A stretch of 64,000 bases of DNA, taken from Arthrobacter sp. zg-Y844. GTDB taxonomy: Bacteria > Actinomycetota > Actinomycetes > Actinomycetales > Micrococcaceae. The stretch lies in assembly GCF_024385465.1 (NCBI RefSeq), contig NZ_JANFLS010000001.1, forward strand, positions 868,001-932,000. Reading direction: 5' to 3'. Below, in pieces: positions 1-64,000 of the stretch (positions are counted from its first letter, which is position 1; each line of letters begins with the position of its first letter). The position numbers and the translations under genes are program-made. Under the pieces are notes generated by a model that saw only the letters and a program-made list of their open reading frames with translations, had not been told where the DNA came from and made no database searches.

Positions 1-874
1 GGTCGTAGCGGTCTGCCTCCGGTGTCGCGGCGGATGCCTTCGACGGCGCCACGGGGGCCGACGCTGACTTCGCCTCCGGATCCAGCCAGTCAAAAGCCCC
101 GGAAGCCGGTGCCGCGTATTCCAGCGCTATATCCCCCCGGTAGCCGCCGCTGCGGCTCGCCCGGACCCACTCCGCCAGGGGCAGGCTTCCGGTTCCGGTC
201 GCTCCGCGGCCGGGAGCATCGGCAATCTGGACGTGCCCGAACCGGCCGGCATCGGCCGCCACCAGCGCCGCGACGTCGTCGCCGTTCACCGCCAGATGGT
301 AGAAATCGGCGAGCAGCGCCATGTTGGCCGCCCCGGCGCGGTGCATCCGGTCCAGCACCGCGAAGACATCCGCAGCCGTTTTCAGGGGATAGTCCGGCGC
401 GCCGCTGAGCGGTTCCAGCAGCACGGTTCCGCCGAAGGGTGCGACGGCGCGGGCCGCCTCGAGCAGGTTCCGCTCGGCTTCGGCATCCTGCTCCTCAGGG
501 CTGAAGCGGGGATTGCGGTTGCCGTAGAGGGCGTTGAACAGCCGGCAGCCCAGCCGTTCCCCGATTCCCGCCACCACCTGCACGTTGGCCCGGAAATCAG
601 CTCCCCGGTGCGGCAGGGAGAGCAGGCCGCGTTCGCCCGCAGGCATTGCCCCGGCGTCGAAGTTCAAAGCGCCCAGGCGCACCCCGGCGTCGCGGATGGC
701 TGCCTCGAACTCGGCCACCTGCGCCTGCGGCGGGACCGGTTCGGGAAACGGCCACCAGAACTCCACGGTGTCGAAGCCCGCAGCGCGCGCGGCGGCCGGA
801 CGTTCCAGCAGGGGAAGTTCGGTGAACAGGATGGAGCAGTTCACCGAGTATCCGGAGCGGGCGCCGTCGTGCAT
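1..874 (-). CDS. hyi: Hydroxypyruvate isomerase family protein (3' end off window)
   Basis: TIM-barrel sugar-isomerase-like protein expected to interconvert hydroxypyruvate and tartronate semialdehyde in glyoxylate salvage after ureide breakdown. The visible 291 residues begin MHDGARSGYSVNCSILFTEL; later come an FDAGAMPAGERG segment, typical of the family near its active site, and a TVLLEPL strand carrying a conserved acidic metal ligand. The ATG shares one base with the upstream allE stop (TGATG), so translation is coupled. The last ~20 visible residues are Ala/Ser/Pro-rich and the stop codon lies beyond position 1, so this copy is a little longer than the usual ~260-280 residues. It could be another xylose-isomerase-like TIM barrel, but its place next to allE favours Hyi. 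Confidence 0.8.
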   Translation of the reverse strand, partial: MHDGARSGYSVNCSILFTELPLLERPAAARAAGFDTVEFWWPFPEPVPPQAQVAEFEAAIRDAGVRLGALNFDAGAMPAGERGLLSLPHRGADFRANVQVVAGIGERLGCRLFNALYGNRNPRFSPEEQDAEAERNLLEAARAVAPFGGTVLLEPLSGAPDYPLKTAADVFAVLDRMHRAGAANMALLADFYHLAVNGDDVAALVAADAGRFGHVQIADAPGRGATGTGSLPLAEWVRASRSGGYRGDIALEYAAPASGAFDWLDPEAKSASAPVAPSKASAATPEADRYD

Positions 875-1698
875 CACCGGCCCCCCAGCAGGACCTGGCG
901 GTTCACGTCCTTATAAAGGAGGTAGCGGAAGTTCGAGGGGCCGCCGGCGTAACAGGCCTGCGGGCAGAACGCGCGCAGGGACAGGTAGTCGCCTTCCTCC
1001 ACCTCCACCCAGTCCTGGTTGAGCCGGTACACCGCCTTGCCCTCAAGCACGTACAGCCCGTGCTCCATCACGTGGGTTTCGGCGAAGGGAATCACGGCGC
1101 CGGGTTCAAAGGTCACCACGTTCACGTGCATGTCATAGGCGACGTCGTCCACCGGGATCATCCGGGTGGTGCGCCATTTGTTGTCCGTGCCGGGCATCGG
1201 CGTCGGCGCAATGTCCGCCTCGTTGCCGAATACCGGGGCCGGAGTATGCCCGACCAGCGGCTGGTAGGCCTTGCGGATCCAGGCGAACTTCACCGTTTCC
1301 TGCCCCTCGTTGAACGCTCCCCACAGCGTTTCCGGCGGCAGATAAGCGAACCCGCCCGGAGTCAGCACATGGTCCCGGCCCAGGCGGCGGACGGTCAGGG
1401 TGCCCTCGAGGACGAAAAGGAAGGACTGCACTTCAAGTTCCGGCTCGGGGGCGCGGGAGCCGCCGCCCGGGGCCACCTCCATCAGGTACTGGGCGAAGGT
1501 GGTGGCCCCGCCGGCGACCGGCCGGTTGAGGATCCAGGCGCGGGTATCGGTCCATTCGGGCAGCACGCTGACCACGATGTCCCGCAGCACGCCGCGGGGA
1601 ATCACGGTGTAGGCCTCGGTGACCACGGCCCGTCCGGTGAGCAGATCGGTCTGTGCGGGCAGGCCGCCCTCGGGGGCGTAGTAGCGGGGCGTGTTCAC
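874..1698 (-). CDS. allE: (S)-ureidoglycine aminohydrolase
   Basis: Bicupin enzyme that removes ammonia from (S)-ureidoglycine to give ureidoglycolate, a late step of allantoin breakdown. The protein is 274 residues and starts VNTPRYYAPEGGLPAQ on a GTG. This start is preferred to upstream ones because it shares one base with the preceding stop (TAGTG) and has an AAAAGG ribosome site just before it. Two cupin halves are visible: an N-terminal one with FVLEGTLTVRR and a C-terminal one with ETHVMEHGLYVLEGKAVY, holding the His/Glu metal ligands. Length and motifs match the family. It sits between the DUF6986 gene and hyi in the purine operon. Confidence 0.88.
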   Translation of the reverse strand: MNTPRYYAPEGGLPAQTDLLTGRAVVTEAYTVIPRGVLRDIVVSVLPEWTDTRAWILNRPVAGGATTFAQYLMEVAPGGGSRAPEPELEVQSFLFVLEGTLTVRRLGRDHVLTPGGFAYLPPETLWGAFNEGQETVKFAWIRKAYQPLVGHTPAPVFGNEADIAPTPMPGTDNKWRTTRMIPVDDVAYDMHVNVVTFEPGAVIPFAETHVMEHGLYVLEGKAVYRLNQDWVEVEEGDYLSLRAFCPQACYAGGPSNFRYLLYKDVNRQVLLGGR

Positions 1699-3041
1699 TA
1701 TCGGACCTTTTCTTCGGTGGTGGCGGCGGGGGTGGCCGTGGGGGTGGGGGTGGGCCGGGCGGCTGGATGGGCGAGGGCGGCAAGTTCGACGCCGGTGAGC
1801 CCGGTGTCCCCTGCAATCTCGGCTTCGGTGAGTGCTCCGCACAGCAGCCCGCGGTGGACAAACCGGGCCAGCGCACGGGCCGTGGCCGGCTCGTCGAGGA
1901 CGCTGCCGCCGCGTTTCTGCACGTAATTGCGCAGGCGCACCGCGGCGGCGTCGAACCCCTCCCGGTAAAAGGCATAGGTGGCCAGGAAGCGGGTGGGCAG
2001 CTGCGCCGGATGCAGGTCCCAGCCCTGGTAGAAGCCGCGTTCCAGGGATCGGCGCACCAGCCGGGCGTGCCGCTGCCAGGCCGAGACGATCTCGGCGGGT
2101 GTACCCAGCGGCAGGATGTTGGTGGAGCCGTCGGAGAGCCGGACGCCGGTGCCGGCGGCGGCCACCTGCATCACGGCTTTGGCGTAGTCCGCGGCCGGAT
2201 GCTCCATGGACTGGTAGGCGGCGGCGATCTGCACCGAATCGGAATAGTCGTAGGTGCCGTAGTGCAGGGCGCTAACCCGGCCCTTGGCCCGGTGGATCAG
2301 CTGCGCGGCGGGCACGGTGCCGTTGGCGGCCAGGATCAGCTGCGGGGTTTCCACCTGGACCTCGAACCGGAGCCGTCCTGCGGGCAGCCCGTGGGCGTCC
2401 TCCAGCAGTTCGCAGATGAAAACCATGGCCTCGACCTGTTCCACGGTGGAGACCTTGGGCAGGGTCAGCACCAGTCCGTCCGGCAGCGGCCCGGCTGCCA
2501 GCAGGCCGGCCAGGAACAGGTCCAGCGTGCGGACGCCGCGGGCGCGGGTGGCAGCTTCGAAGGACTTGAACCGGATGCCGACAAACGGCGGCGCGGTCCC
2601 GGCAGCCACCGCCCCGGCGACGGCGGCGGCCGCCTGCCGGGCATGGCCGTCCTCCTCGTCGTCGGGCCGGACACCGTAGCCGTCCTCGAAATCCAGACGT
2701 AGGTCCTCGATCGGTTCGGTGCGCAGCTTCGCCTCGACCAGCGGGACGACGGCGGCGGCCGTGCCGGCGCCGATCCCCAGTTGGTCCGCCAGTCCGGCGA
2801 GGCTGCCGTGCTCCACCACCGCGGCCAGCCCCTCCTCGCCCCAGGTTCCGGGGAGTGCGGGCACGCAGCGGTCTGCCGGGATGTAGACGGTGTGCACGGG
2901 CTGGCGGCTGCCGTCGTCGCCGGGGTAGGCCGTTGCGAGCAGCCGGTCGGTGTCCGCGAGGACGGCGTCCAGCCGGGCCAGGTGCTCGGCGCCGAGGACG
3001 GGGTCGTACTCAAGGGTTGGTGTCACGGTGGAGATCCTCAT
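1698..3041 (-). CDS. DUF6986 aldolase/citrate-lyase-like protein of the urate operon
   Basis: 447-residue soluble protein of the HpcH/HpaI aldolase-citrate lyase superfamily, recognised as the DUF6986 type. LRLDFEDGYGVRPDDEED (about residues 113-130) and RLRFEVQVETPQLI (about 224-237) carry the acidic residues such TIM barrels use to bind a divalent metal and a keto-acid substrate. The reaction is not known to me. Its place between the urate permease and allE suggests a C2/C3 acid made from ureides, for example a glyoxylate condensation or cleavage. The ATG lies 32 bases inside the permease gene and lacks a clear Shine-Dalgarno sequence, so coupling is likely. The C-terminal tail is Pro/Thr-rich. 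Confidence 0.75.
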   Translation of the reverse strand: MRISTVTPTLEYDPVLGAEHLARLDAVLADTDRLLATAYPGDDGSRQPVHTVYIPADRCVPALPGTWGEEGLAAVVEHGSLAGLADQLGIGAGTAAAVVPLVEAKLRTEPIEDLRLDFEDGYGVRPDDEEDGHARQAAAAVAGAVAAGTAPPFVGIRFKSFEAATRARGVRTLDLFLAGLLAAGPLPDGLVLTLPKVSTVEQVEAMVFICELLEDAHGLPAGRLRFEVQVETPQLILAANGTVPAAQLIHRAKGRVSALHYGTYDYSDSVQIAAAYQSMEHPAADYAKAVMQVAAAGTGVRLSDGSTNILPLGTPAEIVSAWQRHARLVRRSLERGFYQGWDLHPAQLPTRFLATYAFYREGFDAAAVRLRNYVQKRGGSVLDEPATARALARFVHRGLLCGALTEAEIAGDTGLTGVELAALAHPAARPTPTPTATPAATTEEKVR

Positions 3042-4524
3042 GGGGTTCGGTTCCGGTGGTGGTCAGCGGGATTTCCTGGCCGTCGGCGTCCAGCAGCTTG
3101 CCGCCCTGCACATGGTCGCCCTCCTTCAGCGCCGCCAGGTTCTCGACCCGCACAATCCGGTCGGCGCCTTCGGCGAAGACGGAGGGGTCCTTCGGGTTTC
3201 CCGAGCGGATGTGGTTGAACAGGATGTTCATCAGGATGGCCATGACGGCGGCGGAGCTGATGCCGGAGTGGAAAATGGTGCCGAACCAGGTGGGGAACCG
3301 GTCGTAGAAGGTAGGGGCGGCAATCGGGATCATGCCGAAGCCGATGGACGTGGCAACGATGATGAAGTTCATGTTGTCCCGGTAGTCCACCTTGGCCAGG
3401 GTGCGGATACCGCTGGCCGCCACCGTGCCGAACAGGACAATTCCGGCGCCGCCGAGCACCGGCGTCGGCACGGCTGCCACTACCCGCCCGAGGATCGGCA
3501 ACAGGCCAAGGATGACCAGGATCAATCCGCCGGCGCTGACCACAAAGCGGCTCTTGACTCCGGTGATGGCCACCAGGCCCACGTTCTGGGCGAAGGCGCT
3601 CTGCGTGAAGGAGTTGAACACCGGGGACAGGGCGCTGGAAAGCATGTCGGCCCGCAGGCCGTTGCCGATCCGCTTGGCGTCCACCTTGGTGTCCACGATC
3701 TCCCCCACGGCGATGATGTCCGCGGTGGTTTCGGTGAGGGTCACCAGGATGACGATCACCATGGAAATGATGGCCGCTGCCTCGAAGGTGGGCAGCCCGA
3801 AAGCGAAGGGCTGCGGGAACGCGAACACGGGGCCGGTGCCCACCCCGGAAAAATCGGCCTTGCCGGTGATGAGGGCGAAGACCGTGCCCAGGACAATGGC
3901 GATGAGGATGGACAGCCGGGAAATGGTGGAGCTGCCCAGTTTGCTCAGCAGCAGCACCAGCAGCAGGGTCAGCCCGGCCAGGCCGATGTTGGAGACGCTG
4001 CCGTAGTCCGGCGCGGCGCTGCTGCCGCCCATGGCCCAGTTCGCCGCCACGGGCATCAGGGTCAGTCCGATGGTGGTGATCACGACACCGGTGACCACCG
4101 GCGGGAAGAAGCGGATCACCTTGGCGAACACCGGGGTGATCAGCAGCCCGATCAGGGACGCGACGATCACGGCGCCGAAGACGGACTGCAGCCCGCCGCC
4201 GCCGTCGAGAATGGCGGTCATGGTGGCCACTCCGGCGAAGGACACGCCCTGGACCAGGGGCAGCTGGGAGCCGAAGAAGGGAATGCCGACGGTTTGCAGC
4301 AGGGTTGCCAGGCCGCCGACAAACAGGCAGGCGGCCACCAGCATGCCGACGTCGGTGGAATCCAGGCCGGCGGCGGTGCCGACAATCAGCGGCGGGGCGA
4401 TGATCCCGCCGTACATGGTCAGCACGTGCTGGAAGCCATACGCGAACGTGCTGCCCAGCGGCAGCCGGGCGTCCTCGGGGCGGGCGGCGGCCCGCGCCGG
4501 CGCGGCGCGGTGCGCGCGGCTCAT
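3010..4524 (-). CDS. NCS2-family urate/xanthine permease
   Basis: 504-residue multi-pass membrane protein of the nucleobase:cation symporter-2 family, predicted to import urate or xanthine with protons or sodium. The N-terminal FAYGFQHVLTMYGGI contains the family QH motif in the first membrane helix, and FFPPVVTGVVITTIGLTLMP is a typical NCS2 helix. About 12-14 hydrophobic segments can be counted. The C-terminal 60 residues are hydrophilic and cytoplasmic-like. The ATG shares a base with the urate oxidase stop (TGATG), placing it in the purine operon, which supports urate or xanthine as substrate rather than uracil. Confidence 0.9.
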   Translation of the reverse strand: MSRAHRAAPARAAARPEDARLPLGSTFAYGFQHVLTMYGGIIAPPLIVGTAAGLDSTDVGMLVAACLFVGGLATLLQTVGIPFFGSQLPLVQGVSFAGVATMTAILDGGGGLQSVFGAVIVASLIGLLITPVFAKVIRFFPPVVTGVVITTIGLTLMPVAANWAMGGSSAAPDYGSVSNIGLAGLTLLLVLLLSKLGSSTISRLSILIAIVLGTVFALITGKADFSGVGTGPVFAFPQPFAFGLPTFEAAAIISMVIVILVTLTETTADIIAVGEIVDTKVDAKRIGNGLRADMLSSALSPVFNSFTQSAFAQNVGLVAITGVKSRFVVSAGGLILVILGLLPILGRVVAAVPTPVLGGAGIVLFGTVAASGIRTLAKVDYRDNMNFIIVATSIGFGMIPIAAPTFYDRFPTWFGTIFHSGISSAAVMAILMNILFNHIRSGNPKDPSVFAEGADRIVRVENLAALKEGDHVQGGKLLDADGQEIPLTTTGTEPHEDLHRDTNP

Positions 4525-5471
4525 CAGCAGAACCCGCCTACGGTGTTCCAGACCGGCGCTTCCGGGTCCGTGCCCTCGCGCAGCACGGACGCCTCGATCA
4601 GCCCGTAGGGCCGGTCCGCGGCGAAGAAGACTTCGTTGGGGTTGTCCAGGCCGAAAGGTGCCAGGTCCACCAGGAAGTGGTGGTTGTTCGGCAGGGAGAG
4701 GCGCACTTCCACGATTTCCGGGTGGGCAGCAATCACGGCTTTGCCCATTTCATACATGGACTGCTGCAGGGCCAGGGAGTGCGTGGCGGCGAAGGCGTCC
4801 AGGAGCAGGGTCCGTGCGGAGGCGTAGAGGGCGTTGAAATCCAGGGCGGCCAGGTCCGTCTCCGGGGCGTAGCGCCATTTGGCGGTGACGTCCGTGGCGA
4901 GGATCCGGTCCGTGGTTTCGGCGAGGGTGGTGTAGCGGTCCCGCGGGAAACCGTGGAACTCCGAGCCGGTGGATTTGAGCACCGTCAGGCCGCTGATCCC
5001 CGAGACCAGGTGCTGCCTGCCGGCTTCGGACAGCAGGACGGCGGTGCGGATTTCGGATTTGTCCTTGGCGAAGGCGTGGTCATGGTCGCTGATCCGGTTC
5101 CAGAAGTACTGCTCCGCGGCCCAGCGTCCACCGGTGACCCAGCCGAACCCGCCCGTGAAGTGCTGTTCCAGGCGCAGCAGGAACGCCTCGGGCGAGCCGA
5201 CGCCGTCGCGGGCGAAGGCGTAGATGGTGTTTTTCTGCGTGTCGGTGGCCACCACGGAGGAGTTGTCCCCCTGCGTGTGGGCGGCCTCGAAGTCGCCGTG
5301 CAGCTGGGAGGTGACGCTGAGGTCCTCGAGGGAGTGCCGGGCGGTGTCGCGGGTGACCTTCACCAGCCGGACTTCGGCCTTGCCGTATTGGTTGCGGCCG
5401 AGCACGATCTTCGATTCGGTGCTGGCGGTGGAGGTGTTGACCCCCGCGGGGGCCTGCGTTGCTTCGGTCAT
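4524..5471 (-). CDS. pucL: Urate oxidase (factor-independent urate hydroxylase)
   Basis: Cofactor-free uricase oxidising urate to 5-hydroxyisourate and hydrogen peroxide. The 315-residue length fits a tandem T-fold uricase. Expected active-site residues are visible: Lys31 in NQYGKAEVRL, Thr76-Asp77 in VVATDTQKNT, and the NNHHFLVDL segment at 262-270 with the substrate Asn and His. The first ~20 residues are a non-conserved Thr/Ser-rich leader. It lies three bases after uraH and is coupled to the permease. No catalase is seen nearby for the peroxide. Confidence 0.95.
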   Translation of the reverse strand: MTEATQAPAGVNTSTASTESKIVLGRNQYGKAEVRLVKVTRDTARHSLEDLSVTSQLHGDFEAAHTQGDNSSVVATDTQKNTIYAFARDGVGSPEAFLLRLEQHFTGGFGWVTGGRWAAEQYFWNRISDHDHAFAKDKSEIRTAVLLSEAGRQHLVSGISGLTVLKSTGSEFHGFPRDRYTTLAETTDRILATDVTAKWRYAPETDLAALDFNALYASARTLLLDAFAATHSLALQQSMYEMGKAVIAAHPEIVEVRLSLPNNHHFLVDLAPFGLDNPNEVFFAADRPYGLIEASVLREGTDPEAPVWNTVGGFC

Positions 5472-5474
5472 GGC

Positions 5475-5816
5475 TCAGCTTCCTCGGTAGGTGGAGTAGG
5501 CAAACGGGCTCAGCAGCAGCGGCACGTGGTAGTGCTGGGCCGGGTCGGTGAGGCTAAAGGTCAGGGAGACGCTGGGGAAAAACGTGTCCGTTCCGGCGGC
5601 GTCAAAGTAGTCGCCGGTGGCGAAGTCGATCCGGTACGTGCCCGGCTCCAATTCCGCCGGGCCGAGGCTGCCGATCCGGCCGTCCCCGTCCGTGGTTCCC
5701 TCCCCCACCCGCGTCTCGCCGCCGTCGTGCAGGGACCAGAGGGAGGCGGCGACGCCGGCGGCGGGCCTGCCGGCGGCGGTGTCCAGGATGTGGGTGGTGA
5801 CGTGGCTGCGGGTCAT
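5475..5816 (-). CDS. uraH: 5-hydroxyisourate hydrolase
   Basis: Transthyretin-like enzyme hydrolysing 5-hydroxyisourate to OHCU. The 113-residue protein begins MTRSHVTTHILDTAAG, with the conserved His9, and ends in the diagnostic YRGS tetrapeptide. His97 in HYHVPLLLSPF is the second active-site histidine. No signal peptide is present, so the enzyme acts in the cytoplasm beside urate oxidase. Its ATG overlaps the uraD stop by four bases (ATGA) and urate oxidase follows after three bases. Confidence 0.95.
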   Translation of the reverse strand: MTRSHVTTHILDTAAGRPAAGVAASLWSLHDGGETRVGEGTTDGDGRIGSLGPAELEPGTYRIDFATGDYFDAAGTDTFFPSVSLTFSLTDPAQHYHVPLLLSPFAYSTYRGS

Positions 5817-6340
5817 GCGTTCAACAGTCCTTCGAGTCGGAGGATGGCAATGTCGCGCAGCTGGGCTGCAATGACCGGGAGTTCTTCGGCGTCGGTGTTC
5901 TGCAGCCGTTCTTCGAGGACGGCCAGGATTTCCTCCGCGCTGCGGCCGGCTGCGCGGATGAGGAAGACGCGGCCGAACCGGTCTTCGTACGCGCGGTTGC
6001 CGGCCCGCAGCCGGTCCTGGATCCCCTCGAGCCCGCTCACGGACGCCTGCTCGCCGCGGGAGAATCGGGCTTCAGCGCCGGTGCCGTCGGCGCGGTCACC
6101 GATGCGCGGGTGGTGGGCCAGGGCGGCGTCGATCTCTGCCTGGGTGAAATCCGGGGCGGCCAGTTCGGCGAAACTCAGCAGCTCCCCGGGCGTGGCGAAC
6201 GGCCGGGCGGCGGCCACCTCGTTGCACCAGCGGGGAATGTCCACGCAGGGCCGCAGCATCGCTTCGGCATCCGGCCGGGACGCGGCGTTGAAGGCGGCAA
6301 GGAAGTCCGCTGCTTCTGGAGGCGTGTCTTCTGGGGGCAC
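5813..6340 (-). CDS. uraD: OHCU decarboxylase
   Basis: Decarboxylates 2-oxo-4-hydroxy-4-carboxy-5-ureidoimidazoline to (S)-allantoin, completing urate conversion. The all-helical 175-residue protein has the catalytic HHPRIG motif at 76-81 and the conserved FGRVFLIRAAGRS stretch at 122-134. The start is a GTG with a weak ribosome site. It is the promoter-proximal gene of the seven-gene purine operon, and regulation probably acts in the 230 bp ahead of it, where a long palindrome is found (6495-6517). Confidence 0.92.
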   Translation of the reverse strand: MPPEDTPPEAADFLAAFNAASRPDAEAMLRPCVDIPRWCNEVAAARPFATPGELLSFAELAAPDFTQAEIDAALAHHPRIGDRADGTGAEARFSRGEQASVSGLEGIQDRLRAGNRAYEDRFGRVFLIRAAGRSAEEILAVLEERLQNTDAEELPVIAAQLRDIAILRLEGLLNA

Positions 6341-6494
6341 GGGTGTCAGCTTTCAGTCAGAACTCATCCGCCGCCGGCGCTGGACACCCTTGACCATCGG
6401 CGACGCCGACTTGATTCGATGTTCCGGAACGGAATTTATATTTGGGACAGTCTGTGCGCCCCCGCAGTATCTGTCAAGGAACTGCCCGTTATTA

Positions 6495-6517
6495 AACCTG
6501 CAGTATTACTGCAGGTT
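6495..6517. promoter_or_regulatory. Perfect 23-bp palindrome in the divergent purine-operon promoter region
   Basis: Two perfect 11-bp arms, AACCTGCAGTA and TACTGCAGGTT, flank a single central T. The site lies 155 bp upstream of the uraD start codon and 53 bp upstream of the divergent DUF3995 gene, in an AT-richer stretch than its surroundings. This geometry suits a dimeric repressor binding two major grooves on one face. No regulator gene is adjacent in the window, so the protein is unknown; purine clusters are commonly controlled by PucR, IclR, GntR or MarR-type regulators. Confidence 0.6.
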
Positions 6518-6569
6518 AATTTGTGCGCTGTTCCGCGGGTGCTTCCTGTCCGGCCGGCCGGCTTCCACA

Positions 6570-7109
6570 ATGACTTCCATGGACTCCTCCGGTGAACGGA
6601 AGGCAGGCCGCCGGCAGGCCCCGACCGGGCTCGGCCGTGCCTGTCTTTGGACGGCGTGCGCCGCTGGCCTGCTGCACGCCGGCTTCAGCTTCTACTGGGC
6701 CCTGGGTGGCCGCTGGCTGCTGGATACCGTGGGCCAGTGGGCCGTACAGGAATCCACTGAGGCGCCGTTGCGGACCGGGGTGCTGCTGGGAGCCGTGGCC
6801 GCTTTCAAGGCCGCGGCCGCACTGATTCCCGCGGCGGCGGCGTACGGCAGGGTGCCGAAGCCGGGCCTCTGGCGGACGCTGAGCTGGATCGGCGCCGTGG
6901 TGCTGGTGCTGTACGGGGGTGCGAACACGGTGGTGAGCAATGCCGTGCTGGCCGGGCTGATCCGCCCGGACACCGGGTATGACCGCATGGCGACGATCGG
7001 GCATGCTTGGCTCTGGGACCCGCTGTTCCTGCTGTGGGGTGGAGCCCTGCTCGGCTATCTCGTACTGTCCCGTACCGGACTGGATAACCCGCGGGAACGC
7101 GCCCGCTGA
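6570..7109 (+). CDS. DUF3995 family membrane protein
   Basis: 179-residue protein with four predicted membrane helices and basic ends. LLHAGFSFYWALGGRWLLDTV near residue 30 is the typical DUF3995 first helix, and YGGANTVVSNAVLAG in the third helix is also characteristic. The family has no assigned biochemical role. Two in-frame ATGs, 6570 and 6579, are possible; neither has a strong ribosome site. It is transcribed away from the purine operon and is followed by a hairpin, so it is probably monocistronic. Confidence 0.7.
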   Translation: MTSMDSSGERKAGRRQAPTGLGRACLWTACAAGLLHAGFSFYWALGGRWLLDTVGQWAVQESTEAPLRTGVLLGAVAAFKAAAALIPAAAAYGRVPKPGLWRTLSWIGAVVLVLYGGANTVVSNAVLAGLIRPDTGYDRMATIGHAWLWDPLFLLWGGALLGYLVLSRTGLDNPRERAR

Positions 7110-7122
7110 GGACAGCACGCCA

Positions 7123-7148
7123 TTTCCGGCGGGGTATCCCGCCGGAAA
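7123..7148 (+). terminator. Hairpin after the DUF3995 gene
   Basis: Perfect 11-bp stem, TTTCCGGCGGG paired with CCCGCCGGAAA, around a four-base loop, starting 13 bases after the stop codon. There is no U tract, as is common for actinobacterial hairpin terminators, so termination is probable rather than certain. Confidence 0.55.
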
Positions 7149-7388
7149 GAACCGCGTGGTACGCTTCCCTGCAATTACCGGAGCCCTGGAGGTTTTGGAT
7201 CGGATTTGCGGTGCCGGAAAGAACATTCTTTTGCGGCCGGCAGGTACAAAGTAATGCGCTTTTGAAATGTTTCATTGTTTTGCGGAATTAAGGCCCCTGC
7301 CCGTTCTATCCCGCAGGGGGAACTCACCGCTTTGGTTGCTGGGCTAGCCGGTGGCGGTTGCCGCCGGGTTGCCGGAGGGTAGGCCGCA

Positions 7389-8543
7389 GTGCTGGACATG
7401 TTGGAAGAGTTGGCGGCCGCCACGGCCGGGGGGATTCCCTGCGCCGCGGCGACCATCGTCCGCGCCTCCGGCTCTGTTCCCCGGCCGGTCGGCACCACCA
7501 TGCTGGTCAGTGGCACCGGGGTGATTTCCGGTTCCCTTTCGGGCGGCTGCGTGGAGGCAGCCGTCGTCGCCGCTGCCGAGGAGGTCCTCGCCGACGGCCG
7601 CCCGCGGCTCGAGTCCTTCGGTTACAGCGACTCCGACGCGTTCGCCGTCGGGCTGAGCTGCGGCGGCACCCTGGAAGTCTTCATCTCCCCGGTGTTCTCC
7701 GGCACGGTCCCCGCCGTTCCGCCGCCCGGCGAGCCCTGCGCACTGCTCCGGAGGATCGACGACGGCGCGGCTTCCGTTCCGCTGTTGATCGGGGACCCGG
7801 CAGGGGCCACGCCTGCAGGTCTGCTTTCCGCCCACGGCCCCGCGCTGGCCGCGATGCTGGGCCTCGACCCGGCGCGTGCCGCAGCCCGCCTCGCTCCGCT
7901 GCTGGCGGCCGGCCGCACCGGCGTCGTCGAACTGGGAGAGCCCGGCGGTCCGGAGTGCGACGGCGGCAGCGCCGTCCTGTTCCTGGAGTCCCGGCTGGCA
8001 CCGCCGCGGCTGGTGCTGATCGGGTCCAACGACTTTTCCGCCGCCCTTGCCCGGCAGGGACGGATGCTCGGCTACCACGTGACCATCTGCGACGCGCGGC
8101 CTGCGTTCACCATGCCGGAGCGGTTTCCCGATGCCCACGAGGTGCACGTGCAGTGGCCGGACGCGTACCTGCGCGGGGAGGCGTCGGCCGGGCGGCTGGA
8201 TGCCCGCAGCGTGGTCTGTGTACTCAGCCACGACGCCAGGTTCGACGTCCCGGTCCTGGCCGAGGCCCTGCGTCTGGAGCTGGCCTTTGTCGGGGCAATG
8301 GGGTCCCGCCGGACCCACGACGCGCGGCTGGCTGCACTGCACGCAGCCGGGCTGGCCGGACCCGAATTGGCGAAGCTGCACTCCCCCATCGGGCTCGACA
8401 TCGGTGCCGCCACCCCCGAGGAGACCGCAGTATCCGTTTTCGCGGAGATCGTGGCTGCCCGGTCCGGAGCCGCCGCCAGCGGACAACCGCTGCGCGATGT
8501 TTCCGGCCCCATCCATCCGACCAACAGGCTCCGCGCCAGCTGA
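7389..8543 (+). CDS. xdhC: XdhC/CoxF family molybdenum cofactor maturation protein
   Basis: Chaperone that binds, sulfurates and inserts the molybdenum cofactor into xanthine dehydrogenase-type enzymes. The N-terminal XdhC domain has GSVPRPVGTTMLVS (about 28-41), SGGCVE (51-56) and LSCGGTLEVFI (89-99), the last two holding the conserved cysteines. The C-terminal part is a Rossmann-like domain with FVGAMGSRRTHDARL. The GTG at 7389 is chosen because GGAGGG lies ten bases upstream; an ATG at 7398 is an alternative. It heads the three-gene Mo-hydroxylase operon. Confidence 0.88.
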   Translation: MLDMLEELAAATAGGIPCAAATIVRASGSVPRPVGTTMLVSGTGVISGSLSGGCVEAAVVAAAEEVLADGRPRLESFGYSDSDAFAVGLSCGGTLEVFISPVFSGTVPAVPPPGEPCALLRRIDDGAASVPLLIGDPAGATPAGLLSAHGPALAAMLGLDPARAAARLAPLLAAGRTGVVELGEPGGPECDGGSAVLFLESRLAPPRLVLIGSNDFSAALARQGRMLGYHVTICDARPAFTMPERFPDAHEVHVQWPDAYLRGEASAGRLDARSVVCVLSHDARFDVPVLAEALRLELAFVGAMGSRRTHDARLAALHAAGLAGPELAKLHSPIGLDIGAATPEETAVSVFAEIVAARSGAAASGQPLRDVSGPIHPTNRLRAS

Positions 8544-8552
8544 GGAAATCCC

Positions 8553-9419
8553 ATGGACCTACCCACCGTTTCCGAGCTGATCCGCACCGCGGACCCGCAG
8601 CGCTGGCGTCCCGGAGACGCCTGGCTCGCGGGCGGCACTGTGCTGTTCTCCTACGGCAGTGAAACCCTGCAGCGGCTGCTGGATGTCACGGCCGCTGACT
8701 GGGAGCCGCTGGTGCTGAACGACGACGGACTCGAGGTCGCCGCCACCTGCACCATCGCCGAACTGTATGGATTCCCGGACGCCGCCGCACCCGGACTGCG
8801 GCAGGCCTGGCCGGCACTGGACCTGGTGCAGCCGTGCTGCGACTCCTTCGTGGCCTCCTTCAAAGTCTGGAACGTGTCCACTGTGGGCGGGAACATCTGC
8901 ACCGGCCTGCCCGCCGGGCCCATGACCTCGCTGACCGCGGCGCTGGACGGCGTCGGACTGATCCACTCCCCCGGCGGCACTTCCCGCCGGGTGCCGGTGG
9001 CCGAACTCGTGACCGGCGACGGGCGTACCGCGCTGGCGCCGGGGGAACTGCTGCGCAGCATTTCGCTCCCGGCCGCCGCGCTGCGGGCACGCACTGCATT
9101 CCGGCGGCTCTCGCTGACCAATCTGGGCCGGTCCGGGGTGCTCCTGATCGGCCGCGTCGACGAGGACGACTGCTTTGTCCTGACCGTCACTGCGGCCACA
9201 AAGCGTCCGGTCCAGCTGCGTTTTTCCGCGGTGCCGGACGCCGCCGACCTGCGCGCCGGCTTGGAGGATGCGATTGATGCCGGGCTCTGGCACGACGACG
9301 TGCACGGGCTGCCCGAATGGCGGCAGGACATGACCTACCGGCTGGCGGAGGAAATCCGCGCCGAACTTGCCGGACCTGCACCCGCACCCGCACCCGCACC
9401 CGAGGACGGCTCCCTGTGA
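8553..9419 (+). CDS. FAD-binding subunit of xanthine dehydrogenase family
   Basis: 288-residue FAD subunit passing electrons from the Fe-S clusters to the acceptor. [11 protein letters not shown] (about 28-38) and [19 protein letters not shown] (about 108-126) match the flavin-binding loops of the molybdopterin dehydrogenase FAD domain, and a CO-dehydrogenase-flavoprotein C-terminal domain follows. The C-terminus carries a (Pro-Ala)n tail encoded by a GCACCC hexamer repeat at about 9378-9401. Its stop overlaps the GTG start of the Mo subunit (GTGA). Because of the adjacent uricase operon it is probably part of xanthine dehydrogenase. Confidence 0.87.
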
Positions 9420-12385
9420 CCTACCGGATCAACAACGCCGAGGTGGAAGCCCAGCCCTTCCCCGGGCAGTGCCTGCGCACCTTCCTCCGCGAACAGGGCA
9501 ACCTGGGCGTCAAAAAGGGCTGCGACGCCGGCGACTGCGGCGCGTGCACCGTGCATGTGGACGGAAAACCCGTGCACAGCTGCATCTACCCCGCGGTCCG
9601 GGCCGAGGGCCGGGAGATCACCACCATCGAGGGGCTGGCCGACACGGCGCGGCTGGCTGGCGGCGAGGGCTTGGCCGACGGCGCGGGGCTGGCCGACGGC
9701 GCTGCCCTGCATCCGATGCAGCAGCAGTTCCTGGACGCGCAGGGCTTCCAGTGCGGGTTCTGCACCGCCGGCATGGTGATGACCGCAGCGACCTTCGACG
9801 ATCAGCAGAAGGAGAACCTGCCCCGGAACCTCAAGGGAAACCTCTGCCGCTGCACCGGTTACCGGAGCATCGAAGATGCTGTCTGCGGGCACCGGCACAC
9901 TGAAACGAGCACCGCCGGCGCCGAGCCGTCCTCCGGCGGAGCGACCCCCGCGCAGACCGGCGATGCACGGACTGTCGGCGTCAACGTGGCCGCTCCGGCG
10001 GGACCGGACATCGTCACCGGCCGCGCCCGCTACACCCTGGATGTCCCGGCCAAGGACCTGCCCGGGCTGCTGCACCTGAAGATCCTGCGCTCCCCTCACG
10101 CACATGCCCGGATCCTGTCCATTGATGCGAGCGCCGCCCTGGCCGTGCCCGGCGTTGAAGCGGTGCTCACCCACGAGGACGCCCCGGACCAGCTCTTCTC
10201 CACCGCCCAGCACGAACTGCACACCGACGACCCCGACGACACCCGGGTCCTGGACAATGTGGTCAGGTTCCGCGGCCAGCGGGTGGCCGCCGTCGTCGCC
10301 GACACCGTGGGCGCTGCGGCCGAAGGCGTGCGTGCGCTGAAGGTCGAGTATGAGCTGCTGCCCGCGGTGCTGGATCCGGAGGCGGCCCTGGCGCCCGGCG
10401 CTCCGGAGGTCCACCCCGGTACCGCCGGGAACGTCGTGGCGGAACTGCACTCCGAGGTCGGCGACGTTGCCGCCGGCCTCGCAGCGGCCGACGTCGTGCA
10501 CGAAAACACCTACTACAGCCAGCGCCTGCAGCACGTCGCACTGGAGACGCACGGCTCGATCGCGTACTTCGATGACCTGGGCCGCCTGGTGGTGCGGACC
10601 TCCACACAGGTGCCGTTCCTCGTCCGGCGGACGCTGTGCCGGATCTTCGGGCTGAAGCTTGCCTCGGTGCGCGTGCTCGCCGGCCGGGTGGGCGGCGGGT
10701 TCGGCGGCAAGCAGGAAGTGCTCACCGAGGACCTTGCCGCGCTGGCCGCGCTGAAGCTGAAGCGCCCGGTGCAGCTGGAACTGACCCGCGAGGAGCAGTT
10801 CACCGCCACCACCACCCGGCACCCCTTCGCCGTGAAGGTCCGCGCCGGAGCCTCCGCGGACGGCACCCTGACCGCGCTGGCCCTTGATGTCACCGCCAAC
10901 ACCGGCGCCTACGGCAACCACGCCCCCGGCGTGATGTTCCACGGCTGCGGGGAATCCGTGGCCGTCTACCGGTGCGCCAACAAGAAAGTGGACGCCCGCT
11001 CCGTCTACACCAACACGCTGCCCTCCGGGGCGTTCCGCGGCTACGGGCTGAGCCAGATGATCTACGCGATCGAATCCGCCATGGATGAGCTGGCCCGGGA
11101 CCTGGGCATGGATCCGCTGGACTTCCGCCGCCGCAACGTGGTGGCGCACGGCGACCGCATGGTCTCCACCTCCCCCGAACCTGCCGAAGACGTGCATTAC
11201 GGCAGCTACGGCCTGGACCAATGCCTGGAGCTGGTGTCCGGTGCGCTGGCTGCGGGGCGGGAGCAGCCGGAGACCTCCGGGGCGGAGCTTGTTTCAGCCG
11301 GGCCGTCCGGGGCGGCCGACCCGTCCGACGCGGCCGACGACGGCGGGTGGCTGATCGGTGAGGGCAGCGCCGTCGCCATGATCGACACCGTGCCGCCGCG
11401 CGGGCACATCAGCCACGCGAAGATTTCCCTGCGTGAGGACGGCCGGTACGGGCTCGACGTCGGCACTGCTGAGTTCGGCAACGGCACCACCACCGTGCAC
11501 GCGCAGCTGGCCTCGACGGCGCTGCACACCACCGCGGACCGGGTGCTGATCCGGCAGGCGGACACCGATCTGGTGGACCACGACACCGGTGCGTACGGCT
11601 CCACCGGCACGGTGGTGGCGGGCAAGGCGTCGCTGGCCGCTGCGGAGGAACTGGCCACCCTGCTCAAGGGCTTCGCCGCGTCCCTGTTTAGCTCCACCTC
11701 GGCGCAGGTGCATCTGCTGGCGGACGCCGTGGAGTGCGGCGGCGAACGGATCCCGCTGGCCGACGTCGCCGTCCGGGCCCGCGAGGAGGGCATCGACCTG
11801 TCCGCGGAGGGCCGGTGGGGCGGCACCCCGCGGTCGGTCGCCTTCAACGTGCAGGGCTTCCGGGTGGCGGTGCACGCCGGGACCGGGGAGATCCGGATCC
11901 TGCAGAGCGTGCACGCTGCGGACGCCGGCGTCGTCGTGAATCCGATGCAGTGCCGCGGCCAGATCGAGGGCGGCATTGCCCAGGCTCTCGGGGCGGCATT
12001 GTTCGAGGAGGTGCGCATTGACGCCGAGGGCACGGTGGAGACCCGGATCCTGCGCGAATACCACGTCCCCACATTCGCCGACGTGCCGCGCACAGAGATC
12101 TTCTTCGCGGAGACGGACGATTCGCTGGGACCGATGGGCGCCAAGTCCATGAGCGAAAGCCCGTTCAACCCCGTGGCGCCGGCGCTGGCCAATGCGCTTC
12201 GGGATGCCACCGGAATCCGGTTCGCCCGGACACCGTTCGCCCGGGACCGGGTGTATTTGGGGCTGCGGGCTGTCCGGGTTCCGGCCGAGGTTGCCGCGGA
12301 ACCGGAGGCTGCGGCTGAGCGGGAGACTGCGCCGGCTCCTGCCGCGCCTGCGGAACCGGAGGCTGCGCCGGCTCCTGCCGTGTAG
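9416..12385 (+). CDS. Fused [2Fe-2S]-molybdopterin subunit, probable xanthine dehydrogenase
   Basis: 989-residue catalytic subunit. Residues 1-165 are the two-cluster iron-sulfur part: Cys36, 41, 44 and 56 in the ferredoxin-like motif, and Cys113, 116, 144 and 146 in CGFC/CRC. From about 185 onward is the Mo hydroxylase fold, with [10 protein letters not shown] at about 424-433, AFRGYGLSQ and the likely catalytic Glu914 in SMSESPFNP. The GTG start overlaps the FAD-subunit stop. Fusing Fe-S to Mo while FAD stays separate differs from the common XdhA/XdhB split. An Ala/Pro/Glu-rich tail of ~35 residues ends the protein. Context favours xanthine or hypoxanthine; other N-heterocycles are possible. 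Confidence 0.85.
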
Positions 12386-12410
12386 GTCGACTGGTTTCCC
12401 TACGGTTTGT

Positions 12411-12700
12411 GCATTTTCCCTCCGGTTTGGGAAATCCCTCCGCTGCGCCGTGGCAGGGATTTCCCAAACCGGCAGGGTTTTCCCAAACCGGAGGGGTTCT
12501 GCGTCCTGCGGCGGCTCCGGCTGAGCGGGAGGCTCCGACGGTGTAGCCCGACGTCTGTAGCCCGGAGATCAGGAGCGAATCCCTGCGATCTGTCCGATTC
12601 CCTGCGGTTTGTCCGGATCCCTGCGCCGCGCGAGGCAGGATTTGTCACAAACCGAGGGGTTTTCCCGAAGCGGAGGAGTTTTGCGTCCTGCGGCGGGATG
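12411..12700. repeat. Composite palindromic intergenic repeat, copy 1
   Basis: This fills most of the gene-free 12386-12709 interval between convergent genes. Part A is a perfect 18-bp inverted repeat (12422-12439 with 12455-12472). Part B (12579-12652) has tandem ~19-bp units resembling TCCCTGCGGTTTGTCCGGA, then an inverted partner containing CACAAACC. A CTGCGTCCTGCGGCGG string occurs after each part. The arm pattern CGGTTTG-N4/5-ATCCCT is shared by both parts and by copy 2 at 15136-15240. No ORF here looks coding. Part A could also terminate the converging transcripts. Confidence 0.75.
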
Positions 12701-12709
12701 CGCCGTGGG

Positions 12710-13603
12710 CTAACCGGCCGCTGAGCCCCGAAGCGTCCGCAGCACCCCGCCGATCCTCCGCTGAACGTCCGCGGACAGGGGCCGCAGCGGGGCGGGCAGG
12801 TTCTCCACCGGCAGCAGGCCAAGCTCCGCCGCCAATGCCGAGGTCACGCGCAGGCTGCCGAAATCCCGGAACAGGTCCCAGACCGGTGCCAGCTGTGCCG
12901 ACAAACGCAGGGCAGTCTCGGCATCCCCGGCCTGAGCGGCGCGGGTGATGGCGAGCGCCAGGTCCGGGAGGGTGCCGCCCAGCACGCTGAACCACACGTC
13001 CGCGCCGGCGAGCAGGGCCGGGGCGGCAAACTCGTCGCCGCTGACCCCCAGTGCCATCCGGTCCGGCAGCGCGGCCCGCACCTCACGGATCCGCTGGTCC
13101 GCTTCGTCCACCGGCCGGGGCGGAATCTTCACGGCCTCCACCTGCGGAAGGGCGCCGAGCCGGGCATAAAGCTCGTTCGTAAACGTGAACCGGGTGGTGG
13201 TCGGATTGTCATAGATGCAGATGGGCACTGAGCTGGCGGCGGAGACGGACTCGAACAGGCCCGCCACCTCGTCCTCCGTCAGCGGCTGGTAGGACACCGG
13301 CGCGAGCAGCAGGCCGGCGGCACCGGCGTTCTGGGCATCCTCGGCTCCGCGCAGGACATCGGAGGTCCGCAGCGCCCCGATCCCCACGATCACCGGCACC
13401 TCCCCGGCCGCCTGCACCGCGGCCGCTGCCACCCGGCGTCGTTCCTCCCGGGACAGATAGGCGTAACTGCCGGTGGACCCCAACGCACCGATGGAATCCA
13501 CCCCGGCCTCCACCGCACGGTGGACCAGCGCGGCAAAGAGGTCCTCATCCACCGTGTCGTGGATAACGGGTGTCAGGGGAAAGGCGGACAGACCTGTGAA
13601 CAC
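12710..13603 (-). CDS. DapA-like lyase/aldolase of the dihydrodipicolinate synthase family
   Basis: 297-residue TIM-barrel class I lyase forming a Schiff base with a keto acid, usually pyruvate. GALGSTGSYAYLSREER (about 39-55) is the family phosphate/carboxylate loop, Tyr131 in IYDNPTTT is the proton-relay tyrosine, and Lys159 in VEAVKIPP is the Schiff-base lysine. The family includes DHDPS, N-acetylneuraminate lyase and sugar-acid aldolases, and the true substrate cannot be told from the sequence. Eleven bases separate it from the upstream EamA exporter gene, so the two are probably one transcript under the MarR-type operator at 14522-14554. Confidence 0.8.
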   Translation of the reverse strand: MFTGLSAFPLTPVIHDTVDEDLFAALVHRAVEAGVDSIGALGSTGSYAYLSREERRRVAAAAVQAAGEVPVIVGIGALRTSDVLRGAEDAQNAGAAGLLLAPVSYQPLTEDEVAGLFESVSAASSVPICIYDNPTTTRFTFTNELYARLGALPQVEAVKIPPRPVDEADQRIREVRAALPDRMALGVSGDEFAAPALLAGADVWFSVLGGTLPDLALAITRAAQAGDAETALRLSAQLAPVWDLFRDFGSLRVTSALAAELGLLPVENLPAPLRPLSADVQRRIGGVLRTLRGSAAG

Positions 13604-13614
13604 GGGAGCTCGTT

Positions 13615-14502
13615 TCAGCGTGGGGAAACCGACCGGTCCAGCACATCATGCGGGCGCACCGCCGCGGCCGTGGCACGCCGATGTCCGGCCGGCCCCGCCA
13701 GCACCAGGGTGGCAAGAACCATCGCCGCACCCAGGCACTGGCCGGGACTGAGCGATTGCCCGGCGAGCAGCCAGCCTGCGGCCGCCGCAACCACCGGGCT
13801 AAGCAGCCCCAGCAGTGCCGTGCTTGAGGCGGGCAGCCGGTGCAGGCCGCGGAACCAGAGGCAGTAGGCCAGCGCCGTGCCGATCACGCCGAGGTAGGCG
13901 TACCCCGCCAGGTTGACGCCGGTCAGTGCGGGCGGCGGACCCTCCACCAGCAGGGCCACCGGCAGCAGGAACAACCCGCCGGCGACCAGCTGCCAGGATG
14001 TGGCCGCCAGCAGCGTGTCCGGGGTGCCCCACTTTTTGGTCAGGACCACCCCGGCCGCCATGGCCACCGCTCCTCCGAGCGCGGCGGCCACTCCCAGCGC
14101 ATCCAGCCGCGCCTGCGCCTGCAGCACCAGCAGCCCGACGCCGGCCAGCCCGGCCACGCCTGCCGCTAACTTCCGTCCGGTGAGGCGTTCACCGATCCAC
14201 CGCGAGGCAAACAGCGCCACCAGCAGCGGCTGCACCGCACCAACAGTGGCAGCGACGCCGCCGGGCAGCCGGTACGCGGCCACAAACAACAGCGCGAAGA
14301 ACAGTCCGATGTTCAGCACCCCCAATACTGCCGAGCGCCACCACCAGCTGCCGCGGGGCAACCGCCGGACCAGCAGGAGCAGCAGCAGGCCCGCGGGCAG
14401 CGAGCGCAGGAGGGCGGCCAGCAGCGGCCGGTCCGGCGGCAGCAGCTCGGCGGCCACGATGTAGGTGGTGCCCCAGACGATCGGCGCCAGGGCCGTCGTC
14501 AT
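13615..14502 (-). CDS. EamA/DMT family transporter
   Basis: 295-residue drug/metabolite-transporter-type membrane protein with ten hydrophobic helices in two EamA halves, for example APIVWGTTYIVAAELLPPDR in helix 1 and GVIGTALAYCLWFRGLHRLP in the second half. Such proteins export amino acids, metabolites or drugs. The ATG at 14502 is preferred because an upstream in-frame GTG at 14529 lies inside the left operator repeat. It is divergent from a MarR regulator with a paired operator between them, a classic regulator-efflux arrangement. Confidence 0.82.
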   Translation of the reverse strand: MTTALAPIVWGTTYIVAAELLPPDRPLLAALLRSLPAGLLLLLLVRRLPRGSWWWRSAVLGVLNIGLFFALLFVAAYRLPGGVAATVGAVQPLLVALFASRWIGERLTGRKLAAGVAGLAGVGLLVLQAQARLDALGVAAALGGAVAMAAGVVLTKKWGTPDTLLAATSWQLVAGGLFLLPVALLVEGPPPALTGVNLAGYAYLGVIGTALAYCLWFRGLHRLPASSTALLGLLSPVVAAAAGWLLAGQSLSPGQCLGAAMVLATLVLAGPAGHRRATAAAVRPHDVLDRSVSPR

Positions 14503-14521
14503 AGTCAGAAGTCCAGTTTTG

Positions 14522-14554
14522 CTAAGCACTTAGCCAATATAGCTAAGTGCTTAG
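14522..14554. promoter_or_regulatory. Twin MarR-type operators between exporter and regulator
   Basis: CTAAGCACTTAG (14522-14533) and its exact reverse complement CTAAGTGCTTAG (14543-14554) are each near-palindromic and lie 21 bp centre to centre, two helical turns. They occupy the intergenic region between the EamA gene and marR, 21 bases before the marR ATG. Autoregulation and exporter control by the adjacent MarR protein are inferred from position and symmetry. Confidence 0.72.
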
Positions 14555-14574
14555 TTAATTGCTAGGGTGCTTCC

Positions 14575-15051
14575 ATGAGCGATCACGTGGACATGGTTCT
14601 CCGGCAGTGGGCAGCGGAACGGCCGGACTTGGACGTCTCCCCCATGGCCGTGGTCGGCCGGCTGTCCCGGGTGGCCCGCCGGTTCGATGAACAGCTTGCT
14701 GCAACCTTCGCCAAGCACGGCCTGGATGCGGCCTCCTTCGACGTGCTGGCCACGCTGCGCCGTTCCGGTCCGCCCTACACGCTCAGCCCCAAGGACCTCT
14801 CCGCAGGGTCCATGGTCACCTCCAGCGCCATAGCGCAGCGGTTGAACCGACTGGAGGCGCAGGGATACGTCCTGCGCTCCCCCAGTTCCGCGGACCGGCG
14901 CGGCAAGCAGGTGACCCTGACCGACGCCGGCCGGACCGCCGTCGACGCCGCCCTTCCGGACCATGTGGCCACCGAACACCGGCTGTTGAACGCCCTGGGC
15001 GACGGCGAGCGGGAGGCGCTGGCAGCACTGCTGGCCAAGCTGGACAGCTGA
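14575..15051 (+). CDS. MarR family transcriptional regulator
   Basis: 158-residue winged-helix dimeric regulator. After a short N-terminal dimerisation region come AKHGLDAASFDVLATLRRSG (helix before the reader), LSPKDLSAGSMVTSSAIAQR (HTH) and LRSPSSADRRGKQVTLTDAG, the DRR wing motif typical of MarR proteins. It most likely represses itself and the divergent EamA/DapA-like pair, released by a small-molecule ligand. A copy of the palindromic repeat follows 85 bases after the stop. Confidence 0.88.
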   Translation: MSDHVDMVLRQWAAERPDLDVSPMAVVGRLSRVARRFDEQLAATFAKHGLDAASFDVLATLRRSGPPYTLSPKDLSAGSMVTSSAIAQRLNRLEAQGYVLRSPSSADRRGKQVTLTDAGRTAVDAALPDHVATEHRLLNALGDGEREALAALLAKLDS

Positions 15052-15135
15052 CGGTTCCCTTCCGCTTGCGGGTCGGCTGCTGCAGGCCCTTCCACATTCA
15101 CGACTTCCCTGCTGGCATGGCCGTCGGACCCGGAA

Positions 15136-15240
15136 AATCCTGCGGCCTGTACGGATCCCTGCGGTTTGTCCGGATCCCTGCGGCGCGCGACGCAGGGATT
15201 GCCACAAAAGCGCAGGGATTGCCACAAACCGCAGGAAATC
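15136..15240. repeat. Composite palindromic intergenic repeat, copy 2
   Basis: Left side: two direct units, 15138-15155 and 15156-15174 (TCCCTGCGGTTTGTCCGGA), plus a partial third. After a GCGCGCGA centre, the right side has two inverted units, CGCAGGGATTGCCACAAAAG (15191-15210) and CGCAGGGATTGCCACAAACC (15211-15230). The element can fold into a stem of about 24 bp with a few mismatches. It has the same orientation and unit sequence as part B of copy 1. The rest of the 15052-15340 gap holds only the PadR promoter region. Confidence 0.75.
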
Positions 15241-15340
15241 GGCCCGGATCCCATAGCCCAGGCAGCACTGAAACAACCGTGACTTAACCGTTATATTCAT
15301 TTCTTCCCTATATTCAGTTTTTCTGACTATCGTTCAGGGC

Positions 15341-15679
15341 ATGAGCAAGCATGAGATGCGCGAGCCGACCTTCCTGGTCCTCTCGGCCCTGGCTGACGGA
15401 CCCAAGCACGGCTACGCCCTGATCGCGGAGACGAAGGACCTCTCCGGCGGCCGGGTGAAGCTGCAGCCCGGCACCCTCTACGGGGTGCTGGACCGGCTGC
15501 GGGAAGACGGATTGGTGGAGATTTCCGGCGAGGACGTGGTGGACGGCCGAGCCCGCCGCTACTACCGGATTACCGACGGCGGCGCCGCCACCCTCGCCAA
15601 GGAAGCGGACCGCCTGGCAGCCAACGCCCGGCAGGCCATGTCGAAGCTGCGACTGCGCGCAGCGCAGGCCGGAGCATGA
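15341..15679 (+). CDS. PadR family transcriptional regulator
   Basis: 112-residue winged-helix regulator with the PadR signature FLVLSALADGPKHGYALI (about 10-27), LQPGTLYGVLDRLREDGLV (about 40-58) and ARRYYRITDGG in the wing. It ends with a short dimerisation helix. The next gene starts inside its stop (ATGA), a common layout in which PadR controls its partner membrane gene. Upstream lie two TATATTCA copies at 15292 and 15309, possible promoter or operator elements. Confidence 0.88.
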   Translation: MSKHEMREPTFLVLSALADGPKHGYALIAETKDLSGGRVKLQPGTLYGVLDRLREDGLVEISGEDVVDGRARRYYRITDGGAATLAKEADRLAANARQAMSKLRLRAAQAGA

Positions 15680-16704
15680 ACGGCGGAGCCTCCAAACTGG
15701 AGGCCACCTACACCCGGGCGCTGGGAGCCTACCCGCGCCGCTGGCGCCGGGAGCAGGGCGAGGAACTGATCGGCGTACTGCTCTACGTCGCCCGTTCCGA
15801 GCACCGCACCAAGGCCACCCCGGCCGAACTGCTCAACCTCGTAGGCAACGGCCTGGCTACCCGCGGCCTGGAACTGCTTGGCAGCGTGGGCCGGCGGCGA
15901 CGCAACGGCATCGCCTTCACCGCCACCGTGCTGGCCACCTACCTTGCGCTCACCCTGACACTGCTGGGCGAATGGGGTCCGTGGGTCCGGCCGGGCACGC
16001 TGCGCTGGCGGCCCACGGGCGAGGGGTTCGGTGAGGCGTTCCTGGCCGCGGGACCGTTCACGACGGCGGCCGCGGCGGTTTACCTGGCACTGCTCGCCGG
16101 ATTCGTTGCTGCGCTGGCCGGTCGGCACTCCCTGCGCCGGACACTGCATCTCAGCGCGGCAGTGGCAGCTCCGCTGATTCCCCTCTCCGGCGCCGTTGCG
16201 GGAATCCTCGCACCGCCGCTTACTCCCATGCTCGTGCTCAGCGGCCTGGCGCTGCTGGCCCTCATCGGCAATCCCGCGGCCAGTGCTTCCCGCCGCGTCC
16301 TGCTGGGGACCGTCACGGCCGGTGTCTCGTTGGCGGGTCTATGGCTGGCCGTCAGCCGGTTGTCCGGCGGCGCTGCCCTGTTCTTCTACGACGCGGCGAG
16401 CGTGCTTGCCGTTGATGCCCGGTCCCTGACGCTGGCAGCGGCGGCGCTGATGCTGGCCGTCGGAATGGTCCTGGTCAGCGGAAGCCGGATGATCCCCTGG
16501 ACTGTTGGCCTGGCCGTGGCATCGATGCCGTTGCTGGTACGGCTCTGGTCCGGAGGTTCCCTCGAAACCTGGCTTGCCGCCTCGGGCTTACCCGGCCCAG
16601 TTACCGCCCACTGGGAATGGGCGTTCCTCGGATTGGCCTTGGCCACGGCAGCACTGACCGCCGCGGACCGGCAGATCCGGTCCCGGCGGCTCCGAACCGC
16701 CTAA
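15676..16704 (+). CDS. Multi-pass membrane protein coupled to PadR
   Basis: 342-residue protein of unknown function. A cytoplasmic N-terminus (ALGAYPRRWRREQGEEL near residues 15-31) recalls the short helical domain of proteins paired with PadR regulators. About eight or nine hydrophobic segments follow from residue 80 to 335. Four-base overlap with padR implies one transcript and stoichiometric control. A membrane-stress or permease-regulating role is only a guess from the pairing. No motif identifies a substrate. Confidence 0.6.
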   Translation: MNGGASKLEATYTRALGAYPRRWRREQGEELIGVLLYVARSEHRTKATPAELLNLVGNGLATRGLELLGSVGRRRRNGIAFTATVLATYLALTLTLLGEWGPWVRPGTLRWRPTGEGFGEAFLAAGPFTTAAAAVYLALLAGFVAALAGRHSLRRTLHLSAAVAAPLIPLSGAVAGILAPPLTPMLVLSGLALLALIGNPAASASRRVLLGTVTAGVSLAGLWLAVSRLSGGAALFFYDAASVLAVDARSLTLAAAALMLAVGMVLVSGSRMIPWTVGLAVASMPLLVRLWSGGSLETWLAASGLPGPVTAHWEWAFLGLALATAALTAADRQIRSRRLRTA

Positions 16705-16842
16705 CCCGCGTCCTCAGCTTCCCTGCACCACCCGCCCCAGCAGCACTGCCTGTTCCACCTGATTACTGCTGTCGTTCTACGGACATGCTCCCGATGAGCT
16801 GGTCCGGCACCGCACCCTGGATCCAGTCTCGAAAGGCACACC

Positions 16843-17808
16843 ATGAACCGCAACCGACTCTCCCCCGCTGCGCCTGCACCGGCCTCCGACCCCGCCGCAC
16901 CGGTCCGGCGTCGTCGTTATCTTGCCGGCCTCGGGGTCATCGCCCTCGGAGCCGCCGCTCTCGCCGGCTGTGCCGCCGATTCCGGCCTGGCACCGGTTTC
17001 GGAGTCCTCGGCCGACCCGTTCGAAATCTATTTGGCCGAAGATATGGACGCCATCCACCTTGCCCAGGACACCCTCCGCTTCCAGTGCTACGCGGACAAC
17101 GGCTATCCCGAATACGAGGCGTTCATCCCGGAGGAACCGGCAGTGCAGTGGCGCGCCGATCTGCTGGACCAGCTCACCGTTGATGACGCGTTCTTCGAAA
17201 GCGTGCAGGACGCTACGGCCAGCGGGCTCCGCGGTGAACAGTTCGGCCCGTCACCGGCCAAGGTCTTTGTGCATGACGACGCCTTCGAGGCAGTATCCGA
17301 AGCCTGCAACACAAAAGCCTGGGCTGCACTGGGAGACGACGCCGAGCAGAGCCTGATCGACTACAACCGGCTCAGCAGCAAACTGGCCGGCGGCCTGGCC
17401 GACCGGACGTTTGAGGCCCTGGCCCCCCTCCAGCAGGAAGTGGTCCAGTGCCTGGTCGACGCCGGGGTGCCGGTGACGCCGGCGTCCGGCGAGCTGTACG
17501 GCTTCACATCGGACGTCGAGCTCGGTACGGCGGTGGAATACCCCGAACGCAGCGGCCCGAAGCAGGCCTCCGGGGTGGAGATCATTCCCGCCGACGTTGA
17601 AATCACGTATACACCCACTCCCTCCGAAGCGGCCCTGGCCGTGAAGTACTACAACTGCTCCGTGGAAACGGGCGTGCGGGATGAATTCGACGCCCTGATC
17701 CTTGAGACCAAGAAAGAGGTTGTCGCCGAGCACGCAGCCGAGCTGGAGAAGGCCAACCCCCGGATCGCCGAGCTTGCCGCCGCCGCGCGGGAGCTCACGG
17801 TCCGCTAA
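16843..17808 (+). CDS. Predicted lipoprotein of unknown function
   Basis: 321 residues with a twin-arginine-like RRRR stretch, then LGVIALGAAALAGC, a type II signal peptide with a lipobox (LAGC) at about residues 43-46. The mature part is acidic and lacks recognisable domains. Three later Cys residues lie in FQCYADNG, QCLVDAG and YYNCSVETG contexts and could form disulfides. It is expected on the outer face of the membrane. A strong hairpin follows the stop, so it is probably a single-gene transcript. Confidence 0.65.
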   Translation: MNRNRLSPAAPAPASDPAAPVRRRRYLAGLGVIALGAAALAGCAADSGLAPVSESSADPFEIYLAEDMDAIHLAQDTLRFQCYADNGYPEYEAFIPEEPAVQWRADLLDQLTVDDAFFESVQDATASGLRGEQFGPSPAKVFVHDDAFEAVSEACNTKAWAALGDDAEQSLIDYNRLSSKLAGGLADRTFEALAPLQQEVVQCLVDAGVPVTPASGELYGFTSDVELGTAVEYPERSGPKQASGVEIIPADVEITYTPTPSEAALAVKYYNCSVETGVRDEFDALILETKKEVVAEHAAELEKANPRIAELAAAARELTVR

Positions 17809-17823
17809 CCCGACCCAGCTATG

Positions 17824-17852
17824 CCGGTGTCCGCCGTCACGGCGGGCACCGG
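17824..17852 (+). terminator. Hairpin terminator after the lipoprotein gene
   Basis: A 13-bp stem (CCGGTGTCCGCCG with CGGCGGGCACCGG, one G-T pair) and a three-base loop, 15 bases after the stop. It is followed by only a short TTAG, so termination rests mainly on stem strength. Confidence 0.6.
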
Positions 17853-17994
17853 TTAGACTCTGGCTGAGAAGACGCGGCGGGTCCCCGCAGCTGCACTCCG
17901 GCGGCGTCGCCGGACGGGTTCTGCCGGGACAACAGTCGACGTCCCGGAAGACATTCGGGAGCCCGTCTCCGTTTCAGAGTTGGAAGAAGTAGAA

Positions 17995-18786
17995 ATGCCC
18001 GGTTACATCCCCACGCCGCCGCCGATCCGCGTTCCGGGTCCGGTCCCGTTCGCCGGAGCGGGCCAGGCGACGACGGCGGCCCTACCCCTTATCCCCGACC
18101 TCCGCGACACGCGCCCCGCCGTCCGGGGAGGGCAGGCCGGCCCGCGCGCCCTGGAGGCGCACCGGGTGAGCGTCATCCGGGACGATCCGGGCAAAGGGGA
18201 TGTCCGGGCCCTGCTCGCAGAGAACCGCGACCTGCTGTATCCCGCGGGAACGGTAGCCGCCGGCCTGACTCCTCCGTCCCTGCGGGACCCCTCCGTCACT
18301 TTCTGGACGGTCCGCGAGGACGGCACCCTGCTGGGCTGCGGCGCGTTGAAGGAACTTCCTCCCCTGTTCGGAGGCGCAGCAGGTGAATACGGCGAAATCA
18401 CCTCGATGCGCACGGTCGAGTCCGCCCGTGGACGGGGCGTTGCCCAGATGCTCCTGCAGCAGATCATCACGAACGCCCGCGCCCGCGGCTACATCGCGTT
18501 GCTGCTGGAAACCGGAACCCAGGAGTTCTTTGCCTCGTCCAGGCGGCTGTATCAGCGTTCGGGTTTCACCCCGTGCCCGCCGTTCGGCAGCTACCGCGCC
18601 GACCCCAACAGCACCTTCATGTGCCTGGACCTGCGGGCCGCCGCGACGGGACCGGCGGAAGCCGCCGCCGTCCCGGATGCCTCCCCGGAGGGCAAGGTCT
18701 ATGCCAAGCCCGGGACCCTGACCGAAATTCTTGCAGCACAGCGAGCCCTGGCGGCGGCCCCGATCCCGAACCCGAGACGCCGCTGA
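17995..18786 (+). CDS. GNAT family N-acetyltransferase with N-terminal extension
   Basis: 263 residues: a Pro/Ala-rich, probably disordered first ~55 residues, then a GNAT fold. EYGEITSMRTVESARGRGVAQ (about 133-153) gives the beta-4 strand and the RxGxA acetyl-CoA pyrophosphate loop, and LYQRSGFTPCPPFGSYR is the usual C-terminal part of motif B. The ATG at 17995 has GGAAGAAG upstream, so the TTG 15 bases earlier is unlikely. The acceptor substrate is unknown. A hydrophilic tail of ~45 residues follows the domain. Confidence 0.75.
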   Translation: MPGYIPTPPPIRVPGPVPFAGAGQATTAALPLIPDLRDTRPAVRGGQAGPRALEAHRVSVIRDDPGKGDVRALLAENRDLLYPAGTVAAGLTPPSLRDPSVTFWTVREDGTLLGCGALKELPPLFGGAAGEYGEITSMRTVESARGRGVAQMLLQQIITNARARGYIALLLETGTQEFFASSRRLYQRSGFTPCPPFGSYRADPNSTFMCLDLRAAATGPAEAAAVPDASPEGKVYAKPGTLTEILAAQRALAAAPIPNPRRR

Positions 18787-18914
18787 TCAGCACGCGCGAA
18801 ACATCCGAAGAATAAGGAGTACGACGACGCCGGGCGCTGTGTGGGCGCATCGTCACGGCCGGACCAGCCTGCCAACTCAAAGCCGCCGGAACTCCGCCGT
18901 CTAAACTGGCAGGC

Positions 18915-20174
18915 ATGGCAATATCAACGGCGGACCCGGCGTCCCGCACCCGCACCCGGATCCTCTGGCTCGCGCTCGGCCTTCCGGTTGCGCTGCTCCT
19001 GGTGGTCCTCGGCGCCCAGATCCACGGCCTGGATTTCACCGTGTACCGCGAAGGAGCCCGGGCGTTCCTCGGCCTGGGCGAGCATCGCCTGTATGACCCG
19101 AGCCTGGTCGAAACGGACACCCGCGGCCTGCCGTTCACGTATCCGCCCTTCGCCGCCCTGCTGCTGACACCGTTCGCGGTCCTGCCCGAGGCCGTGGGGC
19201 TGGTCCTGCTCACCGCGACGTCGTGCGCCTGCCTGGTGCTGACCGCCTTCCTGGTCGCCCGCTACCTCACGGAAAACAAGGTGCTGCCGCCGCGGCTGCA
19301 CACCGCCCTGGGCGGCAGCACAGGCGTTGCCGTCCTCGCCACCCTGCTGATCGGCGTGCTCGGCCCGTGGCGCGAGGGCCTGGGCTTCGGCCAGATCAAC
19401 CCGATGCTGATGCTCCTGATCGTCGCGGACCTGCTCCGGCCGCCGTCGTCAAAGCTTCCGCGCGGCATCCTCATCGGCCTGGCCGCGGGCATCAAGCTCA
19501 CCCCGCTGGCGTTCGGGCTGATCTTCCTGGTCCGGAAGGACTGGCGGGCCATCCTCACCATGGGCCTCACTTTCGCCGCCACCATTGCCGTCGGCTGGCT
19601 GGCGTCCCCGGAGCAGTCCCGCGTGTTCTGGCTCGACTCGCTCTTCGATTCCGACCGTGTCGGGGACACCACGGACATGTACAACGTGTCGCTGAACTCG
19701 CTGCTCACGCATCTGGGCACACCCGAGGCGCTGCAGCGTCCGCTCTGGCTGCTGGCCTCGGCCGCCGTCGTCGTGCTGGGCTTCTTCGCCATCCGCCGCT
19801 CGGACGCCCGCGGTGACACGGTGGCGGCGATCAGTGCGAACGCCGTGGTGATGCTCGCGATCTCGCCGATTTCCTGGTTCCACCACTGGGTCTGGATTGC
19901 GCTGGTGCTGCCGGCGCTGTGGGTGGCGGTGCGACGACGGCGGGCCGGGGTCCGCGGCGCGGGCATCGCCCTGCTGGTGGTGATGGTGCCGGTGTTTATG
20001 CTGTCCTCGATCACCGTCACCATGATGCTGACCGGCGTCGTGAGCGGCCAGGGCCCGGCGGCGCTGGAGCTGTTCACGGGCCTGGGCGTGGTGCTGCCGG
20101 TCGCGGCACTGGCGTTCTGGGCCACCGCGCCGGTGCCGGCGCGTGACCATTCGTTGCATGGATACCTGCCATAG
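18915..20174 (+). CDS. GT87/DUF2029 family membrane mannosyltransferase-like protein
   Basis: 419-residue polytopic protein of the GT-C fold, glycosyltransferase family 87, which in actinobacteria uses polyprenyl-phosphate mannose to add alpha-1,2 mannose to lipoglycans. The extracytoplasmic DFTVYREGARAFLGLGEHRL after helix 1 carries the catalytic Asp of the family, followed by LPFTYPPFAALLLTPF. About ten helices are visible. The neighbours do not help: a GNAT gene upstream and the aromatic operon downstream. Lipoarabinomannan-like or other envelope glycans are possible targets. Confidence 0.75.
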   Translation: MAISTADPASRTRTRILWLALGLPVALLLVVLGAQIHGLDFTVYREGARAFLGLGEHRLYDPSLVETDTRGLPFTYPPFAALLLTPFAVLPEAVGLVLLTATSCACLVLTAFLVARYLTENKVLPPRLHTALGGSTGVAVLATLLIGVLGPWREGLGFGQINPMLMLLIVADLLRPPSSKLPRGILIGLAAGIKLTPLAFGLIFLVRKDWRAILTMGLTFAATIAVGWLASPEQSRVFWLDSLFDSDRVGDTTDMYNVSLNSLLTHLGTPEALQRPLWLLASAAVVVLGFFAIRRSDARGDTVAAISANAVVMLAISPISWFHHWVWIALVLPALWVAVRRRRAGVRGAGIALLVVMVPVFMLSSITVTMMLTGVVSGQGPAALELFTGLGVVLPVAALAFWATAPVPARDHSLHGYLP

Positions 20175-20196
20175 GAAAAGACTGCTTCCACAACTA

Positions 20197-20212
20197 CGTG
20201 ATGGCGATCACA
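20197..20212. promoter_or_regulatory. CRP/GlxR-like site upstream of the aromatic operon
   Basis: CGTGATGGCGATCACA matches the CRP/GlxR pattern GTGA-N6-TCAC exactly in its core. Its centre is about 41 bases before the dioxygenase start. Such sites mediate cAMP-dependent control of carbon catabolism in actinobacteria. A second site of the same core stands before the divergent importer (31549-31568). Confidence 0.55.
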
Positions 20213-20245
20213 GTTAGGTTCTGAAAAGCTCAGCACCTAGCGAAT

Positions 20246-21277
20246 GTGAGAATGCCCGTGGAACGACTCCTCTCCCATCTGGCACATCTGGAGATCACCA
20301 GCCCCGACGTCGAGGCCTCCACCCGGTTCTATGTCGAGAACTTCGGCATGCGCCTGGTTGATTCCCTTGACGGCGTTTCCTATCTGCGCTGCTGGGGCGA
20401 CCATTACCGGTACAGCCTGGTGGTACGGCCGGGGGAAGAACCGTCCCTGGCGAACATGGCCTGGCGCACGGCGTCCGCTGAGGCACTCGAGGCGGCGGCG
20501 GCAAATGTGGAAGCCGCCGGGGTGCAGGGCGAATGGATTCCGGGCGGGCACGCGCACGGCAAGGCCTATCAGTTCACCGGCCCCTACGGGCACCCGATGA
20601 AACTGTTCTACGAGGTGGAGCCGTACGTAGCGGAACCCGGCTGGACATCCATCTACCCGGACCGGCCCGAACGCCGGAGCAGCCACGCCGCGGCACCGCG
20701 ATTCCTGGACCATGTGACCGTGGCCAGCAGCGACGTCACCGGGTTCGCCGACTGGTACAGCGCCGCCCTGGGCTTCCGGATCATGGCTTTCACCACCTTG
20801 GACGAAGCACCGATCACGGTCTTCTCCGTGCTTACCACCAATGAAAAATCGCACGATCTGGGGGTGGTCATGGACACCTCGGGCCGGGCCGGACGCGTCA
20901 ACCACATCGCGTTCTGGGTGGACACCCATGAGGACCTGCTGCGCGCCGCGGACGTGTTGATGGAAAACGGCACCCCGATGGAATACGGACCCTCCATCCA
21001 CGGCATCGGTGAGCAGAACTTCCTGTACTTCCGGGAGCCGAGCGCTCTGCGGGTGGAACTGAACTCGGGCGGCTACCGCAACTACGTCCCCGACTGGGAG
21101 CCGCGCACCTGGACACCCTCTCAGGGATCAAACAATTTCTACCGCAACGGGGCCATGCCGCATTCGCTGACCGAATCCTTCCCGTTGGCGGACGGGTTCA
21201 CCGCCACGGAGGAAGGCGCCTCGGAGGAAATGAAACAAGCGCTGCTCAACCCCTACGCCAAGCACGGCAGGGGCTGA
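20246..21277 (+). CDS. Extradiol (catechol 2,3-type) ring-cleavage dioxygenase
   Basis: 343-residue two-domain VOC dioxygenase opening a catecholic ring next to the hydroxyls with Fe(II) or Mn(II). The N-terminal module starts LLSHLAHLEITSPDVEAS. The catalytic C-terminal module has the 2-His-1-Glu triad His156 (FLDHVTVAS), His220 (VNHIAFWV) and Glu271 (LRVELNSGGY). A GTG at 20246 or ATG at 20252 may start it; neither has a clear ribosome site. First gene of a six-gene operon, so its product feeds the hydrolases downstream. The ring substrate is unknown. Confidence 0.85.
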   Translation: MRMPVERLLSHLAHLEITSPDVEASTRFYVENFGMRLVDSLDGVSYLRCWGDHYRYSLVVRPGEEPSLANMAWRTASAEALEAAAANVEAAGVQGEWIPGGHAHGKAYQFTGPYGHPMKLFYEVEPYVAEPGWTSIYPDRPERRSSHAAAPRFLDHVTVASSDVTGFADWYSAALGFRIMAFTTLDEAPITVFSVLTTNEKSHDLGVVMDTSGRAGRVNHIAFWVDTHEDLLRAADVLMENGTPMEYGPSIHGIGEQNFLYFREPSALRVELNSGGYRNYVPDWEPRTWTPSQGSNNFYRNGAMPHSLTESFPLADGFTATEEGASEEMKQALLNPYAKHGRG

Positions 21278-21281
21278 ATCG

Positions 21282-22256
21282 ATGACCTACTCGCTGATCA
21301 CGTTTCGGGACCCGGGCACCGGCGAGCCCCGGGCCGGACTGGAAACCGGCGGCCGCGTCCTGCCGCTGACGGACGCGAACCTGGACCTGCCCGGAAACAG
21401 GGTCACCCTGGAAGCGGTGGTCGAACACTGGGACAAAGCCGAGGGCCAGTTGGACCGGCTCGCGGAAGAGTCCGCCGGTGCTGCCGCCGGCTGGCTCGAC
21501 TACGCGGACCTCACGGTGCTCGCGCCGCTGCGGCCGCAGCAGGTCCTGCAGGCCGGGGCCAATTACCGCCAGCACGTCATTGACCTGGCAGTGGCGCACC
21601 GCGACGGTGAAGGCACGGACGAGGAGATCCGGGAACGGACCGCCGCCACGATGGACCGGCGGGCCGCCGAGGGTACCCCGTACTTTTTCATCGGCCTCCC
21701 GACGGCGATGGCCTCCGCCACCGAGGACCTGGTGCTCCCCGGCTACAGCCAGGCCCATGACTGGGAGCTGGAACTCGCCGCCGTCGTCGGCAAGCGGGCC
21801 TTCCGCGTGAGCCCCGAAGATGCCCTGGAGTACGTCTTCGGCTACACGATGGTCAACGACATCACGACCCGTGACCTCGTCTTCCGCAAGGACATGCCGG
21901 CCATCGGCAGTGACTGGTACCGGTCCAAGAACGCCCCGGGTTTCCTGCCGACGGGACCGCTGGTGCTGCCGGCAAAGTTCGTGGCCGATCCGCAGGACCT
22001 CATGGTGACGCTGCGGCTCAACGGCGAAACCATGCAGGCAGAATCGACCGCCGACATGATCTTCACCGTGGCCCAGCTGGTTTCGCATGCCTCCCAGCAG
22101 ATGCCGCTGCTGCCCGGGGACCTGATCCTGACCGGCAGCCCCGCCGGCAACGGGGCCCACTGGGGACGGATGCTCCGCGACGGCGACGTTATGGAAGGCA
22201 CGATTACCGGGTTGGGAACGCAGCTCGTGCGCTGCAGGGATGAGGTGGCACCGTGA
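21282..22256 (+). CDS. Fumarylacetoacetate hydrolase family protein 1
   Basis: 324-residue FAH-superfamily enzyme acting on the ring-cleavage product as hydrolase, decarboxylase, isomerase or hydratase. LQAGANYRQHVIDLA (about 87-101) and AHDWELELAAVVGKRAF (about 153-169), with its ExE metal ligands, plus PLLPGDLILTGSPAGNG (about 274-290), are the family landmarks. It starts five bases after the dioxygenase and overlaps the next gene by four bases (GTGA). Which reaction it performs cannot be told from sequence alone. Confidence 0.82.
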   Translation: MTYSLITFRDPGTGEPRAGLETGGRVLPLTDANLDLPGNRVTLEAVVEHWDKAEGQLDRLAEESAGAAAGWLDYADLTVLAPLRPQQVLQAGANYRQHVIDLAVAHRDGEGTDEEIRERTAATMDRRAAEGTPYFFIGLPTAMASATEDLVLPGYSQAHDWELELAAVVGKRAFRVSPEDALEYVFGYTMVNDITTRDLVFRKDMPAIGSDWYRSKNAPGFLPTGPLVLPAKFVADPQDLMVTLRLNGETMQAESTADMIFTVAQLVSHASQQMPLLPGDLILTGSPAGNGAHWGRMLRDGDVMEGTITGLGTQLVRCRDEVAP

Positions 22257-23263
22257 CCGGAATCAATGCCGAAGACCAGGAGATGATCCGCCGCGACGAC
22301 GCGCTGGGAAGCATCGAGGCGATGGCTGCTGCGCACAACAACTGGGGGCGCTGGGGGCCGGATGACGTCCTGGGCACCCTGAACTTCATCGATGAGGCCA
22401 AGCGGGTGGAGGCAGCCCGGCTGGTCCGCACCGGCCAGACGTTCTCCCTGTCCCAGCCGTTCAATACCGACGGTCCGCAGAAGGGCTGGCGCCGCCGGAT
22501 CAACCCCGTCCACACCATGACCGACACCGGCACGGAAGCGGAGTTCGGCAACCAGGGCTTTCCGCACGGCATCGGAGGCGCCGACGACTTCATCGCGATG
22601 CCGCTGCAGTGCTCCACGCAGTGGGACGGGCTCGGCCACATTTTCGACCGGGGAAAGGCCTGGAACGGCCGGCGGGCGGGTGCGGTGGTGACCAGCGAAG
22701 GCGACCAGCTCACCGGAATCCAGACCGCGGCGGCCCGGATCGTCACCCGGGGCGTGCTGCTCGACGTCGGCCGGGCACTGGGACCCGGCGCGGGCAGCGG
22801 CGACGGGGAGCTGCCGGACGGATTCGCCATCACCGCCGAGCATATCGAGGCCACCATCGAGCAGCAGGGGCCCAGCTCGGAGATCCGGCGCGGTGACATC
22901 GTGGTGCTGCGCACCGGCCAATACGCCCGGACCCTGAGGCAGGGGTGGGGGGACTACGCAGGCGGGCCGGCGCCGGGACTGTCCTTCAGCATGGCGCCCT
23001 GGCTGCACCGCAGCGAGATCGCCGGAATCGCCACCGACACGTGGGGGTTCGAGGTCCGGCCGAACGAATTCGACACCGCGTTCCAGCCGCTGCACCAGAT
23101 CGCCATCCCCAACCTGGGCCTCTATCTGGGCGAAATGTGGGATCCGGAGCAGCTTGCCGCGTCCTGCGCGGCGGACGGCCAATATGACTTTCTGCTGACG
23201 GCGGCCCCGCTGCCCATCACCGGCGCCGTCGGCTCGCCGGTCAATCCCATCGCCGTGAAATAA
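22253..23263 (+). CDS. Cyclase family (kynurenine-formamidase-like) metal hydrolase
   Basis: 336-residue protein of the cyclase/KynB-like fold. The usual metal motif HxGTHxD reads here as QCSTQWDGLGHIF (about 118-130), keeping the Asp and a later His but replacing the first histidines, so the metal site is a variant. HNNWGRWGPDDVLGTLNFI near the N-terminus is typical of the long cyclase subfamily found in aromatic and lactone pathways. Translation is coupled to the FAH gene through a GTG start. It probably hydrolyses a lactone, amide or ring-cleavage intermediate. Confidence 0.75.
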   Translation: MTGINAEDQEMIRRDDALGSIEAMAAAHNNWGRWGPDDVLGTLNFIDEAKRVEAARLVRTGQTFSLSQPFNTDGPQKGWRRRINPVHTMTDTGTEAEFGNQGFPHGIGGADDFIAMPLQCSTQWDGLGHIFDRGKAWNGRRAGAVVTSEGDQLTGIQTAAARIVTRGVLLDVGRALGPGAGSGDGELPDGFAITAEHIEATIEQQGPSSEIRRGDIVVLRTGQYARTLRQGWGDYAGGPAPGLSFSMAPWLHRSEIAGIATDTWGFEVRPNEFDTAFQPLHQIAIPNLGLYLGEMWDPEQLAASCAADGQYDFLLTAAPLPITGAVGSPVNPIAVK

Positions 23264-23307
23264 GCCGATACATAATCCGCCGGAATGAAAACAAAGGAGT
23301 TTGCATC

Positions 23308-24435
23308 ATGGCAGCTGTGAACAGGGTAGGCATTGTCGGGTCGGGCGCAGCCGGATTAACGGCGGCGATTCTGCTGGCCGACGCCGGCGTGGACGTGGAA
23401 GTCCTGGAGAAGGAAGCGGCCCCGTCCCCGCTCGGCTCCGGCATCACCCTGCAGGGCAACGCCCTGCGGATCTTCCGGCACCTCGGCATCTGGGACGAAA
23501 TTGCCGCCAAGGGCTTCGCCTTCAGCGAGCTCGGCTTCCGCGCACCGGATCCGGCAGGAACCGTGCTGTCCGTGGTTGACGACGTCCGGACCGGCGGGCC
23601 GGACCTGCCCGCCACCCTGGGCATGTACCGGCCGGACCTTACCGACGCGCTCCGGCGCCGCGCCGCCGATGCCGGAGTACGGATCAGCTACGGCAGGCGG
23701 CTCAAGGGGGTGGAACAGGACACGGGTTCAGTCACCGTCATTACCGACGACGGCGACCGCCTTCCCTATGACCTGCTGATCGGCGCCGACGGACTGCACT
23801 CGGCGGTGCGGGCCGCGATCGGGATCACCACCGAACCGGAGCCCACCGGAATGGGAATCTGGCGGGCGTTCGTGGACCGGCCGGCCGATGTGGTCCGCAC
23901 CGATCTGACCTACGGCGGGCCCTGCTACATTGCCGGGTACTGCCCCACCGGCCAGGACAGCATGTACGCCTATCTGGTCGAGGACGCCCAGGAGCGCAGG
24001 GTGGAGGACGGACCGGAGATCATGGCCGGACTCGCGGCAGCCTACGGCGGGCCGTGGACGGAGATCCGGGCCGGCCTGGACCACAGTGCGCGGATCAACT
24101 ACACCCGGTTCACTGCGCACTTGGTGGACGGACCCTGGAACCGCGGCAGGGCCGTGATTATCGGCGATGCCGCCCACAGCTGCCCGCCCACCATCGCCCA
24201 GGGGGCAGCCATGGCCGTGGAAGACGGAGCCGTCCTGGCGGATCTGCTGACCAGCCGGGAAACGCTGGATGACTCCCTCTGGACGGCCTTCACGCAGCGA
24301 CGGCTGGAACGGGCCCGCACCGTCATCCGCGGATCGGTGCAGCTGGGACAGTGGATGCTCGAAGGACGGATGCGGGACGCCGACGTCCCGGGCGTGATCG
24401 CCACCGTAGCGGCAACCGTGAGCCAGCCCGCATGA
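23308..24435 (+). CDS. FAD-dependent aromatic monooxygenase
   Basis: 375-residue class A flavoprotein hydroxylase, like salicylate or 6-hydroxynicotinate monooxygenases, using NAD(P)H to hydroxylate or decarboxylatively hydroxylate an aromatic acid. It shows VGIVGSGAAGLTAAILLADA (FAD Rossmann, GxGxxG, about 7-26), LIGADGLHSAVR (DG motif) and AVIIGDAAHSCPPTIAQGAA (GD motif). An AAAGGAG site precedes the ATG. It probably makes the catechol or hydroquinone opened by the first gene of the operon. Its stop overlaps the next start (ATGA). Confidence 0.85.
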   Translation: MAAVNRVGIVGSGAAGLTAAILLADAGVDVEVLEKEAAPSPLGSGITLQGNALRIFRHLGIWDEIAAKGFAFSELGFRAPDPAGTVLSVVDDVRTGGPDLPATLGMYRPDLTDALRRRAADAGVRISYGRRLKGVEQDTGSVTVITDDGDRLPYDLLIGADGLHSAVRAAIGITTEPEPTGMGIWRAFVDRPADVVRTDLTYGGPCYIAGYCPTGQDSMYAYLVEDAQERRVEDGPEIMAGLAAAYGGPWTEIRAGLDHSARINYTRFTAHLVDGPWNRGRAVIIGDAAHSCPPTIAQGAAMAVEDGAVLADLLTSRETLDDSLWTAFTQRRLERARTVIRGSVQLGQWMLEGRMRDADVPGVIATVAATVSQPA

Positions 24436-25550
24436 CCGGAAAAGAGTCCCTGCCCGCGGTGGTGGACGTCCATGCCCACGTGGTCCTGCCGGCGCTGCAG
24501 GAGTATGTGGCGGCCTGCGCTCCGGCGGAGTTTGCTGCCGCGCAGGAACTCGATGCCCGCCGGCAGGGACCCGAATCGGTGAAAATCTCCGGCGCCATGA
24601 TCCGGGAACGCTGGCCGCGGCTGGTGGACCTGTCCCGGCGGCTCGCGGACATGGATGCCGCGGGAGTCGACGTGCAGCTGGTCTCTCCCTCGCCGTCGCA
24701 CTATTACTATTTCGCCGGCCTGGAGCTCGGCGGGGAAATCGCCCGCCGCGCCAACACCGCGGTCATGGAGCTGGTGGCGTCCGCCCCCGGCCGGCTTGCG
24801 GGGCTGGGACTTGTTCCGTTGCAGCACCCGGAGGCCATGGTCGCGGCCCTGGAGCATGCGGTGCTGGACTGCGGCCTGCTGGGGGTGGAAATCGGGTCCT
24901 ACGCCCCCGGATTCGGGCGTCTCCCCGGGCAGGAACCGAACGCCGGGACCGTGGAACTGTCCGACGCCCGCCTGGAGCCTTTCTGGGCCCGGGCCGAAGA
25001 ACTCGGAGCGCTCGTTTTCCTGCACCCTTTCGGCTGCTCGCTGGATGAGCGGCTGGACCGGTTCTACCTGGCGAATACCGTCTCGCAGCCGGCGGAGAAC
25101 GCCGTCGCCCTTTCCCACCTGATCTTCGCCGGGGTGCTGGACCGCTACCCGGAGCTGCGGATCATCGCGGCGCACGGCGGCGGCTACCTGCCCAGCACGC
25201 TCGGCCGGTCCGACCATGCCTGGCGGGTCAGGCCGGACGCACGCGTGTGCGCTGCCCCGCCGTCGTCGTACATCAGCCGCCTGTGGTTCGACTCGCTCAC
25301 CCACAGTCCTGCTGAACTGCGCGCACTGGCCGGGGCCGCCGGGGCGGACCGGATCCTGCTGGGCTCCGACTACCCGTTCGACATGGGCTCGGAAGACCCC
25401 GTAGGGGACGTCCGGGCCGCCGGTCTTTCCCTCGGGGAGGAACAGGCACTCCTCGCCGGCAATGCCGCAGCGCTCGGGATCCGGGCCGGCCGTGCCGAGG
25501 CCGGCGCCAGTAGTGCCGCACCCAGGGAAGGAATTGAAATCGATGGTTAA
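24432..25550 (+). CDS. ACMSD-like amidohydrolase family decarboxylase
   Basis: 372-residue TIM-barrel metalloenzyme of the amidohydrolase_2 group, which includes ACMS, gamma-resorcylate and 2,3-dihydroxybenzoate decarboxylases. VVDVHAHVVLP has the HxH zinc pair, LVFLHPFG and IAAHGGGYLP give two more histidines, and LLGSDYPFDMG has the catalytic Asp. Removal of a ring or semialdehyde carboxylate fits the operon. The ATG at 24432 is chosen for its overlap with the monooxygenase stop. Confidence 0.83.
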   Translation: MTGKESLPAVVDVHAHVVLPALQEYVAACAPAEFAAAQELDARRQGPESVKISGAMIRERWPRLVDLSRRLADMDAAGVDVQLVSPSPSHYYYFAGLELGGEIARRANTAVMELVASAPGRLAGLGLVPLQHPEAMVAALEHAVLDCGLLGVEIGSYAPGFGRLPGQEPNAGTVELSDARLEPFWARAEELGALVFLHPFGCSLDERLDRFYLANTVSQPAENAVALSHLIFAGVLDRYPELRIIAAHGGGYLPSTLGRSDHAWRVRPDARVCAAPPSSYISRLWFDSLTHSPAELRALAGAAGADRILLGSDYPFDMGSEDPVGDVRAAGLSLGEEQALLAGNAAALGIRAGRAEAGASSAAPREGIEIDG

Positions 25551-26547
25551 GCTCGCACGCTGGAACGACGGCGGTGAGGTCCGCTCCGGCTTCATCCATG
25601 AGGACCGGGCCTACGGGCTTCCCGGAGGACAGACTGCCAACGACCTGCTCGAGGCCGGGTTGGACGAGACCCTGGCAACCGCGGAACGGGTCATCGGAGC
25701 CGCCTCGTCCGCGCCGCTGTCCGCCGTGGTGCTGCTGGCTCCGCTGGTGCCGGCCACCCTGCGCGACTTCGTTGCCTTCGAGGAACACGTGGAGGGGATG
25801 CGGATCAGCATCGACGGCGCGCCCGGCGTTATGGAGGAGTGGTACCAGGCCCCCACGTTCTACTTCAGCAATCCGCACACCATCCGGGCCACGGGTGAGG
25901 AGATTCCCATCCCGGCCGGCTGCAGCCAACTGGATTTCGAGACGGAGGTCGCCGCCGTCATCGGGCGGGTTCCCGGCAGCAGCGGCAGCAACCTCAGCGC
26001 AGCGCAGGCGCAGCAGCACATCTTCGGTTACACCGTCTTTAACGACTGGTCCGCCCGGGACCTGCAGCGCCGGGAGATGAAGGTCAGCCTGGGTCCGTGC
26101 AAGGGAAAGGACTTCGCCGGCACCCTGGGTCCGTGGATTGTCACTGCCGACGAATTCGCTCACCGGTACGACTCCGACGGTTTCCTGGCCCTGCAGATGA
26201 GCGTGGACGTTAACGGGTCTCGGGTCGGAGAGGATCTGCTGTCCAATATGGGCTGGCCGTTTGCCGAGCTGGTTGCCTACGCGTCGCAGGATTCCCGGGT
26301 GCTTCCGGGCGACGTGCTGGGGTCCGGCACCTGCGGCAGCGGCTGTCTTGCCGAACTGTGGGGACGCCTCGGTGATCAGGCTCCGCCTCCCCTGCAGACG
26401 GGGGACAGCGTCAGCATGACGGTGGAGGGCATCGGCACCATCACGAACACCGTGGGACCCCGTCGTGAAGCATCCACCCTGGTGCGTGCCCGGCCCCGGC
26501 AGCGCCTGCCGCGCAGTTACGACGGCGCCGCGGCGGCGCGGGGCTGA
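25543..26547 (+). CDS. Fumarylacetoacetate hydrolase family protein 2
   Basis: 334-residue FAH-family protein, only distantly similar to the first copy. LDFETEVAAVIGR (about 145-157) supplies the acidic metal ligands, HIFGYTVFNDWSARDLQRRE and LGPCKGKDFAGTLGPWIV are the acylpyruvase/fumarylacetoacetase-type core, and SGTCGSGC replaces the usual SGTxxG loop. It overlaps the amidohydrolase by eight bases and has AAGGA upstream. Likely the terminal C-C bond hydrolase of the pathway. Its stop falls within a 29-bp tandem duplication. Confidence 0.82.
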   Translation: MVKLARWNDGGEVRSGFIHEDRAYGLPGGQTANDLLEAGLDETLATAERVIGAASSAPLSAVVLLAPLVPATLRDFVAFEEHVEGMRISIDGAPGVMEEWYQAPTFYFSNPHTIRATGEEIPIPAGCSQLDFETEVAAVIGRVPGSSGSNLSAAQAQQHIFGYTVFNDWSARDLQRREMKVSLGPCKGKDFAGTLGPWIVTADEFAHRYDSDGFLALQMSVDVNGSRVGEDLLSNMGWPFAELVAYASQDSRVLPGDVLGSGTCGSGCLAELWGRLGDQAPPPLQTGDSVSMTVEGIGTITNTVGPRREASTLVRARPRQRLPRSYDGAAAARG

Positions 26548-26585
26548 ACGTCAGGGCCGCGGCGGCGCGGGGCTGAACGTCAGGG
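26528..26585. repeat. 29-bp perfect tandem duplication spanning convergent stop codons
   Basis: Bases 26528-26556 are repeated identically at 26557-26585. The first copy holds the stop of the FAH gene and the second holds the stop of the convergent LysR gene. Each copy contains both potential stops, so a deletion to one copy would make the two genes overlap. Confidence 0.9.
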
Positions 26586-27536
26586 CTGCGGTGGACCGCC
26601 GACCTCCGCCAGGCGGGTCACGACGGTGCTCTCCGGGTGCCGCTGGGCGCAGGCGCGCTGGACCACGGAACGGAGCCACAGGCTCGCCGGGTCTTCGGCT
26701 CGGCTGGGGTGCCAGAACATGGCCTCCACCAGCACAGGTTCCGTTTCCGCGGGAAATTCGATGATCGAAATCCCTGCTCCCCGCTGCGATTTGAGGGCGA
26801 GCATTTTCGGAACCACCGCCACCAGGTCCGTCCCTTCGACGAGCAGCGGGAGGGCAAGCAACCCGGATACCTGCGCAGCGACCCGGCGTTGAATTCCCAG
26901 CGTTTCCCAGAAGAGGTCCGCAGGGGTTTTGATCGATGCGCCGAAGTTGCCCACCGCGTGCGGGAGCCGGCCCAGGTCCTCCGCACGGAGGGGGTCCGCC
27001 TGCAGGATGGGGTTCCCGGAATCGACCACCGCCACAAAGCTGTCCCGGAAGACCGCCTTTTTCTCCCCGGGCAGGGAGTACCCGGTGGGTCCGACCATCA
27101 GGTCGCAGCGGGTGAAATCGGCCTGATGCAGGGGCATCGCATCCCCCGAGACAACGTTCACGCTGACACCGGGTGCCTCGACCTGCAGGATGCCGCGCAG
27201 CGGTTCCAGAATCACCGTTGCTGCGTAGTCCGACGCTGCGATGGTGAACTCGCGGTCGCTGGTGAAGGGATCGAACCTGCTCCGGATGCCGGTGACCCGG
27301 TCCAGGCCCTGCAGCGCTTCGTCCACCAGCGGGACCAGATCCTGCGCCAGCGGGGTCAGCTCGAAGTGCCTGCCGGAACGGACGAGCAGCTCGTCGTCGA
27401 AATAGCGGCGCAGCCGGGAAAGGGCGGCACTTGCAGCCGGTTGACTCAGCTGCAGGTGTTCCGCCGTCCTCGAGACGTTGCGCAGCCGGAGCAGGGCCTG
27501 AAGCGTCGGCAGGAGGTTCAGATCGATGGACTTCAT
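26580..27536 (-). CDS. LysR family regulator, NahR/NodD type
   Basis: 318-residue activator. SIDLNLLPTLQALLRLRNVS with TAEHLQLSQPAASAALSRLR (about 3-42) is the LysR winged HTH in its NodD/NahR/LinR form, followed by a periplasmic-binding-like effector domain. The ATG at 27536 is chosen because the domain begins there; upstream in-frame sequence is not conserved in style. It lies between the catabolic operon and the importer operon and probably senses the pathway substrate or an intermediate. Confidence 0.87.
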   Translation of the reverse strand: MKSIDLNLLPTLQALLRLRNVSRTAEHLQLSQPAASAALSRLRRYFDDELLVRSGRHFELTPLAQDLVPLVDEALQGLDRVTGIRSRFDPFTSDREFTIAASDYAATVILEPLRGILQVEAPGVSVNVVSGDAMPLHQADFTRCDLMVGPTGYSLPGEKKAVFRDSFVAVVDSGNPILQADPLRAEDLGRLPHAVGNFGASIKTPADLFWETLGIQRRVAAQVSGLLALPLLVEGTDLVAVVPKMLALKSQRGAGISIIEFPAETEPVLVEAMFWHPSRAEDPASLWLRSVVQRACAQRHPESTVVTRLAEVGGPPQP

Positions 27537-27606
27537 GCGGGACAGCATAGGCGAGCGGCTACTTGGCTCGTCTTCTTCCCATCGGGGCGGTTGGGCCGTC
27601 CTTCCA

Positions 27607-28677
27607 CTACGTCCCTTGGCCCGAACGGCGCCGGCCGAGATAACTGGACAGCCCGACGGCGACAAGAAGCGCCACGCCGTTAAAGACCTGGTCCACCCAG
27701 TTGGCAGCGCCGCTCAGTGTCAGGCCGCTGACGCTGACCGCCACGAACAGCACTCCGAACACGGTTCCAACCACGTTGAAGCGGCCGGGCAGTATGGCGG
27801 TTGCTCCCAGGAAGACAGCTGCCAGGGCAGGGAAAAGCAGGTAGGTTCCATTGTCCGCATTGGCCCCGCCCGTTCGTGCCGCAAGGATGACTCCTGCCAG
27901 CCCGGCCAGAGTGCCGGAGAGGCAAAAGGCGGTCTGGGTGTACCGGCGCAGCGGCAGGCCCACCAGGACGGCGGCCCGGTTGTTGGACCCAATGGCGTAG
28001 AGGGCGCGGCCGAAGGGAGTATGTGTCAGGAGATACCAGGCCAGGAAAGCCAGCACTGCCACCACGAACACCACCCGCGGCAGGCCCAGCCAGCTGCTGC
28101 TGCCGAACGTCGTGAACGCCGGATCCACGCCGATGATGGCCAGCCCGCCGGTGTACCACTGGATGAGTCCGCCCAGGAGTGTGGCCATGCCAAGGGTGGA
28201 GACGAAGGCGTTCATCCCAAACCGTGCCACAAGCAGCCCGTTTACCGCTCCCACCACCGCAGCGACTGCCACTCCGAGCAGGCAGGACAGCCACAGCGGC
28301 AGCGAAAAATGCGCCATGGAGGCCGCGGTAACTACGCTGCTCAGGACCGCGATACCGCCAACCGAGAAATCAAAGTGTCCTGCGACAAGGGGAAATATCA
28401 GGGCGAGGGCGACGAGGGTAACGACGGACTGGTTGGCCAGCACCACGGAGACGTTGGCTCCGCTGAGAAAGATGGAGGAGCTGGCCGGGAAAACGCCGAA
28501 GAAGGCGATGATCAGGACCAGCAGCAGCGGCAGGGCGAAACGTTCCAGGTGCGCGCCCAGAAGCCGGCTTCCCTCCCTGCGTTGTGGCCGGGACCGGGAG
28601 CTTTCCGCCCCGGCCTGGCCGGAAACTTTGGCCTTCCGGGCCTCGAGGGATCCTGCCGGTGCGTGGCTGCTGTCCAT
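27607..28677 (-). CDS. Ribose/CUT2-type ABC transporter permease
   Basis: 356-residue inner-membrane permease of the RbsC/BPD_transp_2 type, with about nine or ten helices after a basic ~45-residue N-terminus. GHFDFSVGGIAVLSSVV, NGLLVARFGMNAFVSTLGM and LYAIGSNNRAAVLVGL are diagnostic of this family. Its ATG touches the stop of the ATPase gene. In this locus it more likely carries an aromatic or glycosylated substrate of the neighbouring pathway than a free sugar; that is inference. Confidence 0.85.
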   Translation of the reverse strand: MDSSHAPAGSLEARKAKVSGQAGAESSRSRPQRREGSRLLGAHLERFALPLLLVLIIAFFGVFPASSSIFLSGANVSVVLANQSVVTLVALALIFPLVAGHFDFSVGGIAVLSSVVTAASMAHFSLPLWLSCLLGVAVAAVVGAVNGLLVARFGMNAFVSTLGMATLLGGLIQWYTGGLAIIGVDPAFTTFGSSSWLGLPRVVFVVAVLAFLAWYLLTHTPFGRALYAIGSNNRAAVLVGLPLRRYTQTAFCLSGTLAGLAGVILAARTGGANADNGTYLLFPALAAVFLGATAILPGRFNVVGTVFGVLFVAVSVSGLTLSGAANWVDQVFNGVALLVAVGLSSYLGRRRSGQGT

Positions 28678-30350
28678 TAGTCTTCTGATCCTTCTTGAGG
28701 GGCACGGACGGGGTGATTTGCGGCCATCACGGCAGCGGCAAGCGCGCTGCGTCCGGTGTCCGCGGGGTCAAGATCGGCGACGATACGGCCTTCCACCAGG
28801 ACCAGGATCCGGTCGCACAGCTCGGCGAGTTCGTCGAGGTCGCTGGAGGCCACCAGCACTCCGCACCCTTGTGCCGCGATGTCCCGCAGGGACCGGTAGA
28901 TATCCCGACGGGAGGTCACATCGACTCCCTGTGTTGGTTCGTCGAGCAGGAGCAGCCGGGGTTTTCGCCGCAACCAGCGTGCCAGGACCACCTTCTGCTG
29001 GTTGCCGCCGGAGAGCCTGCTGATCGGGATCTCTATTCCGTCAGCGCGAACCGAATGGTCGGCCAGCAGCCGGTGGGTCTCATCGCGTTCCATCCGCAGG
29101 TTCATCACGAGCCTGCGCCAGTAGCGCCCGATGACGGTGGCGGAGGCATTTTCCCGTACTCCGAGGTCCAGGAAGGCTGCGTCCCGGTGGCGGTTTTCCG
29201 GTACGAAGACGACGCCGGAACGGACTGCGTCCGCGGGAGAGGACGGTTCATGGGGTGCACCGGCCAGGCTCATGCTTCCTCCGGTCAGGGAGGTGTCTCC
29301 GAAAATCGCGCGCAGGACGGTGGAGCGGCCTGACCCGGCCAGGCCGGCCAGGCCCACGATTTCACCGAATGCCACGGAAAGGTTTACGTCTGTCAACGGG
29401 TAGCGGGAAAGGTCCCTGCCTTCGAAGAGGGGGCTCCGCGCGCCGGCACCCGGGGCCGGCGGCGCGGGAGTTCGAAGCACCGCCTCATCGCTGGCGGCGC
29501 TGGCCGGTCCGGCGGGTCCGGCGGGTCCGGCGGGTCCGGCGCCCGACATCATCTCCACGATGGCAGCGATGGACGTATCGGCCACGGGTCCGCCGCCGGC
29601 AACGATGCCGTCGCGGAGCACTGTTACGTGGTCTGCAACTTCCTCGATTTCACGGAAACGGTGCGTCACCAGCACGATTGTCTGCCCGTGGTTGGCACGG
29701 GAGCGCAGTGCCGCCATCAGTTCCCTGGACTCGTCCTCAGCGAGAGACGCCGTCGGCTCGTCCAGCAGCAGCGTGTATTCGCTGTCCTGCTGGTCGGCGA
29801 GGGCTCGTGCCACGGCCACCATGGTTTTTTGGCTGGGCCGCAGCGAACCCAATCTGTCGGTTGCCCGGGCCGCTATGGCGTAGTGCGCCAGCAACCCGTC
29901 CACCCGGTTCTGCAATTCGCGCCAACGGATTCCGTGCAGCGGATTGGTGGGGAAACCCGCGTCCAGCGCGAAATTCTCCGCCACGCTCAGGGAGTCGAAC
30001 AGGCCAAGATCCTGATGAACAAATCTCAGTCCGGCGGCACGGGCGCGGCGCGGGGTCACCTGCCTGGCCGGAAGGTTTTCTCCGTGGATGCTGATCGTGC
30101 CTGCATCGGCCTGGTAGACGCCGGCGAGGCACTTGATCAGTGTCGATTTGCCCGACCCGTTGCCCCCGAGCAGCGCATGGATGGTTCCGCCGTTGACCGT
30201 CAGGTCCACACCCGAGAGCGCTTTGGCGCCGGCGAATGACTTCACCAGCCCGTGTGCGGCCAAGGCAACGGTCCCTGCTTGGTCATCCGCACGTTCCGTG
30301 CCCGCGGCTGCCGCGGGCACGGAACGGCGGTTTTCGTTATGAGCAGCCAC
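28677..30350 (-). CDS. Ribose/CUT2-type ABC transporter ATP-binding protein
   Basis: 557-residue protein with two ABC cassettes. The first has LLGGNGSGKSTLIKCLAG and LLLDEPTASLAEDES. The second has a degenerate GLAGSGRSTVLRAIF Walker A, LSGGNQQKVVLARWL and LLLDEPTQGVDV, as usual for RbsA/MglA. The linker contains a (Gly-Pro-Ala)4 run. The GTG at 30350 overlaps the substrate-binding protein stop (TAGTG) and is preferred to a TTG four codons earlier. Confidence 0.87.
   Translation of the reverse strand: MAAHNENRRSVPAAAAGTERADDQAGTVALAAHGLVKSFAGAKALSGVDLTVNGGTIHALLGGNGSGKSTLIKCLAGVYQADAGTISIHGENLPARQVTPRRARAAGLRFVHQDLGLFDSLSVAENFALDAGFPTNPLHGIRWRELQNRVDGLLAHYAIAARATDRLGSLRPSQKTMVAVARALADQQDSEYTLLLDEPTASLAEDESRELMAALRSRANHGQTIVLVTHRFREIEEVADHVTVLRDGIVAGGGPVADTSIAAIVEMMSGAGPAGPAGPAGPASAASDEAVLRTPAPPAPGAGARSPLFEGRDLSRYPLTDVNLSVAFGEIVGLAGLAGSGRSTVLRAIFGDTSLTGGSMSLAGAPHEPSSPADAVRSGVVFVPENRHRDAAFLDLGVRENASATVIGRYWRRLVMNLRMERDETHRLLADHSVRADGIEIPISRLSGGNQQKVVLARWLRRKPRLLLLDEPTQGVDVTSRRDIYRSLRDIAAQGCGVLVASSDLDELAELCDRILVLVEGRIVADLDPADTGRSALAAAVMAANHPVRAPQEGSED
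29506..29541. repeat. Four tandem 9-bp units in the ABC ATPase linker
   Basis: Four exact copies of GGTCCGGCG encode repeated Gly-Pro-Ala between the two nucleotide-binding domains. The unit length keeps the reading frame, so copy-number change would only alter linker length. Confidence 0.85.
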
Positions 30351-31522
30351 TACTTGCCCCAAGCCTCCAGATAGGCCTGCTTGAAATCGATTTCCGGGTT
30401 GTACGTGAAGGAGGTGCCGTCGGCGGGCATATTGGTTTCCGCGTCCACCACCTGGAGCCCGACGCCGGAGGCGGCAATCTCCTGATCAGCCAGCAGTCTC
30501 AGAGCGGTGTCCACACCGGACCAGCCGTCCCACTCCAGACTGAAGGTAACTGATGCATCCTGGCCTTCGCCTGCCGCAATCAGGTCCAGGTTGCTGCGTT
30601 GGCCGAAGGTCCCGATGACGGCCAGCTTGTCAGAACGCTGGGAAGACACAATGGCCTGCGAGAGACCTGCCAGGAACCAGCCGTCCAGCGGAACGGAGAT
30701 GGCGTTGGCGTCCGGCGCCTGGAGCAGGGCGGTGGAGAGCTTCTGCGCCATGGTGCCGGTCGCTGCGTCCTGGTTGCTCAGCTGCAGTGTTCCCACGACT
30801 TCGCAGGTGTCACAGTCCGCAAGTTCGGCGTTCAGGCCGTCGCTGATCCAGGGCCCGAACCTGGCGTCGGCGAACGTCACTTCCAGCAGCTTCAGATCGC
30901 CGTCGGTCTGGCCGATCAGCCAGTCTGCCTGCAGTTGGCCGACCATGTTCCACCACTGCTCGTTGTCCAGTCCGTCCAGCTTCTGGGTTATGCCGGAGTA
31001 CAGCGGCTCACCGCCGTCGATGTCACAGTCGTTTGCACCGACCCCGACCGTAGTGATTCCTGCCGCGCGGGCTTCCTCGAGTGGTCCCTGGAAACTGGAG
31101 CAGTCCTGGCCCATCACAAGGATGACGTCCGCGTTGGCACCCACACCCTGACGGATGCAGCTGGCCCAGCCGTTGGGATTGAGTTGGCCGTCACAGATGT
31201 TGCTTTGCCAGCCGATGGCTTCCGCTGCATCCGCTGCTGCCTGGGCAGGTGTCGAGCAGGTCACCTGTGACTGCCCGCAGGAGACAATCCAGGCCGTGAG
31301 GCCTTCAGGGACTGGAACCGATTCGGTGGGCGGGGTGCCAACCGTACCTTCATAAGCGGCGGCCAAAGCGTCGGTGTTCCCGGAGGTGGCTGCCGAAGCG
31401 GATTGTGTGTCAGCGGGTTCATTCTCTGCAGTTGCCGTACTGCAGGATGCCAGAGCGAGGCTGGCAATCAGCAAGGCGCTGAGTGCGCCCGGGACCTTCG
31501 TTCTCGGCTTCGTGCTTCTCAT
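30350..31522 (-). CDS. ABC transporter substrate-binding lipoprotein
   Basis: 390-residue periplasmic-binding-protein type 1 lipoprotein. The signal peptide ends in LIASLALASC (lipobox, about residues 18-27). The mature domain starts after a Ser/Thr/Ala-rich linker; LTAWIVSCGQSQVTC and ADVILVMGQDCSSFQGPLEE are seen in the N-terminal lobe. Six or more cysteines (CGQ, TCS, ICDG, SCIR, DCSSF, DCDI) are unusual for sugar-binding homologues. The ATG at 31522 has a GGAGA site. It is the first gene of the importer operon, under the palindrome at 31549-31568. Confidence 0.82.
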   Translation of the reverse strand: MRSTKPRTKVPGALSALLIASLALASCSTATAENEPADTQSASAATSGNTDALAAAYEGTVGTPPTESVPVPEGLTAWIVSCGQSQVTCSTPAQAAADAAEAIGWQSNICDGQLNPNGWASCIRQGVGANADVILVMGQDCSSFQGPLEEARAAGITTVGVGANDCDIDGGEPLYSGITQKLDGLDNEQWWNMVGQLQADWLIGQTDGDLKLLEVTFADARFGPWISDGLNAELADCDTCEVVGTLQLSNQDAATGTMAQKLSTALLQAPDANAISVPLDGWFLAGLSQAIVSSQRSDKLAVIGTFGQRSNLDLIAAGEGQDASVTFSLEWDGWSGVDTALRLLADQEIAASGVGLQVVDAETNMPADGTSFTYNPEIDFKQAYLEAWGK

Positions 31523-31548
31523 CGGGTCTCCATTGACAGTCAAAGTTG

Positions 31549-31568
31549 AACGTGACGTACATCACGTT
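31549..31568. promoter_or_regulatory. CRP/GlxR-like palindrome upstream of the importer operon
   Basis: AACGTGACGTACATCACGTT is a 20-bp palindrome with one mismatched pair and contains GTGA-N6-TCAC. Its centre is 36 bases before the substrate-binding-protein ATG. A second small palindrome (ATACCTCGTAT, 31617-31627) lies further upstream and could be a LysR half-site. The remainder of the 31523-31770 gap holds nothing else recognisable. Confidence 0.55.
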
Positions 31569-31770
31569 GCAACCACTGTGAAGGAGCCGGACTATGTGAG
31601 GAAGAGACTAATTGGGATACCTCGTATTTGCGAAACGGATAACCACGTGTGCGGGCCCAACAAAGGAACGCCTGGCCCGGCTGTTAACCAGAAACTCTGC
31701 GGGTATCCAGAAACGCTGCGGGAATGGAAACCAGGAACCGAGGCAGGACCGGCCGCAGTCTTCCCAACCG

Positions 31771-32328
31771 CTAGGACGGGTCTCCGCCGGAGATCCCAGG
31801 CCAGCCCAGGGCCAGGTACATCTCCGGCACCCCGGCATACTCCCGGTCCAACCCGGGAAGGTGCCCCAGCCCGGCGGCGAGGGCGGTTCGCTGGGAGCCG
31901 GTGTTCGTCGTCGTCGTGCGGGCCAGGATCGGCAGCTCCGGCATCAGCTTCCGGCCGAGGCGCACCCCTTCGACCGCTCCCTCTTTCGCGTAGCCCCTGC
32001 CCCAGACCGCCGGGTCGTAGCGGTAGTACAGATTCAGGATGGTCCGGCTGTCCACCACGGCGCGCTGCAGTCCGGTGAAACCGACGACGGTCTCCGGCGC
32101 CTCGTGTTCGGCCACCGCCCAGTAGCCGAAGCCCTCCCGGTCCCAGTGGTCCAGGAAATCCTGCAGGCTCCTTGTCACGGATTCCACGGTGGGGGTATGC
32201 GGATTGTGCCGGTTGGTCCGGGGGTCCGTGTGGATCCGGACGGCGGCATCGTAGTCCGCCCGTTCAAGCCTGCGCAGCAGCAGGCGCTCGGTGCTCACGG
32301 GAGTCCAGTCGCTCGGGTCTTGGCGCAT
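31771..32328 (-). CDS. RimJ/RimL-like GNAT acetyltransferase
   Basis: 185-residue acetyltransferase of the Acetyltransf_3 type. STERLLLRRLERADYDAAVR near the N-terminus, NLYYRYDPAVWGRGYAKEGA (about 98-117) with the acetyl-CoA loop, and NTGSQRTALAAGLGHLPGLD are the usual motifs. Members acetylate ribosomal protein N-termini or small amines; the target here is unknown. No operon partner: the next gene on this strand starts a separate locus. Confidence 0.8.
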   Translation of the reverse strand: MRQDPSDWTPVSTERLLLRRLERADYDAAVRIHTDPRTNRHNPHTPTVESVTRSLQDFLDHWDREGFGYWAVAEHEAPETVVGFTGLQRAVVDSRTILNLYYRYDPAVWGRGYAKEGAVEGVRLGRKLMPELPILARTTTTNTGSQRTALAAGLGHLPGLDREYAGVPEMYLALGWPGISGGDPS

Positions 32329-32433
32329 GCGCCCATCCTAAGCGGGGCCTCCCCCGGTTCCGTTCAACAGGCTTAGGGGAATCGACCCCCTGACCTGTCA
32401 CCCGATCATGGGCAGCAAGGTATTCTTCCGAGC

Positions 32434-32634
32434 ATGACAATTCCCGGGGGTACCGAATCCGACAACCGCTCAAGTGACGCCGTCACGTATTTCTGTGGTG
32501 CGGTCGCCATGCTGATGTTCTCAATACTCGCTTTCGGAAACGCGTCCGAATGGTTCGACTACGTTTCCGGTGCCATTTGGCTCGGTTTCGCCGCGGCACT
32601 TGGCTACCGGGGTTTCCGCCCGGGAGCGGTCTGA
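32434..32634 (+). CDS. Small two-helix membrane protein
   Basis: 66-residue ORF with a hydrophilic 16-residue N-terminus and two hydrophobic stretches, FCGAVAMLMFSILAF and YVSGAIWLGFAAALGY. No family is recognised. Codon use is high-GC at third positions, in favour of real coding. The next gene follows in 22 bases, so the two may be co-transcribed. Confidence 0.45.
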   Translation: MTIPGGTESDNRSSDAVTYFCGAVAMLMFSILAFGNASEWFDYVSGAIWLGFAAALGYRGFRPGAV

Positions 32635-32656
32635 GCCCGATCGGCCCGAGCCTTCA

Positions 32657-33082
32657 ATGACCCCAATTACCCCCAGAACGTTCCCTTTCTCGCCGCATTC
32701 CGCCACCTCGCTCATGGTCGGCGACCTGGTCCCCGTACAGGGCCTGTCCGGCAATTGGGCGTGCCTGCAGGTCGTGGAAGTCCGGCCTCTGAAGCGCAAG
32801 AATTTCATCGTGGCCCTGCTGCCTTGGCGCGGCGGATCGGCGCCCGGCACCGCCGAGGTGGCGGGACTCGTCCCGCTGGAACGGGCGTTGACCCGGATCG
32901 AGATCTTCACCGAAGGTCACCTGCAGGTGATCGGGAATGCAGAGCCGAACGATGCAGGGCAGGAGCGGTGGTACGGCCCGCTCTATGTGGGCAGGACAAC
33001 CTCCGTGTGGGGGTGGAAGGCGACGATCCGGCTTGCCCAGGACGTTGCAGACAGCGGGCTGTCACTCGCGGACCCGGCCTAG
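32657..33082 (+). CDS. Hypothetical protein, possibly immunity-like
   Basis: 141-residue soluble protein. SLMVGDLVPVQGLSGNWACLQVVEVRPL (in two parts, residues ~18-45) recalls the opening strand of Imm26-type immunity proteins, but the match is weak and no toxin gene is adjacent. The rest is beta-rich with Trp residues. Its stop overlaps that of the convergent MarR gene by two bases. The ATG at 32657 is chosen because sequence before it is low-complexity. Confidence 0.4.
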   Translation: MTPITPRTFPFSPHSATSLMVGDLVPVQGLSGNWACLQVVEVRPLKRKNFIVALLPWRGGSAPGTAEVAGLVPLERALTRIEIFTEGHLQVIGNAEPNDAGQERWYGPLYVGRTTSVWGWKATIRLAQDVADSGLSLADPA

Positions 33083-33534
33083 TCCAGCACCCGGCCCACA
33101 TGCTGCAGCCAGCGCGCGACGACGGCCAGCTCCTCGGCGCTGAACCCGTCGGTAATCTTCCCGTTCAACTCGCTTAGGGCCGCTTGCACGACGCCGAGCG
33201 CGGCCTTCCCGTCGGCGGTCAGGTTCACCCGGATGGTCCGGCGGTCGGCCGGATCCGGTGCACGGGTGATGAGTCCGGCCTTTTCCAGCCGGGACAGTAG
33301 CCCGCTCAGCCCGGCCGGCGAGGCGTCCACTGCTTCGGCCACCTCGCCGGTGCTCGCGCCGGGACGGGTGGCCAGATACAGCAGCACCCCGGCGGCCGGT
33401 GCGCTCAGTCCGCGGTCCTCGCCCCGGCGTCCGATCCACCGCCGCAGCCTTCGCTCGGCGGTCAGCGTCAGGAAGATCAGCCGCGGCGGACGCCGGCCAG
33501 CGCCACCCGTTCCGCCGTTGCCGCCCGCGGTCAT
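33079..33534 (-). CDS. MarR family transcriptional regulator
   Basis: 151-residue winged-helix regulator. LSAPAAGVLLYLATRPGAST, GEVAEAVDASPAGLSGLLSR (HTH) and ITRAPDPADRRTIRVNLTAD (wing with DRR) are typical. The ATG overlaps the alpha/beta-hydrolase stop (ATGA), so regulator and hydrolase form one operon. It probably binds the palindrome at 34416-34437 at the operon start and so represses itself and the hydrolase. Confidence 0.85.
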   Translation of the reverse strand: MTAGGNGGTGGAGRRPPRLIFLTLTAERRLRRWIGRRGEDRGLSAPAAGVLLYLATRPGASTGEVAEAVDASPAGLSGLLSRLEKAGLITRAPDPADRRTIRVNLTADGKAALGVVQAALSELNGKITDGFSAEELAVVARWLQHVGRVLD

Positions 33535-34427
33535 GTCCGGTTCGCGATCCGCCCGTCCAGCCAGGCGAGGACTTCGGGCCACAGCTTGTCCTTGACGCCG
33601 CGTCGGAAGAAGCCCATGTGCCCAATGGTGGGTACCCCGGCGTCGTCGGGCGAGTAGGTACGCCGCTCCAGCGGGGCGTTGGTGAGCCGGCTGTAGATGG
33701 CGTTGATCTGTCCCGGGGTGGCCCAGAGGTCGTCGGTGAAGCCGATGGACAGCACCTCGGTCTTGACCCGGGCTGCGCGTTCGGCGGCGTCCACGCTGGG
33801 ATCGTCGAAGAAGTAGTTGGGCCGGCGGGACCAGGAGCTCCACTCGAGCATGGCGCCGCCGGGCATGTCCTCGCCCAGGCCCATTTTCCGGCCGGGCACG
33901 GCGCCGAGCAGCCGACCGGTGACCGGACCGAGGACCCGGAGGACCAGTCCCACGCGCAGCCGTTCCTTCGGATCCTGGATGGCTCGGGTGACACCGGCGT
34001 GCGAAGCCACGGCCACGAACCCCAGCAGTCCGTCGGTGCCGTTGTTCAGGGCCATCGCATGTCCGCCGATGCTGTGTCCTACGGCCAGGCGCGGCAGGTC
34101 CGGGAACCGCGCGGCCATCCAGTCCGCGGCGGCGGGCACGTCCTGGCCCATCCAGTCGCGCATCCGCAGCTTCCGGTTGGCCTTTGGGCTGCCGGAGGCA
34201 CCGGTTCCGCGGTAGTCGTAGGTCAGGACGGCGTAGCCGTTTTCGGCCAGGTACTCGCTGAAGCCGGTGTACAGCCGCTCGGCCACCGCCGTGGCGGGGT
34301 GGATGACGACGGCGGCGCGGGGCGCGTCGTCGTCCGGCAGGCGCAGGGTGCCGGCGAGCGCGCCGCCCGCAGGGACGGGGATGCTGATCCGTTCGGACGT
34401 GACGGCTGACACACTATTATTTCGCAT
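33531..34427 (-). CDS. Alpha/beta hydrolase
   Basis: 298-residue alpha/beta-hydrolase. LTYDYRGTGASG marks the oxyanion-hole strand, LAVGHSIGGHAMAL has the nucleophilic Ser in GxSxG, FTDDLWATP supplies a likely acid Asp, and VPTIGHMGFFRRG the His. Substrate unknown; similar proteins are esterases or thioesterases. The ATG at 34427 sits inside a palindrome and no ribosome site precedes it; GTG at 34412 on a leaderless mRNA is a good alternative. Confidence 0.8.
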   Translation of the reverse strand: MRNNSVSAVTSERISIPVPAGGALAGTLRLPDDDAPRAAVVIHPATAVAERLYTGFSEYLAENGYAVLTYDYRGTGASGSPKANRKLRMRDWMGQDVPAAADWMAARFPDLPRLAVGHSIGGHAMALNNGTDGLLGFVAVASHAGVTRAIQDPKERLRVGLVLRVLGPVTGRLLGAVPGRKMGLGEDMPGGAMLEWSSWSRRPNYFFDDPSVDAAERAARVKTEVLSIGFTDDLWATPGQINAIYSRLTNAPLERRTYSPDDAGVPTIGHMGFFRRGVKDKLWPEVLAWLDGRIANRT

Positions 34428-34437
34428 GCGAAGTAAT
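34416..34437. promoter_or_regulatory. MarR-type operator overlapping the hydrolase start
   Basis: 22-bp palindrome with one mismatched pair: outer ATTA/TAAT around the perfect core TTCGCATGCGAA. It covers the annotated ATG of the hydrolase, two genes upstream of a marR gene. TTCGCATGCGAA-like cores are typical for MarR dimers. Confidence 0.6.
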
Positions 34438-34475
34438 CTACACGGGACAGCGGGTTTCGGGTACCCCTCGAAGCC

Positions 34476-35423
34476 CTACACCACCACAAGCTCCGTTCCG
34501 TCGGCCGCATGGTCGGCCAGCGCGACGCTCTGGATCGCCGGATCCTCATAGGTATTCCAGTAGTAGGTCATTGTCCGGGACGAGAAGAGCCCGGTGTAGG
34601 TGGTCTTCTCAAACTCGCCCGAGCCCATGGCCGCACTGCCGTCCACCATCGCAACCCCCTGCAGGGTGTGGAACGCGCGGCTGACATTGTCCTCTTCGGT
34701 CGTCTTGGGCGGGTAGTGCGCGTGGACGTAGGCCGCGCGCACAAACCGCGACGGCGAGTAGTAGTCGCCGGGGATCCCCCGCATCAGCGACCCTGAGCCG
34801 AACGGGGCCAAGTGTGCCTGGTTGAGCACAACCTCCTCGGGGAAATCGGGCGAGGCATTGAGGTAGTTGCGCAGGTTCTCGTGGTGCCAGCCGAAGCCGG
34901 GCTGGTTGGCCAGGACGTCAACGTCGTCGTGGAAGACGTGCATGCCGTCGTGTGTGTACTCCACCACGATGGATCGCGTCGAGTCGCCGATCAGCCAGTG
35001 CAGCAGCGAGCTCGGGTACTTCTCGTTGATCGGTTTGTCTACGATCACGACGTCGTCCAGTGCGGCCTCGACCTCGTCCACGGTGGAGAACTGGGAGGCC
35101 ACCCAGAGCGGAAACTCGAAGGCGGCAACGTTCACCGCGCCGAAGGCCGGTTCGGAGGCGTACTCCGCGTACCCCGGAAAGTTGAGGCCGCCGACGGCCA
35201 GACCTGCGTCGTTGCCGCAGTCGAAGTACAGGGGCGTGTCTTCCTGAACGATGCCCATGCCGATGACCGCATGCTGGATCTTCGGCACCGCCCCGAAGGG
35301 CGACTTCGTGGCGTACCCGGTGGGCGTCACCACCACCCGCTCCCCGAAGTCAGACGTCCAGTCGAGGTTACGCGCGAAATAGAGGTTGCCGCTGCCGTCC
35401 GAGAACCTGATTCCTGTGCACAT
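34476..35423 (-). CDS. Choloylglycine hydrolase family (linear amide C-N hydrolase)
   Basis: 315-residue Ntn-hydrolase of the bile salt hydrolase/penicillin V acylase group. After Met removal Cys2 is the N-terminal nucleophile (MCTGIRFSD). Arg18 and Asp21 in ARNLDW, Asn81 in GGLNFPGY, Asn173 in LANQPGF and Arg226/Arg229 in SPSRFVRA match the family catalytic set. A GGGAG site lies eight bases before the ATG. No signal peptide, so it is cytoplasmic. In soil bacteria the group may act on acyl-homoserine lactones, N-acyl amides or penicillin V rather than bile salts. Confidence 0.88.
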   Translation of the reverse strand: MCTGIRFSDGSGNLYFARNLDWTSDFGERVVVTPTGYATKSPFGAVPKIQHAVIGMGIVQEDTPLYFDCGNDAGLAVGGLNFPGYAEYASEPAFGAVNVAAFEFPLWVASQFSTVDEVEAALDDVVIVDKPINEKYPSSLLHWLIGDSTRSIVVEYTHDGMHVFHDDVDVLANQPGFGWHHENLRNYLNASPDFPEEVVLNQAHLAPFGSGSLMRGIPGDYYSPSRFVRAAYVHAHYPPKTTEEDNVSRAFHTLQGVAMVDGSAAMGSGEFEKTTYTGLFSSRTMTYYWNTYEDPAIQSVALADHAADGTELVVV

Positions 35424-35646
35424 ATGGATGCTCCCTGTTGCGGCGAAGCCCTGACGGTGCTTCGCCTGTTCGGTGGACCTATGCCGGAGAAGTTGCCCAG
35501 GAGTTACGGTGCCAACCAGCCCGCACCCTCCGTGCGCTTTCAGGTTAGGTCCGAACCCCGTGTCCGCGGCAGTCTCCCCGCCCTTCTCGAACCCGAAACC
35601 GCGCAGGTCATCGTGCGCGAAGGGCGGCGTGCCTATAAAGGGAACC

Positions 35647-36333
35647 ATGATGAACACCCCCGAGGCCCCGCTGGAGGTCTCCCTCCCCTTCACCGGGAAA
35701 TGGAAGGTGCAGAACAGTCCCCTGCGGCGGGTGCCCAGCCACGGCACGCATCTGCTCGCCACCACCTACGCCATCGACTTCGTGGATGTGGACGACGCCG
35801 GCCGGTCGGCTCCCGCGGTCAGCTGGCGTACCGCGTTCGGCACCGAGCCTCCGGAGCTGTTCTTCGCCTTCGGTCGCCCGATCCTGGCTCCGGTCAGCGG
35901 ACGGGTGGTTACCGTGCACGACGGCGAAGCGGACCACGAGGCCCGCCGGTCGCAGCTGGCCCTCATCCCGTATGTGCTCGGCCAGCAGGCCCGGCTGCGA
36001 CAGGGCGCCGGGGCGATTGCCGGGAACTACGTCCTTGTCGAGACGTCCGAGGGCGGCCCGGTGGTCGGGGTGATGCACCTGCGGTCCGGCTCGATCCGGG
36101 TTGGCACCGGTGAGCAGGTCCGCGAAGGCCAGCAGCTCGGGGACTGCGGAAACTCGGGCAACTCCACGCAGCCGCACGTGCATGTGCAGGCCATGGACGG
36201 GGCGAATCCGTGGACCGCCCGCGGACTGCCGCTGGTTTTCCGGTCCTTCGGTGAGAAACCCGCCCGCGGCCGCACGTTCATCCCCCGCGAGAACATGCTG
36301 CCGCAGGAGGCTTCGACGGTGGAAGCGCCCTAG
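35647..36333 (+). CDS. M23 family metallopeptidase-like protein without signal peptide
   Basis: 228-residue protein with a LytM/M23 fold. SHGTHLLATTYAIDFV gives the first His and Asp, FGRPILAPVSGRVVTVHDGE is the core strand pair, HLRSGSIRVGTGEQVREGQQ follows, and PHVHVQAMD carries the HxH zinc motif. These enzymes cut peptidoglycan cross-bridges, but no export signal is seen at the likely starts 35647/35650, where AAAGGGAA is the ribosome site. It may be a non-peptidase LytM protein. It converges on the hpa operon. Confidence 0.75.
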   Translation: MMNTPEAPLEVSLPFTGKWKVQNSPLRRVPSHGTHLLATTYAIDFVDVDDAGRSAPAVSWRTAFGTEPPELFFAFGRPILAPVSGRVVTVHDGEADHEARRSQLALIPYVLGQQARLRQGAGAIAGNYVLVETSEGGPVVGVMHLRSGSIRVGTGEQVREGQQLGDCGNSGNSTQPHVHVQAMDGANPWTARGLPLVFRSFGEKPARGRTFIPRENMLPQEASTVEAP

Positions 36334-36399
36334 GGGGCAGGGGCGTGCGAGATCAGCCGCCGAGGCCGGCGCCGCCGGACTTGTCGGGCCGGACTTCTG

Positions 36400-37200
36400 T
36401 CAGTAACTCGCCCGGGCGCCGTCGTCCGCAGCTGAAATGAACTTCGCGGCCAGGGCCTCGCTGCCGCGGGCCAGAAGTGCGACGTCGGCGCCCACCAGAA
36501 TGAAATCCACGCCGGCGTCGATATACCGGCGGGCAGTGGCCTCGGCGAACGCATTCACGCCCACCGGTTTCCCGGCAGCCTTCACCATCCGGATGCAGTG
36601 CTCGACGGCGGCAATAACGTCGGGATGCTCCTGCTGGCCGAGGTGGCCCATGGACGCAGCGAGGTCCGCCGGCCCGATGAACAGCCCGTCCACCCCGTCG
36701 ACGGCGGCAATCGCCTCCACGTTTTCGACAGCGGTGGCGGTCTCGATCTGCACCAGCAGCGTCACGGACTCGGCGGCGTTCTCCAGGTACCCCTCGATCC
36801 GGTTCCAGCGCGAGGCCCGGGCCAGGGCGCTGCCCACCCCGCGGATACCCAGCGGCGGATACCGGACGGCACGGACCAGCTCGGAGGCCTGTTCCGGGGT
36901 GTCCACCATGGGAATCAGCAGGTTCTGCGCGCCCAGGTCCAGGTACTGCTTGAGCAGCACCGCGTCCCCAATCGGCGGGCGGACCACCGCGGTGACCGGA
37001 TAGCCATGCACGGCCTGCAGCTGGGCCAACAGGGACTCGATCCCGTTGGGGCTGTGCTCGGCGTCGATCAGCAGCCAGTCCAGCCCGGAGCCGGCGCAGA
37101 TTTCGGCGACCAGCGGGCTGCCGGAGCAGACCCACATGCCGGTCTGCCGGCCCCCAGCGGCCAGCCGGGCGGCGAAGGTTTCTTCTACTCGAAGCGGCAT
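36400..37200 (-). CDS. hpaI: HpcH/HpaI family aldolase of the homoprotocatechuate pathway
   Basis: 266-residue class II aldolase splitting 4-hydroxy-2-oxoheptanedioate into pyruvate and succinate semialdehyde, the last step of the pathway. DWLLIDAEHSPNGI (about 41-54) holds the base His and acidic residues, LLVQIETATAVENVEAIA the metal-binding Glu, and GLFIGPADLAASMG the Asp ligand. It is the last gene of the hpa operon; its ATG lies 16 bases inside hpaH. It converges with the M23 gene after a 66-base gap without a clear terminator. Confidence 0.88.
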   Translation of the reverse strand: MPLRVEETFAARLAAGGRQTGMWVCSGSPLVAEICAGSGLDWLLIDAEHSPNGIESLLAQLQAVHGYPVTAVVRPPIGDAVLLKQYLDLGAQNLLIPMVDTPEQASELVRAVRYPPLGIRGVGSALARASRWNRIEGYLENAAESVTLLVQIETATAVENVEAIAAVDGVDGLFIGPADLAASMGHLGQQEHPDVIAAVEHCIRMVKAAGKPVGVNAFAEATARRYIDAGVDFILVGADVALLARGSEALAAKFISAADDGARASY

Positions 37201-37970
37201 GTGATGGTTCCCAACGGTCCGTAGTCGGCAAAGACGGTATCGCCCTTGTATACCCACATCGGGCGGGTGAAGGAGCCGGCGAGGATGATTTCCCCGGCCT
37301 CCAGCGAGGTGCCGTGCACGGCGAGCTTGTTCGCCAGCCAGTACACGCCGGCGGCGGGGTGGTTGAGCACCCCGGCGGCGACGCCGGTTTCCTCGATGCC
37401 CTGGTTCCGGTAGAGCAGCGCCGACACCCAGCGGAGGTCGACGTCGGCCGGTCGGACCGGGTTCCCGCCGACCACCATGGCGCCCATCGCCGCGTTGTCC
37501 GCGATGGTATCCACGATGGTGCGGCCCTCCATCTCGATCCGGGAGTCCAGGATTTCCAGTGCGGGCACCACGTAGTCCGTGGCGTCCAGGACGTCGAACA
37601 GGGTGCAGTTCGGCCCGGAGAGCGGCTTGCCCAGCACGAACGCCAGCTCCACCTCGATCCGCGGGTGCGTGTACCGGTCCCACTCCAGGGTGCAGCCGTT
37701 CTCCAGCACCATGTCGTCGAGGATGACGCCGTAGTCCGGTTCGGTGATGCCGGTGGCGGCCTGCATGGCCTTGGAGGTGAGGCCGATCTTGTGGCCGGCC
37801 AGGGACCGCCCGGAGGCGATCATCCGTTCCCGCCACAGGTTCTGCACGGCATAGGAGTCATCGATGGTCATGTCCGGGTAGCGCGTGGTCAGGCGCGGCA
37901 CCGGGGTGCGGGTGCGTTGGGCTTCAAGCAGCTCATCGGCCACCGCCCGGAGAGTCTGGTTATCTAGCAC
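37185..37970 (-). CDS. hpaH: 2-oxo-hept-4-ene-1,7-dioate hydratase
   Basis: 261-residue metal-dependent hydratase adding water to 2-oxohept-4-ene-1,7-dioate. GHKIGLTSKAMQAATGITEP (about 59-78), PRIEVELAFVLGKPL with the two acidic ligands (about 103-117) and PALEILDSRIEMEGR are the HpaH/MhpD family landmarks. Length is standard. It follows hpaD after 69 bases holding a strong hairpin and overlaps the aldolase gene. Confidence 0.9.
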   Translation of the reverse strand: MLDNQTLRAVADELLEAQRTRTPVPRLTTRYPDMTIDDSYAVQNLWRERMIASGRSLAGHKIGLTSKAMQAATGITEPDYGVILDDMVLENGCTLEWDRYTHPRIEVELAFVLGKPLSGPNCTLFDVLDATDYVVPALEILDSRIEMEGRTIVDTIADNAAMGAMVVGGNPVRPADVDLRWVSALLYRNQGIEETGVAAGVLNHPAAGVYWLANKLAVHGTSLEAGEIILAGSFTRPMWVYKGDTVFADYGPLGTITCRFE

Positions 37971-37999
37971 GGCGATTCCTTTGGGTTCGGAGGGTGGGA

Positions 38000-38031
38000 C
38001 GACGACGGCGCCGGCTTCAGCGCCGTCGTCG
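38000..38031 (-). other. Intra-operon hairpin between hpaD and hpaH
   Basis: A 12-bp stem (arms 38000-38011 and 38020-38031, core GACGACGGCGC/GCGCCGTCGTC) with an eight-base loop sits nine bases after the hpaD stop and 30 before the hpaH ATG. It has no U tract. It could protect the upstream mRNA end or partly reduce expression of the last two genes. Confidence 0.6.
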
Positions 38032-38039
38032 GGCGCGGT

Positions 38040-39143
38040 CTAGAGCTGGGTGCCGATCTTGAAGCCCTTCGCGGGCTCGCCGGAGGAGTTGCCGGCGTCG
38101 TCGTCGGGGCGGGTGTAGGAGAACCCATCGGCGCCGATGGTGACCGCCATTTCGGAGGTTTCGGTGCGGGCGGTGAGCGGCTGCGGGTTGCCGTCCAGGT
38201 CCAGGACCAGGGAGGCCTCGGTGTACCAGGACGGGACCACGGGGTTGCCCCACCAGTCGCGGCGCTGGTTGTCGTGGACGTCCCAGGTGATGGTGGGGTT
38301 GTCCGGGTCGCCGGTGTAGTAGTCCTGCGTGTAGATCTCGATGCGGTGGTCGTCCGGATCCAGGATGTAGAGGTAGAAGGCGTTGGAGACGCCGTGCCGG
38401 CCGGGGCCGCGTTCAATCCGGTCGGAGATGCGCAGGGCGCCCATCTTGTCGCAGATCTGGATGATGTTGTGCTTTTCGTGCGTGGCGAAGGCCATGTGGT
38501 GCATGCGCGGGCCGTCGCCGCCGGTCAGGGCGGTGTCGTGCACGGTGTGCTTGCGGTGCATCCAGGCGGCGTAGGTGACGCCGTCGGAATCCTTGATGTC
38601 CTCGGAGACGCGGAAGCCCAGGTCCTCCAGGTAGGCGCGGCCGCGGGGCACGTCCGGGGTGACCTGGTTGAAGTGGTCCAGGCGGACCAGCTCGCCGGCG
38701 GAGTAGAGGTCGTAGCGCTGGGTGAGACGCTCCACGTGGTCCACTTCGTAGAAGAACTCGTAGGGGAAGCCCAACGGGTCCTCCACGCGTACGGAGTCGC
38801 CGATGCCCTTCACGAAGCCGTCCTTGCGGCGCTCGGTGCGGCAGCCCAGTTCCTTGTAATACGCCTCGGCCACGTCCACGTCTTCGGGGGTGCGGACGCG
38901 GTAGGCCAGGGCGGCGACGGCGGCCACCGGGCCCTTGCGCAGCACCAGGTTGTGGTGGATGAACTCCTCCAGGGAGCGCAGGTAAATGGCGTCCCCGTCT
39001 TCTTCGGTGACGTGCAGGCCCAGGACATCCACGTAGAACTTCCGGGACCGTTCCAGGTCGGTGACCACCAGGTCCGTGTAGGCGCAGCGGACGATGTCCG
39101 GCGGGGCGATGCTGGGGGTGGGAATGCGGTTTTGGATCTCCAT
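38040..39143 (-). CDS. hpaD: Homoprotocatechuate (3,4-dihydroxyphenylacetate) 2,3-dioxygenase
   Basis: 367-residue extradiol dioxygenase opening 3,4-dihydroxyphenylacetate. Metal ligands His157, His216 (RMHHMAFATHEK) and Glu269 (DDHRIEIYTQDY), and the acid-base His202, each lie two residues later than in the Brevibacterium fuscum enzyme (155, 214, 267, 200). The closest characterised relatives I know are that Fe(II) enzyme and the Mn(II) enzyme MndD of Arthrobacter globiformis; the metal cannot be told from sequence. The ATG at 39143 follows AAAGGAG. About 45 C-terminal residues beyond the fold are also normal for this group. Confidence 0.93.
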   Translation of the reverse strand: MEIQNRIPTPSIAPPDIVRCAYTDLVVTDLERSRKFYVDVLGLHVTEEDGDAIYLRSLEEFIHHNLVLRKGPVAAVAALAYRVRTPEDVDVAEAYYKELGCRTERRKDGFVKGIGDSVRVEDPLGFPYEFFYEVDHVERLTQRYDLYSAGELVRLDHFNQVTPDVPRGRAYLEDLGFRVSEDIKDSDGVTYAAWMHRKHTVHDTALTGGDGPRMHHMAFATHEKHNIIQICDKMGALRISDRIERGPGRHGVSNAFYLYILDPDDHRIEIYTQDYYTGDPDNPTITWDVHDNQRRDWWGNPVVPSWYTEASLVLDLDGNPQPLTARTETSEMAVTIGADGFSYTRPDDDAGNSSGEPAKGFKIGTQL

Positions 39144-39186
39144 GGTTTTGCTCCTTTGCAAAAGGCGGGGAAGTGTCGGGGAAGGG

Positions 39187-40704
<1,518 letters not shown>

Positions 40705-40725
40705 GGGTGTTCCTCTTTCTGCGTT

Positions 40726-41442
40726 TTAGATCGGGGAGGGCGGCTGGTGGCTCTGGCCCAGGAAGGCGTTGAGCGTGTTGGTCCGGTGCGCGCGGGCGGC
40801 GTGCTCGACGTCGGCCGGTGCTGCTTGTGTCTCGATCAGGTCCAGCAGCGCGTCGTGTTCCTGCACAGAGGCGTGCGCCCGGTCCGGGACGTACCGGAAG
40901 ACGGAGGAGCGCATGCGGCCCAGCCGGTTCCAGCCGCGGTGGACCAACTCCAGGATGTGCGGATTGGGGCAGCGGGCGTAGAGCAGGGCGTGGAACTCGG
41001 TGTTCAGCTGCGTGAAGCGGACCGGGTCGAAGTTGGCCAGGACCTCGCGCATTTGGTTGTTGAGTTCCCGGGCTTTCGCCAGTTCTTCGGCGCTGATGTC
41101 CGGGGCCGCCAGGGCGGTGGCGGCGCCTTCGATGATGCTGAGGGTCTGCATGGTGTGCAGGTACAGATCCGGGTCAATGCCGGCCACCGTGGCGCCGACG
41201 TTGCGGACAAAGTGCACCAGCCCTTCGGCTTCGAGCCGCCGGATGGCCTCCCGGACGGGGACCACGCTGCAGCCCATCTCCGTGGCGATGCTGCTGAGCA
41301 CCAGGCGGTAGCCCGGGCTCATTTCGCCGCCGAGGATGCGCTCCTTGAGCTGGGTGTAGGCCTGCTCCGATTTGGAACCGGTGCCCGGAGCGGTGCTGGA
41401 GGCTTGCCCGGTGCTGCTGGCGGTCCCGCTCACGCTGCTCAT
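40726..41442 (-). CDS. GntR family (FCD type) regulator inside the hpa operon
   Basis: 238-residue FadR-subfamily regulator. A Ser/Thr/Gly-rich leader of ~25 residues precedes the winged HTH (AYTQLKERILGGEMSPGYRL, then VVPVREAIRRLEAEGLVHF). The C-terminal FCD ligand domain has FHALLYARCPNPHILELV and EHDALLDLIE with metal-binding His. The ATG overlaps the hpaG stop (ATGA). It probably represses the operon through the inverted repeats at 42929-42946 and is released by a pathway acid. Confidence 0.87.
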   Translation of the reverse strand: MSSVSGTASSTGQASSTAPGTGSKSEQAYTQLKERILGGEMSPGYRLVLSSIATEMGCSVVPVREAIRRLEAEGLVHFVRNVGATVAGIDPDLYLHTMQTLSIIEGAATALAAPDISAEELAKARELNNQMREVLANFDPVRFTQLNTEFHALLYARCPNPHILELVHRGWNRLGRMRSSVFRYVPDRAHASVQEHDALLDLIETQAAPADVEHAARAHRTNTLNAFLGQSHQPPSPI

Positions 41443-42911
41443 GCCTGTTCCGCTGCCCAGGCCTCGTACTTTTCCTTCCAGGCGGCGTTCATCGGGTACA
41501 GCCCGTCCACACCGTGGCCGGCCTTCACCATTTCGGCGATGAACTCTTCCTGGTGTTCCTGCCGAATGCACGCCTCCACCAGCTCCTCGGCGAGGGCCGG
41601 CGGGATGACCAGGATGCCGTCGTCGTCGGCCACAATGATGTCGCCGGGCTGCACGGTGGCACCGCCGCAGGCGATGGTGATGTCGGTGTCCCAGGGGACG
41701 TGCTTGCGGCCGAGGACGGCGGGGTGCGGGTTGGCGCAGTAGACGGGCAGGTCGATGCCGGCGACGGTGGAGTAGTCGCGGACGCCGCCGTCGGTGATGA
41801 TGGCGGCGGCGCCGTTGTGCTTGGCGCGCAGGGCGAGGATGTCGCCCAGGGTGCCGGTGCTCTTTTCGCCGCGGGCTTCCATCACGAGGATTTCGCCCTC
41901 GCCCACGGAGTCGATGGCGCGTTTCTGCGCGTTGTAGCCGCCGCCGTGGGACTTGAAGAGGTCCTCACGGTTGGGGACAAAGCGCAGGGTGCGGGCGGTG
42001 CCGACCACCTTGCGGCCGGTTTTGGTGCCGGTGAGGCCGTCGATGGAGACATTGTTCAGGCCGCGGGCGCGCATCTGGGAGGACAGGGTGGCGGTGGCGA
42101 CGGATTCGAGCTTGGCCTTGAGTTCCGGGGGAAGGGTTTTAGCCTTTTCCGGCTGCGGGGCGAGGCCGGCCTTTTCGGCGGAACCCCAGGCTTCTTCGCG
42201 CTGCTTGTCGTCGATCTTGGGCTGCGCGCCGAAGGCTGCCAGCGGCGTGATGCCGTCGGTGACGGTGGTGGCCAGCCGGCCGGTGGTCTGATCGGTGCCG
42301 GGGACGTCCACTTCGACTTCCAGGCGGTCTCCGGGGACGGCCACGGAGGCGCCGGCGGGGGTGCCGGTGAGGATCAGATCGCCCGGTTCCAGGGTGAGCA
42401 GCTGGGAAAGGTCGGCGACCAGCTGGCCGAAGGGGAAGAGCAGGTCTGCGGTGGTGTCATCCTGTGCGAGTTCGCCGTTGACCCAGGTGCGGACGCGCAG
42501 GGCTGCGGGGTCGACGTCGGCCGCGTTAAGAATGGCGGGGCCGACGGGGGTGAAGCCGTCGCCGCCCTTGGAGCGGAGGTTGGAACCTTTGTCTGCCCAG
42601 CGCAGGTCGTACACGCCCAGGTCATTGCTGGCGGTCACTCCCCCGACGTAGCTCCAGGCGTCCTCGATGCTCACGCGGCGGGCGGTTTTACCGATGATGA
42701 GGGCGATTTCGCCTTCGAAGCCGAGCAGCTCGCAGCCGGCCGGGCGTTCCACGCTGCCGCCGGTCAGGGCCAGGGAGGAGCTGGGCTTGAGGAAGTAGGA
42801 GGGCTGTTCCGGGGTGCGTCCGCGTTCCGCTGCCCGCGAGGGGTAGTTGATGTGGACGGCGATGACCTTGCCGGCCTGCTTGAGCGTGTCCGTGGTGGCG
42901 CCGTTGCCCAT
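41439..42911 (-). CDS. FAH-RraA fusion protein, HpaG-like isomerase/decarboxylase
   Basis: 490 residues in two parts. Residues ~15-215 are an FAH domain (GFEGEIALIIGKTARRVS with acidic ligands, then LEPGDLILTGTPAG), as in HpaG. Residues ~255-480 are an RraA-like/HMG-aldolase domain (AAIITDGGVRDYSTVAGIDL with the Arg-Asp pair, IVADDDGILVIPP). Classical HpaG joins two FAH domains that decarboxylate and isomerise the pathway tricarboxylate. Here the RraA-like part, whose relatives include oxaloacetate-type decarboxylases, may perform the decarboxylation. An AGGAGAG site precedes the ATG; first gene of the operon. Confidence 0.8.
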   Translation of the reverse strand: MGNGATTDTLKQAGKVIAVHINYPSRAAERGRTPEQPSYFLKPSSSLALTGGSVERPAGCELLGFEGEIALIIGKTARRVSIEDAWSYVGGVTASNDLGVYDLRWADKGSNLRSKGGDGFTPVGPAILNAADVDPAALRVRTWVNGELAQDDTTADLLFPFGQLVADLSQLLTLEPGDLILTGTPAGASVAVPGDRLEVEVDVPGTDQTTGRLATTVTDGITPLAAFGAQPKIDDKQREEAWGSAEKAGLAPQPEKAKTLPPELKAKLESVATATLSSQMRARGLNNVSIDGLTGTKTGRKVVGTARTLRFVPNREDLFKSHGGGYNAQKRAIDSVGEGEILVMEARGEKSTGTLGDILALRAKHNGAAAIITDGGVRDYSTVAGIDLPVYCANPHPAVLGRKHVPWDTDITIACGGATVQPGDIIVADDDGILVIPPALAEELVEACIRQEHQEEFIAEMVKAGHGVDGLYPMNAAWKEKYEAWAAEQA

Positions 42912-42928
42912 GTCTCTCCTGGATCAAG

Positions 42929-42946
42929 TACGAAATCGTATATGAT
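42929..42946. promoter_or_regulatory. Overlapping GntR-type inverted repeats before the hpa operon
   Basis: TACGAAATCGTA (42929-42940, perfect five-base arms) overlaps ATCGTATATGAT (42935-42946, one mismatch from a perfect palindrome). They lie 18-35 bases before the first ATG of the hpa operon, matching the AT-rich palindromes bound by FadR/FCD-type GntR proteins. The operon encodes such a protein as its second gene. Confidence 0.6.
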
Positions 42947-42972
42947 CAGAGTTACATGTGGTGGGGGTCACG

Positions 42973-43321
42973 TCAAGGGGCGAATTTACTGCTCGGCCAA
43001 CTGGCTCATCTCAAGGAGCGGCTAGACACAATCCAACGCCTGTCACCGGGATGACCCAAAGGTGTATCGCATCCAAGAATGGCGTCAAAGGCTCGATGAG
43101 AATTTCCGATACATAATTGCAGGACGCTCAGTGCCTGAAAGGCTGCGTCATTGCAGTTGTCTCGTTCGCTGCGTCTTCACAACCCAGGGGATACGAGAGA
43201 CTAAGTCCGCGAGCCGGGCCAGTCAGAGTCACCTTCATTGAATAGCGCTGTGGGGTGTTCCTGACCGGTCGGAGGGTGCACGTCTGCCCAAATCCTCAAA
43301 ACGTCAGACACCGCTGATTCC
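42973..43321. other. Gene-free left edge of the low-GC island
   Basis: About 350 bases beyond the hpa promoter with no supported gene. A 28-codon open stretch ends at about 43049 (last residues DTIQRLSPG) without a start in good context, and short stop-broken frames follow. Base composition is visibly less GC-rich than the hpa operon. No tRNA or repeat was recognised. Confidence 0.6.
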
Positions 43322-43936
43322 TTAGGCGCTTCGACGGTCCTGATATTTGTCTATCTGGATCACGTCAGCGACGGCGGTGTCTTCAACTGCCTCTTGGACC
43401 CGGGATGTTTCAACTGCGTCGTCCGTACTGTGCTGGGCCGCGAGCGGCTTGGTGGTCTCGGCCGCCGACCCAGGAGTACCTACGTTCGCGGTTGTGCCCT
43501 CTGGCTCGCTCAAATTTGGGCGGAACAATTGCTGCGCGAGCCGTTTACCTCCTGGCAGTACCTTGGTGTCCCACAAAGGCCTGCCCTTGGTCTCCCACAA
43601 CTTCGCCGCCGCCGGAAGGAGATAATTTTTCGTGAACGGAATCAGGTACTTGTCCATGAGAACTAGGAAGTGTTCGAAGTCCTCCTCGCGGCGACGCTCT
43701 TCGGCCACTTCTGCGCGCCTGCGCCGCACGTCGTCCTCGCAGCTCGTCCGCTCGTCGGATGCAGGCTCGTTGGCCAGCTTCGGAACCCTCGGATTGCTGT
43801 ATTGAGCGATGAGCGTGCCGTCAGCATTCCTGGCGCCCCCCGAGCTAAACGACTCAGGTCGGATGGGCTTTCTGTTCTTGTCGTACTTCGGAACGTCGAC
43901 CAGCACTTCCTGGAACTCCGACTTGTCGCTATTCAT
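43322..43936 (-). CDS. Hypothetical protein of the low-GC island
   Basis: 204-residue hydrophilic protein starting MNSDKSEFQEVLVDVPKYDK. The middle has a charged helix (RRRRAEVAEERRREEDFEHF, about 80-99), likely coiled coil, followed by LMDKYLIPFTKNYLLPAAAK. The C-terminal third is disordered-looking. No family recognised. GGAGGGG directly precedes the ATG at 43936, the best translation signal in the island. Codon use is less GC-biased than in flanking operons, suggesting acquired DNA. Confidence 0.5.
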   Translation of the reverse strand: MNSDKSEFQEVLVDVPKYDKNRKPIRPESFSSGGARNADGTLIAQYSNPRVPKLANEPASDERTSCEDDVRRRRAEVAEERRREEDFEHFLVLMDKYLIPFTKNYLLPAAAKLWETKGRPLWDTKVLPGGKRLAQQLFRPNLSEPEGTTANVGTPGSAAETTKPLAAQHSTDDAVETSRVQEAVEDTAVADVIQIDKYQDRRSA

Positions 43937-44082
43937 TGCCCCTCCAATAAGCTCGCGCACGAGCCTACACCCTGCGCCGACGCCGCAGGGGATCTATTTG
44001 AGCTCGCTTCATCCAGTGGAGACTGCCGGACAAGGCTTATGGCCGCAGGTCGGAAGCGATTAAGACGACACCGTCCTGGTCT

Positions 44083-44616
44083 TTATATGTAGAGGGTCCG
44101 GTGGTGCTCGGCATCATCGCAGTCCGTCCAGGTCAGAGCAATCGCGGTGACACTCGGACTAACCAAAGACTTGTCTATGGTGAAAGGAACTGATTCTCCT
44201 GCCGCGAGTTCCACGGGCAGGGGACCACTGTACGTCGCTGCGCCGTCACCACCGGGCGTCACATCCTGGAAGCCAGTCAACGTTGCGGCGGCGCCATTTT
44301 GCGTCGAGTCGTTCCGGAGGCGGTATCTGTTTTTTGCCTCGTGCCAACTCGTCCAACTCACAGGGCTTTGTCCGGGCGGCGCGGCTAGCGGCACATCCGG
44401 TAAGACCCCTGCGTTCGACACATTGGACGAGACTGCGACAGACTGCATCATGGATCCTTCAGCCACCCCGTTAGCCGCACCTTTCAGAGTCTCTACACCA
44501 CCCTGCGTCTTTAGGGACTTGATGAGGGCTATGGTGCTGACCACCGCCGCAGCGATACCGCCTATACCCCCGAGCCAAGCCGGAACAACGGCTCCCCATA
44601 TATCGAGTTCACTCAT
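44083..44616 (-). CDS. Hypothetical protein with one membrane helix
   Basis: 177 residues: WGAVVPAWLGGIGGIAAAVV near the N-terminus is a single membrane helix with the remaining part likely a small beta domain (LTWTDCDDAEHHRTLYI at the end). The layout is like a membrane-tethered protein with a linker of Ala/Val/Ser. No family recognised. It lies 146 bases upstream of the other island gene on the same strand, so the two may form a unit. Confidence 0.45.
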   Translation of the reverse strand: MSELDIWGAVVPAWLGGIGGIAAAVVSTIALIKSLKTQGGVETLKGAANGVAEGSMMQSVAVSSNVSNAGVLPDVPLAAPPGQSPVSWTSWHEAKNRYRLRNDSTQNGAAATLTGFQDVTPGGDGAATYSGPLPVELAAGESVPFTIDKSLVSPSVTAIALTWTDCDDAEHHRTLYI

Positions 44617-45038
44617 GAAGTGACTGTAATGCCCGAAACAGCACAGACAGAATGTTGGCCGGGGGCAGATCGCGCCCAGCCGGGGCCGCTCTCCTGCACT
44701 GACTAGATGCGCCGATAGCAGCGCAAACGACGAACGGCCGCACCACCTGGCACCACTGCGGGTAGTTCGCAGAGGACGAGCCTGCGATCTCGTTGAAGCG
44801 TGCCTCGTCAGGAGTCCCAGATAGGGTCATAACCGTTCTGCGCGAGCAGCTGGTGTCATAAGGTTTAGAACCTGCTTCGCGACCAGTGTGCCGTACGTCC
44901 CCGCTTCGCTTCGGGGAGTGGTGTCGCAATGGGTCGTTTACCGACGTCTGCATTGCCGCCGCAGATAAATCCCGCACGCGTACTTCGCGGCCAGGGAACG
45001 CTGAACTACGCCTGAAGCAAGAATGCCGCCAAACCCCT
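44617..45038. other. Gene-free stretch in the island
   Basis: About 420 bases with no supported gene. One minus-strand frame from about 44830 to 44609 (beginning MTLSGTPDEARFNEIAGSSS) is open but has no ribosome site or recognisable domain. No RNA gene or inverted repeat was recognised here. Confidence 0.5.
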
Positions 45039-45080
45039 AGGCTGTGCTGTTCCCTCGAAGCGCGGGGAACAGCACAGCCT
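45039..45080 (-). terminator. Perfect 16-bp stem hairpin terminator
   Basis: AGGCTGTGCTGTTCCC (45039-45054) pairs perfectly with 45065-45080 around a ten-base loop. On the minus strand it starts 13 bases after the stop of the small gene at 45094-45399, so it is probably its terminator. The following bases AGGGGTTT give only a short U run. Confidence 0.7.
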
Positions 45081-45093
45081 GCATCAGTAGTCC

Positions 45094-45399
45094 TTATGGC
45101 TGGAACCCTTCGGGTAAACCGAGTGCCAGTATCACCCACCAGACAAGCCAGCAAAGTGTGGCTTTAAGGATCCATTTGAAGGCTCTGGAAAGTTGCCTAT
45201 AAAGATATCGGCAGAGCATCGTTCCAGCCTTCGGGGCGATCGTGTTGACTTCATGCATGAAGGCCTCCTTAAAGCGCCGCCCTGCCCTTCGCCAGCCCCT
45301 TCTGGAGCTGGGACGCTTCTTGGGCTTGCGTTTAAGGTTTTTCTTCTTGATGCCTATGCCTAGGTGGAAGCCACCTGAGATCGTGATTTCTTCGGCCAT
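45094..45399 (-). CDS. Small basic protein with C-terminal membrane helix
   Basis: 101 residues: a short Gly-rich start (MAEEITISGGFHLGIGIKKK), a highly basic stretch with many Lys/Arg (about 18-45), then a C-terminal hydrophobic segment FKWILKATLCWLVWWVILAL near the end. AGGA lies seven bases before the ATG at 45399, and a strong terminator follows. No family recognised. The shape suggests a membrane-associated small protein; function unknown. Confidence 0.45.
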   Translation of the reverse strand: MAEEITISGGFHLGIGIKKKNLKRKPKKRPSSRRGWRRAGRRFKEAFMHEVNTIAPKAGTMLCRYLYRQLSRAFKWILKATLCWLVWWVILALGLPEGFQP

Positions 45400-45868
45400 T
45401 TCGGTCCTATCTCGCCTGGATGACAACAGGACAGGCGAGCGGGCTGATGCGTCGAAGTGACGAACCGGCACCTAGGACCATGAGATGGGTCACAAAATAG
45501 TGGCCAAAAACCTCGGCGGCGTGTAGTGTTAGAACTTGTTACAGTTTCCATCTGCGCGTCGGGTCCTCCTATCAGGGTGTCGACGTTGTAGTTGTTATAT
45601 GGATATGCGACTACTCCGGGGGGCAACCCAGAGACAAAAAATGCCGCATGTCCTATTATACACCACCGCGAATCATTACTGCGCGGTGGTGTTTTTTTGT
45701 GAGCAATTACGGCTCAATGTGCGCGGAATGTAGGGGATGTTGAGGACTTTCCAGCGTCTCGCCGCCCTTCATACGTCCTAATGCCTTCGATCGAGTCGGC
45801 GCCTTGGGCGTCTGGGACGGGTTCTCGTGCGAGTCAGTACGGCAAGGACAAGCCCATAGGGTTATGGG
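45400..45868. other. Low-GC intergenic stretch with terminator and candidate promoters
   Basis: About 470 bases without a supported gene. It contains the terminator at 45661-45698 and, on the minus strand, a perfect TATAAT at 45655-45660. Homopolymer runs of A and T are more frequent than elsewhere. A plus-strand small RNA ending at the terminator is possible but unproven. Confidence 0.5.
45661..45698 (+). terminator. Canonical rho-independent terminator with no upstream gene
   Basis: CACCACCGCG (45661-45670) and CGCGGTGGTG (45682-45691) form a perfect ten-bp stem followed by seven T residues. It is the only textbook U-tract terminator in the window. No plus-strand gene precedes it within the 470-base gap. 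Confidence 0.85.
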
Positions 45869-46678
45869 ATGACTGAAGAGGGAATCTGGATCCAGCGTCT
45901 CGAGAAATGCGTTGAGGCAGCCCGCCGTTGGGAGACACTTACGCCGGGCATAGATGAGGTGGAAGACGGAAGTCTTCTCCATCAGGATGATGATGGCCTG
46001 CCCGGCACTCCTGTCCGTTCAGCCGCATCTTACGGACTGGTTGCTTCCATAGACCATTTGGCCCTCATTGCCGATCTTTCCCGCGATCTCACCTTGCGCC
46101 CGTCCTCACTGTTCACCGTGACACGGGCAGCTCTGCTGGCTGCATCGCAGACCGTGTGGGTCCTCAGCGGGACCCAGAACGAACGACGCTTTCGCGCCCT
46201 TAGCGTGGCAGCGGATGAACACAAGAACCATCGGTCCTACATCAACGACTACGCAAACGATGCCTTCATCGAAACCAGCGCTCCACACATGGTGCCGCAG
46301 CTCAAAGAACTGGCTGAGAGACTAACGACGGCACTGGACTCGCTCTCCGAAATCCGCCGCGGCAACCCCTATGCCGGCACGTTACAGGCAACAACCATGA
46401 TGAAAGAGGCCGCCGAGCACCTAGCCGGTGAGATCGAGATGGACCATTGGCTGCGCTTAGGCTTCACCCACGAGTGGAGACTGGCAAGTGCGGCTGCTCA
46501 TGCCAGGGCGTGGCCTATGCACGTCCGCTCTACGGATCGCGAACCGCTTCCAGGGGGAGGAGAGGTCCGGCGCATGAGCGCCAGCCTTCCTGAATTTGTC
46601 ACATCGGTCAGCGCCGCCACACTGATGACAAGTGAGGCGCTGCGGATGTGGGACTCCCACAGGAGCCTGCCGGCCTAG
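45869..46678 (+). CDS. Hypothetical protein of the low-GC island
   Basis: 269-residue, mostly helical soluble protein. Segments such as SYGLVASIDHLALIADLSRD and LLAASQTVWVLSGTQNERRF are conserved-looking helices, and HEWRLASAAAHARAWPMHV lies in the C-terminal third. No family, motif or signal peptide recognised. It is transcribed toward the Old Yellow Enzyme gene but separated from it by 367 gene-free bases. Codon use is milder in GC bias than neighbouring operons. Confidence 0.6.
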   Translation: MTEEGIWIQRLEKCVEAARRWETLTPGIDEVEDGSLLHQDDDGLPGTPVRSAASYGLVASIDHLALIADLSRDLTLRPSSLFTVTRAALLAASQTVWVLSGTQNERRFRALSVAADEHKNHRSYINDYANDAFIETSAPHMVPQLKELAERLTTALDSLSEIRRGNPYAGTLQATTMMKEAAEHLAGEIEMDHWLRLGFTHEWRLASAAAHARAWPMHVRSTDREPLPGGGEVRRMSASLPEFVTSVSAATLMTSEALRMWDSHRSLPA

Positions 46679-47045
46679 CGCTGCAAGATGGGTCCGTCAG
46701 AGCCAAACTTTACAAGGAGGTAAGGGTCCTTCGCGTGGATGGACCAAGGTGCCTTGTTAGCATCCTGTACTCCACAGCGAGGGTCCGTCGGTCGCCGTAG
46801 AGCGCGTGCAAAGGTGCCGTCTTCGTGAGGTGGGCGGTGGCGGACCGGATAGCCCCGTATTCCTTGGTGAAGGACAGAACACTTTATCGAGTTGAGCCTC
46901 GTTGCGGACGGCTCCACTGCACGGTCCCGGTGTGACTTGGTCCGCCTGCGGAATATTGGAAGCCTATCGTTCAGTTGTCGCTCAGTAGACATACTTCCGC
47001 CCAGGACACCTCCGCCCTCAGCCAAGCAACAAAAGGAACCCCCAC
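46679..47045. other. Gene-free right edge of the island, possible gene remnant
   Basis: A minus-strand open frame (47025-46675) ends with APWSIHAKDPYLLVKFGSDG and could be the remnant of a protein, but it has no convincing start region or homologue known to me. The last ~20 bases hold AAAAGGAA, the ribosome site of the next gene. Nothing else was recognised. Confidence 0.4.
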
Positions 47046-48125
47046 TTGAAACTCTTTACCCCCCTCACTGTCGGCATGATGGAACTGCCCAACCGCCTCG
47101 TCATGGCACCGATGTCCCGCGTGCGCGCCGACCGCAACGGCGTCCCCACCGACATCATGGTCGAGCACTACCGCCAGCGCGCCTCCATGGGCCTGATCAT
47201 CACTGACGGCATCTACCCCTCCTTCACCGGCCAGGGCAACGCCCTGATGCCCGGCCTGGTCACCGAGGAGCACGTCGCCGGCTGGAAGCGCGTCACCGAC
47301 GCCGTGCACGAGGCCGGCGGCCGGATCGTCGCCCAGCTGATGCACTCCGGACGCGTCGCGCACGAGAACATCAACGGCGGCCGCCCCGTCGTCGCCCCCA
47401 GTGCCATCGCGGTTGAAGGCATGGCGCACACCTACGACGGCAAGCAGCCCTTCCCGGTGCCGCACGCCCTCACCGAAGCCGAACTTCCCGGCATCGTGCA
47501 GGACTTCGTCTCCGCCGCGCAGAACGCAATGAAGGCAGGGTTCGACGGCGTCGAGCTGCACGGTGCCAACGGGTACCTACTGCAGGAATTCCTCTCCCCC
47601 GTCTCCAACACCCGCACCGATTCCTACGGCGGATCGCCGGAGAACCGGGCCCGTCTGGTCATCGAGGCCTTCCGTGCCGTGGCCGAGGCCGTCGGCGCCG
47701 AGTACACCGGCATCCGCATCTCCCCGGAGCACAACATCCAGGGCGTGCTGGAAACCGACCGTGCCGATGTCACCGCCACCTACACCGCCCTAGTGGACGG
47801 CATCGCCGATCTGAAGCCGGCCTACCTGAGCATCCTGCACGCGGATCCGGCGGACAGCATGGTCCAGGGCCTGCGCCACCGCTTCGGCGGCCCGGTGCTG
47901 ATGAACACCGGCTTCGGCACGGTCACCAGCCGCGAGGACGCCATCATGCTGCTCGAGGAGAACCTGGCCGACGCCGCCGTCGTCGGCCGTCCCGTGATCG
48001 CCAACCCGGACCTGGCCCGCCGCTGGCAGGAAGACCACCCGCTGAACGAGATCGATCAGGCCACCGTCTACACCGACGGTGCCGCCGGCTACACGGACTA
48101 CCCGGAGCTGGCTCCGGTTTCCTAA
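47046..48125 (+). CDS. Old Yellow Enzyme family alkene reductase
   Basis: 359-residue FMN-dependent NAD(P)H oxidoreductase reducing activated C=C bonds or nitro groups. MELPNRLVMAPMSRVRAD (about 12-29) opens the barrel, and VELHGANGYLLQEFLSPVSN (about 173-192), TDSYGGSPENRARL and VVGRPVIANPDLARRW are standard OYE motifs. The start is a TTG with AAAAGGAA eight bases upstream. A strong hairpin follows, so it is a single-gene transcript. A detoxification role is usual for the family. Confidence 0.9.
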   Translation: MKLFTPLTVGMMELPNRLVMAPMSRVRADRNGVPTDIMVEHYRQRASMGLIITDGIYPSFTGQGNALMPGLVTEEHVAGWKRVTDAVHEAGGRIVAQLMHSGRVAHENINGGRPVVAPSAIAVEGMAHTYDGKQPFPVPHALTEAELPGIVQDFVSAAQNAMKAGFDGVELHGANGYLLQEFLSPVSNTRTDSYGGSPENRARLVIEAFRAVAEAVGAEYTGIRISPEHNIQGVLETDRADVTATYTALVDGIADLKPAYLSILHADPADSMVQGLRHRFGGPVLMNTGFGTVTSREDAIMLLEENLADAAVVGRPVIANPDLARRWQEDHPLNEIDQATVYTDGAAGYTDYPELAPVS

Positions 48126-48134
48126 CCTGAACGA

Positions 48135-48177
48135 CGACGGCAGGCCTTACGCAAGAGATGCGGGAGGCCTGCCGTCG
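48135..48177 (+). terminator. Hairpin terminator after the Old Yellow Enzyme gene
   Basis: A perfect 13-bp stem (CGACGGCAGGCCT with AGGCCTGCCGTCG) around a 17-base loop, ten bases after the stop. There is no U tract; the strong GC stem is typical for high-GC actinobacteria. Confidence 0.65.
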
Positions 48178-48313
48178 CATTGTCAGCCGATGATCGGGAT
48201 CCAGTTTCGCGTCGGTCATGGGCGGCGCCCATGGGACAGGGTGCTCGTTCATGCACGGCTGCCAACGGCCTGTCCGCGCTTCGGTGTATTGCGGCTTGTG
48301 GTTAGGTGGGTCA

Positions 48314-48556
48314 ATGGACGATTACGTAACTACCGGCACATTTTGGTTCATGGTGGCGCTGATAAATGCCGGCCTTGCCGAGCAGAAGAATCGCTCCCGC
48401 TGGATCTGGTTCCTGTTATCGCTCCTGTTAGGGCCCATTGCCACGATCCTTATTGTCGTGCGGCGGGCACCGGAACCAGTCGAACCGTCCATGACGCACC
48501 GGGGCGGGTGGAAAAACCCGGACCCGCACCCCAGATCCTTGGGAGAACCGATGTAG
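48314..48556 (+). CDS. Small two-helix membrane protein
   Basis: 80 residues. TGTFWFMVALINAGLAE and WIWFLLSLLLGPIATILIVV are two membrane segments separated by a short basic turn (QKNRSRW), with a polar Pro-rich C-terminal tail. AGGTGGG lies just before the ATG at 48314. This two-helix form is common in actinobacterial superinfection- or secretion-related small proteins, but no function can be assigned. The convergent next gene ends 50 bases away. Confidence 0.5.
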   Translation: MDDYVTTGTFWFMVALINAGLAEQKNRSRWIWFLLSLLLGPIATILIVVRRAPEPVEPSMTHRGGWKNPDPHPRSLGEPM

Positions 48557-48605
48557 AACGAAGTGTTCCGTGGCCATTGACCGGTACCGCCTGCGCAGTT
48601 GTTTC

Positions 48606-49652
48606 TTACCGTTTTGACGGCTGCGACGCGCGCTCCTCACCGGAATACTGCGCTTCAATTTCCTTACTCCACGCACGCGCGTATAGGCCAAGGGCCGCCT
48701 GCTCCCTGAGCGGGAAGCCCAGCCCGTTGAGTGCGTGCTGGCTAGCCCCCGTTGCCAGTTGCTGGGCACTGCGGCTGACGCGTTGTTTGTCTGCCCGGTA
48801 CAAATACTCATCCATGGCCCTTGCCCACCGCTTCCGCCAGATATCCACTGCCGGCTCTGAGGCAAGAGCTGCCATCACCCGATGCGCGGGCATAACCCGG
48901 GGTGCAATCCGGGTCCTCATTGCCCTGCGCGCTTGCGCAGCGTGCGGGCCAAAAGAACCTGTACAGGCGTGCAGATGAGCGTTCCAGTAGAAGTCCCAGC
49001 TAGTGGTTCTGCGGTCGGGCCAAACAGCGGACCGGGGGCCCCGCATCATGGCGTGGCCGGCGTCGAAGAGAAGCAGGGCAGCCAGCATCGAGCGCGTGTT
49101 GAGGCTGGGAAAGCGGTTGACCGCCCACAAAGTCAGATCCAGGGAGACCTCGCCAATCTCAGTTGCCAGGTCCAAGCCCTTTGGCCCCCCGAACCGTGCA
49201 AATGCCGCTTCCACCACCTCAGGTACCGGTTCGCCCGGCAGCGGCGGATAAACGAGCCCCGGCGAGTGGGAGATCCTCACGGGGCCCAGTGTGGCAGCGT
49301 TTTCGTCCGCCAGCGCGTGCGTAAACTTCCATAGGCGCTTAGCGACGTCGTCGGTGGCAAGCAAATGCAGGAGCACGGCGTGACGGTCGGATTCCGGGCT
49401 GCGTGACAACCGAAACCGGCTCCCCTCCCCGGCCCGCAGTTGGGAAGGCAAAGGGGCAACAACATGGCGGATAATGTCGTCGCCGACATTCTTACGCTCA
49501 GGCTCAATAGTCAGGATGGACCACAGGGTTGTGCTGGGGTGCTGCTTCACAGGGCGGGTAGCAGCACCTCGCTGAACAGTATTCGACTGCATTACGCGGC
49601 TCATTTCATCCCCAAGAATGATTTCTGACGTGGGTGTTTGTACTGTCTTCAT
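48606..49652 (-). CDS. Protein resembling the lantibiotic-dehydratase C-terminal (SpaB_C) domain
   Basis: 348 residues. TTLWSILTIEPERKNVGDDI at about 41-60, FRLSRSPESDRHAVLLHLLA at about 80-99 and AFARFGGPKGLDLATEIGEV at about 150-169 resemble the stand-alone elimination or thiopeptide-type bacteriocin biosynthesis domain that removes glutamate from glutamylated Ser/Thr. The C-terminal half is helical. This is recognition by pattern only. No precursor peptide, dehydratase N-terminal domain or cyclase gene is seen nearby. The start may be 49652 or the ATG at 49604, which has GGGGA upstream. Confidence 0.45.
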   Translation of the reverse strand: MKTVQTPTSEIILGDEMSRVMQSNTVQRGAATRPVKQHPSTTLWSILTIEPERKNVGDDIIRHVVAPLPSQLRAGEGSRFRLSRSPESDRHAVLLHLLATDDVAKRLWKFTHALADENAATLGPVRISHSPGLVYPPLPGEPVPEVVEAAFARFGGPKGLDLATEIGEVSLDLTLWAVNRFPSLNTRSMLAALLLFDAGHAMMRGPRSAVWPDRRTTSWDFYWNAHLHACTGSFGPHAAQARRAMRTRIAPRVMPAHRVMAALASEPAVDIWRKRWARAMDEYLYRADKQRVSRSAQQLATGASQHALNGLGFPLREQAALGLYARAWSKEIEAQYSGEERASQPSKR

Positions 49653-49846
49653 CCTGTGTTCCCAAAACGTGTAAGTCCATACCGGCCCCCCAAATCATTA
49701 CCTGTTCGTGTCCTCTTGGGCCGGTGCGCACCCAATTCCGGGAGGTACACGGTCTAGCTCGAGTTGGGAAAACCGACTTCCCGTCACGGTTGGCGTGCCC
49801 CGGGACCCTTCCCGTGGGCCGTGGCGGGATATGAAATGATCCGTCA

Positions 49847-50410
49847 ATGACTGTCAGATGGAATCCCCAAGGATCGACAGTGGTCTCGGTCAGTCAAAGC
49901 AGCAGGCACAACTTCAGCAAGGACCAGGTGGACTCGGTTCTGCTGGTGGAAGGGCTGGGCGTTGACGGAGATGCGCATTCCGGCACCACCGTGCAGCATC
50001 TGTACAAAATGCGGTCCAATCCGACACAGCCCAACCTCCGGCAGGTGCATCTGATCCATGCGGAGCTGTTCGACGAACTGGCGCAGGACGGCTTCGAGGT
50101 ACGTCCCGGCGACCTCGGGGAAAACATCACCACCCGCGGCATCGACCTCCTGCACCTGCCCGAGGGAACCCTCCTACGCATAGGACCCGCCGCCGTCGTT
50201 CAGGTAACCGGCCTGCGGAATCCCTGCCGGCAGATTGACCGCTTCCAAACCGGACTGCTCAAAGCAGTGCTGCCCCGCGACAGCGCGGGGAAAGTCGTGC
50301 GGAAGACGGGAATCATGGGCATCGTGCTGGCAGGCGGGCTGGTGAGCGTCCACGACGAAATCCGCGTGAAGGTTCCGGCCGGGCCGCATCGCCGGCTCAA
50401 GTGCGTCTGA
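49847..50410 (+). CDS. MOSC domain protein
   Basis: 187-residue YiiM-like protein. MOSC domains bind molybdenum cofactor or sulfur carriers. VEGLGVDGDAHSGTTVQHLY (about 34-53), LRQVHLIHAELFDELAQDGF and PGDLGENITTRGIDLLHLPE are the domain strands, and LRNPCRQIDRFQTGLL holds the conserved Cys. It could serve detoxification of N-hydroxylated compounds or Mo-cofactor sulfur transfer. A GATATGAAAT box just upstream may include its -10 region. It converges on nagA after 58 bases. Confidence 0.85.
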   Translation: MTVRWNPQGSTVVSVSQSSRHNFSKDQVDSVLLVEGLGVDGDAHSGTTVQHLYKMRSNPTQPNLRQVHLIHAELFDELAQDGFEVRPGDLGENITTRGIDLLHLPEGTLLRIGPAAVVQVTGLRNPCRQIDRFQTGLLKAVLPRDSAGKVVRKTGIMGIVLAGGLVSVHDEIRVKVPAGPHRRLKCV

Positions 50411-50468
50411 AACTCCTGCGTTGAAGGTGGGCACGGCGGCCGCCAAGGCAGCGTCCGGGCCCATCCAT

Positions 50469-51590
50469 TCAAGGGCCGCTAACCCACTGGCCCGCGCGCA
50501 TAACGGCCTTCACCGCCAGGTCGCCGTCCAGGGCAACCAGATCAGCGCGCCGGCCCGCTTCGATTCGGCCGACGTTGCTGAGGCCAAGCATCGCGGCCGG
50601 GCTCCCGGTGAGTGCTTCGACGGCCATGGGCAGCGGTATGCCCACCGTCTTCACGGTGTACCGCAGGGCGGCGTCGAGAGTCAGTGTGCTGCCGGCAATG
50701 CTTCCGCCCTCAACGGCCCGCGCCTGCCCTTGACGCACATCCACCGCGACACCGCCCAGGGCATAGCGGCCGTCCGGGGCGCAGGCGGCGGCCATGGCAT
50801 CGGTGACCAGGACCGTGCGGCACGGGCTGTTGAACACCGTACGGACAGCCGCCGGGTGCAGGTGCACGCCGTCAGCTATGACTTCGGCGAAGACCGCACT
50901 GTTTTCCAATAGCGCAATAGCAGGTCCAGGTTCGCGGTGATGCACCGGACGCATGCCGTTGAACAAGTGCGTGCCAATGCGGGCACCGGCCTCGATGGCC
51001 GCCAGGGTTTGGGCATACGTGGCACCGGTATGGCCGACGGCCGCTTTTGCTCCACGCGCGGTGATTGCCGCAATGGCTTCGCGGCTGCCGTCCAACTCCG
51101 GCGCCAGGGTGACCATCCGGATGGTCCCCGCCCCGGCCTCGAGGAGTTCCAGCAACTCCGGCATCCGCAGTTCCTGCAGGAATTCGGGCGCGTGCGCACC
51201 CCGGTGGTCAGGACTCAGCCAAGGGCCTTCCAGATGAATACCAACGACGACGCCGTCCCGCACCTTTCCTGCAAGGCCGCGAACACTGGCCACGAGTTCG
51301 TTATGGGGGCGGGTCACGAGGCTGGCCATCATGGTGGTGGTGCCGTGTGCCAGATGGACGGCGGCAATACGATCGGCAGCGTTGGCCTCCGGGTCGCTGA
51401 AGGAGTACCCGCCGCCGCCATGGACGTGCGCATCGATGAATCCGGGAACCACCGTGGCGTCAAGACTGTAGTCAGCCCGGCGGAGAGGGCTGCCGGGGCC
51501 GGCGCTGGTAATGTCCTCGCCGTCCACTTCGACCCAGCCCGGCTCCTGCATGCCCTCGGGGGTGAGCACTGCTGCGGCTTCGACGATCAT
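50469..51590 (-). CDS. nagA: N-acetylhexosamine-6-phosphate deacetylase
   Basis: 373-residue amidohydrolase deacetylating GlcNAc-6-P or GalNAc-6-P. VPGFIDAHVHGGGGYSFSD has the HxH motif, GIHLEGPWLS the metal Glu, AVGHTGATYAQTL and RIGTHLFNGMRPVHH the further His, and VLVTDAMAAACAPDG the catalytic Asp. The ATG overlaps the kinase stop (ATGA). Last gene of a seven-gene operon. AgaS, tagatose-type kinase and aldolase nearby favour GalNAc-6-P (AgaA role) over GlcNAc-6-P. Confidence 0.88.
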   Translation of the reverse strand: MIVEAAAVLTPEGMQEPGWVEVDGEDITSAGPGSPLRRADYSLDATVVPGFIDAHVHGGGGYSFSDPEANAADRIAAVHLAHGTTTMMASLVTRPHNELVASVRGLAGKVRDGVVVGIHLEGPWLSPDHRGAHAPEFLQELRMPELLELLEAGAGTIRMVTLAPELDGSREAIAAITARGAKAAVGHTGATYAQTLAAIEAGARIGTHLFNGMRPVHHREPGPAIALLENSAVFAEVIADGVHLHPAAVRTVFNSPCRTVLVTDAMAAACAPDGRYALGGVAVDVRQGQARAVEGGSIAGSTLTLDAALRYTVKTVGIPLPMAVEALTGSPAAMLGLSNVGRIEAGRRADLVALDGDLAVKAVMRAGQWVSGP

Positions 51591-52564
51591 GCGGTTCCTG
51601 ACGGTGCGGATTCCGGTGCCAGACGGGCAGGCCGGTTCAGCAGCAGCTCCCGCGCGTTCAGGGCGGCTCCGATGAAGCCGGCGTCCTGGCCCAGCCGGGC
51701 GCACAGGAGGTGCGGACGCCGGGCAGATCCCAGCAGCCGGTCCAGGCGCTCGCGCAGGGGAACCAGGAGGGCATCACCGGCCTGGGACAACCCGCCGCCG
51801 ATGATGAAGGCTTCCGTCCCAAGAATGTTGGCGCACTGGGCGATGCTGAAGGCGAGGGCGTCCACGGCGTCGCCCCAGACCCGCCGCGCCACCGCATCCC
51901 CCTGAAGAGCGCGGTCTGCCACCTCCCGGGCGCCGTCCATCTGGTGCCCCGCCTGTGCCGCATACCTCCGGGCGATGGCCGCGGCGGACGCCACGGATTC
52001 CAGCGTGGCAGTACCGGTCAGCGAACCGGCCGGGACAAGGGCCTGCCCGATTTCGCCGGCATACCCCCCGGCCGTGACCCGTTTGCCCTCGCAGAAAACG
52101 GCGGCGGCGATCCCGGTTCCGATGACGATGACCAGGACATCCCGGAAGTCCTTCGCCCCGCCCAACCGCACTTCCGCGTCTCCGGCGGCAGCGACGTCGT
52201 GTCCAAACGCCACGGGGATTCCCAGCCTTCGTTCCGCTTCCTCCGCAAAGGGATAGTTCCGCCAGCCGAGGTTGGCGGAATAGACAGCGGTTCCCGTGCC
52301 CGGGTCAACAATCCCGGGCACGATCACTCCCGCGGCCTCGATCCGGCTTTCGGGCAGCTCGCTCCTAAAGTCGCGGGCAAGCGCCGCGATCCGGTCCAGC
52401 ACTGCCTCTGCGGGCCTGGCCTTGTCGAGGGGAGTCGGAACACGGCAGAACGCCTGCAGCCGGCCCGAGGGTCCGACCACTCCTGCCTTGATGTAGGTTC
52501 CGCCGACGTCGAAGGCCAGGACCGTTGAAGATCCGGCACCGAGCGATATGGCTGGTAGGGACAT
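51587..52564 (-). CDS. ROK family sugar kinase
   Basis: 325-residue ATP-dependent kinase predicted to phosphorylate imported N-acetylhexosamine at O-6. VLAFDVGGTYIKAGVVGPSG is the phosphate-1 motif, GIPVAFGHDVAAAGDAEVRL holds the catalytic Asp, and VLVIVIGTGIAAAVF the adenosine site. The usual ROK zinc-binding Cys cluster is absent: the segment reads GGYAGEIGQALVPAGS. It is coupled to nagA, and 87 bases separate it from the upstream DUF4832 gene. Confidence 0.85.
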   Translation of the reverse strand: MSLPAISLGAGSSTVLAFDVGGTYIKAGVVGPSGRLQAFCRVPTPLDKARPAEAVLDRIAALARDFRSELPESRIEAAGVIVPGIVDPGTGTAVYSANLGWRNYPFAEEAERRLGIPVAFGHDVAAAGDAEVRLGGAKDFRDVLVIVIGTGIAAAVFCEGKRVTAGGYAGEIGQALVPAGSLTGTATLESVASAAAIARRYAAQAGHQMDGAREVADRALQGDAVARRVWGDAVDALAFSIAQCANILGTEAFIIGGGLSQAGDALLVPLRERLDRLLGSARRPHLLCARLGQDAGFIGAALNARELLLNRPARLAPESAPSGTA

Positions 52565-52651
52565 GCTGGTTTCCTCGTCGTAGCGGCGTTGTGATGACCC
52601 AACGGGCCAATGATCCCCCGGCAGCTGCAGGGATCCGGGTATTCCCGGGCG

Positions 52652-54433
52652 TCAGGTGCGCCGCTCCAGCTGCCGCCGATAGACCAGGAAGGCACCGCCG
52701 ACGAGGATGGCCAGCAGGGCTGAACCGCCCAGCGCGAGAGCGGAGACAGGCCCCAGTCCGCCGCCGGTGTTGGCAAGGACATCCACCTGCGGGGCGGGCG
52801 GGGCTGGCGTAGTCGCTACCGGCGGCGCAACCGGCGGCACAACCGGCGCCGTCGACGGCTCAGGAGTCACCGGCCCGGGCACCGCGGCCCGGGAGCCGAT
52901 CATTACGGTCTGTCCCAACAGGTTCGTGCCCTCGGACGCATTCCAGGTGCCGATATTGGCGGCCTGCACGGCGAACCGGGCATCGGCTGCGGTACCCGGA
53001 TCGGATGACGGGAAGGCAACCGCGAGCTGATAGCTGCCTTCGGCCAGGGAAGAGAGCGCCGGATCGGACAGGCTCAGCGTGGTGGCCAACGTGTTGGTTG
53101 TTCCCGGGAGCCAGCGGCGGAGATCGGCGTTGGACGTGAACGGCACCGAAGCTGTGGAACCATCGCTGCCGGTCAGCACCAGCAGGGCCGTGCGCGGCGT
53201 ATAGGGAGCCGCCCACCCGTCATTGCGTACGTCAACGGAAACCACCACGGACTCATCCGCCGCTGCAGTGGACACAGCGGAGTCATCCGCCGCTGCAGTG
53301 GACACAGCGGAGTCATCCGCCGGTGCAACGGAGGAGGACTCCATAACAAACCGGTAGCCCAGCCTCTTCGCCGTCTCGGCAAGCCCTGCCTCGCCCCAGG
53401 AATTCAGCACGTCCCGGTTGTAGTCGGTGTTGAGATAGCTGTAGTGATAGCGGGCCAGTTCGGCCGAGGCGCTTTCCCATTCCGACCGGGGCGGGTTCAC
53501 GTTGCAGGTTTCGCCGCCCACCGGAACGTAGAGGCTGTCAGCGGCCAGGTACTCCTGGTCCAGGGTGATCGGGTCCGAAAGGAAGGTGCCCCAGTCGTCC
53601 GGGGCGGCGAGCAGGCAGTCGTTGTGGTGTCCGGTGCGCGCTATGACGGTATCCGTGTACGCCTCCGCGGCCGTGACTGCACTCGACGCCGCGGCCGGCA
53701 CGCCGAGCATCTGCTGCTTCGAGGCCATCGTGCGCACCTGAACACCGCGGTCTGCGGGCAGCTCATCGAGCAGGGCCTGGGTGACGGCCGAGCGCTTGGC
53801 CCAGTCCTCCAGGGTCACGACGCCGGGATTCGCCGGGTCTGCCACGAAGTGATCCGTGTAGTAGCCCTCGCCCCACAACCCGATCAGCCCGTTCTGCACT
53901 ACTGGAATCACGTCGGAGTTCGCGCGCAGCACCGGTCCAAGCTGGTTGATATGCGCAAGCACCACGTCCAGGGGTGCGTCTCCGTAAGGCGGCACGTAGG
54001 GCCAGGCACCGCCCTGGACATAGGCGAACCGCGTAATCACCGACACTCCGGCTTCACGTGCCGTGTCGTAGTCGGCCTGGACCAGCGCCAGGAACTCCTC
54101 ATCGAGGACCGGGTCCGCTGCGAACTTCTCCAGGTAAAAGACCCGCAGGATCTGCGTTATGCCCTGCGGCCGGAGTGCCGCCAGGGCCGCTGCATCGAGC
54201 GGGACGTAGCCCGAACCGTCCGCGCGGTAGTGGGTCTCGGTGTGGTGGTAGAACCCTCGCTGGGGGTTGGCGATCACCTCGTTGCTGGGTTCGTAGGCCA
54301 CCGTGGCGGCTGTATCGCCCGGCACGTAGACGGAGGGGGCGGCGGGTGCGGGGTCAAGGGCGACGGCTGCTGCCGCCGGCCCGGCAAGGGCGACAGCGGC
54401 AGCCAGAAGAACCGCCAGCGTAGGTTTTTTCAT
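52652..54433 (-). CDS. Wall-anchored DUF4874/DUF4832 protein, candidate glycoside hydrolase
   Basis: 593 residues. A Sec signal peptide (MKKPTLAVLLAAAVALAGPA) leads to an N-terminal DUF4874-like domain (NPQRGFYHHTETHYRADGSG at ~58-77; ITQILRVFYLEKF) and a DUF4832-like domain (GEAGLAETAKRLGYRFVMES). A Pro/Ala linker, LANTG at 553-557, a hydrophobic helix and a basic tail (YRRQLERRT) form an LAXTG sortase-E-type anchor. DUF4874 looks like a TIM-barrel hydrolase; GLWGEGYYTDHF has acidic residues that could be catalytic. In an amino-sugar operon it may release GalNAc-containing glycans; this is inference. Confidence 0.75.
   Translation of the reverse strand: MKKPTLAVLLAAAVALAGPAAAAVALDPAPAAPSVYVPGDTAATVAYEPSNEVIANPQRGFYHHTETHYRADGSGYVPLDAAALAALRPQGITQILRVFYLEKFAADPVLDEEFLALVQADYDTAREAGVSVITRFAYVQGGAWPYVPPYGDAPLDVVLAHINQLGPVLRANSDVIPVVQNGLIGLWGEGYYTDHFVADPANPGVVTLEDWAKRSAVTQALLDELPADRGVQVRTMASKQQMLGVPAAASSAVTAAEAYTDTVIARTGHHNDCLLAAPDDWGTFLSDPITLDQEYLAADSLYVPVGGETCNVNPPRSEWESASAELARYHYSYLNTDYNRDVLNSWGEAGLAETAKRLGYRFVMESSSVAPADDSAVSTAAADDSAVSTAAADESVVVSVDVRNDGWAAPYTPRTALLVLTGSDGSTASVPFTSNADLRRWLPGTTNTLATTLSLSDPALSSLAEGSYQLAVAFPSSDPGTAADARFAVQAANIGTWNASEGTNLLGQTVMIGSRAAVPGPVTPEPSTAPVVPPVAPPVATTPAPPAPQVDVLANTGGGLGPVSALALGGSALLAILVGGAFLVYRRQLERRT
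53251..53310. repeat. 30-bp tandem repeat inside the DUF4832 gene
   Basis: Two copies of a 30-base unit (53251-53280 and 53281-53310, one difference) followed by a decayed third encode DDSAVSTAAA-type Asp/Ser/Ala repeats. They form an acidic spacer between the two halves of the wall protein. The unit keeps the frame, so length can vary without inactivation. Confidence 0.85.
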
Positions 54434-54453
54434 GATTCTCCAGATGTCGAGGA

Positions 54454-55374
54454 TTACTTCAGGCCGCTTGAGGCGAGGCCGTCAATAACCCGGCGCTGCA
54501 ACAAGATGAACAAGAGAAGCACCGGCGCCATGGCCAGCAGGCTCGCGGCCATCACCACGGGGTAGTCCGTAGTACGGTCGCCAATCAGGGTTGCCAGCCC
54601 GGCAGACAACGGCATCCGGTCGCTGAAGGTGGTGACCACCAGCGGCCAGAGCAACTCGTTCCATGACCACAGCACTGTGGTGATGGCCAAGACGCTCATG
54701 GTGGGCCGCGCCAGCGGCAACATGACCCGCCAGAAAATCTGGAACGGATTCGCGCCGTCCAGCCGCGCGGCTTCCTCCAACTCCGCGGGCATGCTCAGGA
54801 AGGCCGTGCGCATCAGGTAGGTCCCGAAAGCGCTGAAAAGGCCGGGCAGGACAAGGCCGCCCACACTGTCCAGCAGCCCGAGGCCCTGCACAATCTGGTA
54901 CTGGGACAGGAGGTAAACCTGCGACGGGACCATCAGGATCGACAGCACCAGGGCGAGCAGGACAGACCGGCCGCGGAAACGCATCCGGGCAAAGGCATAG
55001 CCGGCCAGCGTGCAGAAGAGGATCTGTGCCAGGGTGCGGATCACCGTAATCACCACGGAGTTCTGCAGCTGGCCCAGGAAGGGCAGCCGCTCGAAGACCT
55101 CCGCATAGTTCGACCACTGCAGCTCCGCCGGCCAGAACACCGGCGTAACGCTTTGTACCTCGGCGTTGGTGGACAGCGACATGATGATCTGCCACATGAA
55201 GGGGAAGGCCATGACCAGTGCGCCCAGTCCCAGCACAATGTGCGCCACGGCGTGGGAGCCGCCCCGCCGTCGGGCCCGTGCCCTCGCCCGGGCGCGGGAC
55301 TTCCGCTGCAGCGATTTCGACGCCGTCTCCGGCACCGCATCGGGCATCCGCACGGGCATTAACCTGTCAGTCAC
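54454..55374 (-). CDS. CUT1 sugar ABC transporter permease (MalG type)
   Basis: 306-residue inner-membrane permease with six helices after a very basic N-terminus (RARARARARRRGG). The EAA loop reads EEAARLDGANPFQIFWRVML, contacting the shared ATPase. No ATP-binding protein gene is in this operon, so a multitask MsiK-type ATPase elsewhere is expected. The ATG lies eight bases inside the upstream permease gene. Confidence 0.88.
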   Translation of the reverse strand: MTDRLMPVRMPDAVPETASKSLQRKSRARARARARRRGGSHAVAHIVLGLGALVMAFPFMWQIIMSLSTNAEVQSVTPVFWPAELQWSNYAEVFERLPFLGQLQNSVVITVIRTLAQILFCTLAGYAFARMRFRGRSVLLALVLSILMVPSQVYLLSQYQIVQGLGLLDSVGGLVLPGLFSAFGTYLMRTAFLSMPAELEEAARLDGANPFQIFWRVMLPLARPTMSVLAITTVLWSWNELLWPLVVTTFSDRMPLSAGLATLIGDRTTDYPVVMAASLLAMAPVLLLFILLQRRVIDGLASSGLK

Positions 55375-56347
55375 TCTGCACCCACTTCTTCTGGAACCGG
55401 AACTGCAGCAGGGTGACGAAGCCGATGATCAGGAGGATCACCATGGCGATCGCGGCCGCGAACCCCTTGTCGTTGTTGACGAATCCTTCTCGGTAGAAGA
55501 AGTAGACGAGGGACATGCTCTTGGGCAGAACGGGGTTGCTGCTGCCCAGGATCGCGTAGAGCAGGTCGAAGAGCTGGAAGCTGGAGATGACCGTAACGAT
55601 CGTGACGAAGAAGACGCTGGGTGAAAGCAGCGGAACGGTGATGGACTTGAACTGTCCCCAGCGGGTTGCACCGTCGAGCTCGGCGGCTTCATAGAGCTCC
55701 GGCGGAATGTTCTTGAGCCCTGCAGCCAGCACAATCAGGCTGAATCCGAGCGAGGACCACAGGCCCACAATCGCCACCGCCACCATTGCGAACACCGGCG
55801 TGCTGATCCAGTAGGGCCCGTCAATGCCCAGGAACCCCAGGCCGTAGTTCACCAGCCCGAAATCGCCGTTGAAAATGAGCCGCCAGACCATGGCGACCGC
55901 CGTCGGCATGGCGACGTACGGGAGGAAGAAAAGTACCCGGTAGACCGAGGCGAAGCGCAGGCCCGGAAGGTTCAGCAGGCTCGCCAGGTAGACCGCGATG
56001 GGTATCCCCAGCATCACAATGCCGGTGTACAGCAGCGTGTTGCCCAGCGACCGGTACAGCTGCGGGTCGGCCAGCAGCTCGGTGTAATTCTGCAGGCCCG
56101 CAAAGGTCGACCCGCCGAACGGCCCTGTCTCCGTGAAGGACATGGCGACGGTCTGGACAATCGGCCACAGGTAGAACACGGCGATGCCGAGCACCAGCGG
56201 CGCAATAAAGAACCACGGCCACAGTCCGTCCCTGCCGGGGCGCCTGCGCTTCCCTGCCGGTCCGGGCAGCGGGGCCGGGCGGGCCGGCCCCGCGCCGTCC
56301 TCCTGGGACGGCGCGGGGCGGCCTGCACGGCGGTCAGTTGTCGTCAT
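55367..56347 (-). CDS. CUT1 sugar ABC transporter permease (MalF type)
   Basis: 326-residue permease with six helices after a Pro/Arg-rich N-terminus. PWFFIAPLVLGIAVFYLWPI is helix 1 and PELYEAAELDGATRWGQFKS is the EAA loop. It starts four bases after the solute-binding protein and overlaps the MalG-type partner, giving one permease heterodimer. Confidence 0.88.
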   Translation of the reverse strand: MTTTDRRAGRPAPSQEDGAGPARPAPLPGPAGKRRRPGRDGLWPWFFIAPLVLGIAVFYLWPIVQTVAMSFTETGPFGGSTFAGLQNYTELLADPQLYRSLGNTLLYTGIVMLGIPIAVYLASLLNLPGLRFASVYRVLFFLPYVAMPTAVAMVWRLIFNGDFGLVNYGLGFLGIDGPYWISTPVFAMVAVAIVGLWSSLGFSLIVLAAGLKNIPPELYEAAELDGATRWGQFKSITVPLLSPSVFFVTIVTVISSFQLFDLLYAILGSSNPVLPKSMSLVYFFYREGFVNNDKGFAAAIAMVILLIIGFVTLLQFRFQKKWVQSD

Positions 56348-56351
56348 GGCA

Positions 56352-57695
56352 TCATTCTTCGGCGAGCGCAGCGTTCATCTTGCTTGCCAGCTCATCCGCT
56401 GTGTCCTTCACCGGCTTCTCCCCGGAGAACCCCTGCGGCAGCAAGTCGGTCTCAAAGGCGTTCCACACGGCGGAGTTTTTGCTTACCGGCAGGGGCTGGG
56501 CGTAGTCGAGTGCGTCAAGGAATACCTGGAGATTGGCCTCGGGCATGGAACCGGTGAATGCGCTCTGGGTTCCTTCGAAGGCGGGGATGACCGCTCCGGC
56601 GTCGCCCTGTTGCTGCTGCGCCTCCTTGCTGGCCAGGAAGGCCTGCAGGGCCTGCGCCGCCTGCTTCTCCTTCGAGGTTGCCGAGACAACGTTCGCCACG
56701 CCGTGGATCACGGTGGCTTGTTCCTCGCCCTGCGGCAGCGGCAGCACCACGACGTCGCTTTCAAGTTCCGTATCGGTCAGCGCCGAGCGGAACCAGCTGC
56801 CGCCCCAGTACATGGCGAGCTTGCCCGAGGTGAACCACTGGTCCGCCGTCGTGTCCGTGAGCTGCTGGATGGACGGCGAACCGTTGTTGGCGATCAGGTC
56901 CGTCCAGAACTGGATCCCCGCCTGCGTCTCCGGTGAGGAGTAGCCCGATGTGCCGTCTTCGATCACGGTGCCGCCGGCCTGGAAGATGGTGTTGTAGTAC
57001 GTGGTCTGGCCGTCCATTCCGCCGGCGCCGCCGTATGAGCCGTCGGCTGCCAGCGCCGCGGAGATGTCGGCAGCCGTCTTCTGGAACTCTTCCCAGGTCC
57101 AGTCCCCGGTGGGCAGCGGCACGCCGGCCTTCTCGAAGAGGGCTTTGTTGGCCCAGATGCCGATGGTGTCGAAGTCCTTGGGCACTCCGTACCGGACGTC
57201 GTCGATGGTGTAGAGGTCAACAAGTGCTTCCGGATAGTTGGCCGGATCGATATCGCCCGCGTCAACGGCGCCGGTAATCGGCTCAAGCTTGTCGTTCGAG
57301 GCGTAAAGACCGATGTTCGGGCCGTTGATCCAGAAGAGATCAGGAAGGGTATCGCTGGAGGCCTGCGTTTGCAGCTTGGTCCAGTATTCGGCATAGGGCG
57401 TGACATTGACCGAGACGTCAATGTTCGGGTACTCCTCGTTGAACGCGGTGATGTTCTCTTCGATCGCCGCCACCTGGTTCTTGTCCCACACCCCGTAGGT
57501 GATCTCTGCGGTCAGGTCTTTGTCGGCAGCCGAATACTCGCCCGGCTCGGCGGACTCCGCATTCGAACCGCATCCGCTGGCCACCATGGCCAGCCCGACG
57601 CCGAGCGCGACCCCGGCGGCGACCCGCCGGGTGGGCGGGCGTACGGGAGTGCGCCGGGCGGAGCGCCAAGCGGCAGAAGGGAACAGGTTTTTCAT
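56352..57695 (-). CDS. CUT1 ABC transporter solute-binding lipoprotein
   Basis: 447 residues: a twin-arginine-rich N-terminus, then LGVGLAMVASGC, a lipobox signal peptide (Cys about 42). The mature protein is a SBP_bac_1 type: EITYGVWDKNQVAAIEENIT, GVPKDFDTIGIWANKALFEK, and GGSWFRSALTD (aromatic residues for sugar stacking). Predicted ligand is GalNAc or a GalNAc-containing oligosaccharide, inferred from operon context. The ATG shares a base with the upstream stop (TGATG). Confidence 0.88.
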   Translation of the reverse strand: MKNLFPSAAWRSARRTPVRPPTRRVAAGVALGVGLAMVASGCGSNAESAEPGEYSAADKDLTAEITYGVWDKNQVAAIEENITAFNEEYPNIDVSVNVTPYAEYWTKLQTQASSDTLPDLFWINGPNIGLYASNDKLEPITGAVDAGDIDPANYPEALVDLYTIDDVRYGVPKDFDTIGIWANKALFEKAGVPLPTGDWTWEEFQKTAADISAALAADGSYGGAGGMDGQTTYYNTIFQAGGTVIEDGTSGYSSPETQAGIQFWTDLIANNGSPSIQQLTDTTADQWFTSGKLAMYWGGSWFRSALTDTELESDVVVLPLPQGEEQATVIHGVANVVSATSKEKQAAQALQAFLASKEAQQQQGDAGAVIPAFEGTQSAFTGSMPEANLQVFLDALDYAQPLPVSKNSAVWNAFETDLLPQGFSGEKPVKDTADELASKMNAALAEE

Positions 57696-58975
57696 CAGGA
57701 GGTCCTTCCAAGGGTTGATTGCGCGGTGTGAATGGAGTCTGTGGCCGGTGTGGTCACCGGGGCCGGCGTTTGCGGGAAGTGCCGGGCGACATGCGCCGGG
57801 AGGGCGGGCACGTCGATGGGCCGCGACCCGTTGCGAAGGGACTCGGCGGCGAGGTAAGCCGCCGCGACCGCTTCCCGGGCCGCCCGCGGGCTGACAACTG
57901 TGGGGGCGCCGTCGACCAGGGCGTCGAAGAATTCAGTCATCGTGAGCAGGTCTGCGTCTTCATGGCCGCTGGCTGCGCCGTCAATGGGATATTCGAGGTC
58001 ACCCGCGACCTGCCATTCACGGCGCCGGTTCCAGATCTTGATACTGCCGCCGGCGGTGTCGCCGACGTTCTCGAGCCGGCCTTCCGTGCCGATCACCGTG
58101 TAGTTGCGCCAGTAGTCGGGCGTGAAATGGCACTGCTGGTAGCTGGCCATCACGCCGTTATCGAGCGTCATCAGCATCATGGACAGGTCCTCCACGTCCA
58201 CCACCGGGTTGAGCCCGGTCTGCCGGCCGGGCGGCCAGTTGTCGTAGGAGAACCAGTCGGGCATGGTTTCGCCGTGCCGGGTGCGCCGGTCGGTGACGCC
58301 GCCGTAAACCATCAGCTCCCCCATGGCGACCACCCGGCGGGTGTATCCCGAGGCGAGGTAGTGCACCGCATCGATGTCGTGGCTGGCCTTCTGCAGCAGC
58401 AGGCTGCCGGTCTTTGAGCGGTCAGCGTGCCAGTCCTTGTAGTAGTAGTCGCCGCCGTTGCCCACAAAGTGCCGCACCCAGACGGCCTTGACCTCGCCGA
58501 TTTCACCCCGCTCGATGATTTCCCGCATCGCCCGGACCACACCGGAATGGCGGAAGTTGTGGCCCACGTAGAGCAGCGTGCCGGATTCGGCTGCTGCGGT
58601 GAGGACCCTGTCCGCCCCCTCGAGCGTGATCGCCAGGGGTTTCTCGAGATAGGAAGCGATGCCCGCCTTGAGCAGTTTCACCGCTATGGCTTCGTGGGTG
58701 TGGTCCGGGGAGGTCACGATCGCGGCGTCGATGCCGCCTTCCCGAATCAGGGCGTCAAGCTCGGCGTGGAGCACGGCATCGGGGTAGGTCCGCCTGGCGC
58801 GGTCACGGCCGGCTTCATGGGGTTCAACGACGGCGACGACACGGGCGCCCGGGCGGGCCAGGGACACGTTCCCGGCAATGGCAGCGCGGGCACCGAAACC
58901 GATCACGGCCACCCGAAGCGGAGCCGCGTCTGCGGCTGGGGCGGCGGCGCTCTGGGATTCCGGATCATTGTGCAT
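57695..58975 (-). CDS. Gfo/Idh/MocA family protein, oxidoreductase or NAD-dependent glycosidase
   Basis: 426 residues: LRVAVIGFGARAAIAGNVSL is the NAD(P) Rossmann motif, GIASYLEKPLAITLEGADRV has the EKP signature, and a C-terminal GFO_IDH_MocA domain has LLLQKASHDIDAVHYLASG with catalytic His/Asp. Most members are sugar dehydrogenases, but GH109 alpha-N-acetylgalactosaminidases share this fold and use NAD catalytically. As first gene of a GalNAc-type importer operon it could be either. The ATG at 58975 is chosen since the upstream frame runs through promoter sequence. Confidence 0.8.
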   Translation of the reverse strand: MHNDPESQSAAAPAADAAPLRVAVIGFGARAAIAGNVSLARPGARVVAVVEPHEAGRDRARRTYPDAVLHAELDALIREGGIDAAIVTSPDHTHEAIAVKLLKAGIASYLEKPLAITLEGADRVLTAAAESGTLLYVGHNFRHSGVVRAMREIIERGEIGEVKAVWVRHFVGNGGDYYYKDWHADRSKTGSLLLQKASHDIDAVHYLASGYTRRVVAMGELMVYGGVTDRRTRHGETMPDWFSYDNWPPGRQTGLNPVVDVEDLSMMLMTLDNGVMASYQQCHFTPDYWRNYTVIGTEGRLENVGDTAGGSIKIWNRRREWQVAGDLEYPIDGAASGHEDADLLTMTEFFDALVDGAPTVVSPRAAREAVAAAYLAAESLRNGSRPIDVPALPAHVARHFPQTPAPVTTPATDSIHTAQSTLGRTS

Positions 58976-59002
58976 GACGCCATCTTGCAGCACGTGCACG
59001 AA

Positions 59003-59042
59003 TTTGTCACTAACTAATCCAAAGTGATCATCTTGTGACAAA
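59003..59042. promoter_or_regulatory. Spaced inverted repeat in the importer-operon promoter
   Basis: TTTGTCAC (59003-59010) and GTGACAAA (59035-59042) are exact inverse copies 32 bases apart, with AAGTGATCA between. They lie 28-67 bases before the Gfo/Idh/MocA ATG. A related TTAGTT string appears here and again before agaS. They are a candidate binding region for the adjacent DeoR protein; the rest of the 58976-59173 gap shows nothing else. Confidence 0.45.
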
Positions 59043-59173
59043 ACGCAGTGGCGCAGCTGCTCCGTTCCACGCCCGAGGCTACAACCTCCAGGTACGCCGA
59101 CCGGCCTCTTGGCGCTGTCCGCCCGCCGCGTGCCGGAGTGGAGAGTCCGCGGGAGCCCGGGAGGGTACCGGCG

Positions 59174-59971
59174 CTACCGGACTGCTGCCGCCACGATGAC
59201 GTCCACCCCGGCCGCCGCAAACTCCGCAGCAAGGTCCGGGGCGACGGGCTGGTCGGTGACCAGGACGTCGATGTTCGCGAGCGGGCAGATGCGGGCAAAG
59301 GTGCTGCGCCCCAGCTTGGTCGAGTCAGCGGCGATGACGACCCTCCGCGAGACCGCAGCAATTTCCCGGCTTGCCTCCGCCTCGCCCTCATGCAGGGTTG
59401 TCGCCCCGAAGGCGGCACTGAGCCCGTCGACGCCGAGAACCGCCGTATCGATACTGAAGTCCCGCAATGACGCGGCCACGAGGGGCCCGATGAGTTCATA
59501 GGACTGGCGCCGCGGCACCCCGCCCGTGACGACAATCTTGATGTGCTCGCGCACCGACATCTCGTAGGCGATGTTGAGCGCGTTGGTCACAATAGTGACG
59601 CCCGGAGCATCTCCGACCGGATGCAGCTGCGCACTGCGCCCGAGCATCCGGGCCACCTCACTGGTCGTTGTGCCGCCGTTGAGGCCCACCGATTCGCCGG
59701 GGTGGATGAGGTCGGCAACGGCCTTGGCGATCGCGCCCTTGGCGTCCGCCTGGCGGGCAATCTTGTACTGCAGGGGCAGTTCGTAGCCGGACCCAAGTGC
59801 TGCCGCACCGCCGTGGGTACGCGTCACCAGGCGTTGGTCGGCGAGCGTATTGAGGTCGCGCCGCACGGTGGCAGTGGAGACTCCGAGCGCCTCGCTCACC
59901 TCAGCGATCGAGACGCTTCCCCGTTCGCTCACGAGATCAAGTACGACATTCAGGCGCTGTTGCTGGGTCAT
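59174..59971 (-). CDS. DeoR family regulator (AgaR/GatR type)
   Basis: 265-residue repressor of sugar catabolism. MTQQQRLNVVLDLVSERGSV, then SEALGVSTATVRRDLNTLAD (HTH, about 26-45), is the DeoR DNA-binding domain. The effector domain has VGLNGGTTTSEVARML and VVIAADSTKLGRSTFARICP, an ISOCOT-like sugar-phosphate site. It lies between the importer operon and the divergent agaS-kinase-aldolase operon and probably controls both, induced by a phosphosugar intermediate. Confidence 0.88.
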   Translation of the reverse strand: MTQQQRLNVVLDLVSERGSVSIAEVSEALGVSTATVRRDLNTLADQRLVTRTHGGAAALGSGYELPLQYKIARQADAKGAIAKAVADLIHPGESVGLNGGTTTSEVARMLGRSAQLHPVGDAPGVTIVTNALNIAYEMSVREHIKIVVTGGVPRRQSYELIGPLVAASLRDFSIDTAVLGVDGLSAAFGATTLHEGEAEASREIAAVSRRVVIAADSTKLGRSTFARICPLANIDVLVTDQPVAPDLAAEFAAAGVDVIVAAAVR

Positions 59972-60109
59972 CTGACGGCCAACCTTTCGTTATCTGGTCA
60001 TTTTCTCACACAAAACCTTGCTAACCCTGATTGATTCTGCTCAACTAACGGTATATCGATCAAAACCAATCTTAGTTTGTTCAGCGCCCCCTGTGACCGA
60101 AAGAAGCCC

Positions 60110-60988
60110 ATGCCTGCCACCTTCGTAGAAGCAGAGATTGCCTCCCAACCCGACACCTGGAGGCTCGCTGCCCAGTTGGTGCCCGAGATCGCCGAGAGGC
60201 TTCCCCGCAGCGGCGAGCGGGTTGCCGTCATCGGATGCGGGACCAGCTGGTTCATGGCCATGTCCTACGCCGTGCTGCGTGAGAAGGCAGGACACGGCGT
60301 GACCGACGCCTATGCCGGAAGTGAATACCCCGCCGGCCGGGACTACGACCGGGTAATCGCCATCTCCCGCTCAGGCACCACCACGGAGATCGTGGATCTG
60401 CTGAAATCACTGGGGTCGACCCCCACCACGCTGATCACGGCCGTGGCCGATTCCCCCGCCGGGGCCGCGGCGGATTCCGTTATCGCCCTGCCGTTCGCCG
60501 ACGAGCAGTCCGTGGTGCAGACCCGGTTCGCCACCTCGGTGCTGACTCTGCTGCGCGTCCATCTCGGCGAAGACATCGAGCCCCTGCTCACCGACGTGCA
60601 GGCAGCGCTGAGCATTCCGGTTGATGAACTGCTCACCGCGGGCCAATGCACGTTCGTCGGCCGCGGCTTCGCGGTCGGCCTCACGTATGAGGCTGCCCTG
60701 AAAACCCGCGAGTCCGCGCAGTTCTGGGCGGAGTCTTATCCGGCCATGGATTACCGGCACGGGCCGATCTCGATTGCCGAGCCCGGCCGGCTGGTCTGGA
60801 GCCTGGGCGAACCCCCGGCCGGGCTGGCCGAAGAGGTTGCCGCGACGGGTGCCAGATTCCTGCACCACGATCTGGACCCGCAGGCCGGGCTGGTGGTGGC
60901 GCAACGCTTCGCCGTGGGCCTGGCGAAGTCCCGCGGCCTTGACCCCGACCATCCCCGCTCGCTGACCCGCTCCGTTGTCCTGACATGA
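60110..60988 (+). CDS. agaS: SIS domain aminosugar-phosphate isomerase/deaminase (AgaS-like)
   Basis: 292-residue protein with two SIS domains like the isomerase half of GlmS. VAVIGCGTSWFMAMSYAVLR (39-58) and VIAISRSGTTTEIVDLL (82-98) bind the phosphosugar, and GRGFAVGLTYEAALKTRESA with YPAMDYRHGPISI form the second site and catalytic Glu/His. In the GalNAc pathway AgaS converts galactosamine-6-P to tagatose-6-P and ammonia. The ATG at 60110 follows AAAGAAG. First gene of the divergent operon. Confidence 0.83.
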   Translation: MPATFVEAEIASQPDTWRLAAQLVPEIAERLPRSGERVAVIGCGTSWFMAMSYAVLREKAGHGVTDAYAGSEYPAGRDYDRVIAISRSGTTTEIVDLLKSLGSTPTTLITAVADSPAGAAADSVIALPFADEQSVVQTRFATSVLTLLRVHLGEDIEPLLTDVQAALSIPVDELLTAGQCTFVGRGFAVGLTYEAALKTRESAQFWAESYPAMDYRHGPISIAEPGRLVWSLGEPPAGLAEEVAATGARFLHHDLDPQAGLVVAQRFAVGLAKSRGLDPDHPRSLTRSVVLT

Positions 60989-61076
60989 CCGCGGCGGGAA
61001 GCAGCCTGCGCGGCGGGGCGGCCGGCGGCTTCGGGGCGCGGGAGTCCGGGGTCGTGTCCGCGCTGGGGGCCGGGCC

Positions 61077-61994
61077 GTGGCGCGCGTAGTCGTGATCACG
61101 CCGCACCCGGCGGTGGACGTCACCTACAACGTGGCACGGCAGGTGCTCGGCGAGACCGTGCGTGTCCTGCGCGTTCGGCGTCGTGCCGGCGGCAAGGGCA
61201 TCAACGTGGTGCAGGTGCTCCGGCAGTTGGGGGTGGATGCCTTGGCCGTGCAGCCGCTCGGCGGCGCCGCCGGGGAGTCGATCCGCAGGCAGCTCGCCGA
61301 TGACGGAGTAGCGGCCGTGAACATTGATGCCGCCCATGAGACCCGCACGACGGTTGCAGTTGTAGACGACCTGGCGCATCCGACGCTCTATGCCGAACCC
61401 GGCGGCTCCCTCGGCCCACAGGGCTGGGACCTTCTTCTGGCTGCGGCCGCGGAGAACTGCGAACCCGGCGGCTTCCTCGTCATCGCCGGATCCTTCCCGC
61501 CCGGCACCACCCCCCGCCAGGTCGCCTCGCTGGTGGCAGCGGGCCGGACCGCGGGAGCATTCGTCATTGTCGATGCCCGGGGACCGGCTTTGGTTGCCGC
61601 GGCCGGCGCCGGGGCCCATCTGGTGAAGCCCAACGAGGCAGAGCTGCTCGAGGCCACGGGATCCGCAGACCTCGAGTCGGGCATTGCCCGGTTGCTGGAG
61701 CAGGGCGCCGGGAGCGTTATCGCCTCGAGGGGCGCGGCAGGCCTCGTCCTCGCCTCCAGCGACGGAACCCGTGAATCCCAGCCGGGCGTGCCTGGCGTTT
61801 CGGGCAATCCGACCGGGGCCGGAGACGCAACGACCGCCGGCCTCGTGGCGGCACTTGTGGGCGGCGCGACCCTGCCGGAGGCGCTTCGGCGGGCCGCCGT
61901 CGTCGGCGCCGCCGCGGTGCTCGCTCCGACAGCGGGAGCGATTGATCCCGCCCACCTCACCCTGCTCAGCGAACGCCTTGAGGCGCACCGCTAG
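61077..61994 (+). CDS. PfkB family hexose-phosphate kinase (tagatose-6-P or fructose-1-P kinase type)
   Basis: 305-residue ribokinase-fold kinase of the LacC/FruK group. VVVITPHPAVDVTYNVARQV opens the domain, RRAGGKGINVVQVLRQLG is the sugar-binding GGKGxN motif, and GNPTGAGDATTAGLVAALVG carries the anion hole and catalytic Asp. Between AgaS and the aldolase the natural reaction is tagatose-6-P to tagatose-1,6-bisphosphate. The start is GTG at 61077, 88 bases after agaS. Confidence 0.85.
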   Translation: MARVVVITPHPAVDVTYNVARQVLGETVRVLRVRRRAGGKGINVVQVLRQLGVDALAVQPLGGAAGESIRRQLADDGVAAVNIDAAHETRTTVAVVDDLAHPTLYAEPGGSLGPQGWDLLLAAAAENCEPGGFLVIAGSFPPGTTPRQVASLVAAGRTAGAFVIVDARGPALVAAAGAGAHLVKPNEAELLEATGSADLESGIARLLEQGAGSVIASRGAAGLVLASSDGTRESQPGVPGVSGNPTGAGDATTAGLVAALVGGATLPEALRRAAVVGAAAVLAPTAGAIDPAHLTLLSERLEAHR

Positions 61995-62042
61995 GCGCCA
62001 TGCCATTCACCCTCCCGCCCACTATCGACCCCTGGGGTATTC

Positions 62043-62876
62043 ATGAACTCGTCCACTGAACTCGACCTCGTGGCCAACGCCAGCGCGGCCCGCCAGGGAA
62101 TCGGCGCCTTCAACGTGGTGCTGCTTGAGCATGCGGAGGCCATCGTGGCCGGAGCTGAGCGGGCGGGCCGGCCGGTGATTCTTCAGATCAGCCAAAACAC
62201 GGTCAGTTACCACGGGTCCTTTGAACCCATCATGGCGGCAAGCCTGGCCATTGCGCGCACGGCAAGCGTGCCGGCAATCGTGCACCTCGACCATGCCGAA
62301 GACCTTCAGCTTGTGTACACCGCCGTCGAATTCGGGGTGCAGAGCGTGATGTTTGACGGTTCCACCCTCGATTATGAGGAGAACGTGGCAACTACCCGCA
62401 AAGTCGTTGAGTTCTGCCACGATCATGGGGTCTTCGTGGAAGCCGAGCTGGGCGAGGTCGGCGGAAAGGACGGCGTGCACGCCCCCGGCGCCCGAAGCCG
62501 TCCGGACGAGGTGGCCGCCTTTGTGGCCGCCACCGGGGTGGATGCCCTCGCCGTCGCCGTGGGAACCTCACACGCCATGACCGCCCGGGTTGCGACCGTT
62601 GACCGGGAGCTCATAGGAGAACTGGCTGCCTGTGCCGGTGTCCCCCTTGTTCTGCACGGCTCCTCCGGATTGAGCGATGAGGAGTTAATCGGCGCCGTCG
62701 GTGCCGGGATGACCAAGATCAACATCTCCACCCATCTCAACGGGCTCTTCACCGCCGCGGCCAGGCAGGCGCTCAATGCCGATGCTGCACTCGTTGATCC
62801 CCGCAAGTACATCACTCCTGCCCGGAACGCGGTGGCCGGCGAAGTCGCCCGCCTGCTGCGGTTGCTCGCTCCCTGA
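62043..62876 (+). CDS. Class II tagatose/fructose-bisphosphate aldolase
   Basis: 277-residue zinc aldolase of the GatY/KbaY/FbaA family. HLDHAEDLQL (81-90) has the catalytic Asp83 and zinc His84, VEAELGEVGGKDGVHAPGAR the metal Glu, and VLHGSSGLSDEELIGAV and GMTKINISTHLN the phosphate site. It splits tagatose-1,6-bisphosphate to DHAP and glyceraldehyde-3-P, ending the pathway. It starts 48 bases after the kinase. Confidence 0.87.
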   Translation: MNSSTELDLVANASAARQGIGAFNVVLLEHAEAIVAGAERAGRPVILQISQNTVSYHGSFEPIMAASLAIARTASVPAIVHLDHAEDLQLVYTAVEFGVQSVMFDGSTLDYEENVATTRKVVEFCHDHGVFVEAELGEVGGKDGVHAPGARSRPDEVAAFVAATGVDALAVAVGTSHAMTARVATVDRELIGELAACAGVPLVLHGSSGLSDEELIGAVGAGMTKINISTHLNGLFTAAARQALNADAALVDPRKYITPARNAVAGEVARLLRLLAP

Positions 62877-63003
62877 CCGTTCCGCCGGGCCGGTGCAAGG
62901 GGCACCACGGCAGTTTGCTGCGTTCGGCCCTCCGCCGGAAATGGGTAAGAATGGCGAGAAGGATAGCCGCTCCCCGCCAACTGTTTCCAAGAAAGAGGCA
63001 ACC

Positions 63004-63993
63004 ATGCAGATGCGTACCGCCGACGTCGCAATCATCATGCGCACAAAGAACCGCCCGGTTCTGCTGAAGCGTGCAATCGGAGATGTGCTCGACCAGAAAT
63101 TCCAGAATTGGCATCTCGTCATCGTCAATGACGGCGGCCGGGCGGCCGTGGTCGATGAACTCGTGAATGGCTTCAAGGACAAACTCGAGGACCGGGTGAC
63201 CGTCATCCACCACGCCACCAGCCGTGGAATGGAAGCCGCTTCGAACGCCGGGATCGCGGCGTCGTCGTCGCAGTATCTGGTAATCCACGACGACGATGAC
63301 ACCTGGCACGCGGATTTCCTCGCCCGGACCGTCGAATACCTGGACAGCAGCACCGACGCCGCGGTGGGGGTGCGGACTGAAATCGTCTACGAGCGCCTGG
63401 ACGGGGAAACCATCACGGAAACCGGACGTGCACCGTTCGGCCCCGCAGTGCCGGCGCTTTTGCTGGGCGAAATCCTGCGCTACAACCGCTGCGTTCCCAT
63501 TTCCCTGCTGTACCGGCGCTCACTCCACGAGGAGGTTGGCGGCTTCGATGAGAACCTGACCGCCGTCGGGGATTGGGAATTCCTGCTTCGGGTCATGCAG
63601 GTGCACCCCGTCGGGTTCATCGACGGCGAGCCGCTCGCCTTCTGGCGGCAACGTTTGGAGGCCACAGACGAGACCGCGAACAGTGTCCTCGCGGGCAACG
63701 AAGCGCATAGGCTCTACGACCGGGTGGTCCGCGACCGTTACCTCCGGGAATATGCGGGCAGCCAGGGCATCGCCCCGTTGCTGCATCTGGAGGGATCGAT
63801 CGAGGAACACTTCCACCACCTGCACCAGCGGCTCAACTATTCCGAGAGCCTTCTGCACGAGCTGAAGGCCCAAGCAGAGAGGGCAGAGGAACGGGCGCGA
63901 CTTCTGGAAGCCGCAGTCAGCGACGCAAGCCTCGTTAGCCTCATCCGCCGCCGGTACCGCCGTCTCAAGGATCGTTTGCCCTCAAGGGCGTAA
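63004..63993 (+). CDS. GT2 family glycosyltransferase with C-terminal coiled coil
   Basis: 329 residues. VAIIMRTKNRPVLLKRAIGD opens a GT-A fold, LVIHDDDDTWHADFLARTVE (about 93-112) has the metal-binding DxD, and NLTAVGDWEFLLRVMQVHPV is the acceptor/base segment. Residues ~275-325 form a charged coiled coil (HELKAQAERAEERARLLEAA) and basic tail, likely for membrane or partner binding. The ATG at 63004 has AGAGG upstream. It is not obviously part of the amino-sugar operon; a surface polysaccharide gene cluster may continue beyond the window. Confidence 0.82.
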   Translation: MQMRTADVAIIMRTKNRPVLLKRAIGDVLDQKFQNWHLVIVNDGGRAAVVDELVNGFKDKLEDRVTVIHHATSRGMEAASNAGIAASSSQYLVIHDDDDTWHADFLARTVEYLDSSTDAAVGVRTEIVYERLDGETITETGRAPFGPAVPALLLGEILRYNRCVPISLLYRRSLHEEVGGFDENLTAVGDWEFLLRVMQVHPVGFIDGEPLAFWRQRLEATDETANSVLAGNEAHRLYDRVVRDRYLREYAGSQGIAPLLHLEGSIEEHFHHLHQRLNYSESLLHELKAQAERAEERARLLEAAVSDASLVSLIRRRYRRLKDRLPSRA

Positions 63994-64000
63994 GAGACGA

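What the first reader, a model, noticed from the sequence alone, without database searches (positions are those of the whole stretch)
12411..15240. Same palindromic repeat bounds a DapA-like/EamA/MarR block on both sides
Copies at 12411-12700 and 15136-15240 share tandem units like TCCCTGCGGTTTGTCCGGA followed by inverted partners, in the same orientation, and occur nowhere else that I can see in the window. They enclose exactly the three-gene block 12710-15051. Multi-unit inverted repeats of this type may be REP-like mobile elements or recombination borders, and the block may be a movable cassette.
Basis: seen in the sequence. Interest (0 to 1): 0.52.

Follow-up and report, generated by a model that had tools for sequence, protein, structure and literature searches.

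The report
Genus-specific palindromic repeat arrays between genes
The block is bounded by three copies of a palindromic repeat array found at about twenty intergenic sites in this Arthrobacter genome and in every genome held of its genus; the arrays are mostly fixed in place, while the three-gene block between them has been moved, cut down or partly lost in related species.

Summary
The repeat is real and far from chance, but not confined to this block. It is an array of 19-bp units (CCCTGCGGTTTGT plus 6 bp) pointing inwards at a central palindrome. The genome (Arthrobacter) holds at least 23 array cores; 22 were examined, all 22 intergenic. All 29 held genomes of the genus carry the family, but only 1-2 of 32 genera sampled in its family do. 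No Y1/RAYT transposase was found in 24 genomes, 16 of the genus. In five related species 51 of 58 array stretches match a G000 array locus, so arrays are mostly inherited in place while unit number and unit sequence ("dialect") change. The dapA-EamA-MarR block is variable: intact in four genomes, truncated, moved or partly missing in five. Between two strains of one species a segment at another locus is swapped with both ends at arrays. Yet at 18 other loci array gaps change little more than other gaps (11 of 37 vs 22 of 134, p=0.10). Most likely: a REP/NIME-like array family, probably bound by an unknown protein, and only locally a cassette border.

The parts
12398..12495 (.). Array 1 (type 2 dialect): inward units at 12398 and 12418, palindromic centre near 12437-12458, outward partners to 12495
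   Evidence: fold z -5.9
12581..12659 (.). Array 2 (type 1 dialect, >>o<): units at 12581 and 12600, centre 12619-12640, partner 12647; degenerate tail to about 12690
   Evidence: fold not better than shuffles
15138..15236 (.). Array 3 (type 1, >>o<<): units 15138 and 15157, centre 15176-15197, partners 15205 and 15224
   Evidence: fold z -4.9
12710..13603 (-). DapA-like (DHDPS family) gene of the bounded block, 297 aa
   Evidence: PF00701 4.3e-32; below the NCBIfam cut-off for true dapA
13615..14529 (-). EamA-type transporter gene, 304 aa; only a remnant in G306, G008 and A. zhaoxinii
   Evidence: PF00892
14575..15051 (+). MarR-family regulator gene, 158 aa
   Evidence: PF12802

Best explanation
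The repeats are copies of a genus-specific, REP/NIME-like family of intergenic arrays. SHOWN: 19-bp-phased units face inwards on a central GC-rich palindrome. There are about 20 sites per genome in the richer species (only one or two in the poorest). Sites are mostly inherited in place among near species, core sequence is more conserved than its flanks, unit number varies, and lineages differ in unit 'dialect'. INFERRED: units and centre are recognised by a sequence-specific protein (a dimer, or a hairpin binder) that changes together with the sites. This would keep the palindrome and the dialect while replication slippage changes unit number. SHOWN LOCALLY: the dapA-EamA-MarR locus is a plastic site whose gene modules have been lost, moved or replaced in relatives, with breakpoints often at the arrays. 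INFERRED: arrays, being alike across species, can serve as homology anchors or break-prone hairpins for recombination. This is an occasional consequence rather than a general function.
For: Exact unit pattern 34 vs 0 control; 23 cores at E<=1e-5 (my count, which scored 150 of 4143 candidates); 22 of 22 arrays examined intergenic by my gene finder, 2 divergent. Genus: 29 of 29 genomes. Family: 23 of 295 genomes with R1, all one genus; 13 of 197 with R2, 2 of 32 genera. Flanks with the array masked match a G000 array locus in 51 of 58 stretches from five species. Core identity exceeds the near flank in 31 of 31 ortholog pairs, averaging 0.90, against 0.784 for paralogous cores. The centre stem covaries across 24 elements from 21 genomes: 82.3% of cells paired vs 73.9 +/- 1.8, 0 of 500 shuffles; 18 cells changed on both sides vs 8.1, 0 of 500; slid controls 34-53%. 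Dialect: unit position 5 is C in 15 of 16 half-sites of G019 but 4 of 40 in G000. 3' of one conserved gene, 14 of 28 loci have a palindrome scoring above all 60 shuffles, 19 by eye, with differing sequences. Locus plasticity. Same-species swap bounded by arrays.
Against: No binding protein was identified and none can be named. Within the window's clade the arms do not covary (2433 of 3264 cells paired vs 2494 expected) and spacers anti-correlate. One measure is weak: 7 of 9 pairs with double changes is reached by 51 of 500 shuffles; and the elements were found with models whose consensus is palindromic. Cores were picked by likeness to a consensus, which raises their identity. G002 shows no within-genome homogeneity (0.698 within vs 0.700 against G000). 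Deep positional conservation fails for most distant arrays: G019 2 of 7, G020 0 of 3, G007 0 of 2. The border effect is not general: array gaps changed in 11 of 37 vs 22 of 134 others, p=0.10; counting only gaps with an array in G000, 7 of 33.
Confidence: 0.5

Rival explanations
1. Selfish REP/MITE-like repeats moved by a transposase not recognised here. Dialects are subfamilies that spread in turn and replace older copies; no host function.
For: Dispersed, intergenic and palindromic; extended similarity beyond the core among some copies, seen by eye (G012 C6, C7 and C15; G000 C4:357747); two unit types coexist in one genome; few positions shared with distant species.
Against: No Y1/RAYT gene in 24 genomes (16 of the genus), 5 of 14 controls positive; no GTAG/CGTC tag excess; no fixed ends; no simple insertion seen: the one lineage-specific array followed up stands where relatives have about 1 kb of other DNA; positions conserved among five nearer species. 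Other transposase families were not searched for.
Confidence: 0.27
2. Recombination borders as the main role: arrays are homology anchors that delimit exchangeable gene cassettes, as proposed for Neisseria repeat arrays, and the dapA-EamA-MarR block is such a cassette.
For: Window locus: junctions with arrays broken 10 of 12 vs 19 of 134 without. Of 21 gaps touching an array, 15 have both ends within 96 bp of one. A PadR2 module is array-bounded in G306, G008 and G002. G240/G000 swap with both ends at arrays between flanks 97-100% identical.
Against: With a matched control (gaps of 80 bp or more, four species) the window test rests on two junctions (6 of 8 vs 7 of 32, p=0.008). At 18 other loci the effect is weak (11 of 37 vs 22 of 134, p=0.10; 7 of 33 counting G000 arrays only). 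73 of 94 gene-content gaps have no array within 200 bp.
Confidence: 0.13
3. RNA-level elements: bidirectional transcription terminators or mRNA 3'-end stabilisers.
For: Strong hairpins in two of three window arrays; only 2 of 22 in divergent gaps; centre stem covaries.
Against: No T-tailed hairpin in any of 22 arrays; no terminator-like site in 12300-15400; arms do not covary within the clade; terminators would not be expected to share a dialect; up to about 18 units (L198); no Rfam family reached its gathering score.
Confidence: 0.1

Closest known systems
REP / BIME / REPIN with RAYT (GTAG and CGTC super-families)
   Same: Short dispersed intergenic palindromes, often as inverted doublets or clusters, lineage-specific
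   Different: No Y1 RAYT in 24 genomes, no tag excess, about 20 sites, 19-bp phased units around one centre, positions conserved between near species. The words Arthrobacter and Actinobacteria do not occur in PMC3733652 (word search and passages seen); REPIN paper PMC3116915: abstract and outline seen
Neisserial intergenic mosaic elements (NIME: dRS3 20-bp inverted repeats plus RS units)
   Same: Intergenic repeat arrays of short inverted-repeat units next to variable genes, suggested to promote local gene exchange (PMC3898611, passages seen)
   Different: dRS3 is ATTCCC-N8-GGGAAT, almost 700 copies, and a phage integration site; here other sequence, about 20 sites, no linked phage sought, and no general excess of exchange
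Minimal mobile elements (whole-gene cassettes between conserved genes, exchanged by homologous recombination)
   Same: Different gene modules between the same conserved neighbours in different species
   Different: Defined by conserved flanking genes, not by repeats; recombination route here inferred only
MIRU-VNTR type dispersed minisatellites of mycobacteria (recalled, no call)
   Same: Dispersed at fixed intergenic loci, unit number differs between strains
   Different: MIRU units are longer direct repeats without a palindromic centre (recalled)

Membership tests
REP/REPIN with RAYT | Y1 (IS200/IS605-type) REP-associated transposase in the genome | tested here: not met
   PF01797: 0 of 24 genomes including own, 16 of them in the genus; 5 of 14 control genomes positive
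REP/REPIN with RAYT | GTAG or CGTC tag at one end of the palindrome | tested here: not met
   8 of 22 arrays have a tag within 20 bp outside, random pieces 45%
REP/REPIN with RAYT | Dispersed palindromic repeats in intergenic space | tested here: met
   22 of 22 arrays examined intergenic; 23 cores
NIME-like repeat array | Intergenic array of short inverted-repeat units | tested here: met
NIME-like repeat array | Neisserial dRS3/RS sequence | tested here: not met
   unit CCCTGCGGTTTGT-N6 by sequence against ATTCCC-N8-GGGAAT
NIME-like repeat array | Raised exchange of adjacent genes | tested here: inconclusive
   Strong at the window locus, weak elsewhere, one clean same-species case
MITE | Fixed terminal inverted repeats and target-site duplication at an empty site | tested here: inconclusive
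   Ends vary with unit number; one lineage-specific array stands in place of about 1 kb rather than at an empty site
Intrinsic terminator | Hairpin followed by a T-rich tail | tested here: not met
   0 of 22 arrays; none in 12300-15400
Exchangeable gene cassette (minimal mobile element) | Different whole genes between the same conserved neighbours in different strains or species | tested here: met
   interval between the xanthine-dehydrogenase-like and the glycosyltransferase-like gene
Exchangeable gene cassette (minimal mobile element) | Incorporation by homologous recombination | not testable with these tools
   Only end products seen

The most novel reading that the evidence does not exclude
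The arrays are the chromosomal sites of an undescribed, fast-evolving DNA-binding system confined to this Arthrobacter genus. A protein reads both the 19-bp unit and the central palindrome, its specificity drifts by species, and all dispersed sites follow it (dialects at orthologous sites). Arrays bounding genes then also act as preferred joints for gene exchange between species.
Probability: 0.22. Interest if true: 0.7.

Novelty: new variant of a known kind. Interest (0 to 1): 0.42.

Why it matters
The best studied short palindromic repeats of bacteria are tied to RAYT transposases. Here is a family in which none was found: mostly fixed at conserved sites among near species, yet with unit sequences that differ between lineages. 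That makes co-evolution of dispersed sites with an unknown binding factor directly testable. The same arrays sit at the ends of a gene swap between two strains of one species, so they may influence which genes get exchanged.

Tried and rejected
RAYT search: 0 of 24. Rfam at E<=1: seven matches, none near its gathering score. Polarity: inner spacers are often of two kinds, CCGG on one side and GNCA on the other (59 of 80 cores typed on both sides; 22 of the 102 distinct cores, from 119, could not be typed). This counts orthologs repeatedly; in G000 alone it is 11 of 14. It does not follow replication direction in G240, G015 or G306. In one search I assumed some loci were turned, which is wrong for L170; corrected, G240 reads 7 vs 4.

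Array-free interval around the terminus (G240 1.48-2.10 Mb, dnaA at 0.46 kb): by my arithmetic a gap of that size is expected by chance for about 20 sites, so rejected. Solitary units as a regulon: at up to 3 mismatches 170 matches vs 79 for the control pattern, and the excess is largely the arrays, so not pursued.

General cassette-border function: looked strong from the window locus (p=1e-6), shrank with a matched control (p=0.008 on two junctions), a first look outside the window showed mostly unchanged neighbours, and the test at 18 other loci was not significant. I therefore demoted it.

Literature: sequence strings gave 4 papers, unrelated by their titles; concept searches listed no description of this family (two returned nothing). 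RepRanger (PMC12306157, passages seen) gives only a table row for A. livingstonensis. That is a statement about the held library only.

Labels PadR, GNAT, glycosyltransferase, lipoprotein and AbiEi-like for neighbouring genes are recalled from the look of the sequences and come from no call.
Full report
OBSERVATION. The window holds three copies of a palindromic array: 12398-12495, 12581-12659 and 15138-15236. Each is built from inward-pointing units, CCCTGCGGTTTGT plus six bases, repeated every 19 bp, on both sides of a GC-rich palindrome (TCCCTGCGCCGCGCGGCGCAGGGA in the consensus). The first array uses another unit form (CCGGTTTGGGAAAT). Seven of eight window matches to the unit core lie in these arrays; no shuffle reached eight. 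The arrays fill the two intergenic gaps that bound the DapA-like, EamA and MarR genes.

EXTENT IN THE GENOME. The exact core occurs 34 times in the genome against 0 for the reversed pattern. A sequence-only covariance model, R1, built from 21 cores finds 23 separate cores at E<=1e-5 (my count; a lower bound, since 150 of 4143 candidates were scored). I examined 22 of these 23 (C1:858765 was left out): all 22 are intergenic, lying in 20 gaps, 8 convergent, 12 codirectional and 2 divergent, with genes from a simple codon-bias finder of mine. Across the stretches fetched, arrays range from about 3 units to about 18, counted at up to 4 mismatches.

EXTENT IN RELATIVES. R1 matched 24 of 39 genomes, all in the window's genus (24 of its 25, 0 of 14 others), and 23 of 295 in the family, one genus of 32 (stricter filters). 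A second model, R2, built from 24 elements of 21 genomes, matched 29 of 29 genomes held of the genus, with numbers from 1 match (G018, G021) to over 60 (both strands counted), and 13 of 197 in the family, where the only outsider was one genome with two weak matches. Named relatives are Arthrobacter sp. zg-Y238, A. yangruifuii and A. zhaoxinii.

POSITIONS ARE MOSTLY CONSERVED, SEQUENCES ARE DIALECTS. I fetched stretches around the stronger arrays listed for five near species. With arrays masked, flanks match a G000 array locus in G012 15 of 18, G015 16 of 18, G306 7 of 8, G008 10 of 11 and G293 3 of 3. For more distant species it is G002 5 of 7, G004 1 of 2, G019 2 of 7, G020 0 of 3 and G007 0 of 2. 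Orthologous cores are more alike than their 100-bp flanks in 31 of 31 pairs and average 0.90, although cores were picked by likeness to a consensus; paralogous cores in G000 average 0.784. In G019, unit position 5 is C in 15 of 16 half-sites and the corresponding centre position in 16 of 16, against 4 and 3 of 40 in G000; G002, however, is not more alike within itself (0.698) than to G000 (0.700). 3' of a conserved 313-aa gene (28 of 29 genomes at 56% identity or more, some in pieces), 14 of 28 loci carry a palindrome scoring above all 60 shuffles. By eye I count 19, with 6 lacking one and 3 not assessable. Their sequences differ between lineages.

STRUCTURE. Across 24 elements of different dialects the centre stem covaries: 82.3% of cells paired vs 73.9 +/- 1.8 (0 of 500 shuffles), 18 cells with double changes vs 8.1 (0 of 500), slid controls 34-53%; the count of pairs with double changes (7 of 9) is weaker, 51 of 500. 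Within the window's clade the arms do not covary (102 distinct cores, 2433 of 3264 cells vs 2494 expected). So symmetry of the centre is kept over long times, while units look conserved as sequence. No array has a T-tailed hairpin (0 of 22).

NO KNOWN MOVER. PF01797 is absent from 24 genomes, 16 of the genus, with 5 of 14 controls positive; other transposase families were not searched. Tags of the GTAG/CGTC super-families are not enriched (8 of 22 vs 45%). One array, G015:3265649, does not fill an empty site: G015 has 166 bp between the matching flanks, where G012, G306 and G008 have about 1.06-1.34 kb and no array match is listed in that interval; for G000 and G240 one flank matches and, in the rows listed, little or nothing of the other.

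THE BLOCK. It is complete, between the xanthine-dehydrogenase-like gene and PadR and with arrays on both sides, in G000, G240, G012 and G015 (in G015 with a second PadR module between the right array and PadR). G306 has DapA with only the last 52 residues of EamA, an array about 77 bp further on, then a second PadR module bounded by arrays. G008 has an EamA remnant of 47 residues and no DapA in the stretch. G002 has EamA and MarR without DapA in the stretch. A. zhaoxinii and A. yangruifuii carry DapA about 5 kb away, where the window has another gene (17980-18786), with a desaturase where the window has the block; A. zhaoxinii has an array and an EamA remnant there, A. yangruifuii has no array in 12.9 kb. 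In ten pairwise comparisons of 64-80 kb, 21 of 94 gene-content gaps have an array within 200 bp of a boundary, and 15 of these 21 have both ends within 96 bp of one; alignments shorter than 150 bp were dropped, which limits the resolution. Junctions with an array were broken in 10 of 12 cases vs 19 of 134; restricted to gaps of 80 bp or more in four species, 6 of 8 vs 7 of 32, p=0.008, resting on two junctions.

A CLEAN SAME-SPECIES CASE, AND ITS LIMIT. G240 is of the window's species; the array stretches compared are mostly 95-99.5% identical. At C4:356.6-357.8 kb the flanks are 97-100% identical. The segment between arrays is 65-71% identical over the 313-aa gene, and in G240 it also holds an alpha/beta-hydrolase gene with a further array. 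Identity breaks off and resumes within about 50 bp of the arrays. Yet at 18 other loci (17 with an array in G000) compared with G015 and G306, array gaps changed in 11 of 37 against 22 of 134 other gaps (p=0.10), and in 7 of 33 counting only arrays present in G000. Exchange at arrays happens, but is not what arrays generally mark.

VERDICT. The finding is a copy set of a genus-wide REP/NIME-like array family for which no RAYT was found. The 'movable cassette' reading is partly right for this locus and not general. What maintains the dialects is unknown; a co-evolving binding protein is my preferred inference, unproven.

Noticed in passing
14522-14554: A perfect 13-nt inverted repeat (CTAAGCACTTAGC / GCTAAGTGCTTAG) lies in the divergent gap between EamA and MarR, a likely MarR operator.
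   Followed up: no
12710-13603: Outside Arthrobacter the nearest DapA-like relatives found are in Pantoea (51-56% identity), suggesting lateral transfer; the search reaches close relatives only.
   Followed up: partly
L184:1700-4000 (G240) and L068:860-2340 (G000): A 313-aa gene without Pfam or NCBIfam match at the thresholds used, present in 28 of 29 genomes of the genus, has strongly diverged alleles between arrays in two strains of one species.
   Followed up: partly
L019:269-400, L002 about 1655-1715, L020 about 1615-1675, L130 about 1405-1455: A second dispersed repeat (GGCGGCTTTAAT...CTGCGAGC...GTTGCCGCC, in L019 with a 45-bp tandem) lies next to several arrays.
   Followed up: no
20252-31144: Ten consecutive genes of the window are missing from the orthologous G015 stretch, with no array at the ends.
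   Followed up: no
50469-63993: Twelve predicted genes have no close match (55% or more) in the G306, G015, G012 and G008 stretches, though some stretches may end too early; three have relatives at 70-97% in G002. Possibly a lineage-specific island.
   Followed up: no
L190:2445-3070 and L237:2340-3000: In G012 and G306 whole arrays with spacer are repeated four times at about 160-220-bp intervals.
   Followed up: no
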